A DNA stretch of 64,000 nt from Winogradskyella luteola (GTDB taxonomy: Bacteria; Bacteroidota; Bacteroidia; Flavobacteriales; Flavobacteriaceae), in contig NZ_JAGSPD010000007.1 of NCBI RefSeq assembly GCF_019203985.1, positions 124,001-188,000 of the forward strand, read 5' to 3'. The notes beneath the pieces were generated by a model, which made no database searches, was not told the origin of the DNA, and was given only the letters and a program-made list of their open reading frames with translations. A program made the translations under genes and the position numbers. Shown one piece after another: positions 1 through 64,000 of this stretch. How positions within the stretch are numbered: the stretch's first letter is position 1; each line of letters opens with the position of its first letter.

Positions 1-2041
1 AATCTATTCTACAGGTGTAGGTATGATACATAATATAACTGTATCTAAAGGTTACGAAAATTTTAATTTTAGGGTTAACCTTAACCACTCTTCACAAGAA
101 GGGCCATTAGATGGTCTGTTTGAGAGATCGGGTATTAACATGGCTTTTGTACACAGATTTTTAGACAACGATTTAAAATTAACATTAACGTCTAATCTTA
201 CATCTAGTGAATCTGATTTCGCTAATGATGGTGCCATAGGTTCAGCCGTTAGGTTTGATCCAACATTACCTGTGTTTGATGAGAATGGTGACTACACACA
301 ATATCCACTAAACCCTAATGCGCCAATCAATCCACTTTGGTTTTTAGATCCTGCCAACGATAACGACAGACAAACCGTTAAACGTGCCATTACAAACTTC
401 AATGTAGATTACAGATTTTGGTTCTTAAAAGACCTGCGCTTTAACTTAAATGCTGGTATCGATTACGCAGAGAATGATGGTCACAGATTTGAGGCAGCAA
501 GACCTAACATCGCAAATGGAGTACCTTTAAGTGAAGTGTCTTCTGGTCTTAATAGAAATACATTATTGGATTTCTATTTAAATTATAAAACTGATATTGA
601 ATCTATCAATACAAATATTGATATTACTGCTGGACATTCTTTTCAAGAATTTTATATTGAAGGTTTTTTTGATAGAACATCTAATGCAAGTATTAGTCAA
701 ACAGATATTAATAGAAATGCCCTTGAGTCTTATTTTGCCAGAGCAAGTTTTGATATTGCGGATAAATATTTAATATCTGCCAGTTACAGACGTGACGGTT
801 CTTCTAGGTTCAATGAAAATAATCGTTGGGGTAATTTCCCTGGGGTTTCTGTGGGATGGAAAATATCCAATGAAGCGTTCATGGAAGACTCTTTTTTCTC
901 TAACTTAAAACTTAGAGCAGGCTGGGGTGTTACAGGACAGCAAGAAATAGGTGAAAATTATGGCTTTTTAGGTATTTATACCCCATCTCGTAATGATGCA
1001 GCTAACATACAGTTTGGTTATCAACTATCCAATGGACAAATAGATTTATCTCAACCTATATTCTTACAAACACTTCGTCCAGAAGGATTTGATGAAAACA
1101 TTAAATGGGAGGAAACAGATCAGTATAATGTCGCTTTAGATTTCGGATTTTTCAATAATCGTTTAAATGGTACTATTGATGCTTACTACAGAGAAACAAA
1201 AGATTTATTATCTAGAATTCCTACGGCTGCAGGATCAAACTTAGAGGATCTTCTTATAACCAATGTTGGAGAGGTTACCAGTAGAGGTTTGGAATTATCG
1301 TTAAATGGTGTTATATTCCAGAAAGAAGATTTTGGATGGGATGCCAATGTTAATGTCTCGTTTCAAGAACAAGAGATTACGAGTTTAAGCTTAAATAATG
1401 ATCCAAACTATTTTGTTTTAACAGGTGGAATTTCTGGTGGTGTTGGTAACAATATCCAAATTTTAAGAGAAGGGTTTGATCCGACAACATTCTTTGTCTT
1501 TAGACAGGTTTATGATGATAATGGAAACCCAATTGAAGGGTCTTATGTAGATGTCAATGGTGACAACCAAATTACTGAAGCAGATAGACAACCTTATAAG
1601 AAAGCGACACCCGATGCCTTTATTGGTTTTACCAATAATTTTAGATACAAGAGTTTCGATTTAAACTTCACTTTTAGAGGAAGTTTTGGTAACTATGTAT
1701 ATAACAACAGTGCTTCTGCAAATGGTAACATTACCGCGGTAGTAAACCAAGCAGGTTATCAGGCCAATGCTCATTCTAGTTTCTTAGATACAGGATTTCA
1801 GAATCAAAATCTGTTTTCAGACTATTATATAGAGCGTGCTGATTTTGTAAGATTAGATAACATCTCTTTAGGTTATACTTTACCATTTGAAAAGATGACC
1901 TTAAGAGCATCTTTAACAGCAACAAATGTATTTGTCATCACAGAGTATGACGGCCTTGACCCTGAAATTGGTAATGGTATAGAAAATAATTTCTATCCAA
2001 GAACCAGAGATATTGTATTAGGGTTAAACTTTACATTTTAA
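1..2041 (+). CDS. susC: SusC/RagA-type TonB-dependent outer-membrane receptor, C-terminal part (5' end outside window)
   Basis: This is the C-terminal ~680 residues of a SusC-family outer-membrane transporter that imports oligosaccharides using TonB energy. The reading frame is open to base 2 without a stop, and SusC proteins are about 1000 residues, so the ATG at 23 is internal and the gene starts left of the window. The visible part is the beta-barrel: alternating aromatic strands, many Asn/Gly-rich loops, and the family ending PRTRDIVLGLNFTF with a terminal Phe for outer-membrane assembly. SusD follows 5 bases later, the obligatory SusC/SusD pair. The SusE/F genes and GH13 amylase downstream suggest starch or maltodextrin as substrate; that is an inference from context. 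Confidence 0.93.
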   Translation, partial: IYSTGVGMIHNITVSKGYENFNFRVNLNHSSQEGPLDGLFERSGINMAFVHRFLDNDLKLTLTSNLTSSESDFANDGAIGSAVRFDPTLPVFDENGDYTQYPLNPNAPINPLWFLDPANDNDRQTVKRAITNFNVDYRFWFLKDLRFNLNAGIDYAENDGHRFEAARPNIANGVPLSEVSSGLNRNTLLDFYLNYKTDIESINTNIDITAGHSFQEFYIEGFFDRTSNASISQTDINRNALESYFARASFDIADKYLISASYRRDGSSRFNENNRWGNFPGVSVGWKISNEAFMEDSFFSNLKLRAGWGVTGQQEIGENYGFLGIYTPSRNDAANIQFGYQLSNGQIDLSQPIFLQTLRPEGFDENIKWEETDQYNVALDFGFFNNRLNGTIDAYYRETKDLLSRIPTAAGSNLEDLLITNVGEVTSRGLELSLNGVIFQKEDFGWDANVNVSFQEQEITSLSLNNDPNYFVLTGGISGGVGNNIQILREGFDPTTFFVFRQVYDDNGNPIEGSYVDVNGDNQITEADRQPYKKATPDAFIGFTNNFRYKSFDLNFTFRGSFGNYVYNNSASANGNITAVVNQAGYQANAHSSFLDTGFQNQNLFSDYYIERADFVRLDNISLGYTLPFEKMTLRASLTATNVFVITEYDGLDPEIGNGIENNFYPRTRDIVLGLNFTF

Positions 2042-2046
2042 AAAAA

Positions 2047-3681
2047 ATGAAAATTAATTATATAAACAACAAAGCTATGATGTTAAGAACAATTAAAAGT
2101 ATCTTAATGGTATTCGCACTTGTATTTATGGTACAATCTTGCGAGGACCGTTTAGACCTTGAGCCAGAAGACGCGCGTCTTACTGCAGAAGCTGCTTTTG
2201 AAGACCCTGCTGCATATAAGCAATTTTTAGCGAAAATTTATGCTGGAATTTCTTTAAGTGGGCAAGAAGGCCCTGCAGGAGATCCCGATCTTCAAGGGTT
2301 AGATGAAGGATTTTCCAATTACTTAAGACTGTACTGGAAAATGCAAGAATTGACTACTGACGAAGCTCTTATTGCTTGGAATGATGGTACAATTCAAGAT
2401 TTACACAGCCAAGTATGGACTTCTGGTAATGAATTTATTAGAACTATGTACAGCCGTTTAATGTATCAAGTCGCCCTTTGTAACGAATTTTTACGCCAAA
2501 CTACAGATGCTAAGTTAGATAGTAGAGGTGTATCTTCAGAATTACGAGCTGAAATTGAAACTTATAAAGCAGAAACGCGATTTATGAGAGCATTAACGTA
2601 TTGGCATGCTATGGATTTATTTGCCAATCCCCCTTTTGTAACCGAAGATGACCCTATTGGTGCATTTCTTCCTCCTCAAATTCAAAGAGCTGATTTATTT
2701 GATTATATAGAAGCTGAATTATTGGATATTGAAAACGACATGGTTGCTCCACGTGCTAATGAATATGGTAGAGCCGATAGAGCTGCTTTATGGATGCTAT
2801 TATCCAAGCTTTACCTTAATGCTGAAGTCTACACTGGAACTTCACGATATGCGGATGTTGTTACTTACACTAGTAATATTATAGGTGCAGGTTACACGAT
2901 TCCTAATATTCCATATCCTAATTTGTTTTTAGCAGATAATAACTCTAATGGAGCTCAAGATGAAGTCATTTTCACTATTCCTTTTGATGGACAAAGAACA
3001 CAAGTATTTGGTGGTATGACATTTTTAACCCATGCACCAGTCGGTGGGACAATGGATCCAGTTGATTTTGGTATCAATGGTGGTTGGTTTGGTATTAGAA
3101 CTACACCAACCTTTGTAGAAAAATTCCCAGGGGAAGAAAACTCACTTGACGGCAGAGAATTGCTTTATACAGATGGGCAAAACAAAGACATTGCAGATGT
3201 TAGTACATTTACAGACGGGTTTGCAGTTGCTAAATATAGAAATGTAGATGTGAACGGTAACCCAGGTTCTGATGTTTCTGGAGATCATACAGATATTGAT
3301 TTTCCAATGTTTAGATTAGCAGATGCTTATTTAATGTATGCTGAGGCTGTTCTACGTGGTGGTGGCGGTTCTACAAGTACTGCAGTAGACTACATTAATG
3401 AGTTGAGAGAGCGTGCGTATGAAAATACTAGTGGTAATATTTCTGCGGGTGATCTTACTTTAGATTTTATTATAGACGAGCGCTCAAGAGAATTATACTG
3501 GGAAGCGCATAGAAGAACCGATCTTATAAGATTTAATCAGTTCTCAAGTAACGGTGTTTGGCAATGGAAAGGCAATGTACAACAAGGTACAACAACTGAA
3601 GCATTCAGAGATATTATGCCATTACCAGCAACGGATTTAGGTATCAACACCAACTTAGAACAAAATCCTGGTTATAACTAA
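2047..3681 (+). CDS. susD: SusD/RagB family glycan-binding surface lipoprotein
   Basis: SusD-family lipoprotein that caps the SusC barrel and presents glycans to it. The N-terminus has a hydrophobic signal segment ending in a lipobox (VQSC, Cys at about residue 32), followed by the start of the mature protein (CEDRLDLEP). SusD signature regions are visible near the C-terminus: ADAYLMYAEA, the YINELRERAY helix and the DERSRELYWEAHRRTDLIRF block. The listed ATG at 2047 gives a charged extension before the signal peptide; the ATG pair at 2077/2080 gives a more typical lipoprotein start and may be the real one. It sits directly after susC in the same operon. Confidence 0.93.
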   Translation: MKINYINNKAMMLRTIKSILMVFALVFMVQSCEDRLDLEPEDARLTAEAAFEDPAAYKQFLAKIYAGISLSGQEGPAGDPDLQGLDEGFSNYLRLYWKMQELTTDEALIAWNDGTIQDLHSQVWTSGNEFIRTMYSRLMYQVALCNEFLRQTTDAKLDSRGVSSELRAEIETYKAETRFMRALTYWHAMDLFANPPFVTEDDPIGAFLPPQIQRADLFDYIEAELLDIENDMVAPRANEYGRADRAALWMLLSKLYLNAEVYTGTSRYADVVTYTSNIIGAGYTIPNIPYPNLFLADNNSNGAQDEVIFTIPFDGQRTQVFGGMTFLTHAPVGGTMDPVDFGINGGWFGIRTTPTFVEKFPGEENSLDGRELLYTDGQNKDIADVSTFTDGFAVAKYRNVDVNGNPGSDVSGDHTDIDFPMFRLADAYLMYAEAVLRGGGGSTSTAVDYINELRERAYENTSGNISAGDLTLDFIIDERSRELYWEAHRRTDLIRFNQFSSNGVWQWKGNVQQGTTTEAFRDIMPLPATDLGINTNLEQNPGYN

Positions 3682-3690
3682 AATTAAATT

Positions 3691-4851
3691 ATGAACAAAA
3701 TGAAATTAATAAAAGTATTACCATTAGCATTATTGTTGGTGTTCTTTATGGCAGGTTGCGAAAAAGAAGATTCTGATTTCGTAGCTTCCAACAGTACTCC
3801 CATAGTGCTTGAAGAACTATCAATTTCTGATATAGTAATCGATGGTTCAAACCCAAATAATCCCGCAGTAACCTTTAATTGGGATAATGCAGACTTTTCT
3901 GAAGCTGTAGTAGAAAATTACTCGGTTGAGTTTTCATCTGACCAAGCTTTTACAAGCCCTGTTGAAGGCACAAGTACAGCTGGTACAAGCTCTGCAACTA
4001 TGTCTATGAGTGCCTTAAACTCAACGGCTGACAATATAGGACTTGACCCATTAGTATCAGGTACAGCATATGTTCGTGTTGTTGGATCATTAGGTACCCA
4101 AAATGAGCTACCTGTAGTCTCAAACATTATTAGTTTTAATGTTACTCCTTTCTTTAACTACACATTTAACGACTTTTATCTAGTTGGTAATGGACTTGAT
4201 ATTGATGGTAATGGAATTTGGAACGATGACGACTGGAATAACAATAGCATTAATCCCCCTTTGTTTAGAGATCCAGTTGATAGTGATTTCTATACTTTTA
4301 CAGCTTACTTTTCAAAAGGTAGTGGTGGCTTCGATAATGGGCGGTTTAAAGTATTAGAAAGCCGTGGAATGTGGCAACCTCAATGGGGAGTGATACCAGA
4401 ACAAGGATCAGATACTATTGAAACTTCAGGTACTATTGCAGGTAACCCTACTACTCAGGATAGTGATCCAGGTAGATTCGGAGTTCCCTCTGATGGTTTC
4501 TACACTTTTACAATAGATTTTGATGCTATGACTTATACTATGAATCCTTATGATGCAAGTGGTGCGAGCGACTTTACGAGCATGACGCTTCAGGGTTCTG
4601 CACTTTCTACCAGCGTAAGCATGCAGCAGTCTACTTTTGACTCACATCTATGGTATATTAGTAGTGTTTCGCTATTACCAGGCGATCTTCAATTTGAAAC
4701 TAATACAGGTTCAACTTGGGGAGGTACAACAGAATTTTCTGGTCTGGCAACCGAGGGGTCAAATAACATTCCTGTTATAGTAGGTGATGATTACGAAGTT
4801 TGGTTTAGCGACCTTACCGGTGACTACATCATGATTCCATTAAATCTCTAA
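3691..4851 (+). CDS. SusE/SusF-type starch-binding outer-membrane lipoprotein
   Basis: A 386-residue lipoprotein with a signal peptide and lipobox (FFMAGC) followed by an acidic start typical of surface-exported Bacteroidetes lipoproteins (CEKEDSDF). An N-terminal Ig-like segment (PAVTFNWDNADF, SVEFSSDQAF) is followed by two domains with the SusE/SusF pattern: DFYLVGNGLDIDGNGIWN, FKVLESRGMWQPQWG and a final WYISSVSLLPGDLQFE section. The Trp-rich loops resemble the glycan-binding platforms of that family. It lies nine bases after susD and shares architecture with the next gene, so the pair probably arose by duplication. It is presumed to hold alpha-glucan at the cell surface. Confidence 0.87.
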   Translation: MNKMKLIKVLPLALLLVFFMAGCEKEDSDFVASNSTPIVLEELSISDIVIDGSNPNNPAVTFNWDNADFSEAVVENYSVEFSSDQAFTSPVEGTSTAGTSSATMSMSALNSTADNIGLDPLVSGTAYVRVVGSLGTQNELPVVSNIISFNVTPFFNYTFNDFYLVGNGLDIDGNGIWNDDDWNNNSINPPLFRDPVDSDFYTFTAYFSKGSGGFDNGRFKVLESRGMWQPQWGVIPEQGSDTIETSGTIAGNPTTQDSDPGRFGVPSDGFYTFTIDFDAMTYTMNPYDASGASDFTSMTLQGSALSTSVSMQQSTFDSHLWYISSVSLLPGDLQFETNTGSTWGGTTEFSGLATEGSNNIPVIVGDDYEVWFSDLTGDYIMIPLNL

Positions 4852-4861
4852 AAAAATAATT

Positions 4862-6313
4862 ATGAAAAATAACATCTATAAATTTTTAGGACTTTTCTTC
4901 ATCATTGCAGTTGCTTTTACTGCTTGTGAAGAAGATGATTCCGTTAATATTACGGAGCCTGATCCAGCACTTATGCTAGATTCACCAACATCGTCAAATG
5001 TTGTTTTAAATTTTGGCTTACCAGATAATCCTGCATTGACCGTTACATGGACCGATGAAGTTACAGGAAGTAGTTCATATGATATTCAGATGGATATTGT
5101 AGAGGATTTTAATAACCCTTCTACTGTGGGGACTTCTTCAACTAATTCATTTGCTTTATCTACATCAGAATTAAATGCTATTCTAAATTCTTTAACTACC
5201 AGTTCATTAGAAAATGTACCACTTTTTGTTAGAGTTAGTGCTGGTGGTACTTTAAGTAACGTTATAGAGTTTTCTGTAACTGCATATCCTGTTGACGGTG
5301 CGGAAATAACAAATCCTTCTGCAAATGATAGTTTTCTATTGTCTTCATCTACCGTAGATGATACAGCAATAACTATAGATTGGGAAGATACTAATACAAC
5401 TTCTACAACGCATGAGGTACAATTAGCAATTTCCGGAACGGACTTCGCAAACCCAGTACCATTAGGAAGTGTAACTGATGAAAGTAGTTTTTCTGCTACT
5501 CATGGTGATTTAAATGCTGTAGTACTAAGCTTAGGTGCACAGGCAGACAATGCTAACGATATAGATATCAAAATTGTTTCAACTAGCGTTAATACTTCAG
5601 GAGCGACAGACACTCGCACTTCTGAATCTGTTACAGTTTCAATTACACCTTATTCAGCAGCTTTTCCAAATTTATACTTAGTTGGAGATGCCACTACTCC
5701 TGGGTGGAATAACAACAATAATAATACTGTTGTTTTTAGAAATCAAGATGCTGCAAATAATTACGTTTATACAGGGTATTTTAATGTAGGGGCATTTAAG
5801 TTACTAGAAACGCCTGGCCAATGGCAACCTCAGTGGGGAACTAATGATGGTTCTACTTTAGCAGTAAACCCTGGAGGAGGATCTGACCCTGGAACATTCA
5901 ATGTGGCAACAGCTGGTTATTATACCTATAATTTTACAACAGTAGGGGAAGGAGGTAGTTTCACAGTTACGTCTTATGATGCAACGAGTGATCCAATATA
6001 CGGATCTATTGCTATTATAGGTACTGCTACACCAAATGGTTGGGATGATACAAACGATACCAATTTAATTCAAGATTCTAATAACCCACATTTATGGTAC
6101 TTGAACAATGTAGAATTAACCAATGGTGGTGAAATGCTTATAAGAGCTGACGATCAATGGAATAACGTTTGGAGATATACTGGCTCTGATGAACTCTACG
6201 GACAAGCCAACTTAGCTGGAAGTGGTGATAATTTCCCTTTTAATGCACCGACCGGTTTCTATGATATTTGGTTCAATGACTTAGATGGTAGCTATGTTAT
6301 TATTCCTAATTAA
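4862..6313 (+). CDS. second SusE/SusF-type starch-binding lipoprotein
   Basis: A 483-residue paralogue of the preceding gene. It has a signal peptide with lipobox (FTAC) and acidic residues directly after the Cys. Two Ig-like units (VTWTDEVTGSSSYDIQMD and ITIDWEDTNTTSTTHEVQLA) precede the SusE/F glycan-binding repeats (NLYLVGDATTPGWNNNNN, FKLLETPGQWQPQWG, and a second IIGTATPNGWDD ... LWYLNNVELTNG unit). The extra Ig-like unit accounts for most of its greater length. It closes the susCDEF-like group and is followed by a strong terminator at 6331, so the amylase gene further on probably has some transcription of its own. Confidence 0.87.
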   Translation: MKNNIYKFLGLFFIIAVAFTACEEDDSVNITEPDPALMLDSPTSSNVVLNFGLPDNPALTVTWTDEVTGSSSYDIQMDIVEDFNNPSTVGTSSTNSFALSTSELNAILNSLTTSSLENVPLFVRVSAGGTLSNVIEFSVTAYPVDGAEITNPSANDSFLLSSSTVDDTAITIDWEDTNTTSTTHEVQLAISGTDFANPVPLGSVTDESSFSATHGDLNAVVLSLGAQADNANDIDIKIVSTSVNTSGATDTRTSESVTVSITPYSAAFPNLYLVGDATTPGWNNNNNNTVVFRNQDAANNYVYTGYFNVGAFKLLETPGQWQPQWGTNDGSTLAVNPGGGSDPGTFNVATAGYYTYNFTTVGEGGSFTVTSYDATSDPIYGSIAIIGTATPNGWDDTNDTNLIQDSNNPHLWYLNNVELTNGGEMLIRADDQWNNVWRYTGSDELYGQANLAGSGDNFPFNAPTGFYDIWFNDLDGSYVIIPN

Positions 6314-6330
6314 TTAATATCATTTTTTTT

Positions 6331-6364
6331 AAAAGGGCTGTTTTAATCGACAGCCCTTTTTATT
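6331..6364 (+). terminator. rho-independent terminator after the susCDEF-like genes
   Basis: A perfect 10-bp stem, AAAAGGGCTG (6331-6340) pairing with CAGCCCTTTT (6351-6360), with a 10-base loop and a T-rich tail. It lies 17 bases after the stop of the second SusE/F gene. Confidence 0.9.
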
Positions 6365-6383
6365 AATTTTTAAAAAAATAACT

Positions 6384-9260
6384 ATGAAGAAAACTTTATT
6401 AATTAGCTGTTTATTTATTGCTGGCCTTATTTACGGTCAACAACAAACTGTGACCTATAGCATATTTCCTTCTTCTTTTGAAGATACTGATAACATTACC
6501 ATAACTTTTGACGGAACAAGTATAAATGAGGGTTTATGGGGAGTTACAAATAATCAATTATATCTTTGGTCATGGTCTTTTGATATAAATGACACCAACG
6601 AACAAGATTGTCCAACAAATGGTGCTTGGACCAATTCTAGTGAGGACAATGTACTTACTTACAACAGTGGTACAGACAATTACTCTATTAGTTTTGTCCC
6701 AACAACGTTTTACCAGAGAACGGGTGTAGGCCGTATAGGTTTTTTGATTAAAGCAAAAGATGGCACTGGCGATAAAAAGAGTCAGGATATTTTAGTCGAA
6801 GTTGGTTCATTTCAAGTCACCTTAAATTCACCAACTGAAAATGAAGCCCAAATTGTGACTTCAGGCTCAAACCTTTCCATCTCTGCAACGAACACAAATG
6901 GCGATGCCAATTATGTACTTTCGTCGAATGGTCTAGTTATTGATACTCAGAATAGTATATCTAATTATAGCTATGATGTTAATAACATTACATCAAATCA
7001 ATTTTTTAGTCTGGATGTCACACAAAATGGCAATACTATTACCAAATCATTCTCAGCAGTTGTAAATCCTGGCAGTAATGAAGCAGCAATACCTTCAGGA
7101 CTTAGTGATGGCATTAATTATAATTCTGGTGACCCAACGAGTGTAACCCTTGTTTTAGATGCGCCACTGAAAGATTTTATTTATGTAGCCGGAAGTTTCA
7201 ACAATTGGCAGCCTACATCAGCTTACGCAATGAAAAAAGACCCAGGCTCTACAAAATTCTGGTTGGAACTAACAGGTTTAACATCTGGGCAAATTGAAAC
7301 TTATCAATATTGGGTTTTAGATGAAACACCAATTGCAAATTCTCCAACATTAGTTAAAACTGCAGATCCGTTTTCTACTTTGGTTTTGTCTCCTTTTGAT
7401 GATTCGGGCGTTCCTGCATCTTCTTTTCCAAACCTTCCTGCATATCCAAGTGGTCAGGAACGTGAGGTAACAGTATTGCAAACAGGTCAAACACCTTACA
7501 ATTGGCAGGTCACAAATTTTAACAAACCAAATAAAGAAGACCTCATTATTTATGAAGTTTTAATAAGAGATTTTGATGCCAACAGAAACTATCAAGATTT
7601 AATAAATCGCATGGATTATTTTAAAAATCTGAACATCAATGCTATTCAATTGATGCCAATTATGGAATATGATGGCAATGAGAGTTGGGGCTACAATACT
7701 GGATTCCATATGGCTTTAGATAAGTATTATGGTACACCAGATAAATTTAAGGAATTTGTGGATTTGTGTCATCAAAATGGTATTGCAGTAATATTGGATA
7801 TCGCACTTAATCATGCCACTGGTCGTAATCCTTTGGTACGCATGTGGATGGACGATGCCGATGGAGATGGTTGGGGCGGACCAAGTTCAGAAAGCCCTTA
7901 TTTCAATACTGTACCTCAACATAACTATAATGTTTTCAATGATTTTAATCATCAGAGCACTTTAACTCAAGATTATACCAAGAGAGTGGTACGTCAATGG
8001 ATAGAAGAATATAAAATTGATGGATTTCGTTGGGATTTAACCAAGGGGTTCACCCAAAATTGTGGCCCTGGTTCAGCAGCAAACTGTACAGATACATATC
8101 AGCAAGATCGTATAGATGTCCTTAGGTCTTATGCCGATTATTCTTGGGCATTGGATGATACACATTATGTAATTTTTGAACATTTAGGACAAGATGGTGA
8201 AGAGCAACAATGGGCAAATTATCGTCTTAATGAATCTGTTCCTAAAGGTATCATGATGTGGGGTAAAATGACCAGTGAATATACAGACTTAGCCCAAGGC
8301 TTTGGTGCAAGTATTAATCGTATGGGACATCAAAGTCGTGGATTTACAGAACCGCGTTTAGTTGGCTATCCTGAAAGCCATGATGAAGAGCGTGTAATGT
8401 ACGAAGCCGTTACCTTTGGAAATAATTCAAATCCATCGCACAATGTAAGAGACTTAAATACTGCACTCTCAAGAATGTCTGCAATAGGTGCCGTATCGAC
8501 AATGATACCTGGACCTAAAATGATTTGGCATTTCGCCGATTTAGGAATGGATGATTCAATCTGGACTTGTTCTGATGGTGTTACTGTTCAAATAGGTGAT
8601 GATGGTTGTAAACTGGCAACAAAACCACAACCCCAATGGGCAAACAATTGGCTTTCGGATGCATTAAGAAGCCAGATTTACGAAGATTGGTCCAAGCTAC
8701 ATACATTAAAAGTTGAAGAACCTGTTTTTGAAGGTGATTACAGTATCACTACCAGTAATGGAAACCTTACACAAAGGATAGATATTTTTGATACCTCAAT
8801 TCCGACTTCACAGTTGAGAAATGTGATTATTTATGCAAATTTTGATGTTAACACTAGAAGCATAAATACAGATTTTCCTAACGGTGTTACTTCTACTTGG
8901 TACGACCTTATGGATCCGACAGGAAATACAACAGTGAGTGATATATCGCTTTCAATAACCATACCTGCTGGTCAGTTTAGAATCTTAGGAAATCAGCCTT
9001 CAGATGTTTTGAGTATAGATGATAAAGAATTATTTGCTTTTACTATATACCCAAACCCATCTAGGTCAGCATTTAGTGTTAATACAAATGTCTCAGATAT
9101 TGAAATCTATGACTTAACAGGAAAAATGGTAAAATCTTTTAATGGCGATTTTACAAGAACAGATACGTTTGATATTTCTAATCTTAATACTGGAATGTAT
9201 ATAGTAAGAGTAGAAAATGGCAATAAACAAACCATGACAACCAAGTTAGTCAAGCTCTAA
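6384..9260 (+). CDS. secreted GH13 alpha-amylase with type IX secretion sorting domain
   Basis: A 958-residue extracellular glycoside hydrolase acting on alpha-1,4-glucans. A signal peptide (ending near YGQQ) is followed by a beta-rich region resembling the N-terminal module of SusE-associated amylases (about residues 20-230). A CBM48-like/E-set module follows (YVAGSFNNWQP, about 265-330), then the GH13 barrel. The four GH13 regions are seen: DIALNHA; FRWD with nucleophile Asp551; FEH with acid/base Glu599; and ESHDEE with Asp667. The last ~80 residues (FTIYPNPSRSAFSV ... TTKLVKL) are a type A sorting domain recognised by the type IX secretion system. The enzyme is therefore expected at the cell surface or outside, feeding the upstream SusC/D complex. 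Confidence 0.94.
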   Translation: MKKTLLISCLFIAGLIYGQQQTVTYSIFPSSFEDTDNITITFDGTSINEGLWGVTNNQLYLWSWSFDINDTNEQDCPTNGAWTNSSEDNVLTYNSGTDNYSISFVPTTFYQRTGVGRIGFLIKAKDGTGDKKSQDILVEVGSFQVTLNSPTENEAQIVTSGSNLSISATNTNGDANYVLSSNGLVIDTQNSISNYSYDVNNITSNQFFSLDVTQNGNTITKSFSAVVNPGSNEAAIPSGLSDGINYNSGDPTSVTLVLDAPLKDFIYVAGSFNNWQPTSAYAMKKDPGSTKFWLELTGLTSGQIETYQYWVLDETPIANSPTLVKTADPFSTLVLSPFDDSGVPASSFPNLPAYPSGQEREVTVLQTGQTPYNWQVTNFNKPNKEDLIIYEVLIRDFDANRNYQDLINRMDYFKNLNINAIQLMPIMEYDGNESWGYNTGFHMALDKYYGTPDKFKEFVDLCHQNGIAVILDIALNHATGRNPLVRMWMDDADGDGWGGPSSESPYFNTVPQHNYNVFNDFNHQSTLTQDYTKRVVRQWIEEYKIDGFRWDLTKGFTQNCGPGSAANCTDTYQQDRIDVLRSYADYSWALDDTHYVIFEHLGQDGEEQQWANYRLNESVPKGIMMWGKMTSEYTDLAQGFGASINRMGHQSRGFTEPRLVGYPESHDEERVMYEAVTFGNNSNPSHNVRDLNTALSRMSAIGAVSTMIPGPKMIWHFADLGMDDSIWTCSDGVTVQIGDDGCKLATKPQPQWANNWLSDALRSQIYEDWSKLHTLKVEEPVFEGDYSITTSNGNLTQRIDIFDTSIPTSQLRNVIIYANFDVNTRSINTDFPNGVTSTWYDLMDPTGNTTVSDISLSITIPAGQFRILGNQPSDVLSIDDKELFAFTIYPNPSRSAFSVNTNVSDIEIYDLTGKMVKSFNGDFTRTDTFDISNLNTGMYIVRVENGNKQTMTTKLVKL

Positions 9261-9280
9261 TTATTAAGTGTTATTTGAGC

Positions 9281-9314
9281 AAAAAAGGGCTTCTCGACGA
9301 GAAGCTCTTTTTTT
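9281..9314 (+). terminator. rho-independent terminator after the amylase gene
   Basis: Stem AGGGCTTCTC / GAGAAGCTCT (one G-U pair) with a 3-base loop, preceded by an A-run and followed by a run of eight or more T. It lies 21 bases beyond the amylase stop codon. Confidence 0.88.
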
Positions 9315-9344
9315 TATTGCTTTTAAATATCAATCCTATTCTCA

Positions 9345-9840
9345 ATGAAATATTTTGTGTTTACTTTGTTTGTATCATTATTCATATCTGTCAATGCGTA
9401 GCAAATAGAAAAACACCTTTGGAAAAATCGTGTAATACTTGTTATTTCAGAAAATAAAAAATCTGATTTATTAATGTTCCTGTTAGAATTACTTGATAAA
9501 CCTAAAGAAATAAAAGAGCAAAAGCTTATCATCTATCAATTACATCCAAAAAAGTACAAGATCGTGAACGCAAAATGGAAATGGCTGGATTGATGGTTCT
9601 AAAATACATCAAAAACACAATCCAAATGACCACGAGTTTAAAGTTGTTTTAATTGGATTAGATGGTGGAATGAAACTTAGTCAAAATAATATCTTGACTG
9701 CTGAAAATTTATTTTCAAAAATTGATAGTATGCCTTTGCGCAATAGGGAGATAAAAACAGCCATAAATAAAAATCTTTTATATCTAAGGAAATTAAGTAT
9801 TATGCACACTTTGTTGTGTTTTATGATTACAGCATTATGA
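9345..9840 (+). pseudogene. broken DUF4174-family secreted protein gene
   Basis: Not one open frame, but the conceptual translation is clear. From ATG 9345 it reads a signal peptide (MKYFVFTLFVSLFISVNA), then a TAG at 9399. The same frame continues QIEKHLWKNRVILVISE and on through KLIIYQLHPKKYKIV. A one-base frame shift near 9581-9590 (the first frame meets TGA at 9591) is followed in the next frame by the DUF4174 core: FKVVLIGLDGGMKLS, then LFSKIDSMPLRNREIK. DUF4174 proteins are small periplasmic or secreted proteins of unknown function with a thioredoxin-like layout. Two lesions make it a pseudogene. A base-calling error at either site cannot be excluded from sequence alone, but the neighbouring genes are also broken. 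Confidence 0.75.
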
Positions 9841-9872
9841 TTTTTTGACCATTAAGTTTAGACTTAATCCTA

Positions 9873-11036
9873 TTAGGTGATTATATACTTGTTTAACCCA
9901 AAAGCCCCTAACTTAGCTGCCATTCCCGCGAATCCTGATAAGGTACCTACGGACTTTCCACCAAAAAAATCACTTGGTAAGGTTTGAACATTTCCGATTG
10001 CAATTTGAAAACCAAATAGTATGACTGCCATTAATATTACAGCAATTTCTTGCCCGCCAGGATTAGACATAGCAAATAAAAAGTTGGTGGCATAATTACA
10101 AATCCGAGTGTAATTATGCTACCAACTTACGGATTTTGTTTACTGACCATCCTGCTTTTATACAATTTTGCGCCAACAACCCTCCAAACCATGCGCCAAC
10201 CATTGCCCCAACATAAGGTACCCAAGCATAGAAACCAATAGATTTTACATCCATACCGTAAACTTCAGGTATCCAGAAAATAAAGAGCCACCGTATTGGA
10301 TCTATAGCTGCTGCTGCAATAATACCCCCAACTTTCTTTATGAGATAGCATTTTACCAGTATCTGGATTATAACCTTCATCAAAATCCCCATCTTCGTCT
10401 AAATCCTGATTTTTCTGACCAGTTAATATATATTTGCGTTCTTCTTTTGTAATCCATGGATGTTTAGATGGCGATGATTTTACCAATATCCACCATGGTA
10501 TAAGCTACAATAAGCCCACCAATCCCACCAAAATAAAAATATAGTGCCAATCAAAATCCAAGTGTAGGAAATGCAATGATACCACCTATGGCTGCACCAG
10601 AATTAAAAATCACCTGCGCGAGTGCACGTTCTTTTGTTGGAAACCATTCTGCATTGCCCTTTGCAGCACCTGGCCAATTTCCTGCCTCAGAAACACCAAG
10701 GAGTGAACGGAAAATAGTAAGACTTACCACTCCTCTTGCAAAAGCATGTAAAGCTGTCGCTATTGACCAAAACCCTATAGAGAGTATAAAGCCAACTCTT
10801 GTTCACAATTTATCAAAGATTTTTCCGAAGATAGCCTGCCCAAAAGCGTAGGAAAGGATAAAAAATATTGAAATTAACGCGTATATCTCTTTTCGTTCGT
10901 CGGCTGTTCTTTCAGGATAAAGCTCCTCGGCCATATCAGGCCACAATACAGGAAGTGCCTGGCGATCTATGTAGTTGATTACCGTGACCAAAGCTATTAA
11001 GCCAATAACCCACCATCTTAAACCTTTAATATTCAT
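9873..11036 (-). pseudogene. broken MFS transporter (sugar-acid/hexuronate ACS-type)
   Basis: The fragments read in order from 11036: MNIKGLRWWVIGLIALVTVI, then NYIDRQALPVLWPDMAEEL, which is a typical first helix of anion:cation symporters of the hexuronate family. Lesions seen: TGA at 10803-10805 after IFDKL; a frame shift near 10550 after FPTLGF; TAG near 10510; a frame shift in a G/C run near 10328; and another frame shift within 10080-10128. The C-terminal helices are missing after AAKLGAFGLNKYIIT. It lies 26 bases after the FadR-type regulator on the same strand, so it was probably the transporter for alginate-derived sugar acids in the same operon. With at least five lesions it is certainly non-functional unless the assembly is poor here. 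Confidence 0.85.
10081..10128. repeat. 20-bp imperfect inverted repeat inside the MFS pseudogene
   Basis: Arm 10081-10100 (AAGTTGGTGGCATAATTACA) pairs with arm 10109-10128 with a single mismatch, around an 8-base loop. It coincides with one of the frame shifts of the decayed transporter. Confidence 0.8.
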
Positions 11037-11062
11037 CTATTTTTGATATAATTTTATAAATT

Positions 11063-11764
11063 TTAGGACTGATAGCAATATTGATACAGCACACTAAAAT
11101 GATCTTTCATTTTCTTTTTGGCCAGTTGCGGATTTTTTTGCCTTATGACATCAAAGATTGCTTGATGCTCATCTATACCTTTTGTTGCCAAATCTTTATC
11201 ACATATATGATATTTTTCAAAGTTGGTTATGATTCCAGGTGTTATAATTAACATAAATGTATTCATGGTGCTATTTCCACTAGCTTTAGCAATAGCTAAA
11301 TGAAATAATAAATCTTCTTGAACGGCATCTTTGCCTTCATTTACTTTTTTAGTGTAGGCATCCAAGGCCTCTTTCATTTTTTGCAAATCTTTTTCAGTTC
11401 TTCTAAGAGCTGCTAATCTTACTGTTTTAAGCTCTAGTAATATTCTTGTTTCAACTAATGATTTAAAATCAGGATCCTCAAGTCTTAATATATCCTCAAT
11501 CATCCCGTTCATTGCTATAACTCCTATGTTTGCGACAAATGTTCCGCTTTGAGGTATAGATTTCAACAAACCGTAAAATTCTAACTTTTGAATAGCCTCT
11601 CTAACACTGCTCCTCGTTACTTCAAACTTTTCTGACAACATCCTTTCTGAAGGCAGCTTGTCACCTGGCTCAAGATTCTTATAATTAATAAGGTCTCTTA
11701 TTTGAGAGATAATAGTCTTTTGAAGACCAAGACCATCCATTTTCTGTAATGTTTCTAAGTTCAT
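11063..11764 (-). CDS. FadR-family (GntR superfamily) transcriptional regulator
   Basis: A 233-residue regulator with an N-terminal winged helix of GntR type (about residues 10-75: GDKLPSERMLSEKFEVTRSS, then VREAIQKLEFYGLLKS) and a C-terminal all-helical FCD ligand-binding domain (about 95-225). The FCD metal-site histidines appear in LLFHLAIAKASGN, DEHQAIFDVI and MKDHFSVLYQ. Such regulators usually bind sugar acids and repress uptake and degradation genes. The gene is intact although the transporter downstream and the lyase upstream are broken. A palindrome TGGTTAACCA lies 22 bases upstream of its start and recurs before the lyase, pointing to autoregulation and control of the former alginate genes. 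Confidence 0.88.
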   Translation of the reverse strand: MNLETLQKMDGLGLQKTIISQIRDLINYKNLEPGDKLPSERMLSEKFEVTRSSVREAIQKLEFYGLLKSIPQSGTFVANIGVIAMNGMIEDILRLEDPDFKSLVETRILLELKTVRLAALRRTEKDLQKMKEALDAYTKKVNEGKDAVQEDLLFHLAIAKASGNSTMNTFMLIITPGIITNFEKYHICDKDLATKGIDEHQAIFDVIRQKNPQLAKKKMKDHFSVLYQYCYQS

Positions 11765-11785
11765 ATTTCCCTGTAAATTATTGAT

Positions 11786-11795
11786 TGGTTAACCA
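11786..11795. promoter_or_regulatory. putative FadR-type operator, copy 1 (TGGTTAACCA)
   Basis: Perfect 10-bp palindrome in the context ATTGGTTAACCAGAT, 22 bases upstream of the FadR-type regulator. The same 15-mer with one change lies before the PL7 lyase. TGGTNNACCA is the kind of half-site pair bound by FadR-subfamily GntR proteins. Its assignment to this regulator is an inference. Confidence 0.65.
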
Positions 11796-11930
11796 GATTA
11801 ATGCTCTTAAATTTATGTAATTTAATTTACAACAAGTAATAATTATTGAAGTTCTATTATGTTAAAAAAGAACTCAATACTTCAAGGTAAAATATGGTAC
11901 AATTTCCCATGGATAACATTTTTTAGCTCT

Positions 11931-12849
11931 TTAATGACTAACCTCTAATTCATAAAACTTCTCTTTTGCGTATGCTCCTTCATCTCTTGTCTGGAAATAA
12001 TTACCTGCTTTAAAATAATTCTCGAAAGGCCATTTATCTAGACTAATATCTTCATAGACATATGATTCATCTTCATTTAACTGAACTTCAATTCTAGCAT
12101 CTGACGCTGAAATCATAAAATCAAAAGTTTCATAACCAACATAACATAAATTAACCTTGATATCTGCCCAGGTATTGTTGTACACATCAAATAAATCAAA
12201 ACCCGAAGTGGATTCATCTACCAATGATTTTTTATGGGGACCATACGTAACCATCTTTCCAATATATCTTAATTAATGGTGGGCCGTTATTTCCACTAAA
12301 GCCATAGGTATTGATGTCTGCTTGGGGGATAATGCCATGTATCTGCATTACTATTACTTTATGGTAATCATCTGAGGAAGAATTGTTTTCTGAAACATCG
12401 ACTAATTTTAGCCTACCACGCATTTCACCTCCTTCAAGTAAAGTTCAATTTTCCTTAGAATTATTCGGATTTATTAATTCTCTTAGTTCTGTTCTGGAAT
12501 AAGAACTATTTGTTGTTGAAACATCAGGAAATGTATAGAGCACAAGTGATGAATCTTCCGTATCGTCATACATGTAAAGCTGAACAGCCTCCAAAGTTTG
12601 ATACCCGTAATTGGTAAGCTCATGGGGTTTATATTCATCTGGTTTGCCATTATTGTCTTCATCAATAGGTAAAGTGACTTTCCAATTGGAAAAATCAACA
12701 TCAGCAAATTCTTCTTCGTCAATACCATTACCTACACCATCATCTATTGTAGATGGATCATTGGGTTCAGCACGATCTGTATCATCACTTTTAGAACAAC
12801 AAAACACAAGTGATGTACATAATACTAAAATGAGCTGTTTGGCTTTCAT
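11931..12849 (-). pseudogene. broken PL7 alginate lyase lipoprotein
   Basis: Conceptual product: a lipoprotein start at 12849 (MKAKQLILVLCTSLVFCC, lipobox VFCC), an acidic linker, then the PL7 (alginate lyase 2) fold. The three PL7 active-site blocks are all present: SYSRTELREL, QIHGI and YFKAGNYFQ. Two lesions split it: an in-frame TGA at 12445-12447, at a position where relatives carry Trp (context N-stop-TLLEGG), and a frame shift between 12254 and 12232 (YWKDG). Because every catalytic block survives, inactivation is recent or an error. The operator copy upstream suggests FadR-type control together with the neighbouring regulator. Confidence 0.85.
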
Positions 12850-12856
12850 TATAAAT

Positions 12857-12866
12857 TGGTTTACCA
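12857..12866. promoter_or_regulatory. putative FadR-type operator, copy 2 (TGGTTTACCA)
   Basis: Context ATTGGTTTACCAGAT, 14 of 15 bases identical to the copy before the regulator gene. It lies 8 bases upstream of the lyase lipoprotein start, well placed to block translation or transcription initiation. Confidence 0.65.
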
Positions 12867-13051
12867 GATATATAAATATTTTGCTAAAGTGCAAACATCT
12901 GACCGAATTTAATATTGATAAGAATGAGAAGCCTTAACTGTTTTACCGATTACAAAAACAACGAAAAGTGACTAATTGAAATTAAAGACCATAAGTCTAA
13001 AAGAAAGGTTTTTGTTTTTTGTTCAAGCAGACAAGCAAAGCATATATCCAT

Positions 13052-13080
13052 AAAAAAAGCCTCAGTTATATACTGAAGCT
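13052..13080 (-). terminator. native terminator of the tRNA-Leu transcript
   Basis: Read on the minus strand, AGCTTCAGT / ACTGAGGCT form a stem (one G-U pair) with a short AT loop followed by a run of seven U. It lies 9 bases beyond the tRNA 3' end, as expected for chromosomal sequence downstream of an intact tRNA gene before ICE insertion. Confidence 0.75.
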
Positions 13081-13088
13081 TAATTTAG

Positions 13089-13144
13089 TACAGGCGGCGA
13101 GACTCGAACTCGCACACCTCGCGGCACTAGATCCTAAGTCTAGC
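13089..13144 (-). other. tRNA-Leu(TAG) 3' fragment = ICE attachment site (left end)
   Basis: On the minus strand this reads as the anticodon arm (stem CTAGA/TCTAG, loop CTTAGGA, anticodon TAG at 13134-13136), the long variable arm typical of tRNA-Leu, a perfect T-arm (GCGAG-TTCGAGT-CTCGC) and the 3' side of the acceptor stem. No D-arm or 5' acceptor strand follows; instead ICE sequence begins, with the integrase 200 bases away. This is the displaced 3' end left when an ICE integrates into a tRNA gene. The CCA is not encoded, as is common in this phylum. Confidence 0.85.
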
Positions 13145-13222
13145 GTATATTGCACCAAAGAAACACAAATACTCTCATTTTTAATGATTTAAGTGTTTGT
13201 CAATTTTCTTTAAAGTCATATA

Positions 13223-13331
13223 ATATCATATGATATCAATATTTGTTGTACCTATGTTGTACCCAAACGCAGATAATAATTTGTATCTTTACATAAGTAC
13301 TTAATCAAATGATATCCTGATTTGACTTTCG
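13223..13331. promoter_or_regulatory. integrase upstream region with palindrome, direct repeats and one arm of a 16-bp inverted repeat
   Basis: The region between the tRNA fragment and the integrase holds a 14-bp palindrome ATATCATATGATAT (13223-13236). It also holds two direct repeats TGTTGTACC exactly 11 bases apart (13244-13252 and 13255-13263), a TCAAAT/ATTTGA pair (13305-13310, 13320-13325), and CCTGATTTGACTTTCG (13316-13331), which recurs inverted at 17771-17786. These look like recombinase arm sites or integrase promoter operators. Confidence 0.5.
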
Positions 13332-13346
13332 CAAAATAGGTCAACG

Positions 13347-14561
13347 ATGTCAGCAAGTGCAAAAATAGTTCTACGTAAAAAGCCCAACACCAAAGGGCTT
13401 TATCCACTTGCAATTCGAATAACTAAAAATCGACGCTCTACTTATAAACTTATTGGTCATTATATAGATTTAGAGGATTGGGATTCAAAAAATAATGAAA
13501 TCAAAAAATCCCACCCAAATTCTGAAAGTTTAAATAACCTCATAACGTTAAAATTATCTGAAGCTCGGAAAGGTCTTATTGCTCTACAAACCAACAATAA
13601 AGATGCTTCTGCAAATCAAATTAAAAAAGAGATTTACAAACCCACATCAAACCTAACATTTTTTGATTTTGTTGATGAACACCTTGAAGCTCTAGAAGTT
13701 GAGGGGAAAATGAATCGTCTTTCTACTGACTCAGCTTGGGTTAGTTATATAGAAAAATATTGTAAAGTAAGACATCTAACTTTTCAAGAAATCGATGAAC
13801 GGTTTCTCAAAAAATTTAAAATATATTTAAAAGGCAACTGTTCTCTTACCGAAACTACCGCAATGAATGTCATGGTTTTTATTCGTCTGTTATTCAATAG
13901 AGCGATTAAGGATAAGGTTGTAAGTAAAGAGCTTTATTGTTTTGGGCCAGGAAAATTCAAAATAAAATTTCCAGAAACTGTCAAAGTTGGACTCTCAGAG
14001 AAAGAGTTAAAAGTCATCGAGAGCTTAGATAACCTATCTGATGTAGAACGTCATTCATTGAATGTATGGCTTTTTAGTTTTTACTTTGCTGGAATGAGGG
14101 TTTCAGATGTTCTAAAAACAAGATGGTCTCAAATTTATGATGGTAGATTACATTACAGAATGGGTAAAAATTCCAAATTGCTTTCTCTCAAAATACCATT
14201 AAAAATCTATATAATTTTAGAGGAATATGTTTGCAATAAGAATTATGATGATGACTTTATATTTCCAGAATTAAAAAAAGCTAATCTTGACGATGCTAAA
14301 GACTTATACAATAAAATTAAAACTGCTAATAAAAAATTCAACAAGAACTTAAAGTCTATTGCTCTGAAAGCTGGAATAAATAAGAAAGTAACAATGCACA
14401 TTGCTCGCCACTCATTCGGAAATATTGCTAGAGACACCATCCACCCATTGATGCTTCAAAAGCTGTATCGTCATAGTGATTTAAAAACTACAATTAATTA
14501 TCAAGCTAACTTCATTCATACAGAAGCTGATGATGCTTTGGAAAGTGTAATCAACTTTTAA
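13347..14561 (+). CDS. int: tyrosine recombinase (ICE integrase)
   Basis: A 404-residue site-specific recombinase that integrates and excises the ICE at the tRNA-Leu site. The N-terminal arm-binding domain (about 1-95) and SAM-like core-binding domain (about 100-195) are followed by the catalytic domain. Catalytic residues are readable: Arg251 in AGMRVSD, His351 and Arg354 in HIARHSF, His376 in LYRHSD, and the nucleophile Tyr385 in INYQ. Length and layout fit the Bacteroidetes conjugative-element integrase family. It is the first gene inside the element, 200 bases from the attachment site, and reads away from it. Its stop codon nearly touches that of the convergent PLP enzyme gene. Confidence 0.95.
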   Translation: MSASAKIVLRKKPNTKGLYPLAIRITKNRRSTYKLIGHYIDLEDWDSKNNEIKKSHPNSESLNNLITLKLSEARKGLIALQTNNKDASANQIKKEIYKPTSNLTFFDFVDEHLEALEVEGKMNRLSTDSAWVSYIEKYCKVRHLTFQEIDERFLKKFKIYLKGNCSLTETTAMNVMVFIRLLFNRAIKDKVVSKELYCFGPGKFKIKFPETVKVGLSEKELKVIESLDNLSDVERHSLNVWLFSFYFAGMRVSDVLKTRWSQIYDGRLHYRMGKNSKLLSLKIPLKIYIILEEYVCNKNYDDDFIFPELKKANLDDAKDLYNKIKTANKKFNKNLKSIALKAGINKKVTMHIARHSFGNIARDTIHPLMLQKLYRHSDLKTTINYQANFIHTEADDALESVINF

Positions 14562-14562
14562 G

Positions 14563-15543
14563 TTATTTTAAAAGCTCTTCGGAATAATAAAAATTTGCCG
14601 GCAAACCACCTGTATGCCAAAAGAGCACATTAGAGTTTTTCTCAATTTTGTTATTTTGAAGATGGTCTATCATTCCGTAAAACGCTCTGCCAGAATAAAC
14701 AGGGTCTAACAATATACCTTCACTTTGAGCCAATTGCTTTATGGCCATCTTTTCGTTTTCAGTAATTACTCCATAACCAGGTTTATCATAATCTCTAATA
14801 AGTGTTGCATCTTTAATTGAGTATGTTTTTTGAATACTCAATTCTTTTTGACCTTGATGCAGTATCTCTAAAACAACATCGTCTAGTGTTTTATCTCCTA
14901 AACCAATTTTATCTATACTAATTGGCATTAGTTTTATATCAAGATCGTATAAATCTATACCAAGTTTAAGCCCAGCTTGTGTTCCGCCAGAACTTGATGC
15001 AAAGAAAATGTAATCGATTTTCAAGTTATTTTCTAAAAGTTGTTCCTTCAATTCTTTAACAGCATCTACAAAGCCGTAAGCTCCAAGTAAATTAGATCCA
15101 CCATAAGGAATTTCGTAAACATTTCTTTTCTGTACTTCTAAATCTTGCTTTAATTTAATTATATCTTCCCCTTTTCTATTATCTCCAGTAAAATGAATTT
15201 TAGCTCCTAATAAATGAGAAAGCAATAAATTACCATTGTAATTTTTAGGCTTCTTACCACCTAACAGTAGATGGCATTCTAGTCCTGCTTTAGCACAAGC
15301 TGCTGCTGTTTGTCGGCAATGATTAGATTGTTGGGCTCCAGCTGTAATAATCGTATCACATCCTTTACTTAAAGCTTCATAAATAAAAAACTGAAGCTTT
15401 CTTACTTTGTTTCCGCCAGATGCTAAACCTGAATTATCATCTCTTTTGATATACAAATTATAGTTTGGATAGACTTTGGATAAGTTATCCATTCTCTCCA
15501 AAGCCGTAGGGAAAAAACCTAGTTTATACTTGTTATTCAGCAT
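14563..15543 (-). CDS. PLP-dependent D-cysteine desulfhydrase / ACC deaminase family enzyme
   Basis: A 326-residue fold-type II PLP enzyme. The PLP lysine is Lys46 in GGNKVRKL. Other family blocks are AGAQQSNHCRQTAAACAKAG, the phosphate-binding SSSGGTQAGL and a C-terminal DPVYSGRAFYGM. The family covers 1-aminocyclopropane-1-carboxylate deaminases and D-cysteine desulfhydrases, which release ammonia plus an oxoacid (and sulfide from D-cysteine); the two cannot be told apart by eye. It lies inside the ICE as cargo, convergent with the integrase (one base between stops) and divergent from the LuxR-type gene, which may control it through the 92-bp shared upstream region. Confidence 0.85.
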   Translation of the reverse strand: MLNNKYKLGFFPTALERMDNLSKVYPNYNLYIKRDDNSGLASGGNKVRKLQFFIYEALSKGCDTIITAGAQQSNHCRQTAAACAKAGLECHLLLGGKKPKNYNGNLLLSHLLGAKIHFTGDNRKGEDIIKLKQDLEVQKRNVYEIPYGGSNLLGAYGFVDAVKELKEQLLENNLKIDYIFFASSSGGTQAGLKLGIDLYDLDIKLMPISIDKIGLGDKTLDDVVLEILHQGQKELSIQKTYSIKDATLIRDYDKPGYGVITENEKMAIKQLAQSEGILLDPVYSGRAFYGMIDHLQNNKIEKNSNVLFWHTGGLPANFYYSEELLK

Positions 15544-15635
15544 TTTACGCTTTATAATTTTTGATTCACACTAAGATAAGTTATATTTAGTACTCTCGGA
15601 ATTTTAAGTTAAAATATTGTTGTACATGTGGTTAT

Positions 15636-16550
15636 ATGTTTTACTTAATTCAAAAATATCGATTTGTCCCAGAATACACCTACGCTTCTTCTATGCATTG
15701 GGTGGTGCTTTTCTTGTGCATAGTTATTAGCATAATCATAATTTTTCAACTTTTTAATATTGGATTTGGTAAGCGTCAAAACATTAAATCTAAGTATCGA
15801 TATCTAATTTTAGCTATTATTTTTCTACTATATAATCTTTTGAATGGTTTATTACCAGACGATAACTTTCCTGGTCCTAGATTCCTTCAATACATAATAA
15901 CTTATTCAATTTCAATTGTAATGTGCATCTATCTAGTTTGGTATTTATATAAAGAATTTAATATTAAAACACCAAATACATTTTTCAAAATAAAGAACTT
16001 AATTATCATTCTTTCCCTTTGTTTTGCATTACTTTTTGTAATCCCCTATTACTATACAGGCTCTCTAGATTTCGCTAGAAGTCTATTTCTAATTTTCCCT
16101 ACTATACTTTCCATAGTTTTTATTGTGTATTTCTTTCTAGTGATTAAAAAGAAAACTAAAAGAGACCGCTATTTTAAAATCCAAACAGATTTAGGTTTAA
16201 GCTCAATTTTCTCTTTAGTTATGCTTCCTGCATTAACTTATTTCGGCGATTTTCAACCTATAACACATTCCATAATGACGTCATCATTCTTTTTCGTGAC
16301 TATAATGGAAGTAAACAGCTATTTATATCGTTTAAAGAACACCTACAAATTAGATCAAGATATTGCAGACCTATACGGCCTTACAAATAGAGAAAATGAA
16401 ATTGTACTTCAGATAATAGAAGGCTACAGTTATAAAAAAATAGCTGAAAACATGTTTATATCCTATGGCACAGTTAGAAAGCACGCTTCTAATATCTTTA
16501 ACAAATCAAACTGTTCGAGCAGGCAAGAACTTATTGATAAAGTGAATTGA
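15636..16550 (+). CDS. membrane-bound LuxR-type transcriptional regulator
   Basis: A 304-residue protein with about seven hydrophobic helices in residues 15-220 and a C-terminal GerE/LuxR DNA-binding domain (about 240-302: LTNRENEIVLQIIEGYSYKK, then IAENMFISYGTVRKHASNIF). Such fusions of a multi-helix membrane sensor to a LuxR helix-turn-helix occur in Bacteroidetes; their ligands are mostly unknown. It is divergent from the PLP enzyme gene, so regulation of that gene or of ICE functions is plausible but unproven. Confidence 0.8.
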   Translation: MFYLIQKYRFVPEYTYASSMHWVVLFLCIVISIIIIFQLFNIGFGKRQNIKSKYRYLILAIIFLLYNLLNGLLPDDNFPGPRFLQYIITYSISIVMCIYLVWYLYKEFNIKTPNTFFKIKNLIIILSLCFALLFVIPYYYTGSLDFARSLFLIFPTILSIVFIVYFFLVIKKKTKRDRYFKIQTDLGLSSIFSLVMLPALTYFGDFQPITHSIMTSSFFFVTIMEVNSYLYRLKNTYKLDQDIADLYGLTNRENEIVLQIIEGYSYKKIAENMFISYGTVRKHASNIFNKSNCSSRQELIDKVN

Positions 16551-16740
16551 TAAACTAATTTCAATAGCATTTATGAATTGTGTATAAAGTTCACATAGTA
16601 AATACGCAAAATTTACACAGTTTATAGTCATTAATCTGTCTGATTCTAACCATCTTTATTAAACTAACCTAAATCCGACCAAATACTACTAAAAAACCAA
16701 TAGAAAATCTATTGGCTACTGTGTGCATAACTAAACCTTT

Positions 16741-17568
16741 GTGATGGATTTTACTTTACGCAATTCTATTTACGCTAATGAACTAGAAGAAATTGAACAA
16801 CGTTCTTTACCTATTCTCGATACATCCAGACAAATTATCATATTATCACGAAACACATTAAATGATTTTAAAAAAGCCATTATTGAAAATGATTTTGATT
16901 CGGTGGTCAAGGAAGTAGAATTCTTCAAACACCAGAAGCAAGTCTCTTTAATCCAACTCATTTATTATACTGAAATAAGGTCGTTTGAACTTCAGTTTCC
17001 AAAATCAGAAGTTCAGAAACAAGAAAAGGTATTAAAGAAAAAACTTCGAAAACTCAACCGTTTTTACCTTTACAACATTGACTTTAACCAATATGTAGAA
17101 CACAAGCTTAAACATTTTGATACGCAATATTACACCAGAGGCCATTTAGATAGTTTCTCAATTACATCATCAAAATTTTATTTTCAAGATCCCGATTTTA
17201 GCACACCACGTGATATGCTTTTAGGTAAAATACGAGCTTACAAGCTACTTATTGAGTATCTAAAAAATAAACTTCAACTTATTACCAAAAAACCTTCTAT
17301 TTTAATAGACAATCCAAACCTAAAATGGACATCAACTAAATCTGCACTAACGGAATTAATCTATGCACTTTATTACAATCGTGTTATAAATAATGGAAAT
17401 ATTGATATTAAAGAAATTGCTATTGCACTACAAAGCGTATTACATTTTGACCTTGGCGACTTCTATAAAATATTCTCAGAAATTAAATCTCGTAAAATAA
17501 GTAGAACTAAATTCTTAGATGATTTATCTAATGGGTTACTTCTACAAATGGAAAATTCTGAAGAGTAA
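16741..17568 (+). CDS. RteC-family ICE regulatory protein
   Basis: A 275-residue protein matching the RteC family, which in the tetracycline-inducible Bacteroides element CTnDOT activates excision genes. Visible family features are the basic helical N-terminal half (LRKLNRFYLYNIDFNQYVEH), the central FYFQDPDFSTPRDMLLGKIR block, and the C-terminal winged-helix-like KWTSTKSALTELIYALYYN ... DIKEIAIALQSVLHFDLGDF. It precedes the excisionase-like gene, as in related elements. No two-component rteA/rteB genes are seen here, so the upstream signal differs from CTnDOT. Confidence 0.85.
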   Translation: MMDFTLRNSIYANELEEIEQRSLPILDTSRQIIILSRNTLNDFKKAIIENDFDSVVKEVEFFKHQKQVSLIQLIYYTEIRSFELQFPKSEVQKQEKVLKKKLRKLNRFYLYNIDFNQYVEHKLKHFDTQYYTRGHLDSFSITSSKFYFQDPDFSTPRDMLLGKIRAYKLLIEYLKNKLQLITKKPSILIDNPNLKWTSTKSALTELIYALYYNRVINNGNIDIKEIAIALQSVLHFDLGDFYKIFSEIKSRKISRTKFLDDLSNGLLLQMENSEE

Positions 17569-17847
17569 AAACACCCTATAATTTTAACCACATATGGTTG
17601 ACCTCCTGCTTTCTATTTTTTTTATTAAACTCGCTTACTTTCCAAACACTAAAACCAAAAAAACACAATCAAATCGCAGCAAATAACAGCAAATGTTATA
17701 CTGTTAAATTTTGACCGTATCAGGTTCAACTTGTGATTAAAATCCATCAATACTATTCAAATTTGTAGAACGAAAGTCAAATCAGGTCAAGGACTATCAT
17801 TTTAGTTGAAAGAAAAATGGTAGTTCTTTTCTAAAAATAGTTCTACT
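17569..17847. promoter_or_regulatory. RteC-excisionase intergenic region with inverted copy of the integrase-upstream 16-mer
   Basis: 279 bases without a gene. CGAAAGTCAAATCAGG at 17771-17786 is the exact reverse complement of 13316-13331 before the integrase. A short direct repeat of CAGCAAAT occurs near 17680-17695. It probably holds the promoter of the excisionase/replication operon and a binding site shared with the integrase promoter. Confidence 0.5.
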
Positions 17848-18129
17848 ATGCCAGCAACAATTATTACTACAGATGATCTCAGAGATTTTAAACTTGAATT
17901 GCTCGACGACATCAAAAAACTATTAAGTAAACAAGCACAAGGTAAACTGAAGAAATATCTAAAATCTTCAGAACTCATGGACTTACTGCAAATTAGCCCT
18001 GGCACTCTCCAGAATCTTCGAATTAAAGGCACACTACCCTATACAAAGGTTGGTGGAATTATTTTTTATGATTCCGAAGAAATCCAAAAGGTTATGGACA
18101 ACAACCGTGTGCATCATAAAACGGAATAA
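17848..18129 (+). CDS. excisionase-like helix-turn-helix protein
   Basis: A 93-residue protein: a short helical N-terminus followed by a MerR/HTH_17-like domain (YLKSSELMDLLQISPGTLQN, then LRIKGTLPYTKVGGIIFYD). This is the layout of Bacteroidetes ICE excisionases and small regulators. It heads a tight operon: the replication protein starts 6 bases after its stop. Likely roles are directing excision with the integrase and regulating the operon. Confidence 0.8.
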   Translation: MPATIITTDDLRDFKLELLDDIKKLLSKQAQGKLKKYLKSSELMDLLQISPGTLQNLRIKGTLPYTKVGGIIFYDSEEIQKVMDNNRVHHKTE

Positions 18130-18135
18130 ATATGT

Positions 18136-18783
18136 ATGAATTATATAAAACATCTCAATGCTGTATTTCAAAAATTCTATGCAGACAAAAGGCTAAACAC
18201 AACTCATGTCAGCTTGTATATGGCTTTGTTTCAGTTTTGGAATTTAAACCGATTTCGAGAAGAATTTTACATAGACAGGCAAGAAGTTATGGAACTCTCA
18301 AAAATTGGTTCGACAGCAACCTATCATCGCTGTTTAAAACAGATGGATTCATGGAATTATCTAAAATATTTCCCTTCACACAATCCATATAAAGGCAGTA
18401 AAATCAAGTTGTTCAATTTCGGTACAACCTCTGAACAAGTTGTGAATGAGTTTGAAACAAGTAGTGAACAAGCATTGATACATAATACAAACATTAATAA
18501 ACAAATAGAAAACATAAATAAAACTAAGCTACCAAAAAATGAATTTGAAGTGATTGATTTTTTTAAAAAGAAAAAATGGCCTGCTAATGAAGCCAAGAAA
18601 TTCTATAACCATTATCAAGGCATCGGATGGAAAATTGGTGGCAAAATAAAAATTGAAGATTGGCATGCTACAGCGAGTAATTGGATACTAAAAGCCAACG
18701 AATTTGAAACTGCAGATGCAGTTCCTCAAAAAAAGGACAACCTGAGAACCAATAAAAACAAAGATTATGGTCAACCCTTGTAA
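18136..18783 (+). CDS. putative ICE replication initiator-like protein
   Basis: A 215-residue protein. The N-terminal ~95 residues (LNTTHVSLYMALFQFWNLNR, FYIDRQEVMELSKIGSTATY) resemble a winged-helix domain. The C-terminal part (FKKKKWPANEAKKFYNHYQG ... KIEDWHATASNWI) resembles DnaD-like or phage replication-protein tails. The downstream gene is a helicase-loader-type ATPase overlapping by 17 bases. The pair is the usual replication module of these elements; the exact family name is not certain from sequence alone. Confidence 0.7.
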   Translation: MNYIKHLNAVFQKFYADKRLNTTHVSLYMALFQFWNLNRFREEFYIDRQEVMELSKIGSTATYHRCLKQMDSWNYLKYFPSHNPYKGSKIKLFNFGTTSEQVVNEFETSSEQALIHNTNINKQIENINKTKLPKNEFEVIDFFKKKKWPANEAKKFYNHYQGIGWKIGGKIKIEDWHATASNWILKANEFETADAVPQKKDNLRTNKNKDYGQPL

Positions 18784-19423
18784 AATAGTCGAAGAACACA
18801 AAACATATGACATTGGCACGTTTGATGGCAAAGAAGTGATATACGATTTTGAAAAAATCTTAATCTACCTCGATGTTAAAGGAAAAATGCTCTTTGGTAA
18901 CCAATTTAAAATCTACGAAGAAGACCGTCCAATCATTTTAAAACTCTGCCATTATTTTATAAAAGATAAAGAAAACTGTGAAAAAAACGAGATTGATCCC
19001 AACAAAGGCATTTTACTTTCCGGACCTGTTGGTTGTGGTAAAACGAGCTTAATGATTTTGCTAAAAAATATCGTTCCATTGCAAAAACCATACATCCTAA
19101 TTCCTTCCAGGAATATCGTATTTGGTTTCAATCACATTGGTTACAAAACTATTGAAGACTATGGCTGTAGGCAGTTTTTCTGTTTTGATGATTTAGGTGT
19201 AGAACCCATTGGAAGACACTACGGAAAGGATTGTAACGTCATGGGCGAAATATTACTATCACGTCATGAACTTTTTATAAACCATCATATAAAAACACAC
19301 GGAACTACAAACCTAAATGCTGAAGAATTAGAAGATTTATATGGCAATAGAGTCCGAAGCAGAATGCGAGAATTATTTAACCTCGTAGCATTCGATCAAG
19401 ATACTAGCGATAAACGAAAATAA
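18767..19423 (+). CDS. DnaC/IstB-like AAA+ ATPase (helicase loader-like)
   Basis: A 218-residue ATPase with Walker A GPVGCGKTS (about residue 85) and Walker B FCFDDLGVE (about 140). An Arg-containing C-terminal block (GNRVRSRMRELFNLVAFD) matches the sensor-2 region of DnaC/IstB-type loaders. It overlaps the preceding replication protein gene and probably loads the replicative helicase at the ICE origin after excision or transfer. Confidence 0.8.
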   Translation: MVNPCKIVEEHKTYDIGTFDGKEVIYDFEKILIYLDVKGKMLFGNQFKIYEEDRPIILKLCHYFIKDKENCEKNEIDPNKGILLSGPVGCGKTSLMILLKNIVPLQKPYILIPSRNIVFGFNHIGYKTIEDYGCRQFFCFDDLGVEPIGRHYGKDCNVMGEILLSRHELFINHHIKTHGTTNLNAEELEDLYGNRVRSRMRELFNLVAFDQDTSDKRK

Positions 19424-19436
19424 AAACTTAGAAATT

Positions 19437-20555
19437 ATGAAAATAGCAACTTTTAATGTTCAGAACTTATTTCACAGAGACAGAAGCCTGTTAGAAAAAT
19501 TAACCAAAAATTTAACTGTCGATTGGACAATAGAGCTTGACAAACTCATGGTCAAACCTTCTAAATCATTAAACCAACAAGATCGGATTAGAGAACTCTC
19601 ATTTTTAATAGGCTTTGAAAAATCAAGTCCTCGACCTTATGCGGTTTTAAGACGAAAAGCAGGTTTTCTCTTTATGAAAGGTCTTAGCCATTCTATTGAC
19701 AATAAAGCTGGAAATCTCACAGATTGGAATGGATGGATAAAACTTCAAACCGTTCCTATACATCCAAAGTCCACACAACATAAAGCTCAGGTCATCGCCA
19801 ATGTAAATCCAGATATTTTACTATTACAAGAGATTGAAGACAGAGCATCGTTTGAGGATTTTAACCAACTCATTTTACCAGAGTTTGACTGCAAACCTTT
19901 TAATCACTCTTTTGTGATTCAAGGCAACGACATGAATAGTTTAGAAATGGGAATAGCATTGCGACAAGGCTATAATCTAGAAGCTGTTAGAACTCATAAT
20001 ATCAATGCAGCAACTAATGATGATGGCAAAAATTTGATTGAATATGAAATTAGTACACCATCAAAAGAAACTATTTGGTTATTAAATGCCTATTTAAAAA
20101 AATCCTCTAAAGACAGAAAGCAATCTGATAATATTAGAAAAAAACAAGTGTGCAAGATTGCTGAAGTTTATAAAAGAATGATAGCTGAAGGTAAAACCAA
20201 TGTTATCATCGCAGGCACATTTAACGCGCCATCTTATTGTAATTCTTTATCGCCTTTAATTCAGGATACAGATCTAAAAGATATTACGAAACATCTCTCT
20301 TTTGAAGTTGATATCGATAAGGGTAATGATGGTACTTATTTTAGATTGGGCGCTTACAGAATGGGTGTAAATATTAAGCAAAAAGATTACATGTTGTTCT
20401 CTCCAGCTCTATTTGATAAAATGAAGGATAGTGGCTTAAATCGAAAAGCGATGTGGCCAGAAAAGCATCCGCAATGGTCTATCTACAAATCTGTTTCTAA
20501 TAAAAATGTTGCTGCTAGTGAGCATCCTTTGGTTTGGGGGAATATTGACATTTAA
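19437..20555 (+). CDS. endonuclease/exonuclease/phosphatase-fold protein
   Basis: A 372-residue DNase I-like (EEP fold) protein. Recognised blocks are the start MKIATFNVQNLF (metal-site Asn), DILLLQEIED (metal-binding Glu), WLLNAYLKK, IIAGTFNAPS and the C-terminal ASEHPLVWG (catalytic His). The usual GDFN motif reads GTFN here, so the conserved Asp is replaced by Thr; activity may be altered. It follows the helicase-loader gene by 13 bases in the same operon. A role in ICE DNA processing or as cargo is possible; the substrate is unknown. Confidence 0.8.
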   Translation: MKIATFNVQNLFHRDRSLLEKLTKNLTVDWTIELDKLMVKPSKSLNQQDRIRELSFLIGFEKSSPRPYAVLRRKAGFLFMKGLSHSIDNKAGNLTDWNGWIKLQTVPIHPKSTQHKAQVIANVNPDILLLQEIEDRASFEDFNQLILPEFDCKPFNHSFVIQGNDMNSLEMGIALRQGYNLEAVRTHNINAATNDDGKNLIEYEISTPSKETIWLLNAYLKKSSKDRKQSDNIRKKQVCKIAEVYKRMIAEGKTNVIIAGTFNAPSYCNSLSPLIQDTDLKDITKHLSFEVDIDKGNDGTYFRLGAYRMGVNIKQKDYMLFSPALFDKMKDSGLNRKAMWPEKHPQWSIYKSVSNKNVAASEHPLVWGNIDI

Positions 20556-20556
20556 A

Positions 20557-21288
20557 CTACTTAATTTTATTTATCTCCTTAAAAGAAAAGTCTTTTAAAG
20601 CTTCATTTATGAAGGTATGTAGACCATTTTTTATTTCTTCAATCTTATCATTTGACAAATGGTTTGCGATTGAAGGATGAAATAAAATTCTCAATTGTTT
20701 ATAAAATATAATCAGTCGGTTCGATGTATCTAAGATCGAATTATAATCCTCTTTATTGACAGTTTTTTGTGGAATTAAAATTTCATCTCTATAATCTACA
20801 TAAAAACCAGCATTTTTTAGGTCATTAAACTTTTTAATGCCCTCAATCCTGCTAATAGCCGAACTAACATTTGATAGTACAAATGATGCATCTGATAAAA
20901 ATTGCAATGTATTATTAAGCCATTTCTTTTTCGTGTTAGGAATTTGCCTTTTGAGTTTTCTATTTTCCCATCTATCAATTGTATCAAATAGAGACATTCC
21001 TGTTTCAATAAGCATTTGAAGCGAATGTCTTATTTCATGATTTTTAAAAAATCCTTTAGCATCTTTAAGTAAATACACTCTATACCCATGACTATGCAAT
21101 AATACCAATATTGCTTTTATGACTTCTTCGGAACTCAAAATAAGTAAAGAACTTGCGCTGCTATATGATTTATTTACATCAACTAATACTGAAGAATCAG
21201 ATTTTAAACGTTTTGCATTTTCAAAAATGTCTCTGTTTAAATCTTTAGAATCCTTTTTAGATAAATTTATAAAAGTTACTTCTTGCAT
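20557..21288 (-). CDS. AbiV-like HEPN protein (abortive infection family)
   Basis: A 243-residue all-helical protein. The block SSASSLLILSSEEVIKAILV (about 40-60) followed by FKNHEIRHSL matches the AbiV-type HEPN pattern: an EE..KA helix, then a His-bearing helix. HEPN proteins are commonly RNases, and lactococcal AbiV blocks phage growth by interfering with translation. It is the last gene of a three-gene minus-strand operon, 26 bases after the coiled-coil protein and downstream of the giant STAND ATPase, which supports a defence role. A catalytic RxxxxH motif is not evident, so RNase activity is uncertain. Confidence 0.7.
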   Translation of the reverse strand: MQEVTFINLSKKDSKDLNRDIFENAKRLKSDSSVLVDVNKSYSSASSLLILSSEEVIKAILVLLHSHGYRVYLLKDAKGFFKNHEIRHSLQMLIETGMSLFDTIDRWENRKLKRQIPNTKKKWLNNTLQFLSDASFVLSNVSSAISRIEGIKKFNDLKNAGFYVDYRDEILIPQKTVNKEDYNSILDTSNRLIIFYKQLRILFHPSIANHLSNDKIEEIKNGLHTFINEALKDFSFKEINKIK

Positions 21289-21314
21289 TTTATTAATTAG
21301 CTAAATTTAAGATG

Positions 21315-22019
21315 TTACAGCTTTTTATTTTTCTTTTTTAGAGCATTGAATATTTTCTTTTTTAGCGCCAATAACTCTTCTTTTTGCTCATTTAACTGCT
21401 CTTCAAGCTCATTAAATAATTTTTCAACTTTTTCTTTTTCAGTTTCTTCCTTCTCTTCCTCGCCATGAATAGAAATTGTTATTTCTCTTATTGAATCTAA
21501 ATATTCTACTACGCTCTTTTCATCATCCGATAAAAAACTACCGTGCTCTTCAATCCATTCTTTATCTTTTTCCAAAAGTTCCTCACTTATCATTGAAATT
21601 AATGATTTACGGTATATTCTTTCAGAGTTGTTTTTTACTGTTTTCAAAAAGCTAAGCCAGCTTGAATTACTATTCTTTGATCCATTTTTTTTATCTAAAA
21701 ACCTATGACGAATAAAAGGGTGTTCATTTTTTTTGAGTAATGAAATAACATCAATTATTGGTTTTAGTTTTTCAGTAGGTTTTTCAATCGGTAATCTTTC
21801 TCTTTTCCCCCATATTTCTAATATTATATTGCAGCATTCTCTTTGAAGGTTGTTTTTTTCCTCTTTAGACTCACACTTATCAATATCATTGATTAATTCA
21901 GCTAGATAATGAGCCAACCATCTTGCTAAGGTATTTCCTGTATAAACTAATTCTAATTCTTTTATTAGCTTCTTACCTAACTTTAAAATCTCTTCCTCTG
22001 AGTGTTTTGACTGTTCCAT
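21315..22019 (-). CDS. helical/coiled-coil partner protein of the STAND ATPase
   Basis: A 234-residue protein of unknown family. Residues 1-75 are helical with GNTLARWLAHYLAELI and a Cys/acidic stretch (KCESKEEKNNLQRECC). The C-terminal third is a long, highly charged coiled coil (EEKEETEKEKVEKLFNELEE onward) ending in a Lys-rich tail. It starts within the end of the STAND gene (47-base overlap), so the two are almost surely co-translated. This fits an accessory or adaptor subunit of a large NACHT/STAND defence protein; no function can be assigned from motifs. Confidence 0.7.
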   Translation of the reverse strand: MEQSKHSEEEILKLGKKLIKELELVYTGNTLARWLAHYLAELINDIDKCESKEEKNNLQRECCNIILEIWGKRERLPIEKPTEKLKPIIDVISLLKKNEHPFIRHRFLDKKNGSKNSNSSWLSFLKTVKNNSERIYRKSLISMISEELLEKDKEWIEEHGSFLSDDEKSVVEYLDSIREITISIHGEEEKEETEKEKVEKLFNELEEQLNEQKEELLALKKKIFNALKKKNKKL

Positions 22020-25000
22020 CCGCTTTTAATAAATAAATTTTAGTATGCTCCCAAGGCTGTTTCCTATTATCGCTCCTATATTGACTTTCCTTAAGTTGTT
22101 TGGTTATTTGACACTTTATAATCATATTCAAATTCTTCTTTTCCAAAATTTTCAAAATGAAATGAATATCAACTTTTAATATTTCTCCTGAACTTTCAAT
22201 GTTCTTAACATCTCTATATCTACTATCACTTGTTTCATCCCAAAATTCTAATATAGATACTTTATCATCATTTATCTGAGCCATTTTTAAATCATCACTA
22301 AATTCAATTTGGAAAGCCTCTTGAACATTTGTTCCAAAAGTAATGATACTTTTACCTGTTCTTTTCGTTAGAGAATCATGCTTGTCTAAGCCATCATATA
22401 TCGTGTCATTAACTTTTAACCAACTTTTAAAGATGAAATCGTTATTCTTAACCTCAAAACGCTCTCCATCATTTTCTATTGGAAAAGCATAATCATGCTG
22501 ATCTTCTGCGCTCTGAAAAGCTCTTAATAAAGCTTCAGAACCTTTGACTGAAACTAGAGCTGAACGGATATAAACGGTTTCACTATTATCGCCAATATGA
22601 CGTGTAAACCCAGCGTGAGGAATAATAAACCTTTCGTCATAAAATTCCGAAAAACCTATTTCTTTATCAAATCTACCTTCATGAATTGTATCTCTCCACT
22701 CTTTATCAAATTTATCATATTCATTTTTCCAAAACGTATCTAATAATGGTAATGGGTCTCGTAAATCTGAAGCCCAAAAATCATTCCAAGTGATGGCTTT
22801 GGATTTAAGCCAATAGTCCCAGGAATCGTAATCATCTTCGTCATCATAATATTTTACTAATTGAGGTTCTTTCTCTAGCAACTCATTTGCAGCACAAAAC
22901 ATAGCATGGTATTCAAAATAGGTGTCTAAACTTTCAACTTGTGGGTTGCTACCTTTTCTTTTATCTCTTAATCCCCAATCGTAATTTCGAGTATAATCAT
23001 CTTTATTTATATCGCCTGTATATCCCCATTTTTCTACAATATATTTATCAGCTATATCTGCGACATCATATTCAGATAAATTAAAAATATCTCCAAGATT
23101 ACTGTACCAATAAGGTAAGACATCCATACCATCAAAATCAAATCTCCAACTTTTATCTGAAGTCGAGTTATATCTTCTTTGCTTTCTAGAATACGATTCT
23201 TCTTTTACTTTATCAAATTTACTTACTAAAGCATTTTCAATTATTAGTTGTTCATCTTTATTGTAAATCTTATCATTATATTTTAATAAGTTCTGACAGA
23301 CCCTTTTAATGAAAAAATTAATTAACACATGTGGTAATTCTTCATTTTGAAGTTCTTTGATGAAAAATTCTTTTAAGTCCACAAGTTTTTCAGGCACTTC
23401 AGCACTTACTCTATCTATTGCAATCCAAAGATATAATTTGGCCGATATCCAATAAAAAATGTATTCCTCATTCTGAAATGGACTACAATTGGTTTCATTT
23501 TGAGCTTTTATTAGATAGTTAAGAACACTCTTATTACCAAGATTAACTAGATTTCTTATACTATGAATTGCTTCCCATCTTAGTTCCTTATCTGGCAATC
23601 CTAGATATAATCGTAAAATATTTGCAATAGCTTCGTCGGTATCTGAAGGTGGCATCATCTTATCATTCCATAAGCCATCTCTAAAATCGAAATTTATGTT
23701 TTTATTCCATCTCGTTAAAACCCAATTAAAAATTTCGGTATTATCTTTTATAGTGAGCCTATGTTTGATTAAGAAAAATACACTATATATAGATTCATCA
23801 GTTAATACTTCTATCTTTTCTGGTAAAATTTCAAGAATGATTTCTCCTAATTGAGTTTCGTTAATATCAAACATTTTAGCAAACTCTAACAACTTACCGA
23901 TACTAAGAGAATTACCATAATCAAAGTTTTCAAACCATGTTAGAATAACATACCTAAATTTCTCTTTTTTCCATTGTTTTAAAGAGGGATAATAACTCCA
24001 TTCCTCTAGTCGTTCTTTAATAGCATCTTCAAACGAATAGAAACTTAAAAGCTCCGAGTCTATATCCACAATAGCATCCAATTGATTTGTATAATCCTTA
24101 GGCTGACAATTATTTTTTATCTCGATCAAAAAAATATCTATTTTCCATCTGTTAGAATAACTGTCGTTATTTTCAATTATAGTACTAATAGCTTTTTCCA
24201 AGTCTCTTGTCGAACTTATATCAATACCGCTAAGATCTATCTCATGAACATGTTTTTCTTTATCAAAATCATTAGAATATGTGCTTTCTTTTTCTTTTTC
24301 AATTGTTTCTCTAAAGTTTAAGTACGTTTCAATTTTTTGGATTATTTGCATTTCAACAAATGCGCCTGACTTAATTGCATTGTAAATATGATTTAAAGTA
24401 CTTTTATTTTTATGAAGTAAGCAATCTCTATAAATTATTTCAACAAATTTAGTTTTACCTGTTATGTCTCTTGATTCATCGTATTTTGTTAAAATCATAT
24501 CAAAAAGCTCAATCGATTCATCTGTATAATATTTATACTGATACATTGGAATTAACGAACCTGCTACAACATGATTAATCTTACCTTTCTTTAGAGAAAA
24601 TTTTAAAATAGCAACAATATATTTAGACAAACTAATTACACCTCTATGATGCCATCTAGACGCTGTTGTAAACATTGAATTAAAATTGATATCCGAGATT
24701 CCATACAAAGCATTCTTAAAAGGAAAATGTTTTTTATCATAACCTTCTAGCATGTAATCACTATATTCTGTAAACCTAGCGTACTCATGGGCAAGTTTAG
24801 GATCTGGTTTTTCAAAACCTATCTTTGCTAAATCTGATAAACAACTGATTTTAGAAAAGACTTCAAAATCAATTTCTTCAGTAGCTTTTATAGCTTCATT
24901 AAAGTAATACTTACCAGAAGTAAAGTCTATCTTTCGGCTAATCAAAGCACATTTAATATAACTTTCTATTCTTTGTGATGAAGGGTTTGAACCAGTTTTA

Positions 25001-28000
25001 ATTAGTTCATCAATTTCACTTAGTATTTTGAGATTTTTATTTAGAAAGCCTTTTGAGTATATTGTTTCTTCTACAATCCAAAATCTCATTGCTATTTTAC
25101 TTGCGTTACTATCCAATGATGAAATGAGCAAATCTATTAAATCATTATTGTTAATTTTTACAGCAAAATTGGCTAATAGGCTAGCAAAATAATTTACTTT
25201 TTCTTGGTAACTATACCCATTTTCGTGCCTAAAACCAAAATCTCTAGAAAAAGACTCGCAAATATTACCAAACTTTTTTATTGCCTCTTCATTCGTGATT
25301 TTTTTGGATACAAAATCTATATTTAATTGAAAGATTGGTAGAATATGATTATAGAAACTAGTAAACTCTTTTTTCTCTCTTTCTAAAGAATTTTTCTTTT
25401 CATAATCCTCAATCTTTTCAAGATCGTCAAATTTATTTGGAAGTAAACTCTCGACAGACAATAATCCATTATCAATAAAAGCTTTTAAAGATTTGATCTT
25501 TAAAAATAGATTTATTTTGTTTGCATCATCATCGTTACCATGTCTTCGATAAAAGCTAGGAATATAATTTGGCAACTCATATTTAATATGCTTTAGAATA
25601 CTATTTACCAACAATCTGTCAATATCATTAGATATCAATATCTCACAAAAATCGACAAGTATTTGTCTGAATTTAATATTGAACTTAATTATTTTTCTGG
25701 ATAGCACTTTTTCAATTTCACTAGCAATTACCTTTAATTCAAAATCTTGATGTATCCCAAACTTAAAAGCCTTGGCAACAACAAATATCTTAGCATCAAT
25801 TCTCAAAGATTCTATTTTAAACCATTTATTAACTTCAGTTTTATTACTTAATAAAAATAAGCTCTCAATTAAATAGTTTCCCCCAGACAACCTCACATCT
25901 CTAGGTGTCCAACTATTAATTGAACTCAATGCTTCGTCAACACCTACTAATCTTAAAACTGCTTCTGTGTAATAAGCTATATCCTTACTTGAAATAGGGT
26001 ATTTATGTAAATCATCTTTCTTAACAGAGTCACTTCTCCAGTTAAGCCATTCTTTAGCTGTTTTTAAATGTTTTAAAGCAGCTTTTTGATTCTCTGTCTT
26101 CCTTGAATACACACCTGCTAACTTCATGTGAAATGAGCCAGCCCATGATTTTTCATCTGAATTGAGTTTTAGTTTATTAAGCGAAGTATCATCTCCAAAT
26201 TCTGACACTAAATCGGGATAATCAATTAATAATGCAGTTAAGGCCTTCTCCTTTTTAGCTTCTTCGGCAGCGATAAATATGAGTTTAAAATAAGTTAAAT
26301 TATCATCAACAGTATTAGCCACCTTCATTGCTAATCTAGTTCTACTTATATAAGTAGCTCTATTTTTTATTGGGTCCTCTGGAAGTAATAAGAACTTTCT
26401 CTCTAGAACTATATCCTTTAATAATTGGTTTTGTTTTGACTGAAAAAGTAAGTTGCCCAAATTAACTGAAGCATAGCTATCATTCTCTGCATTTTTAAGA
26501 AAAATTTCAGTTATTTGAGTTAGTCTTTCCTGACTTAGTGAATAATTATCTCGAATATAATTTTCAAAATCTTCATCTCGAAATTCAAAACTATTATTTT
26601 CATATATAAGTCCAGTCCAGACTTCAGATGATATATCTAATAGAAAACTTTGACCGACATTTAATATTTCTGATAAATAATTTATGGGTACAGGTCTTGG
26701 TAATCCAATTAAAAGGCTAAAAAAATCATCTATTATTATTTTCTCTTTATTAGATACCTTTTTTTTAGCTTCTTTAATCTTATCAAGAATAAGTAACTCT
26801 ACTGTTTTTCCGTTTGGTTTTAAAAAATTTATAACTTCCTTTATACCTTTCTTCTTCAAATCGATTGAATAAAATTGAGCTCTAGGAATACCATTTGTGT
26901 ATTTATGAAATTCAGAAATTTCTGTATCTGAAATGTCTGGAAAGTATTTTTTTATAAACTGAGTCGTTTCTTCTATACTAAATGGTTCTAACTCAATATC
27001 AATATAATCTTCTGGTAAATTAAGTGACTCTTTTCGATGTGTTCTAGTAGTCACTATTAAATTGCACCCTGAAGGTATTTCCATATTTAAAATATCATGT
27101 ACAAAGCTTTTTTCTGCATTATTGCTAGCTGCTGTGATACTATTATCTGCTGCATCAATAATAATGGTAAGAGTAGCATTAATATCTCTTTGTTTTAAAA
27201 TTTCTACGGCATGTACAATTCTTTTCTTGAATTCTTTCACATAAACATCACTCTGTAAAGGAAAATATGTTATCAAAAAATCTGTTCCTATTTTTTTAGC
27301 AATTTCGTTCGATATATGTGTTAATGCATTTTTATGTAAATGTCTATTATCTTCAGCATTTTGATATGAACCAGAACCATAGCAATCAAAGGTTATACAT
27401 TCATTGCTATCTGGTAAGTAATTTTGTATTTGTTGGATTATGGTAGATTTTCCAATCCCAGCACCACCATGAATACATATTGGGATAAAATCCATGTTTG
27501 CAGCTATCTCAGAATTTATTGATTCTAATTGCTCTCTTAAAACACTATTCTTATTATCCTCCAAACTTTGAGAAACAGGGAATAAATTTTCTATACTGCC
27601 ATCGTTAAATCCTAAATTTGCGATAACATCAGTAAGCGTAATTTTCCTCCTGCTTCTAGCTTCTGGCATCATTTTATCAAAAACTAAATCGCGTAATTGA
27701 TTGTATTGAATTTTTGAATTGTATGTTGTTCTAGAAATAGCTTTATATTGTTGAATTTTCAGATTAAGCCTTGAATCTGTCCCACAATCGTCTAAATCTA
27801 GTATCCTTATAAAATCAGTAAATTCAGTTACTTTTAATCTGGAAGCAGCAAATAATTTTTTTAATGAATCGCTATTTTCAGGATTATTCTTAAGTACCGC
27901 ATTAAAACTTACTTTTCCTTTCTTTTTAAGTAGATAAGCTTTGATATCATTAATAGTTTTGAGGTGATTAGTGTTAAAGTTTCTATTAGTGACTAATTTT

Positions 28001-28431
28001 ATATGTACTTTTTTTAACACAGACTCTCTACCAAATTCATCTAAATAAATCTTGAATATATTTGCTAACCTATGAATTAATGAACCTTCAGTAGATTTGC
28101 TTTTTTTACCTAACCATAATTCTCCTAATGTATAATTCTTATTACTTCTAAGTGTACTATATTTTAACTGAGAGATAATAACTTTTTTCGCTTCAATATA
28201 ATTATCCGCACCATAATATTCACTTAAATCAACTCCAAGTAAATTTTTCCCTGTTGGATCTAATTGCTCTGACTCTGACAATTCAACACCTTCAATGTTG
28301 ATGGCCTTGACACCTAAGTCATTAAAGTTTAATAGTTCTAAAGACTTTTTTATCGTCCAAAGAATATGAAAATCATCTCCAGCACTAGAGATATCAGCAT
28401 CTTGTATGTGCTTAATTTTGTTTTTACTCAT
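21973..28431 (-). CDS. giant STAND/NACHT-type ATPase with N-terminal nuclease-like domain (Avs-like defence protein)
   Basis: A 2152-residue protein. The N-terminal ~230 residues (SSAGDDFHILWTIKKSLELL; GVDLSEYYGAD at 66-76; ISQLKYS at 86-92) have the pattern of a PD-(D/E)xK/Cap4-type nuclease with a QLK active-site strand. A STAND NTPase follows: Walker A HGGAGIGKST (321-330), Walker B IIIDAAD (about 423-429), and a TTRTHR sensor (461-466). The remaining ~1500 residues are mostly helical, repeat-like, with a beta-rich C-terminal section, as expected for a ligand-sensing superstructure. The architecture resembles bacterial Avs/NACHT anti-phage sensors, which oligomerise on binding a phage protein and activate their nuclease. 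It leads an operon with a coiled-coil partner and an AbiV-like gene. Confidence 0.82.
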   Translation of the reverse strand: MSKNKIKHIQDADISSAGDDFHILWTIKKSLELLNFNDLGVKAINIEGVELSESEQLDPTGKNLLGVDLSEYYGADNYIEAKKVIISQLKYSTLRSNKNYTLGELWLGKKSKSTEGSLIHRLANIFKIYLDEFGRESVLKKVHIKLVTNRNFNTNHLKTINDIKAYLLKKKGKVSFNAVLKNNPENSDSLKKLFAASRLKVTEFTDFIRILDLDDCGTDSRLNLKIQQYKAISRTTYNSKIQYNQLRDLVFDKMMPEARSRRKITLTDVIANLGFNDGSIENLFPVSQSLEDNKNSVLREQLESINSEIAANMDFIPICIHGGAGIGKSTIIQQIQNYLPDSNECITFDCYGSGSYQNAEDNRHLHKNALTHISNEIAKKIGTDFLITYFPLQSDVYVKEFKKRIVHAVEILKQRDINATLTIIIDAADNSITAASNNAEKSFVHDILNMEIPSGCNLIVTTRTHRKESLNLPEDYIDIELEPFSIEETTQFIKKYFPDISDTEISEFHKYTNGIPRAQFYSIDLKKKGIKEVINFLKPNGKTVELLILDKIKEAKKKVSNKEKIIIDDFFSLLIGLPRPVPINYLSEILNVGQSFLLDISSEVWTGLIYENNSFEFRDEDFENYIRDNYSLSQERLTQITEIFLKNAENDSYASVNLGNLLFQSKQNQLLKDIVLERKFLLLPEDPIKNRATYISRTRLAMKVANTVDDNLTYFKLIFIAAEEAKKEKALTALLIDYPDLVSEFGDDTSLNKLKLNSDEKSWAGSFHMKLAGVYSRKTENQKAALKHLKTAKEWLNWRSDSVKKDDLHKYPISSKDIAYYTEAVLRLVGVDEALSSINSWTPRDVRLSGGNYLIESLFLLSNKTEVNKWFKIESLRIDAKIFVVAKAFKFGIHQDFELKVIASEIEKVLSRKIIKFNIKFRQILVDFCEILISNDIDRLLVNSILKHIKYELPNYIPSFYRRHGNDDDANKINLFLKIKSLKAFIDNGLLSVESLLPNKFDDLEKIEDYEKKNSLEREKKEFTSFYNHILPIFQLNIDFVSKKITNEEAIKKFGNICESFSRDFGFRHENGYSYQEKVNYFASLLANFAVKINNNDLIDLLISSLDSNASKIAMRFWIVEETIYSKGFLNKNLKILSEIDELIKTGSNPSSQRIESYIKCALISRKIDFTSGKYYFNEAIKATEEIDFEVFSKISCLSDLAKIGFEKPDPKLAHEYARFTEYSDYMLEGYDKKHFPFKNALYGISDINFNSMFTTASRWHHRGVISLSKYIVAILKFSLKKGKINHVVAGSLIPMYQYKYYTDESIELFDMILTKYDESRDITGKTKFVEIIYRDCLLHKNKSTLNHIYNAIKSGAFVEMQIIQKIETYLNFRETIEKEKESTYSNDFDKEKHVHEIDLSGIDISSTRDLEKAISTIIENNDSYSNRWKIDIFLIEIKNNCQPKDYTNQLDAIVDIDSELLSFYSFEDAIKERLEEWSYYPSLKQWKKEKFRYVILTWFENFDYGNSLSIGKLLEFAKMFDINETQLGEIILEILPEKIEVLTDESIYSVFFLIKHRLTIKDNTEIFNWVLTRWNKNINFDFRDGLWNDKMMPPSDTDEAIANILRLYLGLPDKELRWEAIHSIRNLVNLGNKSVLNYLIKAQNETNCSPFQNEEYIFYWISAKLYLWIAIDRVSAEVPEKLVDLKEFFIKELQNEELPHVLINFFIKRVCQNLLKYNDKIYNKDEQLIIENALVSKFDKVKEESYSRKQRRYNSTSDKSWRFDFDGMDVLPYWYSNLGDIFNLSEYDVADIADKYIVEKWGYTGDINKDDYTRNYDWGLRDKRKGSNPQVESLDTYFEYHAMFCAANELLEKEPQLVKYYDDEDDYDSWDYWLKSKAITWNDFWASDLRDPLPLLDTFWKNEYDKFDKEWRDTIHEGRFDKEIGFSEFYDERFIIPHAGFTRHIGDNSETVYIRSALVSVKGSEALLRAFQSAEDQHDYAFPIENDGERFEVKNNDFIFKSWLKVNDTIYDGLDKHDSLTKRTGKSIITFGTNVQEAFQIEFSDDLKMAQINDDKVSILEFWDETSDSRYRDVKNIESSGEILKVDIHFILKILEKKNLNMIIKCQITKQLKESQYRSDNRKQPWEHTKIYLLKADGTVKTLRGRDFKVR

Positions 28432-28510
28432 TTAATCCACTAAATATTTTGATTAAAATAAGGATTTTAAAAAGTATTAAACGACAATAACTGATTAATT
28501 AATAAGAGCC

Positions 28511-28603
28511 TTACAACTTTTTAAATTTCTTATAAATCTCAAAGAATAAAGCTTTTACAATTTCCTTTATACTCTTTACAAGAGCAATCATAAACTCACT
28601 CAT
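28511..28603 (-). CDS. 30-residue amphipathic peptide coupled to the amidase gene
   Basis: A 30-codon frame (MSEFMIALVKSIKEIVKALF..., rich in Lys, Ile, Phe) whose ATG overlaps the amidase TGA as ATGA, the classical sign of translational coupling. The peptide would form one amphipathic, basic helix. No family is recognised. The stop/start overlap is suggestive, but a frame this short could be chance. Confidence 0.35.
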   Translation of the reverse strand: MSEFMIALVKSIKEIVKALFFEIYKKFKKL

Positions 28604-29253
28604 AATCCTAAAAATTTAATAATCGATTGAAGTATAACCAAAGCAACAGCACTTTGAGATTCTTCTTTAGTTAAATATATTGCCTCATCAGTTTGAGACA
28701 AAAACCCAAGTTCTAAAAGAATACTTGCACTACTGTTAGAACTATCTCGAAGCACTTGGAAGTTTCCATATTTCAATCCACGGTTTTTAATACCAAGTAT
28801 ATCAGCTAATCCTTTTTGTATAGTAAAACCTAAATAGGCGGATTCTTCAGCTTGCACTTCACTTTTAGGATGAATGAAAACCTCTGTTCCTGATGCTGTT
28901 CTGTTTATAGCTTGATTACAATGTATCGAAATAAATATATCAGCTTTAAGTTTTTTGGATAGTTCCGTTCTATCGCCTAGAGATATTAATGTGTCTGTAT
29001 ATCTAGTGAGATATAACATTAAAGGATTTTCAACTAACTTGTTATTTAGCACTACTATTTTAGAAGCAATACCCAAAGCAATATCTTTTTCTTTTATACC
29101 AGTTCTGGTTGTTGCACCAGCATCTTTTCCGCCATGTCCAGGATCTATAACTACAATAGGATTCCTTACTTGGACTTTACCATTTTGTGCATAAGTAATT
29201 TTTAAAAAAACTAGACAAAATAGTAAGAGTGTAATTTGATTTAATGTGCTCAT
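28600..29253 (-). CDS. N-acetylmuramoyl-L-alanine amidase (AmiC-type, Amidase_3)
   Basis: A 217-residue zinc amidase that cuts the peptide from murein glycan. It has a signal peptide (ending near TYAQ), so it is exported. Zinc and catalytic residues are visible: His40 in IDPGHGG, Glu55 in GIKEKDIA, the second His in ISIHCN, and catalytic Glu in LLELGF. Length equals a bare catalytic domain. It sits immediately before the divergent conjugation operon, where a local murein hydrolase would help build the secretion channel, as lytic enzymes do in other conjugation systems; that role is inferred. Confidence 0.9.
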   Translation of the reverse strand: MSTLNQITLLLFCLVFLKITYAQNGKVQVRNPIVVIDPGHGGKDAGATTRTGIKEKDIALGIASKIVVLNNKLVENPLMLYLTRYTDTLISLGDRTELSKKLKADIFISIHCNQAINRTASGTEVFIHPKSEVQAEESAYLGFTIQKGLADILGIKNRGLKYGNFQVLRDSSNSSASILLELGFLSQTDEAIYLTKEESQSAVALVILQSIIKFLGL

Positions 29254-29428
29254 AATAATCGTTTTAGATTACACAATATTCAAGAAATCAATCACTTCCT
29301 TAATAATCTTCAAAAGTTTAACACCAATTAGCGTTAAAATTTAGAGATTTTCTTCCATCAACTTCATTTCATAATAGATTTCACAAAATAAAATTAGAAA
29401 CTGCCTCTACAGGCTAAACCAAATAATT

Positions 29429-29716
29429 ATGAAAAAATCAATTTTTATCTTACTCGCATTCTTGCTAACATCAGCGTCAAGCTTTGCACAAATTGGTGGT
29501 ATTGAAGATTCTGTAAACGATGTTTCAGATACCATTAGAACCATTTTCCCCATCATTCTTGGTGTCATCTTCCTTGTTGGGTTTCTATTTAATGCTGGTC
29601 ATTTCTTTGGCGAAAACGCAGACCTTAAAAAAGGTATTACTCGTGTTTTAGTATTTGTTCTCATCGCTGGTGCTGTGGTAGGCATCTTCACTTACTTAAT
29701 AACAATAGTTGTTTAA
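29429..29716 (+). CDS. DUF4134 conjugation protein (TraE-type)
   Basis: A 95-residue membrane protein: a signal peptide (ending SSFAQ), a short polar stretch (GGIEDSVNDVSDTIRTI) and two hydrophobic helices. This is the DUF4134 family, TraE in the CTnDOT nomenclature, resembling VirB2-type pilin-like subunits in size and topology. It is the first gene of the plus-strand type IV secretion operon. Confidence 0.88.
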   Translation: MKKSIFILLAFLLTSASSFAQIGGIEDSVNDVSDTIRTIFPIILGVIFLVGFLFNAGHFFGENADLKKGITRVLVFVLIAGAVVGIFTYLITIVV

Positions 29717-30000
29717 TGAAGCGATACGAGGTCTATAAAAACATTAGGAAACGGGCGGTCATTTTTGGCTTGCCCATTTCCCTATTTGCCTTAATGATGG
29801 TTTCTATATTAGCATCATTATTAATTATCATCTTCTCTTTCAGTTTTGTGTTGATAATTGGCATTCTGATTTTCAATTCAGCCTTATATGTTGCCTTGAC
29901 GCGCATAACCCACAATCCACAACTTTTTCAGATGGCAAAAGCCTTCCCAAGAATTATAAGCAACAAAAGAAATTCCGGCTTCGATTATGAACAAGATTAA
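29716..30000 (+). CDS. DUF4133 conjugation protein (TraF-type, VirB3-like)
   Basis: A 94-residue membrane protein with a basic N-terminus (YEVYKNIRKRAVIFGLPIS), two adjacent hydrophobic helices and a polar tail (ISNKRNSGFDYEQD). The family is DUF4133, comparable to VirB3. The start codon overlaps the previous stop by one base, and it overlaps the following traG start by 14 bases. Confidence 0.87.
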   Translation: MKRYEVYKNIRKRAVIFGLPISLFALMMVSILASLLIIIFSFSFVLIIGILIFNSALYVALTRITHNPQLFQMAKAFPRIISNKRNSGFDYEQD

Positions 30001-32389
30001 TATTTCAGCATATCAACCTATTGTAGATATTCAAGACCATATCGTATTTGCCAATAATGGCAATGTGGTTTTATGCTATGAAGGGAATCTGCCAGAAATC
30101 TATTCCTTGTCCGAAAAGGATTTTGAGGATATGCATGGTGCTTGGTTTCAAGCTTTGAAATCATTACCTATTGGAACTGTAGTTCACAAACAGGACATCT
30201 ACCTTAAAAAAACGTATTCTTCAGAACAACTTCCAAATACCACCTTTTTAGAAAAAGCCACATACGAGCATTTCAAAGGGCGCGGACATATAGAGCACAA
30301 ATGTTATTTGTTCTTCATTTTAACCAAAAACAAAGCTCTTAACAATCCAAAATACGTCAATCCCTTCAGAAAAATTTCAAAAGGCATTGTAAAAGAATTG
30401 GACGATAACATTAAGAGCTTCGCAAACGCTGTAATCGATTCGGTTTCCTTTGTAAATAACAGTAGAAAAATAGAATTTCTTCCATTAAAATCGGAAGATA
30501 TTCAGCAATTAACAAGTAGTTATTTTAATGGTTTCAATGAGGGCTTTGATACCGATATTTTATTGGAAAAGAAAAGCGTCAATATAGGCGAAAACCATTT
30601 TGATGCGCTCGCCATCAACAGCGAATTATGCTTTGGCGAAAATGTTCAGAGCAGCAAAACCAATGAGAAATTCACTTCGGATGATTTTGTGTTTCATCAA
30701 GGATTTATCGATGGACTAGGACTTACACTTAATGAAAATCATATTGTTAACCAGATTCTATATTTAGATGATAAACAGAAATGGCGCAAACTACTCGATA
30801 AGAAAATAGAGGAACTCAATAAGAGTTCCAATTTTGGTTCACAGAACAAAGTGGTGCTTGGTAAAATTCAGCACATTTTGGACCAAATCAATGCAGATGA
30901 TAATTCACGAATTGTACGTGGTCATCTCAATATTGTGTATTGGTCTAAGGATGCTAAAGAGTTAGATAAAATAACTTCCAAAATTAAAACCGAATTTAAG
31001 GAATTGGATATCATCCCTTACTATCCAAGAGGCGAAGAACGCAAAAATTACATCCTAAATAGTTACTGTTGCTTCTCTTCTAATTTTTCAAACAATGATT
31101 TATACGTAACCGATTTAAAACATGCGCTTTGCTTGTTCATCAATAATACCAATTACAAATCTGATAAAACAGGCATCATCTTTAATGACAGAGAACATAA
31201 CATTCCGGTATTAAAAGATGTTTGGGATGAAAAAAAGAAACGCATCAAGGCTAGAAATTTTGCCATTTTCGCACCAACAGGCGAAGGCAAATCGTTCTTA
31301 GCCAACAACATTCTGCGCCAATATTTTGAAAGTGGTGTTCGTCTAGTAATTATAGATTTGGGTGGTTCTTACACCAAATTCGCCAAGCTCTATCCTGAAA
31401 AATATACCGTATTACGATATGAAAGCGGAAAAAACTTAGGTATCAATCCCTTTTACATTAGTGACGTAAAAGATTTAACACCTGAACGGTTAGAGGATTT
31501 ATCTGTATTCCTTTTTGAATTGTTTGCTTCGGATTTAAAAGTAACTAAAGCGCAATCAGTTTCGGTTAAAAAGATACTGCGCCATTATTACAATAGCACT
31601 TCAGAAAATCATTCATTGGAAGGTTATTACAACTTTATAGAAAGGCACCAGGAAAATCTTCTGAGCACATTAAAAATCCATCCCGACTACTTTAATGTTA
31701 CAAGCTTTCTGCATGTGATGTCTGAGTATGTTGGCGATGGTCTATATAGTTTTCTATTTGAGGTCAGCGAAGACCAAACTTATAAAATAGAAGACAAACG
31801 ATTAATTGTTTTTGAACTCGACGAAGTAAAGGACAACAAGGAAATCCTGTCTGTAATGTTGAAGCTGATTAAATCTGCCATCCAAAGAACCATTTGGAAA
31901 AACAGAGCTGAAAAAGGTATCATCTTATTCGATGAGTTTGCTAAACAACTGAAGTTTGAAAACGTATTGGAAAGTGTCGAGTTCTACTATCAAGCCATAC
32001 GAAAGCAAAATGGCGCCATTGGAATTATTCTACAATCCATTAATCAACTTCCGAATAATTCAACATCCGCAAGCATATTAGAAAACACTCAAGTTATCTA
32101 CAGTCTGAATAATGAAAAAGGTTATGATGAACTGGTTAAAAGACTCAATCTTTCTAGCCACGACTTAAACCAATTAAAATCTATAAAAAACAATCTCTCT
32201 GGACAAAGAAAGTACACCGAAATGTTCATCAAAATCGGAAAGGAAAGCAACATTTTTAGGCTCGAAGTTCCTAAAGAAGTGTATGCAGCCTATTTAACCG
32301 ATGGACGAGAAAATGAGGACATCATGAAGCTCTACGAAGAGCATCACGATATGCAAAAAGCAATAATTCAATTCACATCTAAAAATTAA
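29987..32389 (+). CDS. traG: TraG-family conjugation ATPase (VirB4-like)
   Basis: An 800-residue cytoplasmic ATPase that powers assembly of the conjugation channel. The N-terminal TraC/VirB4-like half is followed by an NTPase domain: Walker A APTGEGKS (about residue 430), the VIIDLGGSYTKFAKLYPEKY block typical of this family, and Walker B GIILFDEFAK (about 640). The C-terminal QSINQLP segment is also characteristic. Its length is normal for Bacteroidetes conjugative-transposon TraG. It should not be confused with the coupling protein at 39694, which is also often called TraG. Confidence 0.93.
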   Translation: MNKINISAYQPIVDIQDHIVFANNGNVVLCYEGNLPEIYSLSEKDFEDMHGAWFQALKSLPIGTVVHKQDIYLKKTYSSEQLPNTTFLEKATYEHFKGRGHIEHKCYLFFILTKNKALNNPKYVNPFRKISKGIVKELDDNIKSFANAVIDSVSFVNNSRKIEFLPLKSEDIQQLTSSYFNGFNEGFDTDILLEKKSVNIGENHFDALAINSELCFGENVQSSKTNEKFTSDDFVFHQGFIDGLGLTLNENHIVNQILYLDDKQKWRKLLDKKIEELNKSSNFGSQNKVVLGKIQHILDQINADDNSRIVRGHLNIVYWSKDAKELDKITSKIKTEFKELDIIPYYPRGEERKNYILNSYCCFSSNFSNNDLYVTDLKHALCLFINNTNYKSDKTGIIFNDREHNIPVLKDVWDEKKKRIKARNFAIFAPTGEGKSFLANNILRQYFESGVRLVIIDLGGSYTKFAKLYPEKYTVLRYESGKNLGINPFYISDVKDLTPERLEDLSVFLFELFASDLKVTKAQSVSVKKILRHYYNSTSENHSLEGYYNFIERHQENLLSTLKIHPDYFNVTSFLHVMSEYVGDGLYSFLFEVSEDQTYKIEDKRLIVFELDEVKDNKEILSVMLKLIKSAIQRTIWKNRAEKGIILFDEFAKQLKFENVLESVEFYYQAIRKQNGAIGIILQSINQLPNNSTSASILENTQVIYSLNNEKGYDELVKRLNLSSHDLNQLKSIKNNLSGQRKYTEMFIKIGKESNIFRLEVPKEVYAAYLTDGRENEDIMKLYEEHHDMQKAIIQFTSKN

Positions 32390-32394
32390 AAGCA

Positions 32395-32991
32395 ATGAAA
32401 ACAATGAAAACAAAAATCAAAACAGTAGTAATCGGGTTAATCTTTAGTATTGCCTTTTTATTGCCTAGCGGTGCTACCGCCCAAGGTATGCCCACTTATG
32501 ACAATACCAATTTTATCAGTTTGGTAAAACAACTTGTAGAATCTGGCAAACAGACAGCTCAAATGATTAAGTCTGTTAAATTTCTAAAAGATGCAAAAGA
32601 AGCCATAGAAAAAGTGTCAAGTGTGGTACAGCAACTCAGAGCGGTTGAGGAAATTGCGCAAAACAACCAGCGACTTATTCAGGTTATGCAAAACGATTTG
32701 CAAGACATTTTGAACTCGCCTTATATAAAACCTGAAGAAGTTACACGAATTGCAGAATCATTCGATGCGATAGTCCAAAACTCATTGGACACCGTTGAAT
32801 TTATGGGCGAAATTTTATCCAGCGATAATCTTAAAATGACCGATGCCGAACGTGCAGAAGTTCTTAAAAAGAAGGAACAGGAATCCAAAGAAATGGTATC
32901 TAATATAACTACAAAAACAAAACGATACAGAGACATTATTTCCTTCAGAAAAATGCAGGATAAAGTCAATAATCGCGAAACAAACTATTAG
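32395..32991 (+). CDS. conjugation protein of the TraI/DUF4141 type (VirB5-like)
   Basis: A 198-residue exported protein: a signal peptide ending GATAQ, then a fully helical secreted part (VESGKQTAQMIKSVKFLKDA, RAVEEIAQNNQRLIQVMQND) and a Lys-rich C-terminus. Position between TraG and TraJ and the all-helical fold match the DUF4141/TraI proteins of Bacteroidetes elements, which correspond to VirB5. It lies 5 bases after traG and 2 bases before the next gene. The family call rests on position plus pattern. Confidence 0.72.
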   Translation: MKTMKTKIKTVVIGLIFSIAFLLPSGATAQGMPTYDNTNFISLVKQLVESGKQTAQMIKSVKFLKDAKEAIEKVSSVVQQLRAVEEIAQNNQRLIQVMQNDLQDILNSPYIKPEEVTRIAESFDAIVQNSLDTVEFMGEILSSDNLKMTDAERAEVLKKKEQESKEMVSNITTKTKRYRDIISFRKMQDKVNNRETNY

Positions 32992-32993
32992 AA

Positions 32994-33836
32994 ATGACCG
33001 CAACCATCATTTTAGGAATTGGGCTAGAATATATCGACACGGTATTTCAAACCATACAGAACAGCAGTTTTTCGCAATATACCATTGCAGGAATGAAAAC
33101 GCTTGCTGTATTGTTTTTCTTGGTCAATATCCTAAAAAAATACAATGAAGGTATTGCGGATAAAGATGGCTATTCTTGGGGATTGAGTCCAGGCGAACTC
33201 GCAAAGAATTTTGCTGTGGTGCTATTGGTTATTTTTTCAACGCAGGTGTTAGGGTTTTTCGATGGTATTTTAGTTGCTATTGAAGGACAATATCGAGGGA
33301 CAGCACCTGCGTTATTACCATTGCAATTACAGGATTTACCGCTTGAAGAAGAAGTCGGTTTATTAGATGCTGCAAGTATGGCAATGACGTTGCTTTATGA
33401 AGCTTTAGTAACACCACTTTATGGATTCAAGATATTAGCTTTTATGCTGAGTACCATTTTATGGATTCTTGACCTGTTTATCTACCCTCTATTTTTAGCA
33501 GAACGCTTCTTTCTTTTAGGCATTATGCAAGCATTTTTCCCATTGGTTATAAGTTTAGCTGTATTTGAAAAATTCCGCTCTCTTGCCTACACATTTTTCA
33601 AACTCTATGCAGCAGTTTATATGTTAGTGCCAGCATTTTTTCTGGTCAATGTATTTGTCAATGCTATCTATACTGAAATAAACACCAACTTCTGGACCAA
33701 CTTGTTTGGTACCGATTTTGGCCAGGGCTTTTTTGCATCTGTTGTTCAATTAGGCTCGGTAGGCTTTATCGTATTCCTGAAGTTCAAGTTATATAAACGC
33801 GCTACATCTTTCACTCTTAGATTGTTTACCAGCTAA
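32994..33836 (+). CDS. TraJ-type polytopic conjugation membrane protein (VirB6-like)
   Basis: A 280-residue protein with about six hydrophobic segments, including a long central pair (LLYEALVTPLYGFKILAFML, LDLFIYPLFLAERFFLLGIM). The block PLFLAERFFLLG followed by FFPLVISLAVFEKFR is typical of TraJ proteins. It would form the inner-membrane channel component. It is embedded in the transfer operon between the VirB5-like and VirB8-like genes. Confidence 0.82.
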   Translation: MTATIILGIGLEYIDTVFQTIQNSSFSQYTIAGMKTLAVLFFLVNILKKYNEGIADKDGYSWGLSPGELAKNFAVVLLVIFSTQVLGFFDGILVAIEGQYRGTAPALLPLQLQDLPLEEEVGLLDAASMAMTLLYEALVTPLYGFKILAFMLSTILWILDLFIYPLFLAERFFLLGIMQAFFPLVISLAVFEKFRSLAYTFFKLYAAVYMLVPAFFLVNVFVNAIYTEINTNFWTNLFGTDFGQGFFASVVQLGSVGFIVFLKFKLYKRATSFTLRLFTS

Positions 33837-33847
33837 TTCAACTCACA

Positions 33848-34471
33848 ATGAAAACACCTTACAAAAACATATACAACGTTCTAAAATTGAATCGATTTAT
33901 CGTTTTGGCAGTAGTCGTTTGCGCATTGCTATCTAGTACTTTTTCGGTTTGGATGGCATTTAATACAAATAAAAATGCGATGAATAGTGCTTTTGCCATT
34001 AATACAGATGGCAGTATCATTCCGCTGAAACTCGTCAACCAAAAAGAAAATTTTAAGGTTGAAGCTTTGGCACATTTAGAACTGTTTCACAATTACTTCT
34101 ATAATATTGATGCAAGCAATTATGAAAAAAATCTTAAAAAGGCACTTTGGCTTGGTAATAGTTCAGTCGATAACTTATATCGTCAGAAAAAAGCGGATGG
34201 TGTCTATAATCGATTATTACAATATTCATTAGTCCAAAAAGTACTAAGCATCGAGTCGCAGATAACAGAAAATAATGGTTCATATAGTTTTACTACCACA
34301 ACCATTTTTGAAATCAATAGAGGTTCTATAATCGACACATATGAATTGGTTTCCACCGGAAACTTAATTATGGTTGACCGAAACTTCCCAAACAATCCGC
34401 ACGGACTTTTAATTACAAATTATTTCGAAAACACTCTAAAAAAATTAAGCGATGAAAGTAGAAAAGAATAA
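33848..34471 (+). CDS. TraK-type conjugation protein (VirB8-like)
   Basis: A 207-residue bitopic protein: a short cytoplasmic N-terminus (MKTPYKNIYNVLKLNRFIVL), one transmembrane helix (about 19-40) and a periplasmic NTF2-like domain. The motifs LELFHNYFYNID and the ending NPHGLLITNYFE are typical of TraK. It overlaps traM by 20 bases. In many related elements a small TraL gene lies between TraK and TraM; here there is no room for it. Confidence 0.87.
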   Translation: MKTPYKNIYNVLKLNRFIVLAVVVCALLSSTFSVWMAFNTNKNAMNSAFAINTDGSIIPLKLVNQKENFKVEALAHLELFHNYFYNIDASNYEKNLKKALWLGNSSVDNLYRQKKADGVYNRLLQYSLVQKVLSIESQITENNGSYSFTTTTIFEINRGSIIDTYELVSTGNLIMVDRNFPNNPHGLLITNYFENTLKKLSDESRKE

Positions 34472-35381
34472 AATCGTATTTATAGCAGTATTAGCTATTG
34501 TTTTCATATTCCTGATTTCCTATTCCGTAATGGTAATGGGCGATGACGAAAGCGAGAATGACAATCTTGAACAAACCTTAATACCAGATTTGGAAGAAAA
34601 TCAAAAAGAGTATGATTCTAAGTTAGATGCTCTTAATGATTTAAAAGAAGTGCGTGAAAACAATGCACCCAGCATCTATGATGAAAAATTAATTGATTCT
34701 TTAGGCTATTACGATCCAGATCTTCCAGAACGTGAAAGAAAACGTATTGTAGATAGTATTTATGATGCAGGTAAAATTCAATACTCAGATAAAAAATATC
34801 AAAACTTCGGACAGAAGAAAGTCGAAAAGAAGCAACCTATAGAAATTGATTCTTCAGAAATACTTAGAGAACTTAAAATTCAAGCTAAAGAATTAGGCTT
34901 GGAACATCAACTGTTTTTTGCAGCTGCACCAAAACCCAATGAACTTTCTATTATTGGCAATACGGATGCTACCATTTACGTGGTTGTTGATGGCGACCAA
35001 ATTGTAAAGGCAAACACCAGATTGAGAATGCGACTTACCAAAGCTGCAACAATCAACAGTAAACTAATGCCCAAGAACACACTTGTATTTGGTTTCATCA
35101 GCTTTCAACCCAATCGTGCTTTAATTGAAATTGAAAATATCAATCATCATCCCACAAAACTCAAAGCTTTCGATTTACAAGATGGTAGCGAAGGTATTTA
35201 TGTGGAAAACAATTTTAGAGCTGAAGCGACAAATGAAGTTCTAGACGATGTTATTGGCGATATCAATATCCCAACTGTTCCGCAGGTAGGTGGTATTACA
35301 AAGGTACTAAGACGTAGTAATCGAAATGTAAAGGTTACTGTACTGAATAATTATAAACTTATTCTAAAACCAAAATTATGA
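34452..35381 (+). CDS. TraM-type conjugation protein (VirB10-like)
   Basis: A 309-residue protein with an N-terminal membrane anchor (IVFIAVLAIVFIFLISYSVM), a charged, probably flexible linker (about 35-150), and a C-terminal beta domain (about 165-309: FAAAPKPNEL, VVDGDQIVKANTRLRMRL, NTLVFGFISFQPNR). This is the TraM/VirB10 layout, which spans the periplasm and gates the outer-membrane channel. At ~310 residues it is shorter than CTnDOT TraM, chiefly in the linker. Confidence 0.85.
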   Translation: MKVEKNKIVFIAVLAIVFIFLISYSVMVMGDDESENDNLEQTLIPDLEENQKEYDSKLDALNDLKEVRENNAPSIYDEKLIDSLGYYDPDLPERERKRIVDSIYDAGKIQYSDKKYQNFGQKKVEKKQPIEIDSSEILRELKIQAKELGLEHQLFFAAAPKPNELSIIGNTDATIYVVVDGDQIVKANTRLRMRLTKAATINSKLMPKNTLVFGFISFQPNRALIEIENINHHPTKLKAFDLQDGSEGIYVENNFRAEATNEVLDDVIGDINIPTVPQVGGITKVLRRSNRNVKVTVLNNYKLILKPKL

Positions 35382-35411
35382 CCCATAATGGGTATTTAAA
35401 AACGCACTCTT

Positions 35412-36245
35412 ATGAAAAAATATATCAACATTTTGACTCTAATTATTGTTTCCGTTTCTATGAATGCGCAAACAACAAACATTCTTGACACTATTTATGC
35501 TAATGACACCAAAAATGTGGCTCTCTTTTTTCCTGAGCCTATACGTCAAGGTATAACAGGTTCAGAAAATTTCGTATTTACCTACAATCGAGAAAAAGAA
35601 CAATATTTCGGCTTACTGCAAGCTAAACAAGGAAAAGAAAGTAATCTACTGGTAATCAACAGAAATGGCGCAATTTTTTCGTATATTGTAAGGTACAAAG
35701 CGCTGCTTTCAAAGCTCAATTATTTTATCCCGATGACAAGTAGTATTGGGAATGAAAAACCAAAAGTCAAAGACTCAATTCAGACTGAAACTTTTGAAAA
35801 AAAGATTGATAACAGTACGTATTATTATCAAAAATTCTGCTCTTATCTTCTCGATAGAAGACAATATCTAGGAAGATATACAAGGCGAAATAGCGGTGTT
35901 ATCATGAGGCTTGAAAATATTGTTTTTGATAAAGAAGAGCTCTACTTCGTTATTCAAATTAGGAATAATTCTACTTTGGATTATGATTTGAATTTCCTTA
36001 ACCTTTCCGTTGAAACACGACAAAAAGGAAAAAAGAAATCTTTACAACGTTTGTACATAGAGCCTATTTTTAAACATCATCTGCCTTCTAAAATTGTGGT
36101 AAATGAAACGGTAAGATTTATATATGTTATGCCTAAATTTTCGTTATCTAATGACAGAAGAGTAGTTTTAGAATTAAATGAGAAAGATGGCGAACGAAAT
36201 ATTGAAATGAAAGTATCACATAAATATATCAATAACCCAAATTAA
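35412..36245 (+). CDS. TraN-type conjugation protein (VirB9-like)
   Basis: A 277-residue exported protein: a signal peptide (ending VSMNAQ), then a TraN/VirB9-like beta region (FPEPIRQGITGSENFVFTYN, YFGLLQAKQGKESNLLVI) and a C-terminal beta-sandwich (LENIVFDKEELYFVIQIRNN, FIYVMPKFSL). It would form the outer-membrane ring with TraM. It lies 30 bases after traM. Confidence 0.87.
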   Translation: MKKYINILTLIIVSVSMNAQTTNILDTIYANDTKNVALFFPEPIRQGITGSENFVFTYNREKEQYFGLLQAKQGKESNLLVINRNGAIFSYIVRYKALLSKLNYFIPMTSSIGNEKPKVKDSIQTETFEKKIDNSTYYYQKFCSYLLDRRQYLGRYTRRNSGVIMRLENIVFDKEELYFVIQIRNNSTLDYDLNFLNLSVETRQKGKKKSLQRLYIEPIFKHHLPSKIVVNETVRFIYVMPKFSLSNDRRVVLELNEKDGERNIEMKVSHKYINNPN

Positions 36246-36252
36246 TAATATC

Positions 36253-36618
36253 ATGAAAAAAATAACCGTTTACTCACTTGTAGTCTTATTTATTTCCTGT
36301 GCTGGAACAACTAATTCAGATCCTGCATCGGTAGCAGAAATCGTTGCAGAAAGCTTTTATCAAGGTAAAGAAGCCACGCTTAAAAAGCATACAACACCAG
36401 AAGGTTTTTCCACATTTTCCAATCTTCAAAAAATGTTTGCTAAACCTAAAGGTTCAGAATCTAATTTTAAACTTATCGATGAAGTTACTGAAGGCGATGT
36501 CGCTTGGGTAAAATACTCGACCTCTTATGATAAAACACCAGGCATTTTTAAATTGGTAAAGCAAGATGGTGTTTGGAAAGTAACTGTAAGAGATCCTAAG
36601 GAAAAGGCGCCTTTGTAA
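36253..36618 (+). CDS. DUF4878-like small lipoprotein at end of transfer operon
   Basis: A 121-residue lipoprotein with signal peptide and lipobox (LFISC), followed by an NTF2-like fold resembling DUF4878 (VAEIVAESFYQGKEATLKKH; VAWVKYSTSYDKTPGIFKLV; DGVWKV). It is 7 bases after TraN and is the last plus-strand gene of the transfer operon. A VirB7-like role stabilising the outer ring is possible given its position, but DUF4878 proteins are functionally uncharacterised. Confidence 0.72.
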   Translation: MKKITVYSLVVLFISCAGTTNSDPASVAEIVAESFYQGKEATLKKHTTPEGFSTFSNLQKMFAKPKGSESNFKLIDEVTEGDVAWVKYSTSYDKTPGIFKLVKQDGVWKVTVRDPKEKAPL

Positions 36619-36722
36619 TTGTTTTGCGTTGTTCTTAAATCATTTGTAATGAGAGAAACCAAAAAAAATTTCTTGTAAAAAATTCCTTTTTTTTTAATTA
36701 GTTCACCTGTGTGATGACTTAA

Positions 36723-37187
36723 TTAATCATCAGAAGATAATAATCCAAAAATCGATAACAATGCTGCACCTCCTAAAATCCAAGCCAAAGCATTTGGGTT
36801 TTTATCTATCTCCTTTTTTAATTCTGTTATTTTCTGATGTAGCAGATTAATTGCATTTTGAGGATAATTTCTATCAAAAATAATATATGGGCTTTTGAAA
36901 TTTGGATCAATAGGAACGGTATTTTCAATCATCAAAATGGATGGCACATTAGATACATTTGCCAATTGCCACTCTTTTAAAACCCTGTCTCTTTCCTGAC
37001 CTTGACCTGTGATTATTCCAATGAATAAATTTGATTTATTAATATTAACTTTTGTCAATGAACTCATTTCTAAATGAAAATCATTGCTCTGCGTAATTGT
37101 AACACCTTTTTTATAAAGTTCGCTAGAAAGCAAAGTCAAAAGGTACTGGTCTGTATCATTAATTGAATATGATATAAATGTTCTCAT
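36723..37187 (-). CDS. TIR-like domain protein with C-terminal membrane helix
   Basis: A 154-residue protein. Residues 1-120 have a TIR-like pattern: an initial strand TFISYSIND, a strand and loop near LFIGIITGQGQERD, and a Glu-bearing helix VLKEWQLANVSNVPSILMI, where Glu72 fits the TIR NADase glutamate. A single hydrophobic helix at the C-terminus (about 133-150, AWILGGAALLSIFGLL) would anchor it in the membrane. Its start overlaps the end of the Mrr-type nuclease gene by 4 bases, so the two are translationally coupled. TIR domains in bacteria often consume NAD or make signal nucleotides on infection. Actual activity here is unproven. Confidence 0.7.
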   Translation of the reverse strand: MRTFISYSINDTDQYLLTLLSSELYKKGVTITQSNDFHLEMSSLTKVNINKSNLFIGIITGQGQERDRVLKEWQLANVSNVPSILMIENTVPIDPNFKSPYIIFDRNYPQNAINLLHQKITELKKEIDKNPNALAWILGGAALLSIFGLLSSDD

Positions 37188-37690
37188 TTCGCTTTATTTT
37201 TAAAGGTTTGTATATACTCATAGTATTCTGGGAAGAAAAGTTCTTGAATTTTTTCCTGCAAAATAAGCTTTCTTAAAAATTGACTTCCATTCCAACACTC
37301 ATAATGGTATTTGTCTTTGCATTGTTCATTTAGCCTTTCAAACAAATCAGTGACTCCTGAAGTTGCTCTTGTTTTACAAACAAGTAAATATCCTTGCGCA
37401 TTATATGAATGTATTAAAGTAGGTATATTAATTGCATTGAGATGCGAAGGTGATACAGAATCTTCTCTAAACTTACATTGTATTACCCATTTTCTCTTGA
37501 AAATCTTAATATCATCAGAAAGGTTAAATTCAATGAGTATATCTCTACCTCCATCAGTTCCTTCTCCTGTTTCCTTCACAACAACATCAGTTATATTATT
37601 ATCTGGTGATTCTTTTAATTCTCGAAAATACGATGCTGTTAACTCTTCAAAGATTTTATCATCTTCTATTTCGTCAAATGTTAATTTCAT
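37184..37690 (-). CDS. Mrr-type restriction endonuclease-like protein
   Basis: A 168-residue PD-(D/E)xK nuclease-like protein: FEELTASYF (about 14-22), GTDGGRD (44-50, the catalytic Asp) and VIQCKFR (69-75, the Q-x-K pair). This is the Mrr catalytic core without the usual N-terminal DNA-binding domain, so it must rely on a partner for targeting. It overlaps the TIR-like gene by 4 bases, and 44 bases separate it from the upstream membrane-protein gene on the same strand. This context favours a defence role. Confidence 0.78.
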   Translation of the reverse strand: MKLTFDEIEDDKIFEELTASYFRELKESPDNNITDVVVKETGEGTDGGRDILIEFNLSDDIKIFKRKWVIQCKFREDSVSPSHLNAINIPTLIHSYNAQGYLLVCKTRATSGVTDLFERLNEQCKDKYHYECWNGSQFLRKLILQEKIQELFFPEYYEYIQTFKNKAK

Positions 37691-37734
37691 TTATAACTAT
37701 TTTATTAAGAATTTATTTCGCTTTTATATTACAC

Positions 37735-38268
37735 CTATATTTCCATTAAATTTTCTCTATCTTTCAAATAATAATATTTTTCCTTTCCTGAACTAAAATA
37801 AGCATTTCGAGTGGCTTTAAATTCCATTTTCTTCAAGTCTATATTCATTGTTAAAGCTCTTATTTCCCCACCATCTTTGTGTTGAATAATAAATGTTGAA
37901 ATTGTAAATCCGTGTTCGGACAATCCTGTAAAATATTTAATATCAATTATTTTTGAGCCAGGTTCAAAACCTTTCTTTATCATTTCTCTTGTGATATGGT
38001 CTTTACCATAATCAAATATGACTTGAATATCGTTTAAACGTTCTTTCCTTTCAGCCTCAGATAGTTTTGTCCACATTCGATAATCGTCCATAAACATAAA
38101 CTTCGTTTTCCTAATTAAATCTGAAGCTTCAAATTTAGATTCATCTTTCGATAAGTTTTGAACATTAGTTTTATTTCCTTTTTTCTTTTTTGAAATCAGT
38201 TTATAAATCCAATAGAATGGAAGTCCGAGAAAGAATAATATTAATAAAATAAGTAGAATTCCTGTCAT
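37735..38268 (-). CDS. membrane-anchored protein of unknown family
   Basis: A 177-residue protein with an N-terminal transmembrane helix (MTGILLILLILFFLGLPFYW), a basic stop-transfer stretch (SKKKKGN) and a soluble alpha/beta domain (about 55-177: FMFMDDYRMWTKLSEAERKE; KIIDIKYFTGLSEHGF; IIQHKDGGEIRALTMNI). No family recognised. It starts 3 bases after the stop of the AlbA_2/HATPase gene and precedes the Mrr/TIR pair, so it is probably a component of the same operon. Confidence 0.65.
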   Translation of the reverse strand: MTGILLILLILFFLGLPFYWIYKLISKKKKGNKTNVQNLSKDESKFEASDLIRKTKFMFMDDYRMWTKLSEAERKERLNDIQVIFDYGKDHITREMIKKGFEPGSKIIDIKYFTGLSEHGFTISTFIIQHKDGGEIRALTMNIDLKKMEFKATRNAYFSSGKEKYYYLKDRENLMEI

Positions 38269-38271
38269 TGG

Positions 38272-39648
38272 TTATTTACTCATATTAATTTCCCAATACC
38301 CTCTAGTACCATCTTTTCGTTCTAAATAGCCTTTTTCTTTAATAGCATTTATATGTTTACCAACAGCAGATTCATTGATACCTAAAACTTCAGCTATTTC
38401 ATTATAAGTTATGGTTTTATTTTCAGCAATTAGTTTAAGTACTTCTTTTTGCCTTTTAGTCAATTTAGAATTATCGTCTATTTCACTACCTATTACACCA
38501 CCTATTACACCACCTATTGCACCACCTTCTTGACCCCCTTCTCCATTATCTTCTTTATCATCTACTTTAGTAGTAAGTTCTTTAGTAACAAAAGCCATTC
38601 TAAGAAAGTTTTCAGAAAAATTAAAACTCTCTTTACCATAGTGATCTAAAATACGTGGAATACCAGAACCTAGTTGCTCTACTAACTCCAAGTCTTTAAA
38701 TATGCGCATCAGTTCTTTGTTACGAGGGACTGAAAACCCTTCAAAAAATTCTTGCTGACTCAATCCTTCAGGTAAACCTCCAGCAGATGTAATTTCAATT
38801 CTATCTGAAAAAATCTCAAACTTGGGCGGTACTTCATTGGTATAATCATTATGTACAAAAGCATTAATAATGGCTTCACGTAATGCAATAGGATTCCATA
38901 GGTGGCTTTGTTCTCTCTCCTTTGAAGTGATTTTTGTAGCTATTCTATTTTCTACAGCAATTTTATCTATGACTTGTTTAGTTGCCTTTGCTAAACACTC
39001 ATTGCCATACTCATTACTTTCTATTAAATCTGTTCGATTTGTACCAGAATATTTAGCAACTTTAATAGACGTATTATTCTTATCAGCCAAAAGATAAGCT
39101 GCATAATTATATGCGCCATCTTCAGTAAGTAGTTCTAAATTTTTAGCAAATGCGTTGCCTAGTTTATAGCCTGATTCTTCATAATATATTTTCAGTTGGC
39201 TAAAAGTCAAGTCTTGTGTCGTTGCTTTGATTTTACTTATTGAATTTCGAGTACGTTTAGAAAAAAGCGTATCAATCATTTTTTGAGGCATTGGTTCTGC
39301 AGCAGTTCCAATTCGTATAAAGCACCCCTTTTCACTCATACCATATTTTCTTAAATGATATGGTTTTTCTGGTCCACTTGCTACAATAATTTTTATGATA
39401 TCCTTACCCTCACGTTCTTCACTAACAATATCAAATAAGCCTAATGCAGATGGTTTAATATTGTGTTTCAACCGATCCTTTATCTTTAATTGGTCACTAT
39501 CTGAATCTACCAAACCATAAGTTTTTCCTGTTTTATCAATACCTATATAGATAATGCCACCTTCACGATAGTTCAGAAAAGCAATGACTTCTTTTTCTAA
39601 TCCTTCAGTAAGCTCTTGTTTGTATTCTATACGATTGGTCTCGGTCAT
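38272..39648 (-). CDS. AlbA_2 (Schlafen-like) / HATPase_c / winged-helix regulator
   Basis: A 458-residue protein of the type often annotated as putative DNA-binding or RecG-like. Residues 1-120 form an AlbA_2 domain (EYKQELTEGLEKEVIAFLNY, EGGIIYIGIDKTG). Residues ~250-345 resemble a GHKL-type HATPase_c_4 region (LREAIINAFVHNDY; DRIEITSAGGLPEGL; EQLGSGIPRI). A Gly-Val-Ile-Gly repeat linker (about 385-395) leads to a C-terminal winged helix (KRQKEVLKLIAENKTITYNE, AEVLGINESAVGKHI). It heads the minus-strand operon with the membrane protein, Mrr and TIR genes, and may be its regulator or sensor. Confidence 0.82.
   Translation of the reverse strand: MTETNRIEYKQELTEGLEKEVIAFLNYREGGIIYIGIDKTGKTYGLVDSDSDQLKIKDRLKHNIKPSALGLFDIVSEEREGKDIIKIIVASGPEKPYHLRKYGMSEKGCFIRIGTAAEPMPQKMIDTLFSKRTRNSISKIKATTQDLTFSQLKIYYEESGYKLGNAFAKNLELLTEDGAYNYAAYLLADKNNTSIKVAKYSGTNRTDLIESNEYGNECLAKATKQVIDKIAVENRIATKITSKEREQSHLWNPIALREAIINAFVHNDYTNEVPPKFEIFSDRIEITSAGGLPEGLSQQEFFEGFSVPRNKELMRIFKDLELVEQLGSGIPRILDHYGKESFNFSENFLRMAFVTKELTTKVDDKEDNGEGGQEGGAIGGVIGGVIGSEIDDNSKLTKRQKEVLKLIAENKTITYNEIAEVLGINESAVGKHINAIKEKGYLERKDGTRGYWEINMSK
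38485..38524. repeat. 12-bp tandem repeat coding the Gly/Val/Ile linker
   Basis: About three units of CCACCTATTACA in the AlbA_2 gene (minus strand Gly-Gly-Val-Ile repeats). Unit gain or loss stays in frame and would change linker length between the ATPase-like region and the winged helix. Confidence 0.8.
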
Positions 39649-39693
39649 GAAAATTGAAATGGTCTAACTAATTACGCTATAAAGATACTGATA

Positions 39694-41289
39694 TTAATTT
39701 TTGAAAATCGATCTAACTTCTTTATAAACTCTATCAAAATTAGCTTGTAAGTCAGCCTCAGAATAGTCCTGTTGTTTCGTTGGTAATCGCTTTTCAATTT
39801 TAGGAAGTTTAAATTGTACTTTCCTGTCCTTTCCATCAGCGAACGTAATAAACTCGCCTTCTTTCAGCCTAAAAAATACATCGGCTCTAATTTTAGCGAC
39901 TTCACGTTCTCCTGTTGTAATTCGTGTATCAAAATTAAGATTGTGTCCTCGATTTACGCTTGTCGTTTCTTTCTTTACGATTTCAAAAAAACGTTCATAA
40001 TATTTCGCGGTGTCTGGATCGTTTACCTTTCCGAAGAATTGATACGATAAATTACTTAGAATCGCTTTACTCGCTTTATCTCCATACATCATATCATTCT
40101 GTATTTTGTCTTGCATCACGTAAATGGTAGCAATATCATAGCTTCGTAATGTCGCTGGAATTCTGTGCATATTTAATAATCTGATTGTTGGTGCTTCTTC
40201 CATCAAGAGAAACGAAGCGTTTGAATTTCGTACACTCATTTGCTTAGTAATGGTATGAATGATAGTAGCTATAATCGGCGAATAGGCAGTCTCATATTTT
40301 GGATTATTGACTACTGAAATCGCTAAAGGTTTGTCCTGGCTATTTATATCGAGCGGAACATCATCTGCGGATAAAGCCATAAAAATACGTTGCGTACTTA
40401 TTTTTTTGAGCGCGTTGGCCAAAGTGCTTTTTACACCAGCCGTTTGTCTGTCAGAATCCTTACCACTAATAAACGCATCTGCCATCGCTCTCGATGTTGT
40501 ATTCTTACTTAAAAATGCAATTAGACTTGAAGTGTTGAGATATTGGTAAACAGCTATTAAGTGAGGTAATGTACAATATTGTGGATGCGAGGTTCTTAAC
40601 TTCCAAATCAATCCACCAATTAAGCCTTCAGCTGCATCATTAAAAAATTTTGTTGTTCCTATACTTCCGGACTCTCTTTGTTCTAATAAGTTTTCTATAA
40701 GTACTCTTGCAACCTCATTTACGCTTTCTTCATTGGTCATATATCTTGGTGCTATTGGATTTACTCTATCATGAATATTATCAAATGAAATCACTTTGAA
40801 ATCAATCTCGTTTTTTTCAAATAAAGGAAATGCCATTTCTGTGATTTCAAAATTCTTGTAATCGTGAATCACACCGGAAAATTTATGTTTGCTGAAATGT
40901 TGAAGAAAATTAAAAACGACACTTTCAGTTTTTCCACTTCCTGCAGAACCAATGATTGAAGCACCTCGTTTGATGTTATTTATTTTGAAATTTCCACGCT
41001 TTGCTTTAAAATGAACTTGGTGCTTATCATTTGGTTCCAAAATTTCATTTTCCTTATGAAGAAATACATATAGAATCGTATTGATAAGCACTAGTGGACA
41101 ACCAACATAAAGCAAATGTGCAGACCAATGCATTAAATACGGACTCAATTTAAAAAGCAATCCTAAACAAATAACAATCAAAATCAGGTTTACAAAAAAG
41201 GCGTATCTCGTCATTTTGAAAAGACTTGAAAACACCAAGCTCATTCCAAACAGTAACCCAATCATAAATGTAACTCCTTGTATTTCCAT
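39694..41289 (-). CDS. type IV coupling protein (TraG/TraD/VirD4 family)
   Basis: A 531-residue ATPase that docks the relaxase-DNA complex onto the secretion channel. Two or more N-terminal membrane helices (about 1-75) precede Walker A GSAGSGKTES (about 113-122). The conserved VIHDYKNFEI block, Walker B FLLMEEAPTIRL (about 365) and the YVMQDKIQNDMMYG segment also support the call. It lies one base downstream of the relaxase gene, a normal mobilisation operon. Confidence 0.9.
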   Translation of the reverse strand: MEIQGVTFMIGLLFGMSLVFSSLFKMTRYAFFVNLILIVICLGLLFKLSPYLMHWSAHLLYVGCPLVLINTILYVFLHKENEILEPNDKHQVHFKAKRGNFKINNIKRGASIIGSAGSGKTESVVFNFLQHFSKHKFSGVIHDYKNFEITEMAFPLFEKNEIDFKVISFDNIHDRVNPIAPRYMTNEESVNEVARVLIENLLEQRESGSIGTTKFFNDAAEGLIGGLIWKLRTSHPQYCTLPHLIAVYQYLNTSSLIAFLSKNTTSRAMADAFISGKDSDRQTAGVKSTLANALKKISTQRIFMALSADDVPLDINSQDKPLAISVVNNPKYETAYSPIIATIIHTITKQMSVRNSNASFLLMEEAPTIRLLNMHRIPATLRSYDIATIYVMQDKIQNDMMYGDKASKAILSNLSYQFFGKVNDPDTAKYYERFFEIVKKETTSVNRGHNLNFDTRITTGEREVAKIRADVFFRLKEGEFITFADGKDRKVQFKLPKIEKRLPTKQQDYSEADLQANFDRVYKEVRSIFKN

Positions 41290-41290
41290 G

Positions 41291-42319
41291 TTATATACCT
41301 ATTGAACCCGATTTAATTGCCACGTCCACACCTCGTTTTAAATACTTTATGGTTTTAAGTGCCAATTGTACTTGACTGGTTGGAATACTCGCAATGGGAA
41401 CTCCAGATTTTGCGAGCATTTTAAAAGCAACTGCTTTTTCATTTGCTGGTAGTCCTAACAATGTTGTGAAGTACAGGTTTGGGTTTCTAATAAAATCTTT
41501 CTTTGATTTATATGATTCTGCATAGTTACGTTTGTAACCAAATGTTTTGTCAAAGGTGCTTTCGGCTTTTGTAAAAAATGCATCTCTATCAAAACCACGT
41601 TTTACAATTTTACCATGCATCTCAACTTCCGAACCTTTGTATTTAGATCCTGGTGATAGACTCACAGAATTTGAGGCATCTTTTCGACTCACGATAATAT
41701 GAATATGACTTTGATTACCTGCTTTTTTCATGCCTTGAACAATTCGTTTTCCATTTTGTTGATGTGGTGCTTCGGCTTCGAGTTTGCTAATTTGGGATTT
41801 CATTTTCTTTATATTCCCATCTAATTGACCTTGTTCAATTTTCCGAATGTCAGTTTTTAGCTGAAGTATTTTAGTGGCAAAAGGTTGGTTTTCTTTAACC
41901 TGTTTATCTGTGCCTTTGAATGTTCTTTGATGCTCAATTTTTGCAAAATATTTTATGTCGTCAACAGTTATTGGTTTACCATTAATTTCTCGATTAAAAG
42001 ACGTTGCATAATCGTTCATTATGGCTCTTGTATATCTTTTTAAATCTTCAGAATTATTCTGTAATTTTCTCAATTCATATTTACTTGGACTAACTGTAAT
42101 GGAATAAAATTTTGGTTCTTTCTTTTTGAGTTTTGCAGTATTGCCATCGATTTCTTTTACCACATCTTTGGCTTCAATTTCATCGCCATATTGATTGAAA
42201 AAATGTTCCACGTCTTCTTGCTCCAAACCTTGATTTTCTTTCTCCAGATACTCAGCAAAATCCGCAGAACTTTGTGAATAATCTCCTCCTAATTTTTGAG
42301 CTGTGATTGTGATATACAT
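41291..42319 (-). CDS. relaxase / mobilisation protein (DUF5712, MobB-type)
   Basis: About 342 residues. It is thought to nick oriT and stay bound to the transferred strand. The N-terminus MYITITAQKLGG is the family start, so the ATG at 42319 is preferred over the one at 42346, which would overlap BfmA. Visible blocks are FYSITVSPSKYELR and the metal-binding histidine triad-like NQSHIHIIVSRKD. A long charged helical region (about 130-195) lies between them, followed by a basic C-terminus. It is placed between bfmA and the coupling protein. Confidence 0.85.
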   Translation of the reverse strand: MYITITAQKLGGDYSQSSADFAEYLEKENQGLEQEDVEHFFNQYGDEIEAKDVVKEIDGNTAKLKKKEPKFYSITVSPSKYELRKLQNNSEDLKRYTRAIMNDYATSFNREINGKPITVDDIKYFAKIEHQRTFKGTDKQVKENQPFATKILQLKTDIRKIEQGQLDGNIKKMKSQISKLEAEAPHQQNGKRIVQGMKKAGNQSHIHIIVSRKDASNSVSLSPGSKYKGSEVEMHGKIVKRGFDRDAFFTKAESTFDKTFGYKRNYAESYKSKKDFIRNPNLYFTTLLGLPANEKAVAFKMLAKSGVPIASIPTSQVQLALKTIKYLKRGVDVAIKSGSIGI

Positions 42320-42323
42320 AATA

Positions 42324-42776
42324 TTATAATTGATTACTTGAATCATTTTTTTCTACAATTAACACTTCCTTCTCTTCGACCTCTTTTTCTAAAATCAACT
42401 TTTCTTGCTTTGGTTCAAACTCCATAAATAAAGATTGCAACATTGCAGTTGTGGGTTTATCATGGTTCTTTTCTATGTCCTTTATAATGGCAATTACAGC
42501 ATTGATTCGCTTCTTAATTTTACTCTCCAATGTTTGCATATTTGGTCCTAAAGTTTCATTTGGTGAAATGCCATTGTCCTCAAAAAAGTCCAGCATCAGA
42601 AGCAAAGTCATCGATTGTGATTTAGATAATTTTTTACAAAACACTCGAAAACGCTCTGCTACTGAAGTTTTGATCCCGAGCTTCTCAAATCGCTCTTTTT
42701 CATATCCTTTATCCATTTTTTCTGAAAAAATTTGTTGTTTTGATTGGGCTGCGAGGATTTTTTCTGAAAAAACCAT
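42324..42776 (-). CDS. BfmA/BtgA-family mobilisation protein
   Basis: A small DNA-binding relaxosome accessory protein. The block GYEKERFEKLGIKTSVAERF, then SMTLLLMLDFFEDNGISPNE, is diagnostic of BfmA/BtgA proteins. The longest frame (150 residues) starts at 42776, but the ATG at 42716 (MDKGYEKE) is a serious alternative: the 60 bases between hold two copies of a 15-bp palindrome that look like operator sequence rather than coding sequence. It leads the mobilisation operon next to the putative oriT. Confidence 0.85.
   Translation of the reverse strand: MVFSEKILAAQSKQQIFSEKMDKGYEKERFEKLGIKTSVAERFRVFCKKLSKSQSMTLLLMLDFFEDNGISPNETLGPNMQTLESKIKKRINAVIAIIKDIEKNHDKPTTAMLQSLFMEFEPKQEKLILEKEVEEKEVLIVEKNDSSNQL
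42715..42772. repeat. pair of 16-bp direct repeats, each containing the palindrome TTTTTTCTGAAAAAA
   Basis: ATTTTTTCTGAAAAAA occurs at 42715-42730 and again at 42757-42772, exactly 42 bases (four helical turns) apart. Each unit contains a perfect palindrome around a central base. They flank or overlap the possible starts of the BfmA gene, suggesting an operator or relaxosome protein-binding sites. Confidence 0.7.
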
Positions 42777-42965
42777 GTTACATATTCAAATATCAAAACA
42801 ATCAATCGCCGAAAGGTGTTGATTTTACTAGGGTTTTGAAAAAAACTGAAAATCGAAACATCGCGCTAGCGTGTTACCCTCTTGCTATTCCTTTTCGTCC
42901 AGCTCGCTGGACAAAAAAATACCATTACATCCAAAAATGTAATGGCTTTTTCTGTAATACAAATT
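42777..42965. other. candidate origin of transfer (oriT) region
   Basis: A non-coding stretch directly upstream of the BfmA-relaxase operon with clustered dyads: CGCTAGCG (42864-42871, extendable through CGCGCTAGCGTG), GTCCAGC-TC-GCTGGAC (42897-42912), and a 9-bp stem CCATTACAT/ATGTAATGG (42922-42946) followed by T5. In mobilisable Bacteroidetes elements the oriT lies upstream of the mob genes and holds such dyads. The last hairpin could instead be a terminator. The nick site cannot be located by eye. Confidence 0.5.
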
Positions 42966-43048
42966 GAAATTAGATTTTTTAAGAGTGTTATTATTGAAGT
43001 TTAAAAGTATCTTTAACAAACCGCTCTTTTTGTTGCAGAATATAAAAA

Positions 43049-43075
43049 AAGACCTCTGAAATTTTCAAAGGTCTT
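43049..43075 (-). terminator. terminator downstream of the RadC/small-protein genes
   Basis: AAGACCT ... AGGTCTT with an inner TGAAA/TTTCA helix; the minus-strand transcript ends in a U-run (A-run at 43044-43050). It lies 18 bases beyond the 65-residue gene. Confidence 0.8.
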
Positions 43076-43092
43076 ACAATTTTTAAGAGCGT

Positions 43093-43290
43093 TTATATAT
43101 TAAACACGTATGTGTAACTATATAAATTTCTTATTGCTTCTTCGTCTAGCATCTTGTCCAAATTTTGATTATTAGCAGATGCATATTCGATAATGTCCTT
43201 TCCATATTTATGCTTAACATCTTCTTTAGAATTGTTAAGCAAACGCTCTTGCGCTTCTTCACTCAAATCGGTAAAATTTATATAAATCAT
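43093..43290 (-). CDS. small conserved-looking hypothetical protein (65 residues)
   Basis: MIYINFTDLSEEAQERLLNN ... a mostly helical, acidic 65-residue protein that starts 11 bases after the RadC-like gene stop and is followed by a terminator. No family recognised. Operon position with RadC-like and nearby SSB genes suggests an ICE maintenance or anti-host function, but nothing more can be said. Confidence 0.6.
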   Translation of the reverse strand: MIYINFTDLSEEAQERLLNNSKEDVKHKYGKDIIEYASANNQNLDKMLDEEAIRNLYSYTYVFNI

Positions 43291-43301
43291 AGCTTTTCGT
43301 T

Positions 43302-43751
43302 TTATAAAATTCCGTTATCTGAAAAACTATAATAATCTCCATCAGGTGCAAAAATCAAATGGTCGAGAAGCTTAATATCAAATAATTTTGCAGCATTCTT
43401 AATCTTCTTAGTAAGGCTTTTATCAGCTTCACTAGGCATCAATTTTCCACTTGGATGATTGTGCGTTAAAATGATTGCTACCGATAGCGATTTTAAAATG
43501 ACCGCAAATAAAATTCTTAAATCTACCAACGTTCCGACAATTCCACCCTGTGAAATTTGATATACGCCTTTTACCTTATTGCTATTATTTAGAAGTACAA
43601 TTTTAAATACTTCGTGTAGTGCAATAGTATCTTTATCCCAATCCTCAAACAACAATTCGGCTGCATCTTGAGAACTGTTTATTTTTTGCCACATAGATGA
43701 TTTTAAACCGCCTTTGTAGCTAATTTTTATTTCATTAACTTTGTTCTTCAT
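43302..43751 (-). CDS. RadC-like JAB-domain protein
   Basis: A 149-residue protein with the MPN+/JAB metal motif THNHPSGKLMPSEAD (about 109-123) and the following DHLIF, as in RadC proteins. It lacks the N-terminal helix-hairpin-helix of chromosomal RadC, which is typical of mobile-element copies. Such proteins are frequent in conjugative elements of this phylum; their function is unsettled. Same-strand neighbour of ssb. Confidence 0.88.
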   Translation of the reverse strand: MKNKVNEIKISYKGGLKSSMWQKINSSQDAAELLFEDWDKDTIALHEVFKIVLLNNSNKVKGVYQISQGGIVGTLVDLRILFAVILKSLSVAIILTHNHPSGKLMPSEADKSLTKKIKNAAKLFDIKLLDHLIFAPDGDYYSFSDNGIL

Positions 43752-43781
43752 TGTTTCTATTATTAGTTATAGTGAGAATGA

Positions 43782-43819
43782 AAAAGAGGGCGCATCTTTC
43801 CACAGGAACGCCCTCTTTT
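43782..43819 (-). terminator. terminator after the single-stranded DNA-binding protein gene
   Basis: Perfect 11-bp stem AAAAGAGGGCG (43782-43792) / CGCCCTCTTTT (43809-43819). On the minus strand the stem is followed by a U-rich run; it lies 9 bases past the ssb stop. Confidence 0.88.
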
Positions 43820-43827
43820 AATTTCAA

Positions 43828-44184
43828 TTATTCAGTAGCGTTATCCTCGCCTTTAATTCCCAAAAGCAGAATTTCATCAATTACCACTTCGGTAACATAT
43901 CTTTTTTCTCCATCTTTGGTTTCATAAGAGCGTGAGGTCAATTTTCCCTCTAATGCTACTTCTTTTCCTTTGCCTACATATTTCTCAACGATTTCGGCAA
44001 TCTTTCCCCATGCTACAATATTGTGCCATTGGGTGTTTGTCACTTTTTCTCCCTTAGAATCTTTATAAGATTCATTGGTTGCGATTGAAAATTTTGCAAC
44101 TTTCTTTCCGCTTTCAAGGTTTGTGATTTCTGGCTCGTTTCCGACGTTGCCAATTAACTGTACTTTGTTTCTTAGAGTACTCAT
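43828..44184 (-). CDS. ssb: single-stranded DNA-binding protein
   Basis: A 118-residue OB-fold protein: MSTLRNKVQLIGNVGNEPEI, KVAKFSIATNESYKDSKGEK, NTQWHNIVAWGKIAEIVEKY and KGKEVALEGKLTSRSYETKD are all standard SSB segments. It lacks the long acidic C-terminal tail of host SSB (it ends GEDNATE), as is usual for element-coded copies. It likely protects transferred single strands and supports ICE replication. Confidence 0.95.
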   Translation of the reverse strand: MSTLRNKVQLIGNVGNEPEITNLESGKKVAKFSIATNESYKDSKGEKVTNTQWHNIVAWGKIAEIVEKYVGKGKEVALEGKLTSRSYETKDGEKRYVTEVVIDEILLLGIKGEDNATE

Positions 44185-44226
44185 AATTAAAAAATTTAAA
44201 GATTAATATTGACCTATCTGAACTAT

Positions 44227-44361
44227 TCAGAAAGGCTTTGTTATTGATTTACTTATTATATCCAGAGCGTTTTCCTTTTTTTGTTTTTTTAACTTTTGTT
44301 CCGCTTCCTTTTTATTGATTTTGTAAGATTTCATAAGATTCATTTTAGATTTACTTCCCAT
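44227..44361 (-). CDS. possible 44-residue basic protein
   Basis: A short frame MGSKSKMNLMKSYKINKKEA, then EQKLKKQKKENALDIISKSI, ending shortly after. It is Lys-rich and could be a small DNA-binding or relic peptide. The absence of an ATG in the further open upstream codons and the lack of a recognised family keep confidence low. Confidence 0.25.
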   Translation of the reverse strand: MGSKSKMNLMKSYKINKKEAEQKLKKQKKENALDIISKSITKPF

Positions 44362-44625
44362 AGAGCCGACGCTGTTACCTTCTTTTTGTTGCTTAGTGCT
44401 TTCGATATTCAGCTTTGTTTAGACATATAAAAAGTGCGAGGCACGAGCCTGGTTATGCTGTCGTTCAAAGCTGAATGTTGTTATTTTGCTGTCAAAAAAA
44501 GGTATGATGGTGTTGGATTACGGAAGTGATTCTAAAGTCTTTGTGAAATACAAAATCATAGGAAGTGGAACAAAATGCAGATACATTTTCCTTGTCTGGC
44601 GGACTTGATTCGCACTTTTTACTAG

Positions 44626-44770
44626 GGAATGAAGTGTTCCTTTCCAGAGCAACGGAAAGGGTTAACGGAATGAAAAGTAAAAAGTGTGGATTAGGTTCAA
44701 GACTTTGATAATGAAGCTCTTTTTCTGGAATGAAGTTTTTACGGAATGGAAGGAAATGTGCTGAATGGAA
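44626..44770. repeat. iteron-like GGAATGRAR repeats
   Basis: GGAATGAAG (44626-44634), GGAATGAAA (44667-44675), GGAATGAAG (44727-44735), GGAATGGAA (44743-44751) and TGAATGGAA (44762-44770), all in the same orientation inside the non-coding gap. Spacing is irregular on the left and about 16-19 bases on the right. Confidence 0.5.
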
Positions 44771-44861
44771 TATAAAAACTGATTTTTACTGGTTATTTCA
44801 AACAACTAGTTCATATAATTAGTTGCATGGGTTAGCAGCTGGTTTTATTATTTCCACTTTA

Positions 44862-45746
44862 TTAGTCTATTCCAAGTCTTTTATGCATTTCTTGCCATTC
44901 TTTACCAAATTCAATTTTTTCCATTGCAGCTTTTCTTTTTTCTTCAGGCAAACATTGTATACAAGTTGGATATTGGATGCCTTTATAGTGTTTTTTACAT
45001 TTGGGGCATAATTCCATTTTGTGTAAGTCAAAGCTAGATGCACATTTTTTGCAAGCCGTTATTGTATCTTCAAAGGACAGATACTTAATGTTGTCATTTA
45101 AATAAAGTAAAAATGCCTTTTTTTCAATCGTTACAGCATCTTTATTTTTTGCTAATTCTCTCTGCAACCAATACCGAATATTTGATAGGTTGTGGTTGTT
45201 TCTCCATTTATCTTTTGAAATAAAACACCTATCTCGAACTTCGTATGCATCCTCATCTTGATAAAAAATAGAAATGAGTTCTATTTCTGTCCTATAAATC
45301 GCTTCTTCAAATTCTTGTTTACAATCCGCACAACGATACTTTGGGATTTTCCTTACTCTTTCTCTAGGATTTTTACACATACAATTCGGACACAAAGGAA
45401 TTGGTACATATTCATATTTTTTTAGAACATGAGCAGTAAATTCAGATTTGTCAATGTCTGGATTAGTGTCTATATAATCTTTCGCATATGTTCTTGTTAT
45501 TTCTCTTTTAAATTCTGAATATTTTTTTGGGTGTGAAAAATGCTGTATGGTTAATGTTTCTTCACTACTACATATTTCACATTTTTCTTTTATGAATTTT
45601 GACCTTCTATCTTTCCAGTCTTTTGTGTGCCAAGACCGTTGTCCTTCCTTGAAGCCACTCCAACACTTTTCTTTTGCAAGTTCAAGACCAATCTCGTTAT
45701 TTGCAAGTTTATCCCTTAATTCTATAAGTTCATGATATATCAACAT
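44862..45746 (-). CDS. Cys-rich zinc-ribbon protein of unknown function
   Basis: A 294-residue protein with several metal-binding knuckles: CEICSSEETLTIQHFSHP (an HNH-like CxxC...H..H pattern, about 56-73), CPNCMC (about 119-124), CADCKQEF (about 138), CKKC (about 233), CPKCKKH (about 248) and CIQC (about 262). The first block resembles the zinc site of HNH endonucleases, but the catalytic His-Asn pattern is not clear. The rest is helical and charged. No named family recognised. It lies alone between the repeat region and the ParB-side genes. Confidence 0.65.
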   Translation of the reverse strand: MLIYHELIELRDKLANNEIGLELAKEKCWSGFKEGQRSWHTKDWKDRRSKFIKEKCEICSSEETLTIQHFSHPKKYSEFKREITRTYAKDYIDTNPDIDKSEFTAHVLKKYEYVPIPLCPNCMCKNPRERVRKIPKYRCADCKQEFEEAIYRTEIELISIFYQDEDAYEVRDRCFISKDKWRNNHNLSNIRYWLQRELAKNKDAVTIEKKAFLLYLNDNIKYLSFEDTITACKKCASSFDLHKMELCPKCKKHYKGIQYPTCIQCLPEEKRKAAMEKIEFGKEWQEMHKRLGID

Positions 45747-45831
45747 TTTGAACTGTTATATGAATTATAAATATAATGTTATAACATAAAAAGAGCAGAG
45801 ATAAAATGACTTTTATTGAAAATATTTATTA

Positions 45832-46377
45832 CTAAAACAACTTTTCTTGAATATCTAAAATACCATCGTCTTTTGACACTTTATTCTTTTTCAAAATTCC
45901 CTTAAGCGCTTTTCTTCGCTTATCATAAATCCATAATCTCAGATTTTTTAAGAGTCGTTTTTCATAATCTGATAGTTCTTTTGGTGCTATTTCAATCATA
46001 GCTTCCAATTGGTCTTTACTTTTGGTCTGCATTGCATATTGAAGTCCCAGCCATGTGTAAATGTTTACCCATTCTGTTTGCATTGGTGCTTCATAAGTTC
46101 TTGGCATCATATAGGCTAAAGTCTCTGTTAATGATGCCATTTTATCTCCTGTCATTGAGCAAATTATTCTTGATAATTTTATTCTACCAAGAATGTCTTT
46201 TGGAATGGTATCTTGCCATGCGGATTTAAAAACAATGATTGGACTCGCAAGGCAATCCATAAAATCGAAGACAAAATCACTCTTATCCTTTTTAGTTGGT
46301 TTCACTACTTTTTCCTTTGCTGATATCGGCTTACATTCAAAACCGAAATCGAACTGAACTACTTTTAAATTTTCCAT
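45832..46377 (-). CDS. conserved-type ICE hypothetical protein (181 residues)
   Basis: Starts best at the ATG 46377 (MENLKVVQFDFGFECKPISA); a longer frame from 46401 adds eight residues that overlap the upstream gene's end. Mostly helical, with a basic C-terminus (YDKRRKALKGILKKNKVSKD) and a central SAWQDTIPKDILGRIKLSRI block. It follows the 53-residue gene by 16 bases in the same direction, so it is served by leader copy A. Function unknown. Confidence 0.7.
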   Translation of the reverse strand: MENLKVVQFDFGFECKPISAKEKVVKPTKKDKSDFVFDFMDCLASPIIVFKSAWQDTIPKDILGRIKLSRIICSMTGDKMASLTETLAYMMPRTYEAPMQTEWVNIYTWLGLQYAMQTKSKDQLEAMIEIAPKELSDYEKRLLKNLRLWIYDKRRKALKGILKKNKVSKDDGILDIQEKLF

Positions 46378-46393
46378 GATGTGAGACTTTAAA

Positions 46394-46555
46394 TTAAACA
46401 CTATCTAATAATACTTGATAATTCACAGGATGCTTATCTCTGTAGTAAGCTAAATGACTTTCTCCACTATCGACATCGTAATTTTCACTACTTAATCGGT
46501 AATGTTCTTCTACTTCTTGTAATGACATGTTGAATTTTTCAGTTACTTGTTTCAT
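46394..46555 (-). CDS. small ICE protein (53 residues) behind leader copy A
   Basis: A 53-residue frame MKQVTEKFNMSLQEVEEHYR, LSSENYDVDSGESHLAYYRD, then KHPVNYQVLLDSV. It is acidic with good coding character, starts 16 bases after the 151-bp leader element that also precedes parB and the DUF932-like gene, and is followed at once by the next gene. The shared leader is strong support that this short frame is real. Function unknown. Confidence 0.7.
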   Translation of the reverse strand: MKQVTEKFNMSLQEVEEHYRLSSENYDVDSGESHLAYYRDKHPVNYQVLLDSV

Positions 46556-46571
46556 GATTCTAGGTTTTTTT

Positions 46572-46722
46572 GATTAAACAATATTTGAGCAGTCCCTAAA
46601 CGGAAGTTAAAATCACAGCTCAAAAGGAAACGGAATAAATAAGCGTTGGACGATGCGTAGGCTTTATGCCGTAGTCTTTTGATGGGTGTATTTTACGAGT
46701 TTACCTTTGCGCTGATATTGAT
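46572..46722 (-). promoter_or_regulatory. 151-bp leader element, copy A
   Basis: One of three 151-bp copies (others at 48624 and 49720) with identical internal spacing. Complementary arms TCAAAAG (46620-46626)/CTTTTGA (46676-46682), CGG (46631-33)/CCG (46669-71) and ATAAA (46635-39)/TTTAT (46663-67) form one long hairpin with a 4x4 internal loop and a variable 23-base apical part. It ends 16 bases before the 53-residue gene. Confidence 0.8.
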
Positions 46723-46763
46723 TGAATAGGTTCTACTTACCTTTTTTTAAAGGACTATATAAA

Positions 46764-46794
46764 AAAATAAGAGCCAGCACGAATGCTGACCCTT
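46764..46794 (-). terminator. terminator after parB
   Basis: Minus-strand stem GTCAGCA / TGCTGGC (one G-U pair, extendable) with a TTCG loop followed by a U-run (seven A at 46761-46767 on the plus strand). It lies about 18 bases past the parB stop. Confidence 0.8.
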
Positions 46795-46811
46795 ACTTCC
46801 AACAACAAAAG

Positions 46812-48608
46812 CTAATCGTTTAATTCCTGAATTTTCTTTTCAAGATTTCCTATCCGCTCTTTCAAACGTGTTTCACGCTTATTTCTCTCTTCAGCATATT
46901 CCTTTTCAATATTGGCAATTTTGGTTTTATAATACCCTTGCATCGCATTGTAGAATGAAATGTTTGTCAAGTTATTAACGTGATTACTTTCGCCAAAATG
47001 TACTTGCTTGGTAAGGATATACCGAATCAACTTATAAAAGGTTTCCTTTTTGAAATTCTTTTTGAAGTTCTCGACAGTTTCCACATCAGTCTTTTTAGAT
47101 GTGTTACCCAATAATTTTGAAAAGTGTTTTTGCCGACCTACATAATCCACATTGTTTTCATATAGGGTTAATGAGAAAGCTACCATTTCATCTACCGAAA
47201 GTGATTTCTTCTTTTCGATATAATCGGTTTGACGAATCATCTGAACCATATCCTCAAATTGCTTATTGTGCTCGATATGCCTCTTTCGTGTTTCTCTTTC
47301 ATTGATTTTAACAATTTGCTCTTCAGGCGAACACTCTGCCATTTTTCTATTGGCCAACGGTTCCGAGTATGTAGAATTTTCGATTTTTGAAACTTCTACT
47401 AGCTTCACAAAAATTACTTTATGTACATACGTTTTTGGATGAAACATAATACCGTTTACAAATCCATTTTCTTTTGCGGAATTATACACTTCCAATTCTC
47501 CCTTGTAATTCTGATTTGCTTCTTCAAGTTCGGCTTTTAGCTCATCTTCAGAATAGTCGTAATGTTGATATTCCGTCTTAATTGCTTCAATTGTAGGTTT
47601 AATTGGCTTTTCGATTATTTCAATATCATCCAGAAGGTAGACTTTCAATCCCTTTTTTTCCAGTTGCGATATAACGAGCTGGTTATTCTCGTCATCTGCC
47701 CAGTATTTGCGAATTTCAGGAATCAACAACACATTCTCGTTCTTCGATTTTTCAATCAAGTTCAAAAACGACTTGCTTTTCTTCGTTTCATAACAGGCTG
47801 ATTTTGTACACACCATTTTACCATCGCCAAACAGATTACCTTGATTTGCTGCGTTGAACGGACATGTTGTACATGCTCCTACTTTAGTAATCAACTTTTC
47901 ATCGACTACATCGAAAGGTGCATTCTCTAAATCGTAGGTCTGGTTTTTAATCATCTGATTAATTTGATGGGCATTAAAATCCTGGTCCATTGTTTCCAAC
48001 ATCATTTGCTGTTCCTCTGGCTCGAAAAGTGCAACACCTACACCTAACGAAATCGTCATTTCGCCATTTCGAACAAACACTTTAAAACCTTCAATTAGAC
48101 CTGCTAATTTTAAACGTTGTCTTACAAAGTTTTCTGTTCTACCCAAGCGTTTTGAAATCTCCGTTAGCGAATATTTTTCGCTTAGGAACGTAACCGCCTC
48201 AGCTTCTTCGGTAGGTTCAACATCCTGTCTTTGCAGGTTTTCGATAATTTGAATTTCCAGAACATCATTATTATCGAATGCTCTAACGATGCTCGGAATG
48301 GTTTTCTTTTTCGCCAATTTGCTTGCGCGATATCGACGTTCGCCCATGACGATGATGTAATCTTTTCCAGATTTTCGGACCGTAATAGGTTGTAGGACAC
48401 CGTGTTCTTCGATGCTTTCAGCCAGTTGTTTTAGAGCTTCCTCGTTAAAGGTTTTTCTTGGTTGCATTGGGTCAGGAATAATCCTTCCGATAGGTAGTTC
48501 TTGAACTTGAAGTCCAATGGCGCCTTGTGTCAATTTCTTCTTGACTTCATTTTTCATGGTGGCTGTTGTCTTTCCGTTTTTGCTTGTAGTACTTGCTTTT
48601 GTTGTCAT
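46812..48608 (-). CDS. parB: ParB/RepB/Spo0J-type partition protein
   Basis: A 598-residue protein. The N-terminal ParB/sulfiredoxin-like CTPase domain (about 30-130: LPIGRIIPDPMQPRKTFNEE, IIVMGERRYRASKLAKKKTI, IIENLQRQDVEPTEEAEAVT) is followed by the HTH (LTEISKRLGRTENFVRQRLK). A long C-terminal region with Cys pairs (CTTCPFN) and a final coiled coil follow. Length is about twice that of chromosomal ParB, as in ParB-like proteins of Bacteroidetes conjugative elements. No ParA gene is seen in the window. It carries leader copy B 15 bases upstream. Confidence 0.9.
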   Translation of the reverse strand: MTTKASTTSKNGKTTATMKNEVKKKLTQGAIGLQVQELPIGRIIPDPMQPRKTFNEEALKQLAESIEEHGVLQPITVRKSGKDYIIVMGERRYRASKLAKKKTIPSIVRAFDNNDVLEIQIIENLQRQDVEPTEEAEAVTFLSEKYSLTEISKRLGRTENFVRQRLKLAGLIEGFKVFVRNGEMTISLGVGVALFEPEEQQMMLETMDQDFNAHQINQMIKNQTYDLENAPFDVVDEKLITKVGACTTCPFNAANQGNLFGDGKMVCTKSACYETKKSKSFLNLIEKSKNENVLLIPEIRKYWADDENNQLVISQLEKKGLKVYLLDDIEIIEKPIKPTIEAIKTEYQHYDYSEDELKAELEEANQNYKGELEVYNSAKENGFVNGIMFHPKTYVHKVIFVKLVEVSKIENSTYSEPLANRKMAECSPEEQIVKINERETRKRHIEHNKQFEDMVQMIRQTDYIEKKKSLSVDEMVAFSLTLYENNVDYVGRQKHFSKLLGNTSKKTDVETVENFKKNFKKETFYKLIRYILTKQVHFGESNHVNNLTNISFYNAMQGYYKTKIANIEKEYAEERNKRETRLKERIGNLEKKIQELND

Positions 48609-48623
48609 AATACTTAAATTTTA

Positions 48624-48774
48624 GATTAAACAATATTTTTGCAGAACCCAAACAGAAGACAAAATTTCTGCTCAAAAGGAAACGGAATAAATGAGTTGTG
48701 GGCGAAGCGTTGGCTTTATGCCGTAGTCTTTTGATGATAATATTTTGCGAGTTTATCTTTGTACCAATATTGAT
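48624..48774 (-). promoter_or_regulatory. 151-bp leader element, copy B
   Basis: Same length and internal spacing as copy A. Hairpin arms are identical (48672-48678/48728-48734 and inner helices), while the apical part differs (TGAGTTGTGGGCGAAGCG). It ends 15 bases before the parB start codon. Confidence 0.8.
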
Positions 48775-48817
48775 ATAGATATCTCTCCCCTTTTTTAACA
48801 GAAATAAAGTATGAATC

Positions 48818-48850
48818 TAAAAAATGCTCTAGTTTTAAGGTACTAGAGCA
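48818..48850 (-). terminator. terminator after the DUF932-like gene
   Basis: Perfect 9-bp stem TGCTCTAGT (48825-48833) / ACTAGAGCA (48842-48850), followed on the minus strand by a U-run. It lies 18 bases past the stop. Confidence 0.87.
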
Positions 48851-48868
48851 ACCTTTAATTATTGGATA

Positions 48869-49705
48869 TTAAACCATTTCATATATTTCATTGAATAGTT
48901 TTTTATCCCACTTTTCTTGTTGTGAAAATGTCTTCTTCAATGTATTGTGTAACATGGAATTGAAGGCATTGTAGCCTAACCATAAATTCGGTTCCTCGTT
49001 TAGCAGTAGTGCTTCGTAGTTCAAGGTTTCAATAACTTCACGGGATTTCTTTGAAGGCTCTTCGTTTTTATCACTACATTCATATTTGAACAGCTTAGTT
49101 TTATCCAAAATTGCTTTTACAAATTCTTTTGTGTCGATGATTTTAAAGTCTTTCATCTTTTCAAATTTCTTGACGATGGTATAAAACTCATTGTTCAGGA
49201 ACTTATCGAATAAGCCATTCATTCTTGGCATAATCAATTCTGTATTATTTTTGCTATGCTTTATGGAAAACTCAATTTCTGCTTGCGAAACGTGCAGTCC
49301 ATTTGAGCATACTTTTCTGTAAAAACCAAAATGTCCGGAAGTCTTCTCACTACCATCATAAGAATTTTTAAATCGTAGCATGGGTAGTATTAAATCTTCC
49401 TTGTTTTTCAATTTAAACTGATTGCTATCTTCAATGATAAAATCTATTATGAAAGACCTATCATTTCTATTAACGCTTCGTTTGTGATAGTTTAGTCCAG
49501 CATCCAAAAGCATCTGTTCCGCTTTTTTGAAGAATAATTGATTGGGAATATGGCCATAACTGTTTGATACCACATTAACGATTTTACCATTTGAGATAAT
49601 GGCATTTTCAAGTCCTCTACGAGATTCCATCTGCGTGAGGCTTTTTAAGGATTTCATTTCTGAAGAAACAAAAATCTCATCTTGTTGTAAATTACTTAAA
49701 TACAT
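48869..49705 (-). CDS. DUF932-like ICE/plasmid protein
   Basis: About 278 residues from ATG 49705 (MYLSNLQQDEIFVSSEMKSL); the frame extends to 49729 but that part runs toward the leader. Features resembling the DUF932/DUF3871 group are NSYGHIPNQLFFKKAEQML and FGFYRKVCSNGLHVSQAEIE, followed by a helical C-terminus with NLWLGYNAFNSMLHN. Such proteins are common on plasmids and conjugative elements of this phylum, with unknown biochemical role. It is preceded by leader copy C at 14 bases. Confidence 0.78.
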   Translation of the reverse strand: MYLSNLQQDEIFVSSEMKSLKSLTQMESRRGLENAIISNGKIVNVVSNSYGHIPNQLFFKKAEQMLLDAGLNYHKRSVNRNDRSFIIDFIIEDSNQFKLKNKEDLILPMLRFKNSYDGSEKTSGHFGFYRKVCSNGLHVSQAEIEFSIKHSKNNTELIMPRMNGLFDKFLNNEFYTIVKKFEKMKDFKIIDTKEFVKAILDKTKLFKYECSDKNEEPSKKSREVIETLNYEALLLNEEPNLWLGYNAFNSMLHNTLKKTFSQQEKWDKKLFNEIYEMV

Positions 49706-49719
49706 AATATTTGATTTTA

Positions 49720-49870
49720 GATTAAACAATATTTAAGCTAGAACCAAACGGAAGCTGAAATCACAGCTCAAAAGGAAACGGAATAAATAAGCGTTGGATA
49801 TTGCAATGGCTTTATGCCGTAGTCTTTTGATGGGTGTATTTTACGAGTTTAACTTGCTTCACATATTGTA
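49720..49870 (-). promoter_or_regulatory. 151-bp leader element, copy C
   Basis: Third copy with the same 151-bp length; the CCGTAGTCTTTTGATG core lies at offset 97 as in A and B. Hairpin arms at 49768-49774 and 49824-49830 are identical to the other copies; the apical part differs (GATATTGCAATGG). Confidence 0.8.
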
Positions 49871-49948
49871 TGAATAACTCTTTTTTTTAATAACGCTCTT
49901 GTTACTAAATATAGATTAATAAAATAAAAATCAGGTATAATTTAAAAA

Positions 49949-49980
49949 CTAAAAACCCTCACAATTGTGAGGGTTTTTAG
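49949..49980. terminator. bidirectional terminator, perfect 32-bp palindrome
   Basis: Bases 49949-49980 are an exact palindrome, CTAAAAACCCTCACAA followed by its reverse complement, giving an A-run/stem/T-run on both strands. It lies 26 bases past the P-type ATPase stop and separates the metal cargo block from the ICE maintenance genes. Confidence 0.92.
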
Positions 49981-50006
49981 TTTACAAAAATACGCTTCAA
50001 TAAGCT

Positions 50007-51971
50007 TTAATCAACCCATTTCATGCGCTGTAATCTAACAGCATTCAATATTGCTAACAATGCAACACCAACATCTGCAAAAACCGCTTCCCACATAGTT
50101 GCTAAACCACCTGCACCTAATATTAGAACAATTACTTTTACACCGAATGCTAATATGATATTTTGCCATACAATTTTGCGAGTGGAACGACTAATTTTAA
50201 TAGCCCTAACTACTTTTGAAGGTTGGTCTGTTTGAATAATAACATCTGCGGTTTCTATTGCGACATCACTTCCCAATCCACCCATTGCAATTCCTACATC
50301 ACTTGCTGCTAAAACTGGTGCATCATTAATGCCATCGCCTATAAAAGCAATCTTATTATTAGGGTTTTGTTTTAAAATTTCAACTTCATTTAGCTTATCT
50401 TCTGGTAACAAACCGCCTTTAGCGATTTCGATATTTAACTCGGAAGCTACTTTTTGAGTAATGGAATCCTTATCGCCAGAGAGCATCATTATATTTTTGA
50501 CACCTACTTTATGTAATGCTGTAATCGTTTCTTTTGCATCCTCTTTTAATTCATCTGCAATAACCACATAGCCTGCAAATGTATTGTCTATAGATACCAA
50601 AACAATCGATTCTACAATAGTTTCTGTTTCTTCTAAAACATTAATATTATTGGCTGTCATTAGGGCTTTGTTACCAACTAAAACAGTCTTACCGTTTACG
50701 ATACCTTTTAGGCCTTTACCTGCTATTTCAGATACTTCTGAAGCTTCATAATCTGTACCTTCATCTTTATATTCTAAAATGGCTTTTGCGATTGGATGTG
50801 TGGATTGTTCTTCCATCGCCATCAGGTATTTCATAAACTCTTTCTCATCCCAATTGATAGCTTCAATCTTTTTAATTTTAAAGACGCCTTTCGTAACCGT
50901 CCCTGTCTTATCCATTACCAATGTATTTATCTTGGTCATGGCATCTAAAAATGAAGCGCCTTTAAACAAAATTCCGTTTTTTGAAGCTGCTCCCAATCCC
51001 CCGAAATAACCCAACGGAATGGATATAACCAAAGCACAAGGACAAGAAATTACCAAGAAAATTAAGGCTCTGTATAACCAATCTCTAAACACATAATCAT
51101 CTACAAAAAAGTATGGTAAAAATGTAACTGCAATAGCTAGAAACACAACTATTGGCGTATAAATTCGAGCAAATTGTCTAATGAATAATTCTGTTTTCGA
51201 TTTACGAGCTGTTGCATTCTGCACCATATCGAGGATACGTGCAATGGAACTATCCTTAAATTCTTTGGTGGTTTCTATTTCAATAACTCCATCCATATTA
51301 ATACTTCCTGCAAATACTTTTTCGCCTTTTGCAATCGTATCAGGTTTGCTTTCGCCTGTCAATGCCGCTGTATTAAATGAGCCTTTTTCGGAAAGCAGAA
51401 TACCATCTAAAGGGATTTTTTCTCCAACACGGACTTGAACTTTTTCTCCAATTTCAACCGTTTCTGGGCTTACAGAAATGTAATCATTATTGCGATATAC
51501 CAAAGCTTCATTAGGACGAACATCGAGCAAAGCTTTAATATTACCCTTTGCTTTATTTACTGCTGCACTCTGAAATAATTCTCCAACCGCATAGAATAAC
51601 ATTACTGCTACTCCTTCAGGGTATTCGCCAATCACGAATGCACCTATGGTTGCTATAGACATTAAGAAAAACTCTGTAAAAACATCTCCTTTTTTAATGC
51701 TTTTCCACCCTTCCTTTATAACAGGAAAACCTACGGGAATATATGCCATAACATACCAAAGTATGCGAATCCATCCTTTAAAATATGGGAACATATCGAA
51801 ATAGTCGATTGCAATACCAATCATTAACATTACAAAACTGAAAATTGCCGGCAAATAAATATTAAACTTCCCTATGTTCTCTGAACTACTATGATTGTGA
51901 CCATCGTTTTGATTGTGATCTATTTCAGAATTTGGTTTTATATCTCGTAAATTGACTTTCTTTTTTTTCAT
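50007..51971 (-). CDS. Zn/Cd/Pb-type heavy-metal P1B-ATPase
   Basis: A 654-residue metal-exporting ATPase. The N-terminus has no HMA domain, only a His/Asp-rich stretch (DHNQNDGHNHSS), which could bind metal. Core motifs: TGES (in AALTGESKPD), the transmembrane metal site SCPCALVISIP, phosphorylation motif DKTGTVTKG, HP in STHPIAKA, and GDGINDAPVLA. CPC followed by this context fits the ZntA/CadA group rather than copper pumps. It is the last gene of the metal block, followed by a strong terminator. Confidence 0.93.
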   Translation of the reverse strand: MKKKKVNLRDIKPNSEIDHNQNDGHNHSSSENIGKFNIYLPAIFSFVMLMIGIAIDYFDMFPYFKGWIRILWYVMAYIPVGFPVIKEGWKSIKKGDVFTEFFLMSIATIGAFVIGEYPEGVAVMLFYAVGELFQSAAVNKAKGNIKALLDVRPNEALVYRNNDYISVSPETVEIGEKVQVRVGEKIPLDGILLSEKGSFNTAALTGESKPDTIAKGEKVFAGSINMDGVIEIETTKEFKDSSIARILDMVQNATARKSKTELFIRQFARIYTPIVVFLAIAVTFLPYFFVDDYVFRDWLYRALIFLVISCPCALVISIPLGYFGGLGAASKNGILFKGASFLDAMTKINTLVMDKTGTVTKGVFKIKKIEAINWDEKEFMKYLMAMEEQSTHPIAKAILEYKDEGTDYEASEVSEIAGKGLKGIVNGKTVLVGNKALMTANNINVLEETETIVESIVLVSIDNTFAGYVVIADELKEDAKETITALHKVGVKNIMMLSGDKDSITQKVASELNIEIAKGGLLPEDKLNEVEILKQNPNNKIAFIGDGINDAPVLAASDVGIAMGGLGSDVAIETADVIIQTDQPSKVVRAIKISRSTRKIVWQNIILAFGVKVIVLILGAGGLATMWEAVFADVGVALLAILNAVRLQRMKWVD

Positions 51972-52001
51972 TTGGTTTCCTTACTTATTGAAATTATTTT
52001 G

Positions 52002-52211
52002 TTAGCAGCAGCAGTTTTTTCCTTTTTGAATTGGCGGACATGGAACCGTTCCAAAAGAACAATACACACAACAATCTCCTTCATTCGGTTTCAAAACCGT
52101 TTTACATTTCTCGCATTCGTAGAAAAACTGACAAGCGTTTGTTGGCATCTCTTCAACCTTTTTATGTTTGCAATTTGGACAAGTAATTTCTGATTTTAAT
52201 ATGACTTCCAT
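52002..52211 (-). CDS. GDCCVxC-domain small Cys-rich protein
   Basis: A 69-residue protein with CPNCKH, CEKC, GDCCVYCSFG, CPPIQ and a terminal NCCC. It belongs to the GDCCVxC group, small proteins commonly found beside mercury and heavy-metal genes. Its ATG shares a base with the MerTP stop (TAATG), so it is translationally coupled to MerTP. A metal-binding or chaperone role is inferred. Confidence 0.85.
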   Translation of the reverse strand: MEVILKSEITCPNCKHKKVEEMPTNACQFFYECEKCKTVLKPNEGDCCVYCSFGTVPCPPIQKGKNCCC

Positions 52212-52807
52212 TAATTCTGTTTTTTGTTAATTACTTTATAACCTGTTGCGTTAATTGCAATTTCAACTTCAGTTTCATTGGTTTTAGTTCTGTCGAACTC
52301 AACAACTGCATTTCCATTTTCGTAGGACGCTTTTGAGCTTAGAATTCCATTAAGTTTATTTACTTCGTGATTTACATGCTCTTCACAACTCGTACAAGTC
52401 ATTCCGCTAATTTGAAATTTAGTTGTTTTAATGTCCGATTTGTCAACTACGACTATTTGCTTCTCTGTATTTGAGTAAAAAAATTTTGAATAAAATGGAA
52501 AAGCCAACATCACAATTGCAAAAACAGTTACTATTCCTAAAAACGCTTTTGACTGTATAAATTTCGAGTTTTCTTCAGTATCACATTCGCAATCAATTTT
52601 CTTTTGAGGTCTTAGTTTTTGATACCAAGCAAAACCAAGAATTAAAATTGTTAACCCTATTAGATAAGGTCTAAAAGGTTCTATCCAAGAAAACATTGAA
52701 GCAATCCCGCTTGTACCTGCAATCATTGCTAAAAAAGGTGTTATACAACACAATGAAGCTGCGATTGCTGAAATTAAACTCGTCCCTATTAATTTACTTT
52801 TCATCAT
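52211..52807 (-). CDS. merTP: mercuric transport protein MerTP (MerT-MerP fusion)
   Basis: A 198-residue inner-membrane protein: a MerT-like N-terminal part with paired Cys in the first helix (AASLCCITPF) and further helices, then a C-terminal HMA domain (ISGMTCTSCEEHVNHEVNKL) in MerP fashion. No mercuric reductase (merA) is present in the window, so it may act on another thiophilic metal, or merA may lie elsewhere. A palindromic site 40 bases upstream matches one before the DUF6660-like gene. Confidence 0.87.
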   Translation of the reverse strand: MMKSKLIGTSLISAIAASLCCITPFLAMIAGTSGIASMFSWIEPFRPYLIGLTILILGFAWYQKLRPQKKIDCECDTEENSKFIQSKAFLGIVTVFAIVMLAFPFYSKFFYSNTEKQIVVVDKSDIKTTKFQISGMTCTSCEEHVNHEVNKLNGILSSKASYENGNAVVEFDRTKTNETEVEIAINATGYKVINKKQN

Positions 52808-52846
52808 TATTGTACTTAATTAAAACAAAGATGAGTTAAAATACAA

Positions 52847-52861
52847 TGCAACGGAAGTGCA
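52847..52861. promoter_or_regulatory. putative Fur-family operator, copy 1
   Basis: TGCAACGGAAGTGCA, a near-palindrome between the Fur-family gene and merTP, 40 bases upstream of merTP. It matches 12 of 15 bases of the site at 59261-59275. Confidence 0.5.
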
Positions 52862-52862
52862 T

Positions 52863-53279
52863 TTATAATCCACTACATTTATCACAAACACCTTTTACAA
52901 CCAAGTTTATGTCTTCGGAAATAAAGCCATTTGGCACTTTTATTTGTGGAATTTTATGCTCGGTAAGACAAACCGTTTCGTTGCAGTTATTACAATGAAA
53001 ATGTAAGTGTAAATCGGTTTCAATATCACAGTTACAGCCTTTTTCACAAAGCGCATATTTAGTAATGCCTGTGCCATCATCTATTTGATGTACAATCGTA
53101 CTTTCTTCAAATGTTTTTACTGTTCTATACAATGTAGTTCTATCTGCTTTATCAAAAGCATTTTCGATATCACTTAATGTTACTGCTACTTGTTTCTCAG
53201 CAAGAAATTTATAAATTAATAAACGCATTGCCGTAACACGTATATTTTTTGACTCTAATAATTGTTCTATGGTTTGCAT
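52863..53279 (-). CDS. Fur-family metal-responsive regulator
   Basis: A 138-residue repressor-type protein: an N-terminal winged helix (RVTAMRLLIYKFLAEKQVAV; DRTTLYRTVKTFEES) and a C-terminal dimerisation domain with metal ligands (HLHFHCNNC and a final CDKC, the structural-zinc Cys pairs). Overall closest in look to the Zur/Fur group; the sensed metal cannot be told from sequence. It is located inside the efflux operon, 2 bases after the CusB-like gene, so it probably controls it. Confidence 0.88.
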   Translation of the reverse strand: MQTIEQLLESKNIRVTAMRLLIYKFLAEKQVAVTLSDIENAFDKADRTTLYRTVKTFEESTIVHQIDDGTGITKYALCEKGCNCDIETDLHLHFHCNNCNETVCLTEHKIPQIKVPNGFISEDINLVVKGVCDKCSGL

Positions 53280-53281
53280 AA

Positions 53282-54487
53282 TTAATGTTCGTGTTCTGCT
53301 TCTCCTTTTTTCATTTCAGCAATTAAATAATACGCATTATTATAAGCGAATTTTGTGGCTTTATCTTGTTCTTCAGCAAATTTAACCGCTATCCAATTAC
53401 CATCTTTTTCTCCTAAAAGCACTTCAACTGGCTTAAAACTCCAATCGTCATTTTCTTTTTCTACTGAAAAGACATAAAATCTATCGCCTTCTTTTATAAT
53501 TGCGCTTTCTGGCAATGCATGAGTTTCTGCGTTCTCAACTTGAATTTTACCTTTAATATACATTCCTGGAATTAGATTCCCTTTTTTGTTTTCAATTTCA
53601 GCATGGACGTGTAGTGCTTTAGGATTATCTTCAAAAGTTTTGCTTACCGAATAGATTTCTGCTGTAAGATCTTCGTCTGTATTAGATTGTAAATTGAAAA
53701 TCACTTTTTGACCTTTCTTTACTTTATAAACGTCTTTTTCGAACACCATTAAATCTGCATGAACGTGATGCGTGTTTACGATTTCAAAAAGTTCGGTTTG
53801 CGGTTCTACATATTGTCCTGTTTTTACTTCAACTTTTTGGACAAAGCCTTCTATTGGGCTACGTAATGATATACTTTGAGCAATGGTTCCATTTCGTACT
53901 GATGACGTGTTTATGTTTAATAGTCTCAATTGAGCTTCCAATCCATTTACCATAGCTTTAGAGGCATCATATTCTGCTTCGGCTTTTTGAAAACTTGCAC
54001 CAGAGCCAACTCCTGCATCATATAATTTTTGCTGACGTTCATAGTTCTTCTTTAAAAAATTACTGTTGCTAAAAGCATTTAAATAATCGGTCTGCATTTT
54101 TATAATATTAGGATGAGATAAATATGCAACCACTTGACCTTTATTAACTTTATCGCCTTCAATAACTTTTATTGATACCACATTTGCACCAACTACAGAA
54201 GTTATTGCTGCTTCGTTTTGTGGTGGTACTTCTAATGTGCCATTGGCTTCTACATAACCGCTCATATTACGCAATGCTAGGGTGTCTGTTTTCATTTTTA
54301 AGGCATCAAACTGTTGTTGTGATAGCATCACTTCTTCTTCATCACTATGAGCTTCTTCGGCTTCTGGCTTTACATCTTCATTGTGTGCATGACCATCGCC
54401 TTCTTTATGGCTTTCTTTATTTCCACAGGCAACTACTAAAAGTGAAACTGTTAGTAATGTTAAGATTATATATCGTGTGTTTTTCAT
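53282..54487 (-). CDS. CusB/CzcB-type periplasmic adaptor of heavy-metal RND pump
   Basis: A 401-residue lipoprotein (lipobox LVVAC) with a His/Glu-rich N-terminal stretch (HKEGDGHAHNEDVKPEAEEA) that may bind metal. Membrane-fusion-protein domains follow: a lipoyl-like/barrel start (GANVVSIKVIEGDKVNKGQV), an alpha-hairpin (about 130-190), and SLRSPIEGFVQKVEVKTGQY. It ends His-rich (GEAEHEH). It follows the RND pump gene by 4 bases and pairs with it. Confidence 0.92.
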   Translation of the reverse strand: MKNTRYIILTLLTVSLLVVACGNKESHKEGDGHAHNEDVKPEAEEAHSDEEEVMLSQQQFDALKMKTDTLALRNMSGYVEANGTLEVPPQNEAAITSVVGANVVSIKVIEGDKVNKGQVVAYLSHPNIIKMQTDYLNAFSNSNFLKKNYERQQKLYDAGVGSGASFQKAEAEYDASKAMVNGLEAQLRLLNINTSSVRNGTIAQSISLRSPIEGFVQKVEVKTGQYVEPQTELFEIVNTHHVHADLMVFEKDVYKVKKGQKVIFNLQSNTDEDLTAEIYSVSKTFEDNPKALHVHAEIENKKGNLIPGMYIKGKIQVENAETHALPESAIIKEGDRFYVFSVEKENDDWSFKPVEVLLGEKDGNWIAVKFAEEQDKATKFAYNNAYYLIAEMKKGEAEHEH

Positions 54488-54491
54488 TTTC

Positions 54492-57400
54492 TTATTTATT
54501 AAAATATTGTAGTTGAAATGTGCTTTCTAAATAATTTATTAATGCTTCTTGAGCTTGTAATTCAGATTGAATAGCTTCTTTTATGAGTTGTGTAAACCCT
54601 GTATAATCTATCTCTCCTTCTTTATAGGCAAATAAAGCCCCCAATTTTTGTTCTTTCACAAGTGGTAACACCTCATTTTTATAGAAAAACCAAGACGTTT
54701 TCCATTTTTGATAATTCTCTTTTGATTGTACAAACTTGGATTGTACTTCTTGTTTTTTGAACTGAATGTTCGTATCAGCAATTTCCTTATCGATTTTTGC
54801 GGTTTTAACCTTTGCTTTATTTGTACCAGACAAAAAAGGAATGGAAACACCTGCTTGATAGGTATAAAACCCTGAATTACCATTTAAGTTTTGTAAACCA
54901 CCTTGAAAATTTAACTTGGGTAAATTATCTGCTTTGGCAGCTTTATATGTGGCTTCTGCTTCTGTTACCTGTAATTGTGCTATACCATATAAGGGATGTT
55001 CTTCTAAGTTAAAAGTATCAACATCAATTTCACTAGTGATTTCAAAATCATTGGGAACGGTATAGAATGTATCAGAAACCAACCATAGGTTTAACTGTTG
55101 TAATGCAATACTATATTCACTTTTTGATTGCATAAATTTATTTTGAATCTGTAAAGCTTGATTTTTAGCTGCTGAATATTCTAACCTTGAAATCGCTTCT
55201 ACTTCATAATTTAATGCTACTGCTTTTTCAAAATTGGTATAAATTGAATCTAACTCTCTGTATAAATTATAATTCCTTTTACTCTGCAAGGCATTTGCCC
55301 AGGCTTTTTTCACTTCCAATTCTAAATCTAATTCTGAAAGTTGAAACGCTTTTTGAGCTAGTTGAATGCGTTGTTCTTGCAATCGTTTTTTTGCAGAAAT
55401 ACCAAACACATCAATGTTGCTTTGACCAATTCCTATAGTTGTATAAATACCATTTCCGTTATTAATTTCCTCGCCTCCAGTAAAAATTTGAGTCGTTCCA
55501 AAATCATAAGCTGTACTTTTTAACTGCTCTTGTTTGCTGATTTCTAATTGCTTTTGTTTTAAAAGTGGAAAATTTTCTTTTGATAATTTAACCGCTTCAT
55601 TCATCGAAATGATTGGCAACGTATCGTTAACTTCTTGGGCGTTTCCTGTTATTGGTAACAAAAACATAAAAGCTACCATAGCAGTAACTGTAATCACTTT
55701 TTTGTCTGCTCTAAACTTGAATGATTTGTTTTCTACCCAATGATATAATATAGGTAAAACGAACAATGTTAATAGTGTAGATGTTAATAAACCACCAATT
55801 ACAACCGTTGCTAAAGGCCGTTGTACTTCTGCACCAGCTGATGCCGAAATTGCCATAGGTAAAAAGCCTAAAACATCTGTAAAAGCGGTTAGCATAATTG
55901 GTCTAATTCTTCGTTTTGTTCCCTCTATAATTCTATCTTTAAGATTGGTAACACCTTCATCTTTCAACTCATTCAAACCACTAATCATTACTAATCCATT
56001 TAAAACCGCAACACCAAATAAAACGATAAAACCGACTCCTGCCGAAATACTAAATGGCATATCTCGTAACCACAACGCTACGACACCACCAATGGTTGCC
56101 ATAGGAATTGCGATATAAATCATTAAGGTTTGTGGCAATGATTTTAAAGCAAAATAAATAAGTACAAAAATGAGCAATAACGCAATTGGTACAACTGTTT
56201 GCAGTCTATTACTAGCACGTTCTAAATTTTCAAAAGCACCACCATAACGAATAAAATAACCTGATGGCAACTCTAGTTTAGCATCTAACTTGGATTTTAT
56301 TTCTGTTACCAATGATTTTACATCACGTCCCCTTACATTAATACCAACATAGGTTCTTCTGTTTGTATTATCCCTACTTATTTGCATTGGACCGGCTTTG
56401 TAGCTTATATCTGCAACTTCCCTAAGTGGAATTTGAGTACCAGACGGTAAGTTGATGTACAAATTTTGAACATCTGAAATATCCTTTCGATTTTGGGAAT
56501 TTAATCTTACTACTAAATCGAATCGTTTTTCGCCTTCAAAAATAATTCCTGCTGTACCACCTGCAAAAGCCGATTGCACAATTTGATTTAAGGTGTTTAT
56601 TTGCAGTCCGTATTGGGCTAATTTATTTCTATTGTAAGTAATAGTCATTTGTGGCAACCCTGTTGTGGCTTCGGCTTTCATATCTCCAATACCTTCAGTT
56701 CCTGCAATGATTTTGGATATTTCTTCTGCTTTTTGAGACAGGACATTTATATCTTCTCCATAAAGTTTTATGGCAATGTCTTCTCTAACACCTTCCAGCA
56801 ATTCATTAAAACGCATTTCGATAGGTTGTGTAAATTCATAGTTAACACCAGGAACCATTTCTACCGCTTCTTTCATCTTCTCTATTAATTCATCTTTTGT
56901 AGTGGCTGTTGTCCATTCGCTTTTTGGTTTTAAAATCACAAAAACATCGGCTAAATCCATTGGCATTGGGTCTGTTGGGATTTCTGCAACACCAATTCGA
57001 CTTACAATTTTTTCGACTTCTGGAAACTTTGCTTTTACAATTTGTTCAATTTTTGTGGTCGTTTCAATCGTTTCTGTAAGCGAGCTTCCAGGTTTTAAAA
57101 TGGCGTGAAATGCAATATCTCCTTCATCGAGTTGTGGGATGAATTCGCCTCCCATTCGACTAAACATAAAAACTGTTAGTCCGAATAGCACGACTGCAAT
57201 GCCTATAATCCATTTTCCTTTTTGTATCGCTTTAACTAATAAAGGTTGGTATTTTTCTTCTACCCAATGCACAAATTTATCGCCATAAGATTTTTTGTCT
57301 GACTTTGGTGCTCTTAAAACCAAGGCAGACATCATTGGCACATACGTCAAACAAAGTACCATTGCACCAATCATTGCAAAAATGAAAGTCAATGCCATCG

Positions 57401-58826
57401 GTTTGAACATTTTTCCTTCAATCCCTTCTAATGCCAAAATAGGCAGAAAGACAATTAGAATAATTAGCTGACCAAAAAAGGCTGCATTCATCATTTTTTT
57501 TGAAGCATTAGAAGCCACTTTATCTCTTTCTTTTGCAGTAAGTTTCTTCTTTTTTAGCACTTGTGATGCAATAAGAAAAACGGTACTTTCTACTATAATT
57601 ACTGCACCATCGACAATAATACCGAAATCTATTGCTCCTAAGCTCATTAAATTAGCCCAAACATCAAACACATTCATAAGGATAAATGCAAACAACAACG
57701 ATAACGGAATAGTGGATGCCACTATTAAACCACCTCTCCAATTTCCTAATAAAAAGATGAGTACAAATATTACTATTAATGCACCTTCAATAAGGTTTGT
57801 TGCTACAGTTGATGTAGTTTCTGCTATTAACTTACTTCGGTCTAATAAAGGTTCAATAATCACACCTTCTGGTAATGACTTTTCTATTAGAGCCATGCGT
57901 TCTTTTACATTCTCGATAACATCGTTTGAGTTTGCGCCTTTAAGCATCATTACCAAACCACCTACAACTTCTCCTTCTCCATCTTGTGTTAATGCGCCAT
58001 AACGAATAGCAGACCCAAATTGTACTTTGGCAATGTCGCCAATAGTTATAGGAATATTATTGGTGTTTTTTACTGTGATTTTTTTAATATCATCCAAACT
58101 ACGCACTAAGCCTTCGCCACGAATAAAATTAGCTTGATGATTTTTTTCAATATATGCACCACCTGTATTTTGATTATTGTTTTCCAACGCTTCAAAGATA
58201 TCGGTAATTGTTAATCCGATTGCTCGCAACTCATTTGGATCAACAGCGACTTCATATTGCTTAATTTTTCCGCCAATAGCATTAACTTCAACAACACCTT
58301 CTACCATTGCCATTTGACGTTGTATAATCCAATCTTGCATGGTGCGCAAATCAGTAACTGAATATTTCTCTTTGTATTCTGGTTTGACTTTAAGTGTGTA
58401 TTGATATATTTCTCCTAGACCAGATGAAATAGGACCCATTGAAGGTTCTCCAAATCCCTCGGGAATTTGTTCTTTGATGTCGTTGAGTTTTTCAGCGACT
58501 AATTGACGTGGCAGATACGTTCCCATATCATCGTCAAAAACAATGGTAACAACTGATAAGCCAAAACGAGAAATTGAACGAATTTCTTGGACATTAGGTA
58601 GATTGCTCATTGCTACCTCTACTGGATAGGTTATGATTTGCTCAATATCCTCTGTTCCTAAATTTGGTGCTTGCGTAATGACTTGTACTTGGTTGTTGGT
58701 AATATCTGGTACCGCATCTATAGGTACTTGAGTCATACTCCAAATACCAGCTCCAACAATGGTAAGCGTTAGCAAACCAATAATGAATTTGTTATTGATT
58801 GAAAAATCAATGATTTTATTAATCAT
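54492..58826 (-). CDS. CusA/CzcA-type heavy-metal RND pump fused to TolC-like outer-membrane factor
   Basis: A 1444-residue protein. Residues 1-~1040 are a complete CusA/CzcA inner-membrane RND transporter (VPIDAVPDITNNQVQVITQA, IDFGIIVDGAVIIVES, GGEFIPQLDEGDIAF, RPIMLTAFTDVLGFLPMAIS). A hydrophobic segment resembling an internal signal peptide (VTAMVAFMFLLPITGNAQ) then leads into ~390 residues of TolC-like outer-membrane factor (SMNEAVKLSKENFPLLKQKQ and the periodic coiled-coil halves). Fusion of the pump to its outer-membrane partner would fix 1:1 stoichiometry or be resolved by signal-peptide cleavage. It is followed 4 bases later by the adaptor gene. Confidence 0.92.
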   Translation of the reverse strand: MINKIIDFSINNKFIIGLLTLTIVGAGIWSMTQVPIDAVPDITNNQVQVITQAPNLGTEDIEQIITYPVEVAMSNLPNVQEIRSISRFGLSVVTIVFDDDMGTYLPRQLVAEKLNDIKEQIPEGFGEPSMGPISSGLGEIYQYTLKVKPEYKEKYSVTDLRTMQDWIIQRQMAMVEGVVEVNAIGGKIKQYEVAVDPNELRAIGLTITDIFEALENNNQNTGGAYIEKNHQANFIRGEGLVRSLDDIKKITVKNTNNIPITIGDIAKVQFGSAIRYGALTQDGEGEVVGGLVMMLKGANSNDVIENVKERMALIEKSLPEGVIIEPLLDRSKLIAETTSTVATNLIEGALIVIFVLIFLLGNWRGGLIVASTIPLSLLFAFILMNVFDVWANLMSLGAIDFGIIVDGAVIIVESTVFLIASQVLKKKKLTAKERDKVASNASKKMMNAAFFGQLIILIVFLPILALEGIEGKMFKPMALTFIFAMIGAMVLCLTYVPMMSALVLRAPKSDKKSYGDKFVHWVEEKYQPLLVKAIQKGKWIIGIAVVLFGLTVFMFSRMGGEFIPQLDEGDIAFHAILKPGSSLTETIETTTKIEQIVKAKFPEVEKIVSRIGVAEIPTDPMPMDLADVFVILKPKSEWTTATTKDELIEKMKEAVEMVPGVNYEFTQPIEMRFNELLEGVREDIAIKLYGEDINVLSQKAEEISKIIAGTEGIGDMKAEATTGLPQMTITYNRNKLAQYGLQINTLNQIVQSAFAGGTAGIIFEGEKRFDLVVRLNSQNRKDISDVQNLYINLPSGTQIPLREVADISYKAGPMQISRDNTNRRTYVGINVRGRDVKSLVTEIKSKLDAKLELPSGYFIRYGGAFENLERASNRLQTVVPIALLLIFVLIYFALKSLPQTLMIYIAIPMATIGGVVALWLRDMPFSISAGVGFIVLFGVAVLNGLVMISGLNELKDEGVTNLKDRIIEGTKRRIRPIMLTAFTDVLGFLPMAISASAGAEVQRPLATVVIGGLLTSTLLTLFVLPILYHWVENKSFKFRADKKVITVTAMVAFMFLLPITGNAQEVNDTLPIISMNEAVKLSKENFPLLKQKQLEISKQEQLKSTAYDFGTTQIFTGGEEINNGNGIYTTIGIGQSNIDVFGISAKKRLQEQRIQLAQKAFQLSELDLELEVKKAWANALQSKRNYNLYRELDSIYTNFEKAVALNYEVEAISRLEYSAAKNQALQIQNKFMQSKSEYSIALQQLNLWLVSDTFYTVPNDFEITSEIDVDTFNLEEHPLYGIAQLQVTEAEATYKAAKADNLPKLNFQGGLQNLNGNSGFYTYQAGVSIPFLSGTNKAKVKTAKIDKEIADTNIQFKKQEVQSKFVQSKENYQKWKTSWFFYKNEVLPLVKEQKLGALFAYKEGEIDYTGFTQLIKEAIQSELQAQEALINYLESTFQLQYFNK

Positions 58827-58902
58827 AGAATTATAGTTATAATGAATTTATAAATAAAGAATAGTTACCAAAGAGTATCGATGGTAGCATAGATTTATAA
58901 TA

Positions 58903-58919
58903 CACCTGCGTAGCAGGTG
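58903..58919. promoter_or_regulatory. short perfect hairpin between DUF6660-like gene and RND pump gene
   Basis: CACCTGC-GTA-GCAGGTG, 7-bp stem, 5 bases beyond the DUF6660-like stop and 77 bases before the pump start. No strong U-run, so a weak terminator, RNA-processing site or operator are all possible. Confidence 0.45.
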
Positions 58920-58923
58920 CTCA

Positions 58924-59235
58924 TTACACTTGTGGTGGTTGTAAAACGGAATTCGTGAAGTCTTTTTCTGAACCGCTTAGGTATAAAACATCTTTTGTGG
59001 AAATAAAAGATAATTCTAATTTTAAATCCGGTATATCAAAATGCACAGCACTTACATGGCAGCATTGACAAATACAAAAAGGCGAACATAAATCTGAATC
59101 TTGATGTTGATGGTCTTTGTCCATTCCTTGTGAAATTTCTGTTTGAACCTCATTATCAAGCGTAACATTATCTTCGCAGGGTGCTAAATTAAGCGCGAAA
59201 ATATAAATTGATAATATAAAAGCTAAAAATTTCAT
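58924..59235 (-). CDS. DUF6660-like small exported protein
   Basis: A 103-residue protein with an N-terminal signal segment (MKFLAFILSIYIFALNLAPC), an acidic linker (DKDHQHQDSD) and a Cys-rich motif CSPFCICQCCHVSAVHFD, ending with a polar tail. It resembles small proteins found directly upstream of Bacteroidetes metal RND pump genes, annotated DUF6660. The Cys/His cluster suggests metal binding in the periplasm. A palindromic operator candidate lies 26 bases upstream. Confidence 0.75.
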   Translation of the reverse strand: MKFLAFILSIYIFALNLAPCEDNVTLDNEVQTEISQGMDKDHQHQDSDLCSPFCICQCCHVSAVHFDIPDLKLELSFISTKDVLYLSGSEKDFTNSVLQPPQV

Positions 59236-59260
59236 CGTAGCAAAGATATAAATTATTTAA

Positions 59261-59275
59261 TGCAATGGTATTGCA
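59261..59275. promoter_or_regulatory. putative Fur-family operator, copy 2 (TGCAATGGTATTGCA)
   Basis: Inverted repeat TGCAAT-GGT-ATTGCA, 26 bases upstream of the DUF6660-like start, so positioned to control the pump operon. A related site precedes merTP. Confidence 0.55.
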
Positions 59276-59305
59276 AATAACGTTAGTATGATTTTTTTAT
59301 AATAG

Positions 59306-59329
59306 AAGAGCCTTTCGAAAAAGACTCTT
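59306..59329 (-). terminator. hairpin after the HMA protein gene
   Basis: Minus strand AAGAGTCTTT-TTCG-AAAGGCTCTT, a 10-bp stem (one G-U) with a stable UUCG loop, 12 bases past the HMA protein stop. The U-tail is poor, so it may be a weak terminator or RNA-stabilising hairpin. Confidence 0.6.
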
Positions 59330-59340
59330 AAATTATTGGC

Positions 59341-59781
59341 TTAATGGTCGTGATTTGAATGGTCTTCCGATTTCATTTCACCTGACTGATTCATCATCAT
59401 TTCGTGGTCGTATTGACAACAACCTGGTAAACCATCATAAGCTTCTACACTTCCTGCAACTTTTTCGGTATCGTAACCTGAAGCTGAAATAGCTTTGTGA
59501 ATTGTCATAGCATCTGTTTTTGAATCATCAAAAGAAACATCAATCTTCTTTTTATCGACATCCCAATTGGCACTTGCAACACCTTCAACACTATTGGCTG
59601 CTTTTTCAATGGTACTTTTACACATACCACAATTTCCTCTTACTCCAAAAGATAAATCCGTCATTGCGATTTCTTTTGACACTTCTGTTGTCGTAGTATC
59701 TTCAACTTTTTTAGTTTCGTTTTTACAACTTGTTAAACCTAATGCTGCTATTGCAACTACACTTAAAATTACTTTCTTCAT
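59341..59781 (-). CDS. HMA-domain metal-binding lipoprotein
   Basis: A 146-residue lipoprotein (signal with lipobox LTSC) containing one heavy-metal-associated domain (FGVRGNCGMCKSTIEKAANS, CxxC pair) and a Cys/Met/His-rich tail (GLPGCCQYDHEMMMNQSG ... HSNHDH). It probably collects copper or a related metal in the periplasm for the adjacent efflux systems. The final Met/His cluster is a plausible second binding site. Confidence 0.88.
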   Translation of the reverse strand: MKKVILSVVAIAALGLTSCKNETKKVEDTTTTEVSKEIAMTDLSFGVRGNCGMCKSTIEKAANSVEGVASANWDVDKKKIDVSFDDSKTDAMTIHKAISASGYDTEKVAGSVEAYDGLPGCCQYDHEMMMNQSGEMKSEDHSNHDH

Positions 59782-59816
59782 TGTTTAAAATTTAATTGTT
59801 ATTATTTGATTTATTA

Positions 59817-61595
59817 TTATTCTATTACTTGTTTTACTTCTCCACAGGTTAGCATTGCTTCACCAAAATATGGATTGATTACTTTTTCTTCTTTACTCAA
59901 CCAGTATGCGCCATTGTTATTATCTGCCATTGGACAAAATTCCACATACACTTTTTCATTAACACCAAACAGTTGTACAGCATTTATTAAGTGTGATGAT
60001 AGATGTTTGAAGTGGTCTCTTTGTCCTTTTATATCTGACGTTTTAGAAATAGCTGTTGCAGAAGATTGTATTTCTTTTACTAATGACATCCAATGTGCGT
60101 GAGCATTATTGTCTGATAATAATTTCATATCAACTTTAGCTAAATTTTCTAATAAACTTGTTGCATTAACTGAAGTAATTTTTGAATCTTCTTTAACTAA
60201 AGCATCTTTTAAATTGATATAGTCATTGAAAACAACTTTTAATTGTTCTTGGAATTTCTCTGATACTGTCAATCTTTGGTTCATATTAGTATGGTCACTT
60301 TCTTTTTTTGATGTCTTATTATCCATTCCTAAATGTCCTTCGTGACCAGTCATTACTTTGCCACCATCTTTATTCATCATTGATTTTTTGCCTTGTAATT
60401 GAGCTGCTGCATCAACCGTAAAAGTTCCGTTAGTTACGATTTCATTTCCAACAAATAATCCTTCTAAAACTTCATATTCATTACCAATTTGATTACCTAA
60501 AACAACTTCACGCATTTCAAAAACGGTTTGGTCTGGATTGGTTTTTAAATAAACCACAGAACGTTCACCTGTCCAAAGTATAGCAGATGCTGGGATTGTT
60601 AATACCTCATCATTACTTCTTGAAACTTGTTCAATATTGGCGGTTACAAACATTCCTGGTTTAAATACATCGTTTTTATTATTAAGCACCACACGTAAGG
60701 TTACTGTTCTTGTTTTGGTATTTAATATTGGTTCAATGAAATCTACTTTCCCTTTAAATTCCTTATTAGCATAAGCGTTTGTAGTCACTAAAACTTCTTG
60801 TCCCTTTTTAAATACATCTATTTGATTTTCATAGACATCAAAGTTTGCCCAAACCGTATTGAGATTTGCAATTTTAAGCAATGGTTGACCTTGTTTGATG
60901 TAGTCGCCTTGTTCTACTAATTTTTCGGTAACTGTTCCTGAAACGGTTGCATAAACTGGAAAGTTTTCTTTTACTTTTTGGGCTTCTTCAATCTGATTGA
61001 TTTGACTTTCCGATAGCTTCCACAACTTCAATTTATTACGAACTGCCTTATATAATTCAGGTTGGGATTCCTTTAAAGATGATGCTGTAATTAACTCTTG
61101 CTGTGCTGCATACAATTCTGGCGAATAAATGGTTGCTAATAATTGACCTTTACGAACTTCTTCGCCTGTAAAACTAACATTCAAACGTTCTATTCTACCG
61201 GAAAAATAACTGACTTGTACTGCGTTTGCTTCTTCATTTTCAGCAATTTTACCAGATAATTTAAGGGTGTTGCCATCAACATTACCTTTGCCTACAACAG
61301 TTGTTTGAATATTGGCTAAAGCCATCGCATTTTCGGTTAATTTGAATTGGTCTGCTAACAGGCCATCACTTCCACTTTCGGCAGGAATTAAATCCATTCC
61401 ACAAATAGGACAATCACCTGATTCTGGTTGCATAATTTGTGGATGCATAGAACACGTCCACATTTGATTGGTTTCTGAAACCTTGTCGTGATTATGCTCT
61501 GTTTCTTCTTTTGATGAACCACCAAATAGGAACCAACCCAAGAGCAAACCTACTGCCAATAAACCTATGTATATGACTATTTTATTATTTTTCAT
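59817..61595 (-). CDS. heavy-metal RND adaptor with metal-binding YHS-like and DUF3347 domains
   Basis: A 592-residue membrane-anchored adaptor. After an N-terminal helix comes a heavy-metal-binding domain (MWTCSMHPQIMQPESGDCPI, then CGMDLIPA, about 47-75), then the membrane-fusion core (LKLSGKIAENEEANAVQVSY ... ASGTVTEKLVEQGDYIKQG-like block). A C-terminal DUF3347 domain (about 435-590) contains FCPMADNNNGAYWLSKEEKV and MLTCGEV. This is the copper-efflux type of adaptor found with CusA relatives. It overlaps the DUF305 gene by 11 bases. Its own RND partner is either the pump at 54492 or outside the window. Confidence 0.9.
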   Translation of the reverse strand: MKNNKIVIYIGLLAVGLLLGWFLFGGSSKEETEHNHDKVSETNQMWTCSMHPQIMQPESGDCPICGMDLIPAESGSDGLLADQFKLTENAMALANIQTTVVGKGNVDGNTLKLSGKIAENEEANAVQVSYFSGRIERLNVSFTGEEVRKGQLLATIYSPELYAAQQELITASSLKESQPELYKAVRNKLKLWKLSESQINQIEEAQKVKENFPVYATVSGTVTEKLVEQGDYIKQGQPLLKIANLNTVWANFDVYENQIDVFKKGQEVLVTTNAYANKEFKGKVDFIEPILNTKTRTVTLRVVLNNKNDVFKPGMFVTANIEQVSRSNDEVLTIPASAILWTGERSVVYLKTNPDQTVFEMREVVLGNQIGNEYEVLEGLFVGNEIVTNGTFTVDAAAQLQGKKSMMNKDGGKVMTGHEGHLGMDNKTSKKESDHTNMNQRLTVSEKFQEQLKVVFNDYINLKDALVKEDSKITSVNATSLLENLAKVDMKLLSDNNAHAHWMSLVKEIQSSATAISKTSDIKGQRDHFKHLSSHLINAVQLFGVNEKVYVEFCPMADNNNGAYWLSKEEKVINPYFGEAMLTCGEVKQVIE

Positions 61596-62079
61596 TTTCT
61601 AATCGTTTTATCATTGCTTTCATTTCTTCTATTTCCTTTTTCTGTGCTTTAATAATATCCTCTGCTAATTGTTTAACTTCTGGGTCTTTTATATCTGCTC
61701 TTTCGCTTGTTAGAATTGCTATGGAATGATGTGGTATCATACCCTTCATCCAAAGTACATCACCTACGGTTGATTTTTGGTCACGTACTAAACCTAAAGC
61801 ACCAAGGAAAAGGATGATGCTACCTAATACAATACCCAAATTTTTCCTTTTATTCTTGTACATATTCTTCATAAAGAAAAACATAATTAAGGCCATAGCT
61901 GCAATACCTAAACAGACCATATAAAATCGTGTTAGACTAAACCATACGTGGTCAAATTCATAAGTATTTAAGTACATTGTGATATACATTGCAACAAATG
62001 ATGAGCCTAACATCAAAAAGAATTTAGTGTAATTGCTCATACCTTTATTATCGTTGTTTGTGTGTTCTTGTGTGTTCAT
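61585..62079 (-). CDS. DUF305-family membrane protein
   Basis: A 164-residue protein with three hydrophobic helices (about 16-40, 48-70, 82-100) and a C-terminal DUF305 segment with the conserved MIPHHSIAILTS and DIIKAQKKEIEEMKAMI. DUF305 proteins accompany copper-handling genes; the His pair is a likely copper ligand. It sits between the CopA-type ATPase (19 bases upstream) and the adaptor gene (overlap). Confidence 0.87.
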   Translation of the reverse strand: MNTQEHTNNDNKGMSNYTKFFLMLGSSFVAMYITMYLNTYEFDHVWFSLTRFYMVCLGIAAMALIMFFFMKNMYKNKRKNLGIVLGSIILFLGALGLVRDQKSTVGDVLWMKGMIPHHSIAILTSERADIKDPEVKQLAEDIIKAQKKEIEEMKAMIKRLENEK

Positions 62080-62098
62080 AATATTTTGATTTTAATGG

Positions 62099-64000
62099 TT
62101 AAACTTTAATTGTTCTTAATCGTAGTGCATTACCTATAACCGAAACAGAGCTAAAACTCATTGCTAACGCAGCTATCATTGGCGAGAGTAGTATTCCGAA
62201 GAATGGAAACAACACACCTGCTGCAATAGGTACTCCTAATGTGTTATAAATAAGTGCAAAAAATAGATTCTGCTTAATATTCTTCATTACGGAATGACTT
62301 AAATTTTTAGCCTTTACTATTCCGTGTAAATCGCCTTTTACTAACGTTATCATTGCACTTTCTATCGCCACATCTGTTCCTGTACCCATTGCAATACCTA
62401 CATCACTTTTTGCTAATGCTGGTGCATCATTAATACCATCACCTGCCATAGCAACTACTTTGCCCTTTTCTTGCAGTTTCTCTACTTCTTTGAGTTTATC
62501 TTCTGGTAGCATACTGGCTTTAAAATCTGCGAGATTCAATTCTGATGATACAGCTTGTGCTGTATCGTGATTATCGCCTGTAAGCATTATAACATCAATG
62601 CCTTTATCTTGAAGTGTTTTAATTGCTTTGGCACTTGTTTCTTTTATTTTATCTCCAATAACTACATAGCCAACAACGGTTTTATCTATCGACAAATAAG
62701 AAACTGTCTTACCTTGTTTTTGGTAAGATTTAGCTTCGTATTTCATTTTAGAAGTAATATCTGCTTTGGCATATTCCATCATTTTAGGATTTCCTAATGC
62801 TATTTTTTTATCATTTATTATCGCTTCAACACCTTTTCCTGTGACAGCACTAAAGTTTTCAGATTTTATTATTTCAGCGTTATGTTCTTTTCCATATTTA
62901 ACTGTCGCTTCTGCCAAAGGATGTTCACTATTGGTATTTAATGAAACGATGTATTGAAGTAGCTCATTTTTGTTTAAAGTATCACTAAAAGCTCCTATTG
63001 TTTCTACCGTTGGTTTTCCTTCTGTAATAGTTCCAGTTTTATCAACTATAAGTGTATTTACCTTATCCATTTTTTCAAGAGCTTCTGCATTTTTAATCAA
63101 TACACCATTTTGAGCACCTTTGCCCACACCAACCATTACAGACATTGGTGTTGCTAAACCTAAAGCACAAGGACACGCAATAATTAGTACTGCTATTGCA
63201 TTCACAAACGCATACACATAAACTGGTTCTGGACCCCAAATTGCCCAAACAATAAATGTGATAATAGAAATAAGAACTACAACTGGCACAAAATAACCTG
63301 ATACCTTATCTGCTAAATTTTGAATAGGTGCGCGACTTCTACTGGCATCATTAACCATATGAATGATTTGTGAGAGTAACGTATCACTTCCTACTTTTTC
63401 CGCTTTCATCAAGAATGATTGATTCCCATTAATTGTTCCGCTACTTACTTTATCATCTTGAGATTTGTTTACAGGAATAGGTTCTCCCGTAATCATAGAT
63501 TCATCAATGGTTGTTTCGCCTTCAGTTATTACACCGTCCACAGGAATTTTATCACCTGGTTTTACTTTTAGAATATCATTTAATTCTATCTTATCTATAC
63601 TGACTTCAACTTCTTCACCATCTACCATTTTTATGGCTTTATTAGGTGCTAACTTTAGTAACTCTTTTACTGCCGAATTGGTTTTACTATGCGCACGAGC
63701 TTCTAACAACTGTCCTAAAAGCACCAAGGTTAGAATAACCGTTGCTGCTTCAAAATAGACGTGTACTGCACCTGATTCAGTTTTAAATTGTTCAGGAAAT
63801 ACATCTGGAAATAACATCCCAAACACACTAAATAACCAAGCCACACCTGCACCAATCCCAATTAGGGTAAACATATTGAGATTCCACGTTTTTATACTTC
63901 TATAAGCACGTTCAAAGAACATCCAAGTCGCATAAAATACAACTGGAATGGATAGTGCAAACTGAATCCAATTCCAATATTTCTGTTCCATTATATCGTA
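62099..64000 (-). CDS. copA: CopA-type copper P1B-ATPase, N-terminus outside window
   Basis: A copper-exporting ATPase. Motifs in order: WNWIQFALSIPVVFYATWMF (third membrane helix of this family), TGEP in SMITGEPIPVNK, membrane site ACPCALGLATP, DKTGTITEG, SEHPLAEA, GDGINDAPALA and GTGTDVAIESA. The ATG at 63991 is not the true start: the frame stays open to base 64000 and the first two membrane helices plus any metal-binding domains are missing, so the gene continues off the right edge. Confidence 0.92.
   Translation of the reverse strand, partial: YDIMEQKYWNWIQFALSIPVVFYATWMFFERAYRSIKTWNLNMFTLIGIGAGVAWLFSVFGMLFPDVFPEQFKTESGAVHVYFEAATVILTLVLLGQLLEARAHSKTNSAVKELLKLAPNKAIKMVDGEEVEVSIDKIELNDILKVKPGDKIPVDGVITEGETTIDESMITGEPIPVNKSQDDKVSSGTINGNQSFLMKAEKVGSDTLLSQIIHMVNDASRSRAPIQNLADKVSGYFVPVVVLISIITFIVWAIWGPEPVYVYAFVNAIAVLIIACPCALGLATPMSVMVGVGKGAQNGVLIKNAEALEKMDKVNTLIVDKTGTITEGKPTVETIGAFSDTLNKNELLQYIVSLNTNSEHPLAEATVKYGKEHNAEIIKSENFSAVTGKGVEAIINDKKIALGNPKMMEYAKADITSKMKYEAKSYQKQGKTVSYLSIDKTVVGYVVIGDKIKETSAKAIKTLQDKGIDVIMLTGDNHDTAQAVSSELNLADFKASMLPEDKLKEVEKLQEKGKVVAMAGDGINDAPALAKSDVGIAMGTGTDVAIESAMITLVKGDLHGIVKAKNLSHSVMKNIKQNLFFALIYNTLGVPIAAGVLFPFFGILLSPMIAALAMSFSSVSVIGNALRLRTIKV

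Follow-up and report, generated by a model that had tools for sequence, protein, structure and literature searches.

The closest described counterparts of the locus considered here are the type III AVAST systems and the lactococcal protein AbiV. Avs1–4 nucleases cut both phage and host DNA after recognizing terminase, portal or some other protein of the phage (PMC12931631), and for type III the structure of SeAvs3 has been solved (PDB 8dgc), the record being titled as Avs3 bound to the terminase of phage PhiV-1. In Lactococcus, AbiV is known as a single protein of 201 aa; its gene is chromosomal and silent until the promoter region rearranges, and its product, which interacts with SaV of the phage, is a probable inhibitor of translation (PMC3231927). 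AbiV is described as a HEPN family whose members typically lack the histidine of the Rx4-6H motif but have another conserved histidine; the same survey (Anantharaman et al. 2013, PMC3710099) treats HEPN genes linked to restriction-modification, where a HEPN gene accompanies an operon for DNA-targeting defence.

The window, that is, the whole 64,000-nucleotide stretch of Winogradskyella luteola DNA that was analysed, carries a diverged system of AVAST type III to which AbiV is attached as an optional extra. The three genes lie on the reverse strand: avs3a (21973..28431) encodes 2152 aa with a PD-(D/E)xK nuclease at about residues 1–250, a STAND/NACHT NTPase at about 318–499 and a long C-terminal region to residue 2152; avs3b (21315..22019) encodes a 234-aa coiled-coil partner and has its start codon inside avs3a; abiV (20557..21288) encodes a 243-aa AbiV-family HEPN protein. 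avs3a and avs3b overlap by 47 bases, and 26 bases separate avs3b from abiV, exactly as in the initial annotation, which had proposed a three-gene operon with two effectors behind one sensor and whose interpretation is, overall, partly supported.

Judged by its sequence, the 2152-aa protein is related to Avs3a over its full length: the PADLOC Avs3a profile matches residues 15–2144 with positions 10–2090 of its 2090 (E 3.2e-239), and residues 15–2147 align with the chain of the solved SeAvs3 structure (E 9.7e-147), so that a novel giant family is ruled out. The nuclease-STAND architecture that had been read from the sequence holds; NACHT (PF05729) scores 33 bits against a cut-off of 26.7. The 234-aa protein matches PADLOC Avs3b (E 2.7e-25; a sequence search returned no solved relative, best E 0.1), which likewise rules out a novel coiled-coil partner; giant and partner together are at the family level AVAST type III and thus already known. 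The window shares with SeAvs3 the homology over the full length, the PD-(D/E)xK N-terminus, the STAND core, the giant C-terminus and the overlapping avs3b; it differs in that abiV follows, that a conjugative element bears the genes, and that both proteins fall below the NCBIfam cut-offs. In the NF041816 / NF041817 test Avs3a scores 870.1 bits (cut-off 2800) and Avs3b 96.4 (cut-off 200), which indicates a distant branch and not the named equivalogs. Avs3a is 23.5–28.6% identical to 18 plasmid-borne relatives from other phyla, and its branch is a diverged Bacteroidota branch of AVAST type III.

The motifs on which the initial annotation had relied are all found in Avs3a, namely QLK at 88–90, Walker A GGAGIGKS at 322–329 and a Walker-B-like IIIDAADN at 423–430. 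E47, D68, Q88, L89, K90, G325, G327, K328 and D426 are invariant in all 18 aligned sequences (the window protein, its 14 relatives from Bacteroidota and one plasmid-borne copy each from Janthinobacterium, Priestia and Rhizobium), and 104 positions are invariant across this alignment. In a predicted model of residues 1–310 with a mean pLDDT of 58 (below 50 for residues 1–74), strands 41–48 and 83–90 bear E47 and QLK, respectively; the best Foldseek match of this model is 8dgc (E 1.7e-8), followed more weakly by the Lamassu nuclease LmuA and Hachiman, which favours the nuclease fold suggested for this end of the protein. With its 2152 codons under purifying selection (dN/dS 0.10–0.12 against relatives L001–L004), avs3a is not a chance reading frame.

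Relatives of Avs3a were collected by searching six exact peptides of the window protein in one genome per species (84,980 species), which gave 16 loci; 14 of them hold full-length Avs3a and two partial ones (L015, L016) were dropped, while more distant Avs3 loci are, in such an exact-peptide search, sampled through only three of 18 plasmid records. avs3b overlaps avs3a in all 14 and is present in all three plasmid loci that were opened, in keeping with the dedicated partner foreseen from the sequence. abiV lies directly downstream in only two, intact in L001 and with an in-frame premature stop at codon 91 in L004 (Lacinutrix algicola), whose avs3a and avs3b are intact; in L006 it lies upstream of Avs3, in another operon, after a Septu-like PDC-M62A/B pair, and the remaining 11 loci have no AbiV within 6 kb. 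Hence the expected three-gene order holds across relatives for avs3a and avs3b but not for abiV; AbiV is no conserved part of Avs3, and an obligate three-gene system is ruled out. Two close Avs3a relatives, 81 and 88% identical, are without abiV, and in the Avs3a tree the abiV-bearing window, L001 and L004 fall into one five-member clade with the abiV-less L002 and L003. No remnant of abiV was detected by tblastn at E below 1 in L002, L003, L005, L007–L014 and L025–L027. Among 296 genomes of the order the window's own is the only full Avs3a, next to one weak partial match. Other genes are found after avs3b as well: in L011 (13166-17081) an AAA/OLD-TOPRIM protein and a further gene, which we take to be Gabija-like, in L003 (13196-15037) a gene of 244 aa with a DUF4238 gene, and in L007 (13130-17430) two genes of 192 and 1240 aa, neither with a Pfam match over cut-off.

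This distribution bears on the idea that Avs3 has in AbiV a second effector or a back-up, such that terminase-bound Avs3a would release both its nuclease and the HEPN protein, perhaps via Avs3b. The optional occurrence of abiV counts against such coupling, with AbiV within 6 kb in a minority of loci, missing from two members of the very subclade to which the window belongs, broken in L004 beside an intact avs3ab, and found in L006 behind a different, Septu-like pair; we therefore regard a coupled second effector as unlikely. There are nevertheless observations that it would account for. The gaps between avs3b and abiV are 26, 34 and 38 bases in the window, L001 and L004, always on the same strand, abiV is under purifying selection (dN/dS 0.08–0.09 against both L001 and L004), and their slot holds no other cargo than the three genes, which were transferred as a block (see below); an exactly filled slot, such short gaps and purifying selection would fit one functional unit, too. 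Moreover, AbiV near both Avs3 systems of one strain is in line with coupling and is not predicted if the two parts work independently. The strain is Gillisia limnaea DSM 15749, whose two Avs3a proteins are 82% (L001) and 54% (L006) identical to that of the window, with AbiV within 6 kb downstream of the former and upstream of the latter.

The genes are borne by an integrative conjugative element, as indicated by a tyrosine integrase (13347-14561), RteC (16741-17568), a TraG-like conjugation ATPase (29987..32389, forward strand), a coupling protein (39694-41289) and a ParB-like protein, all encoded within the window. On the left, the cargo is flanked by forward-strand genes for a DnaC-like ATPase (18767-19423) and an endonuclease/exonuclease/phosphatase-like protein (19437-20555), on the right by an N-acetylmuramoyl-L-alanine amidase gene (28600..29253, reverse strand), all part of the element backbone. 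The near-identical element L102 aligns with the window at 93% on both sides, ending at 20542 and resuming at 28546, and it has no counterpart to the segment in between (20543..28545); the replaced segment thus comprises abiV, avs3b and avs3a and no other large open reading frame. In L102–L115 the interval from the DnaC-like and endonuclease/exonuclease/phosphatase-like genes to the amidase and tra genes is a variable cargo slot, filled in L107, for instance, with a CBASS-type cyclase (7ljo, E 1.6e-50) and a CapV-like phospholipase. Among 199 genomes of the family, 64 have a match to the DnaC-like protein (E 0.001); tra genes occur in 12 of the 14 elements for which the 18 kb beside this gene were fetched, and within these 18 kb neither avs3 nor abiV was found in any of the 14. 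As the endonuclease/exonuclease/phosphatase-like gene adjoins the DnaC-like gene in nine of the 14, the gene at 19437-20555 is element backbone and does not belong to the defence operon.

Comparison with L001 indicates that the cassette has changed backbones. Positions 20487-28723 of the window are 81.9% identical to L001, whereas backbone pieces on both sides reach 65.8–77.5%; dS is about 4.3 for TraG, which is near saturation, against 0.90 for avs3a and 0.73 for abiV. The cassette being closer than the backbone and dS being far higher for TraG, the three genes moved together between backbones. With L004 there is a single alignment at 80% and no contrast between cassette and backbone, and the pS values are uneven (0.357 for avs3a, 0.485 for avs3b, 0.527 for abiV); the block was therefore not strictly inherited as one piece, and recombination inside the cassette is suggested by these figures.

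Simple defence-island clustering, with two unrelated systems side by side in one cargo slot and abiV a decaying passenger, has to be weighed as well. The many different cargos of the slot, the other genes found after avs3b in L011 and L003 and the premature stop in the abiV of L004 all count in its favour. It does not sit well with the low dN/dS of abiV, which argues against decay in the window and L001, nor with the retention of all three genes through a transfer between diverged backbones; since only 15 of 397 genomes of the family have an AbiV match, three finds next to avs3b are not scatter either, though they may go back to one event. Chance neighbourhood is on balance improbable. The reading we prefer, and hold to be probably correct, is a two-layer defence cassette, Avs3ab plus an optional, separate AbiV, carried as cargo of an integrative conjugative element; given what the Avs literature reports on triggers and nucleases, two layers with separate triggers on one mobile cassette are most likely.

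In the first layer, by analogy to studied systems, the C-terminal region of Avs3a would bind a conserved phage protein, which for Avs3 would be the terminase large subunit. Bound Avs3a may then oligomerize through its STAND NTPase and switch on the N-terminal PD-(D/E)xK nuclease, whereupon DNA would be destroyed and the infection aborted; Avs3b would act as the constant partner of Avs3a. The second layer would be the separately evolved and optional AbiV-type HEPN protein, encoded by the last gene in the same direction and presumably co-transcribed with the others, most likely responding to a trigger of its own and either cleaving RNA or shutting off translation when the first layer fails. Counts from promoter and terminator scans did not exceed those of shuffled sequence, and no Rfam family was found in the window. 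With this locus, Avs3 sensing as known from experiment would extend into a diverged branch that is spread by conjugative elements. A full-text search of a library of open-access papers returned nothing that pairs Avs3 with AbiV, or AVAST with HEPN and Avs3; with looser terms, some papers were found that name both AbiV and AVAST.

The assignment of the third gene to AbiV, already suspected at the outset, is firm: the protein scores 107 bits with PF18728 (HEPN_AbiV; cut-off 27.1) and 74.8 bits with TIGR04498 (cut-off 27). The PADLOC 2023 models gave no match at E up to 1, a sequence search gave no solved relative (best E 1), and the predicted structure, with a mean pLDDT of 42.9, is too poor for use. 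E54, H84, R/K87 and Y163 are kept in all 30 aligned AbiV rows. As with the lactococcal protein, compared here by way of its family description, the window AbiV belongs to the HEPN_AbiV family and has a histidine and a basic residue (H84, R/K87) in place of the canonical Rx4-6H; H84 may well be the conserved histidine meant in PMC3710099. The two differ in length (201 aa against 243 aa) and in their surroundings, the window AbiV belonging to a subclade of seven rows found beside or near multi-gene defence operons. The lactococcal protein has SaV as its own interaction partner from the phage (PMC3231927), which is a further point against dependence of AbiV on Avs3. All seven rows of the subclade share Y-K-x-L-[RK]-x-x-x-[HN]-P near the C-terminus (residues 196–205), the R/K and H positions of which are not conserved in the other 23.

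AbiV is a rare protein, with matches (E 0.001) in 3 of 68 genomes of the genus, 6 of 296 of the order, 14 of 395 of the class and the above-mentioned 15 of the family, in samples which overlap and include the window's genome. Neither avs3a nor avs3b occurs in any of 28 regions around AbiV matches outside the window, which again speaks against a coupled effector; the AbiV gene was confirmed by a local profile in 27 of them, L060 giving a weak match only (E 0.0034). Contig ends cut several of these regions (L049, L051, L052, L058, L078, L085), and the set excludes matches in G181, G689 (two), G699, G857 (over cut-off), G995 and G1089 and a fragment in G932. Close relatives of AbiV were absent from plasmid and phage records at 1e-3, and a pattern-based search of viral contigs detected neither AbiV nor Avs3a.

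In the 30-row tree, which omits L084, the window's subclade of seven rows is well supported (100/99). Three of its rows adjoin Avs3; AbiV directly follows a type I specificity gene in L028 and L053 and the Septu-like pair in L006, and in L056 it comes after a 567-aa gene whose pentapeptide match is below threshold, and it lies about 2.9 kb from a gene read as type I HsdS-like, an assignment supported by comparison with specificity subunits. In the section of the table of PMC3710099 that was consulted, no operon partner is listed for AbiV, whereas here there is Avs3 and, in relatives, type I restriction-modification and Septu-like genes. The wider clade is less well supported (93/93); in it the genes near AbiV are those of a GmrSD_N protein together with an SMC-like ATPase in L059, an ApeA-like gene in L058, type I restriction-modification with Mrr and DarTG in L080 and another Septu-like pair in L079. 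In L082 (7698-13240) the genes for a 1412-aa protein, whose NACHT match falls just short of the cut-off, for a 162-aa protein and for AbiV overlap at their ends; neither of the first two proteins has a PADLOC match at E 1e-4. This unrelated NACHT-like operon would be a parallel in favour of a second effector, but two distant relatives of its large protein, found in 46 genomes, have no AbiV in their 6.4-kb loci.

That AbiV, known from Lactococcus as a lone protein, recurs beside multi-gene defence operons is of interest in itself, and the recurrence of the window's branch beside unrelated operons is the more interesting lead. One may speculate that this subclade is a portable fail-safe effector which fires once the operon that hosts it is either triggered or blocked; Avs3 would in that case control two effectors, one acting on DNA and the other on RNA or translation; the operons served would then be Avs3, another NACHT-like operon, type I restriction-modification and a Septu-like ATPase-HNH pair. 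Such a role, doubtful at present, would, if AbiV does listen to its host operon, amount to a plug-in second effector common to unrelated sensors.

We do not claim that AbiV divides cleanly into a defence-linked and an orphan clade. The midpoint root separates clade A from clade B (support 93/93), and contexts were grouped by reading the neighbours, unblinded. In a symmetric scan of open reading frames within 4 kb (PADLOC E 1e-10, loci from AbiV searches only), the 116 neighbours of 15 clade-A loci match 292 models, the 25 listed being redundant type I subunits and one mad5, and the 81 neighbours of 11 clade-B loci match 13 models, including SoFic, DolB and DrmC, both counts referring to models and not to loci. 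The nearest upstream gene on the same strand has no PADLOC match at E 1e-3 in the nine clade-B loci tested of 11 and likewise in L031 of clade A; upstream genes scanned in L056, L058, L081 and L082, also of clade A, gave no PADLOC match. For L057, L031, L077, L078, L083 and L086, where neighbours were partly scanned singly, no defence partner of AbiV was identified. Elsewhere in the window, a SLFN_AlbA_2 protein, two P-type (E1-E2) ATPases and a CusB/HlyD-type efflux gene are encoded at 38272-39648, 50007-51971 and 59817-63991.
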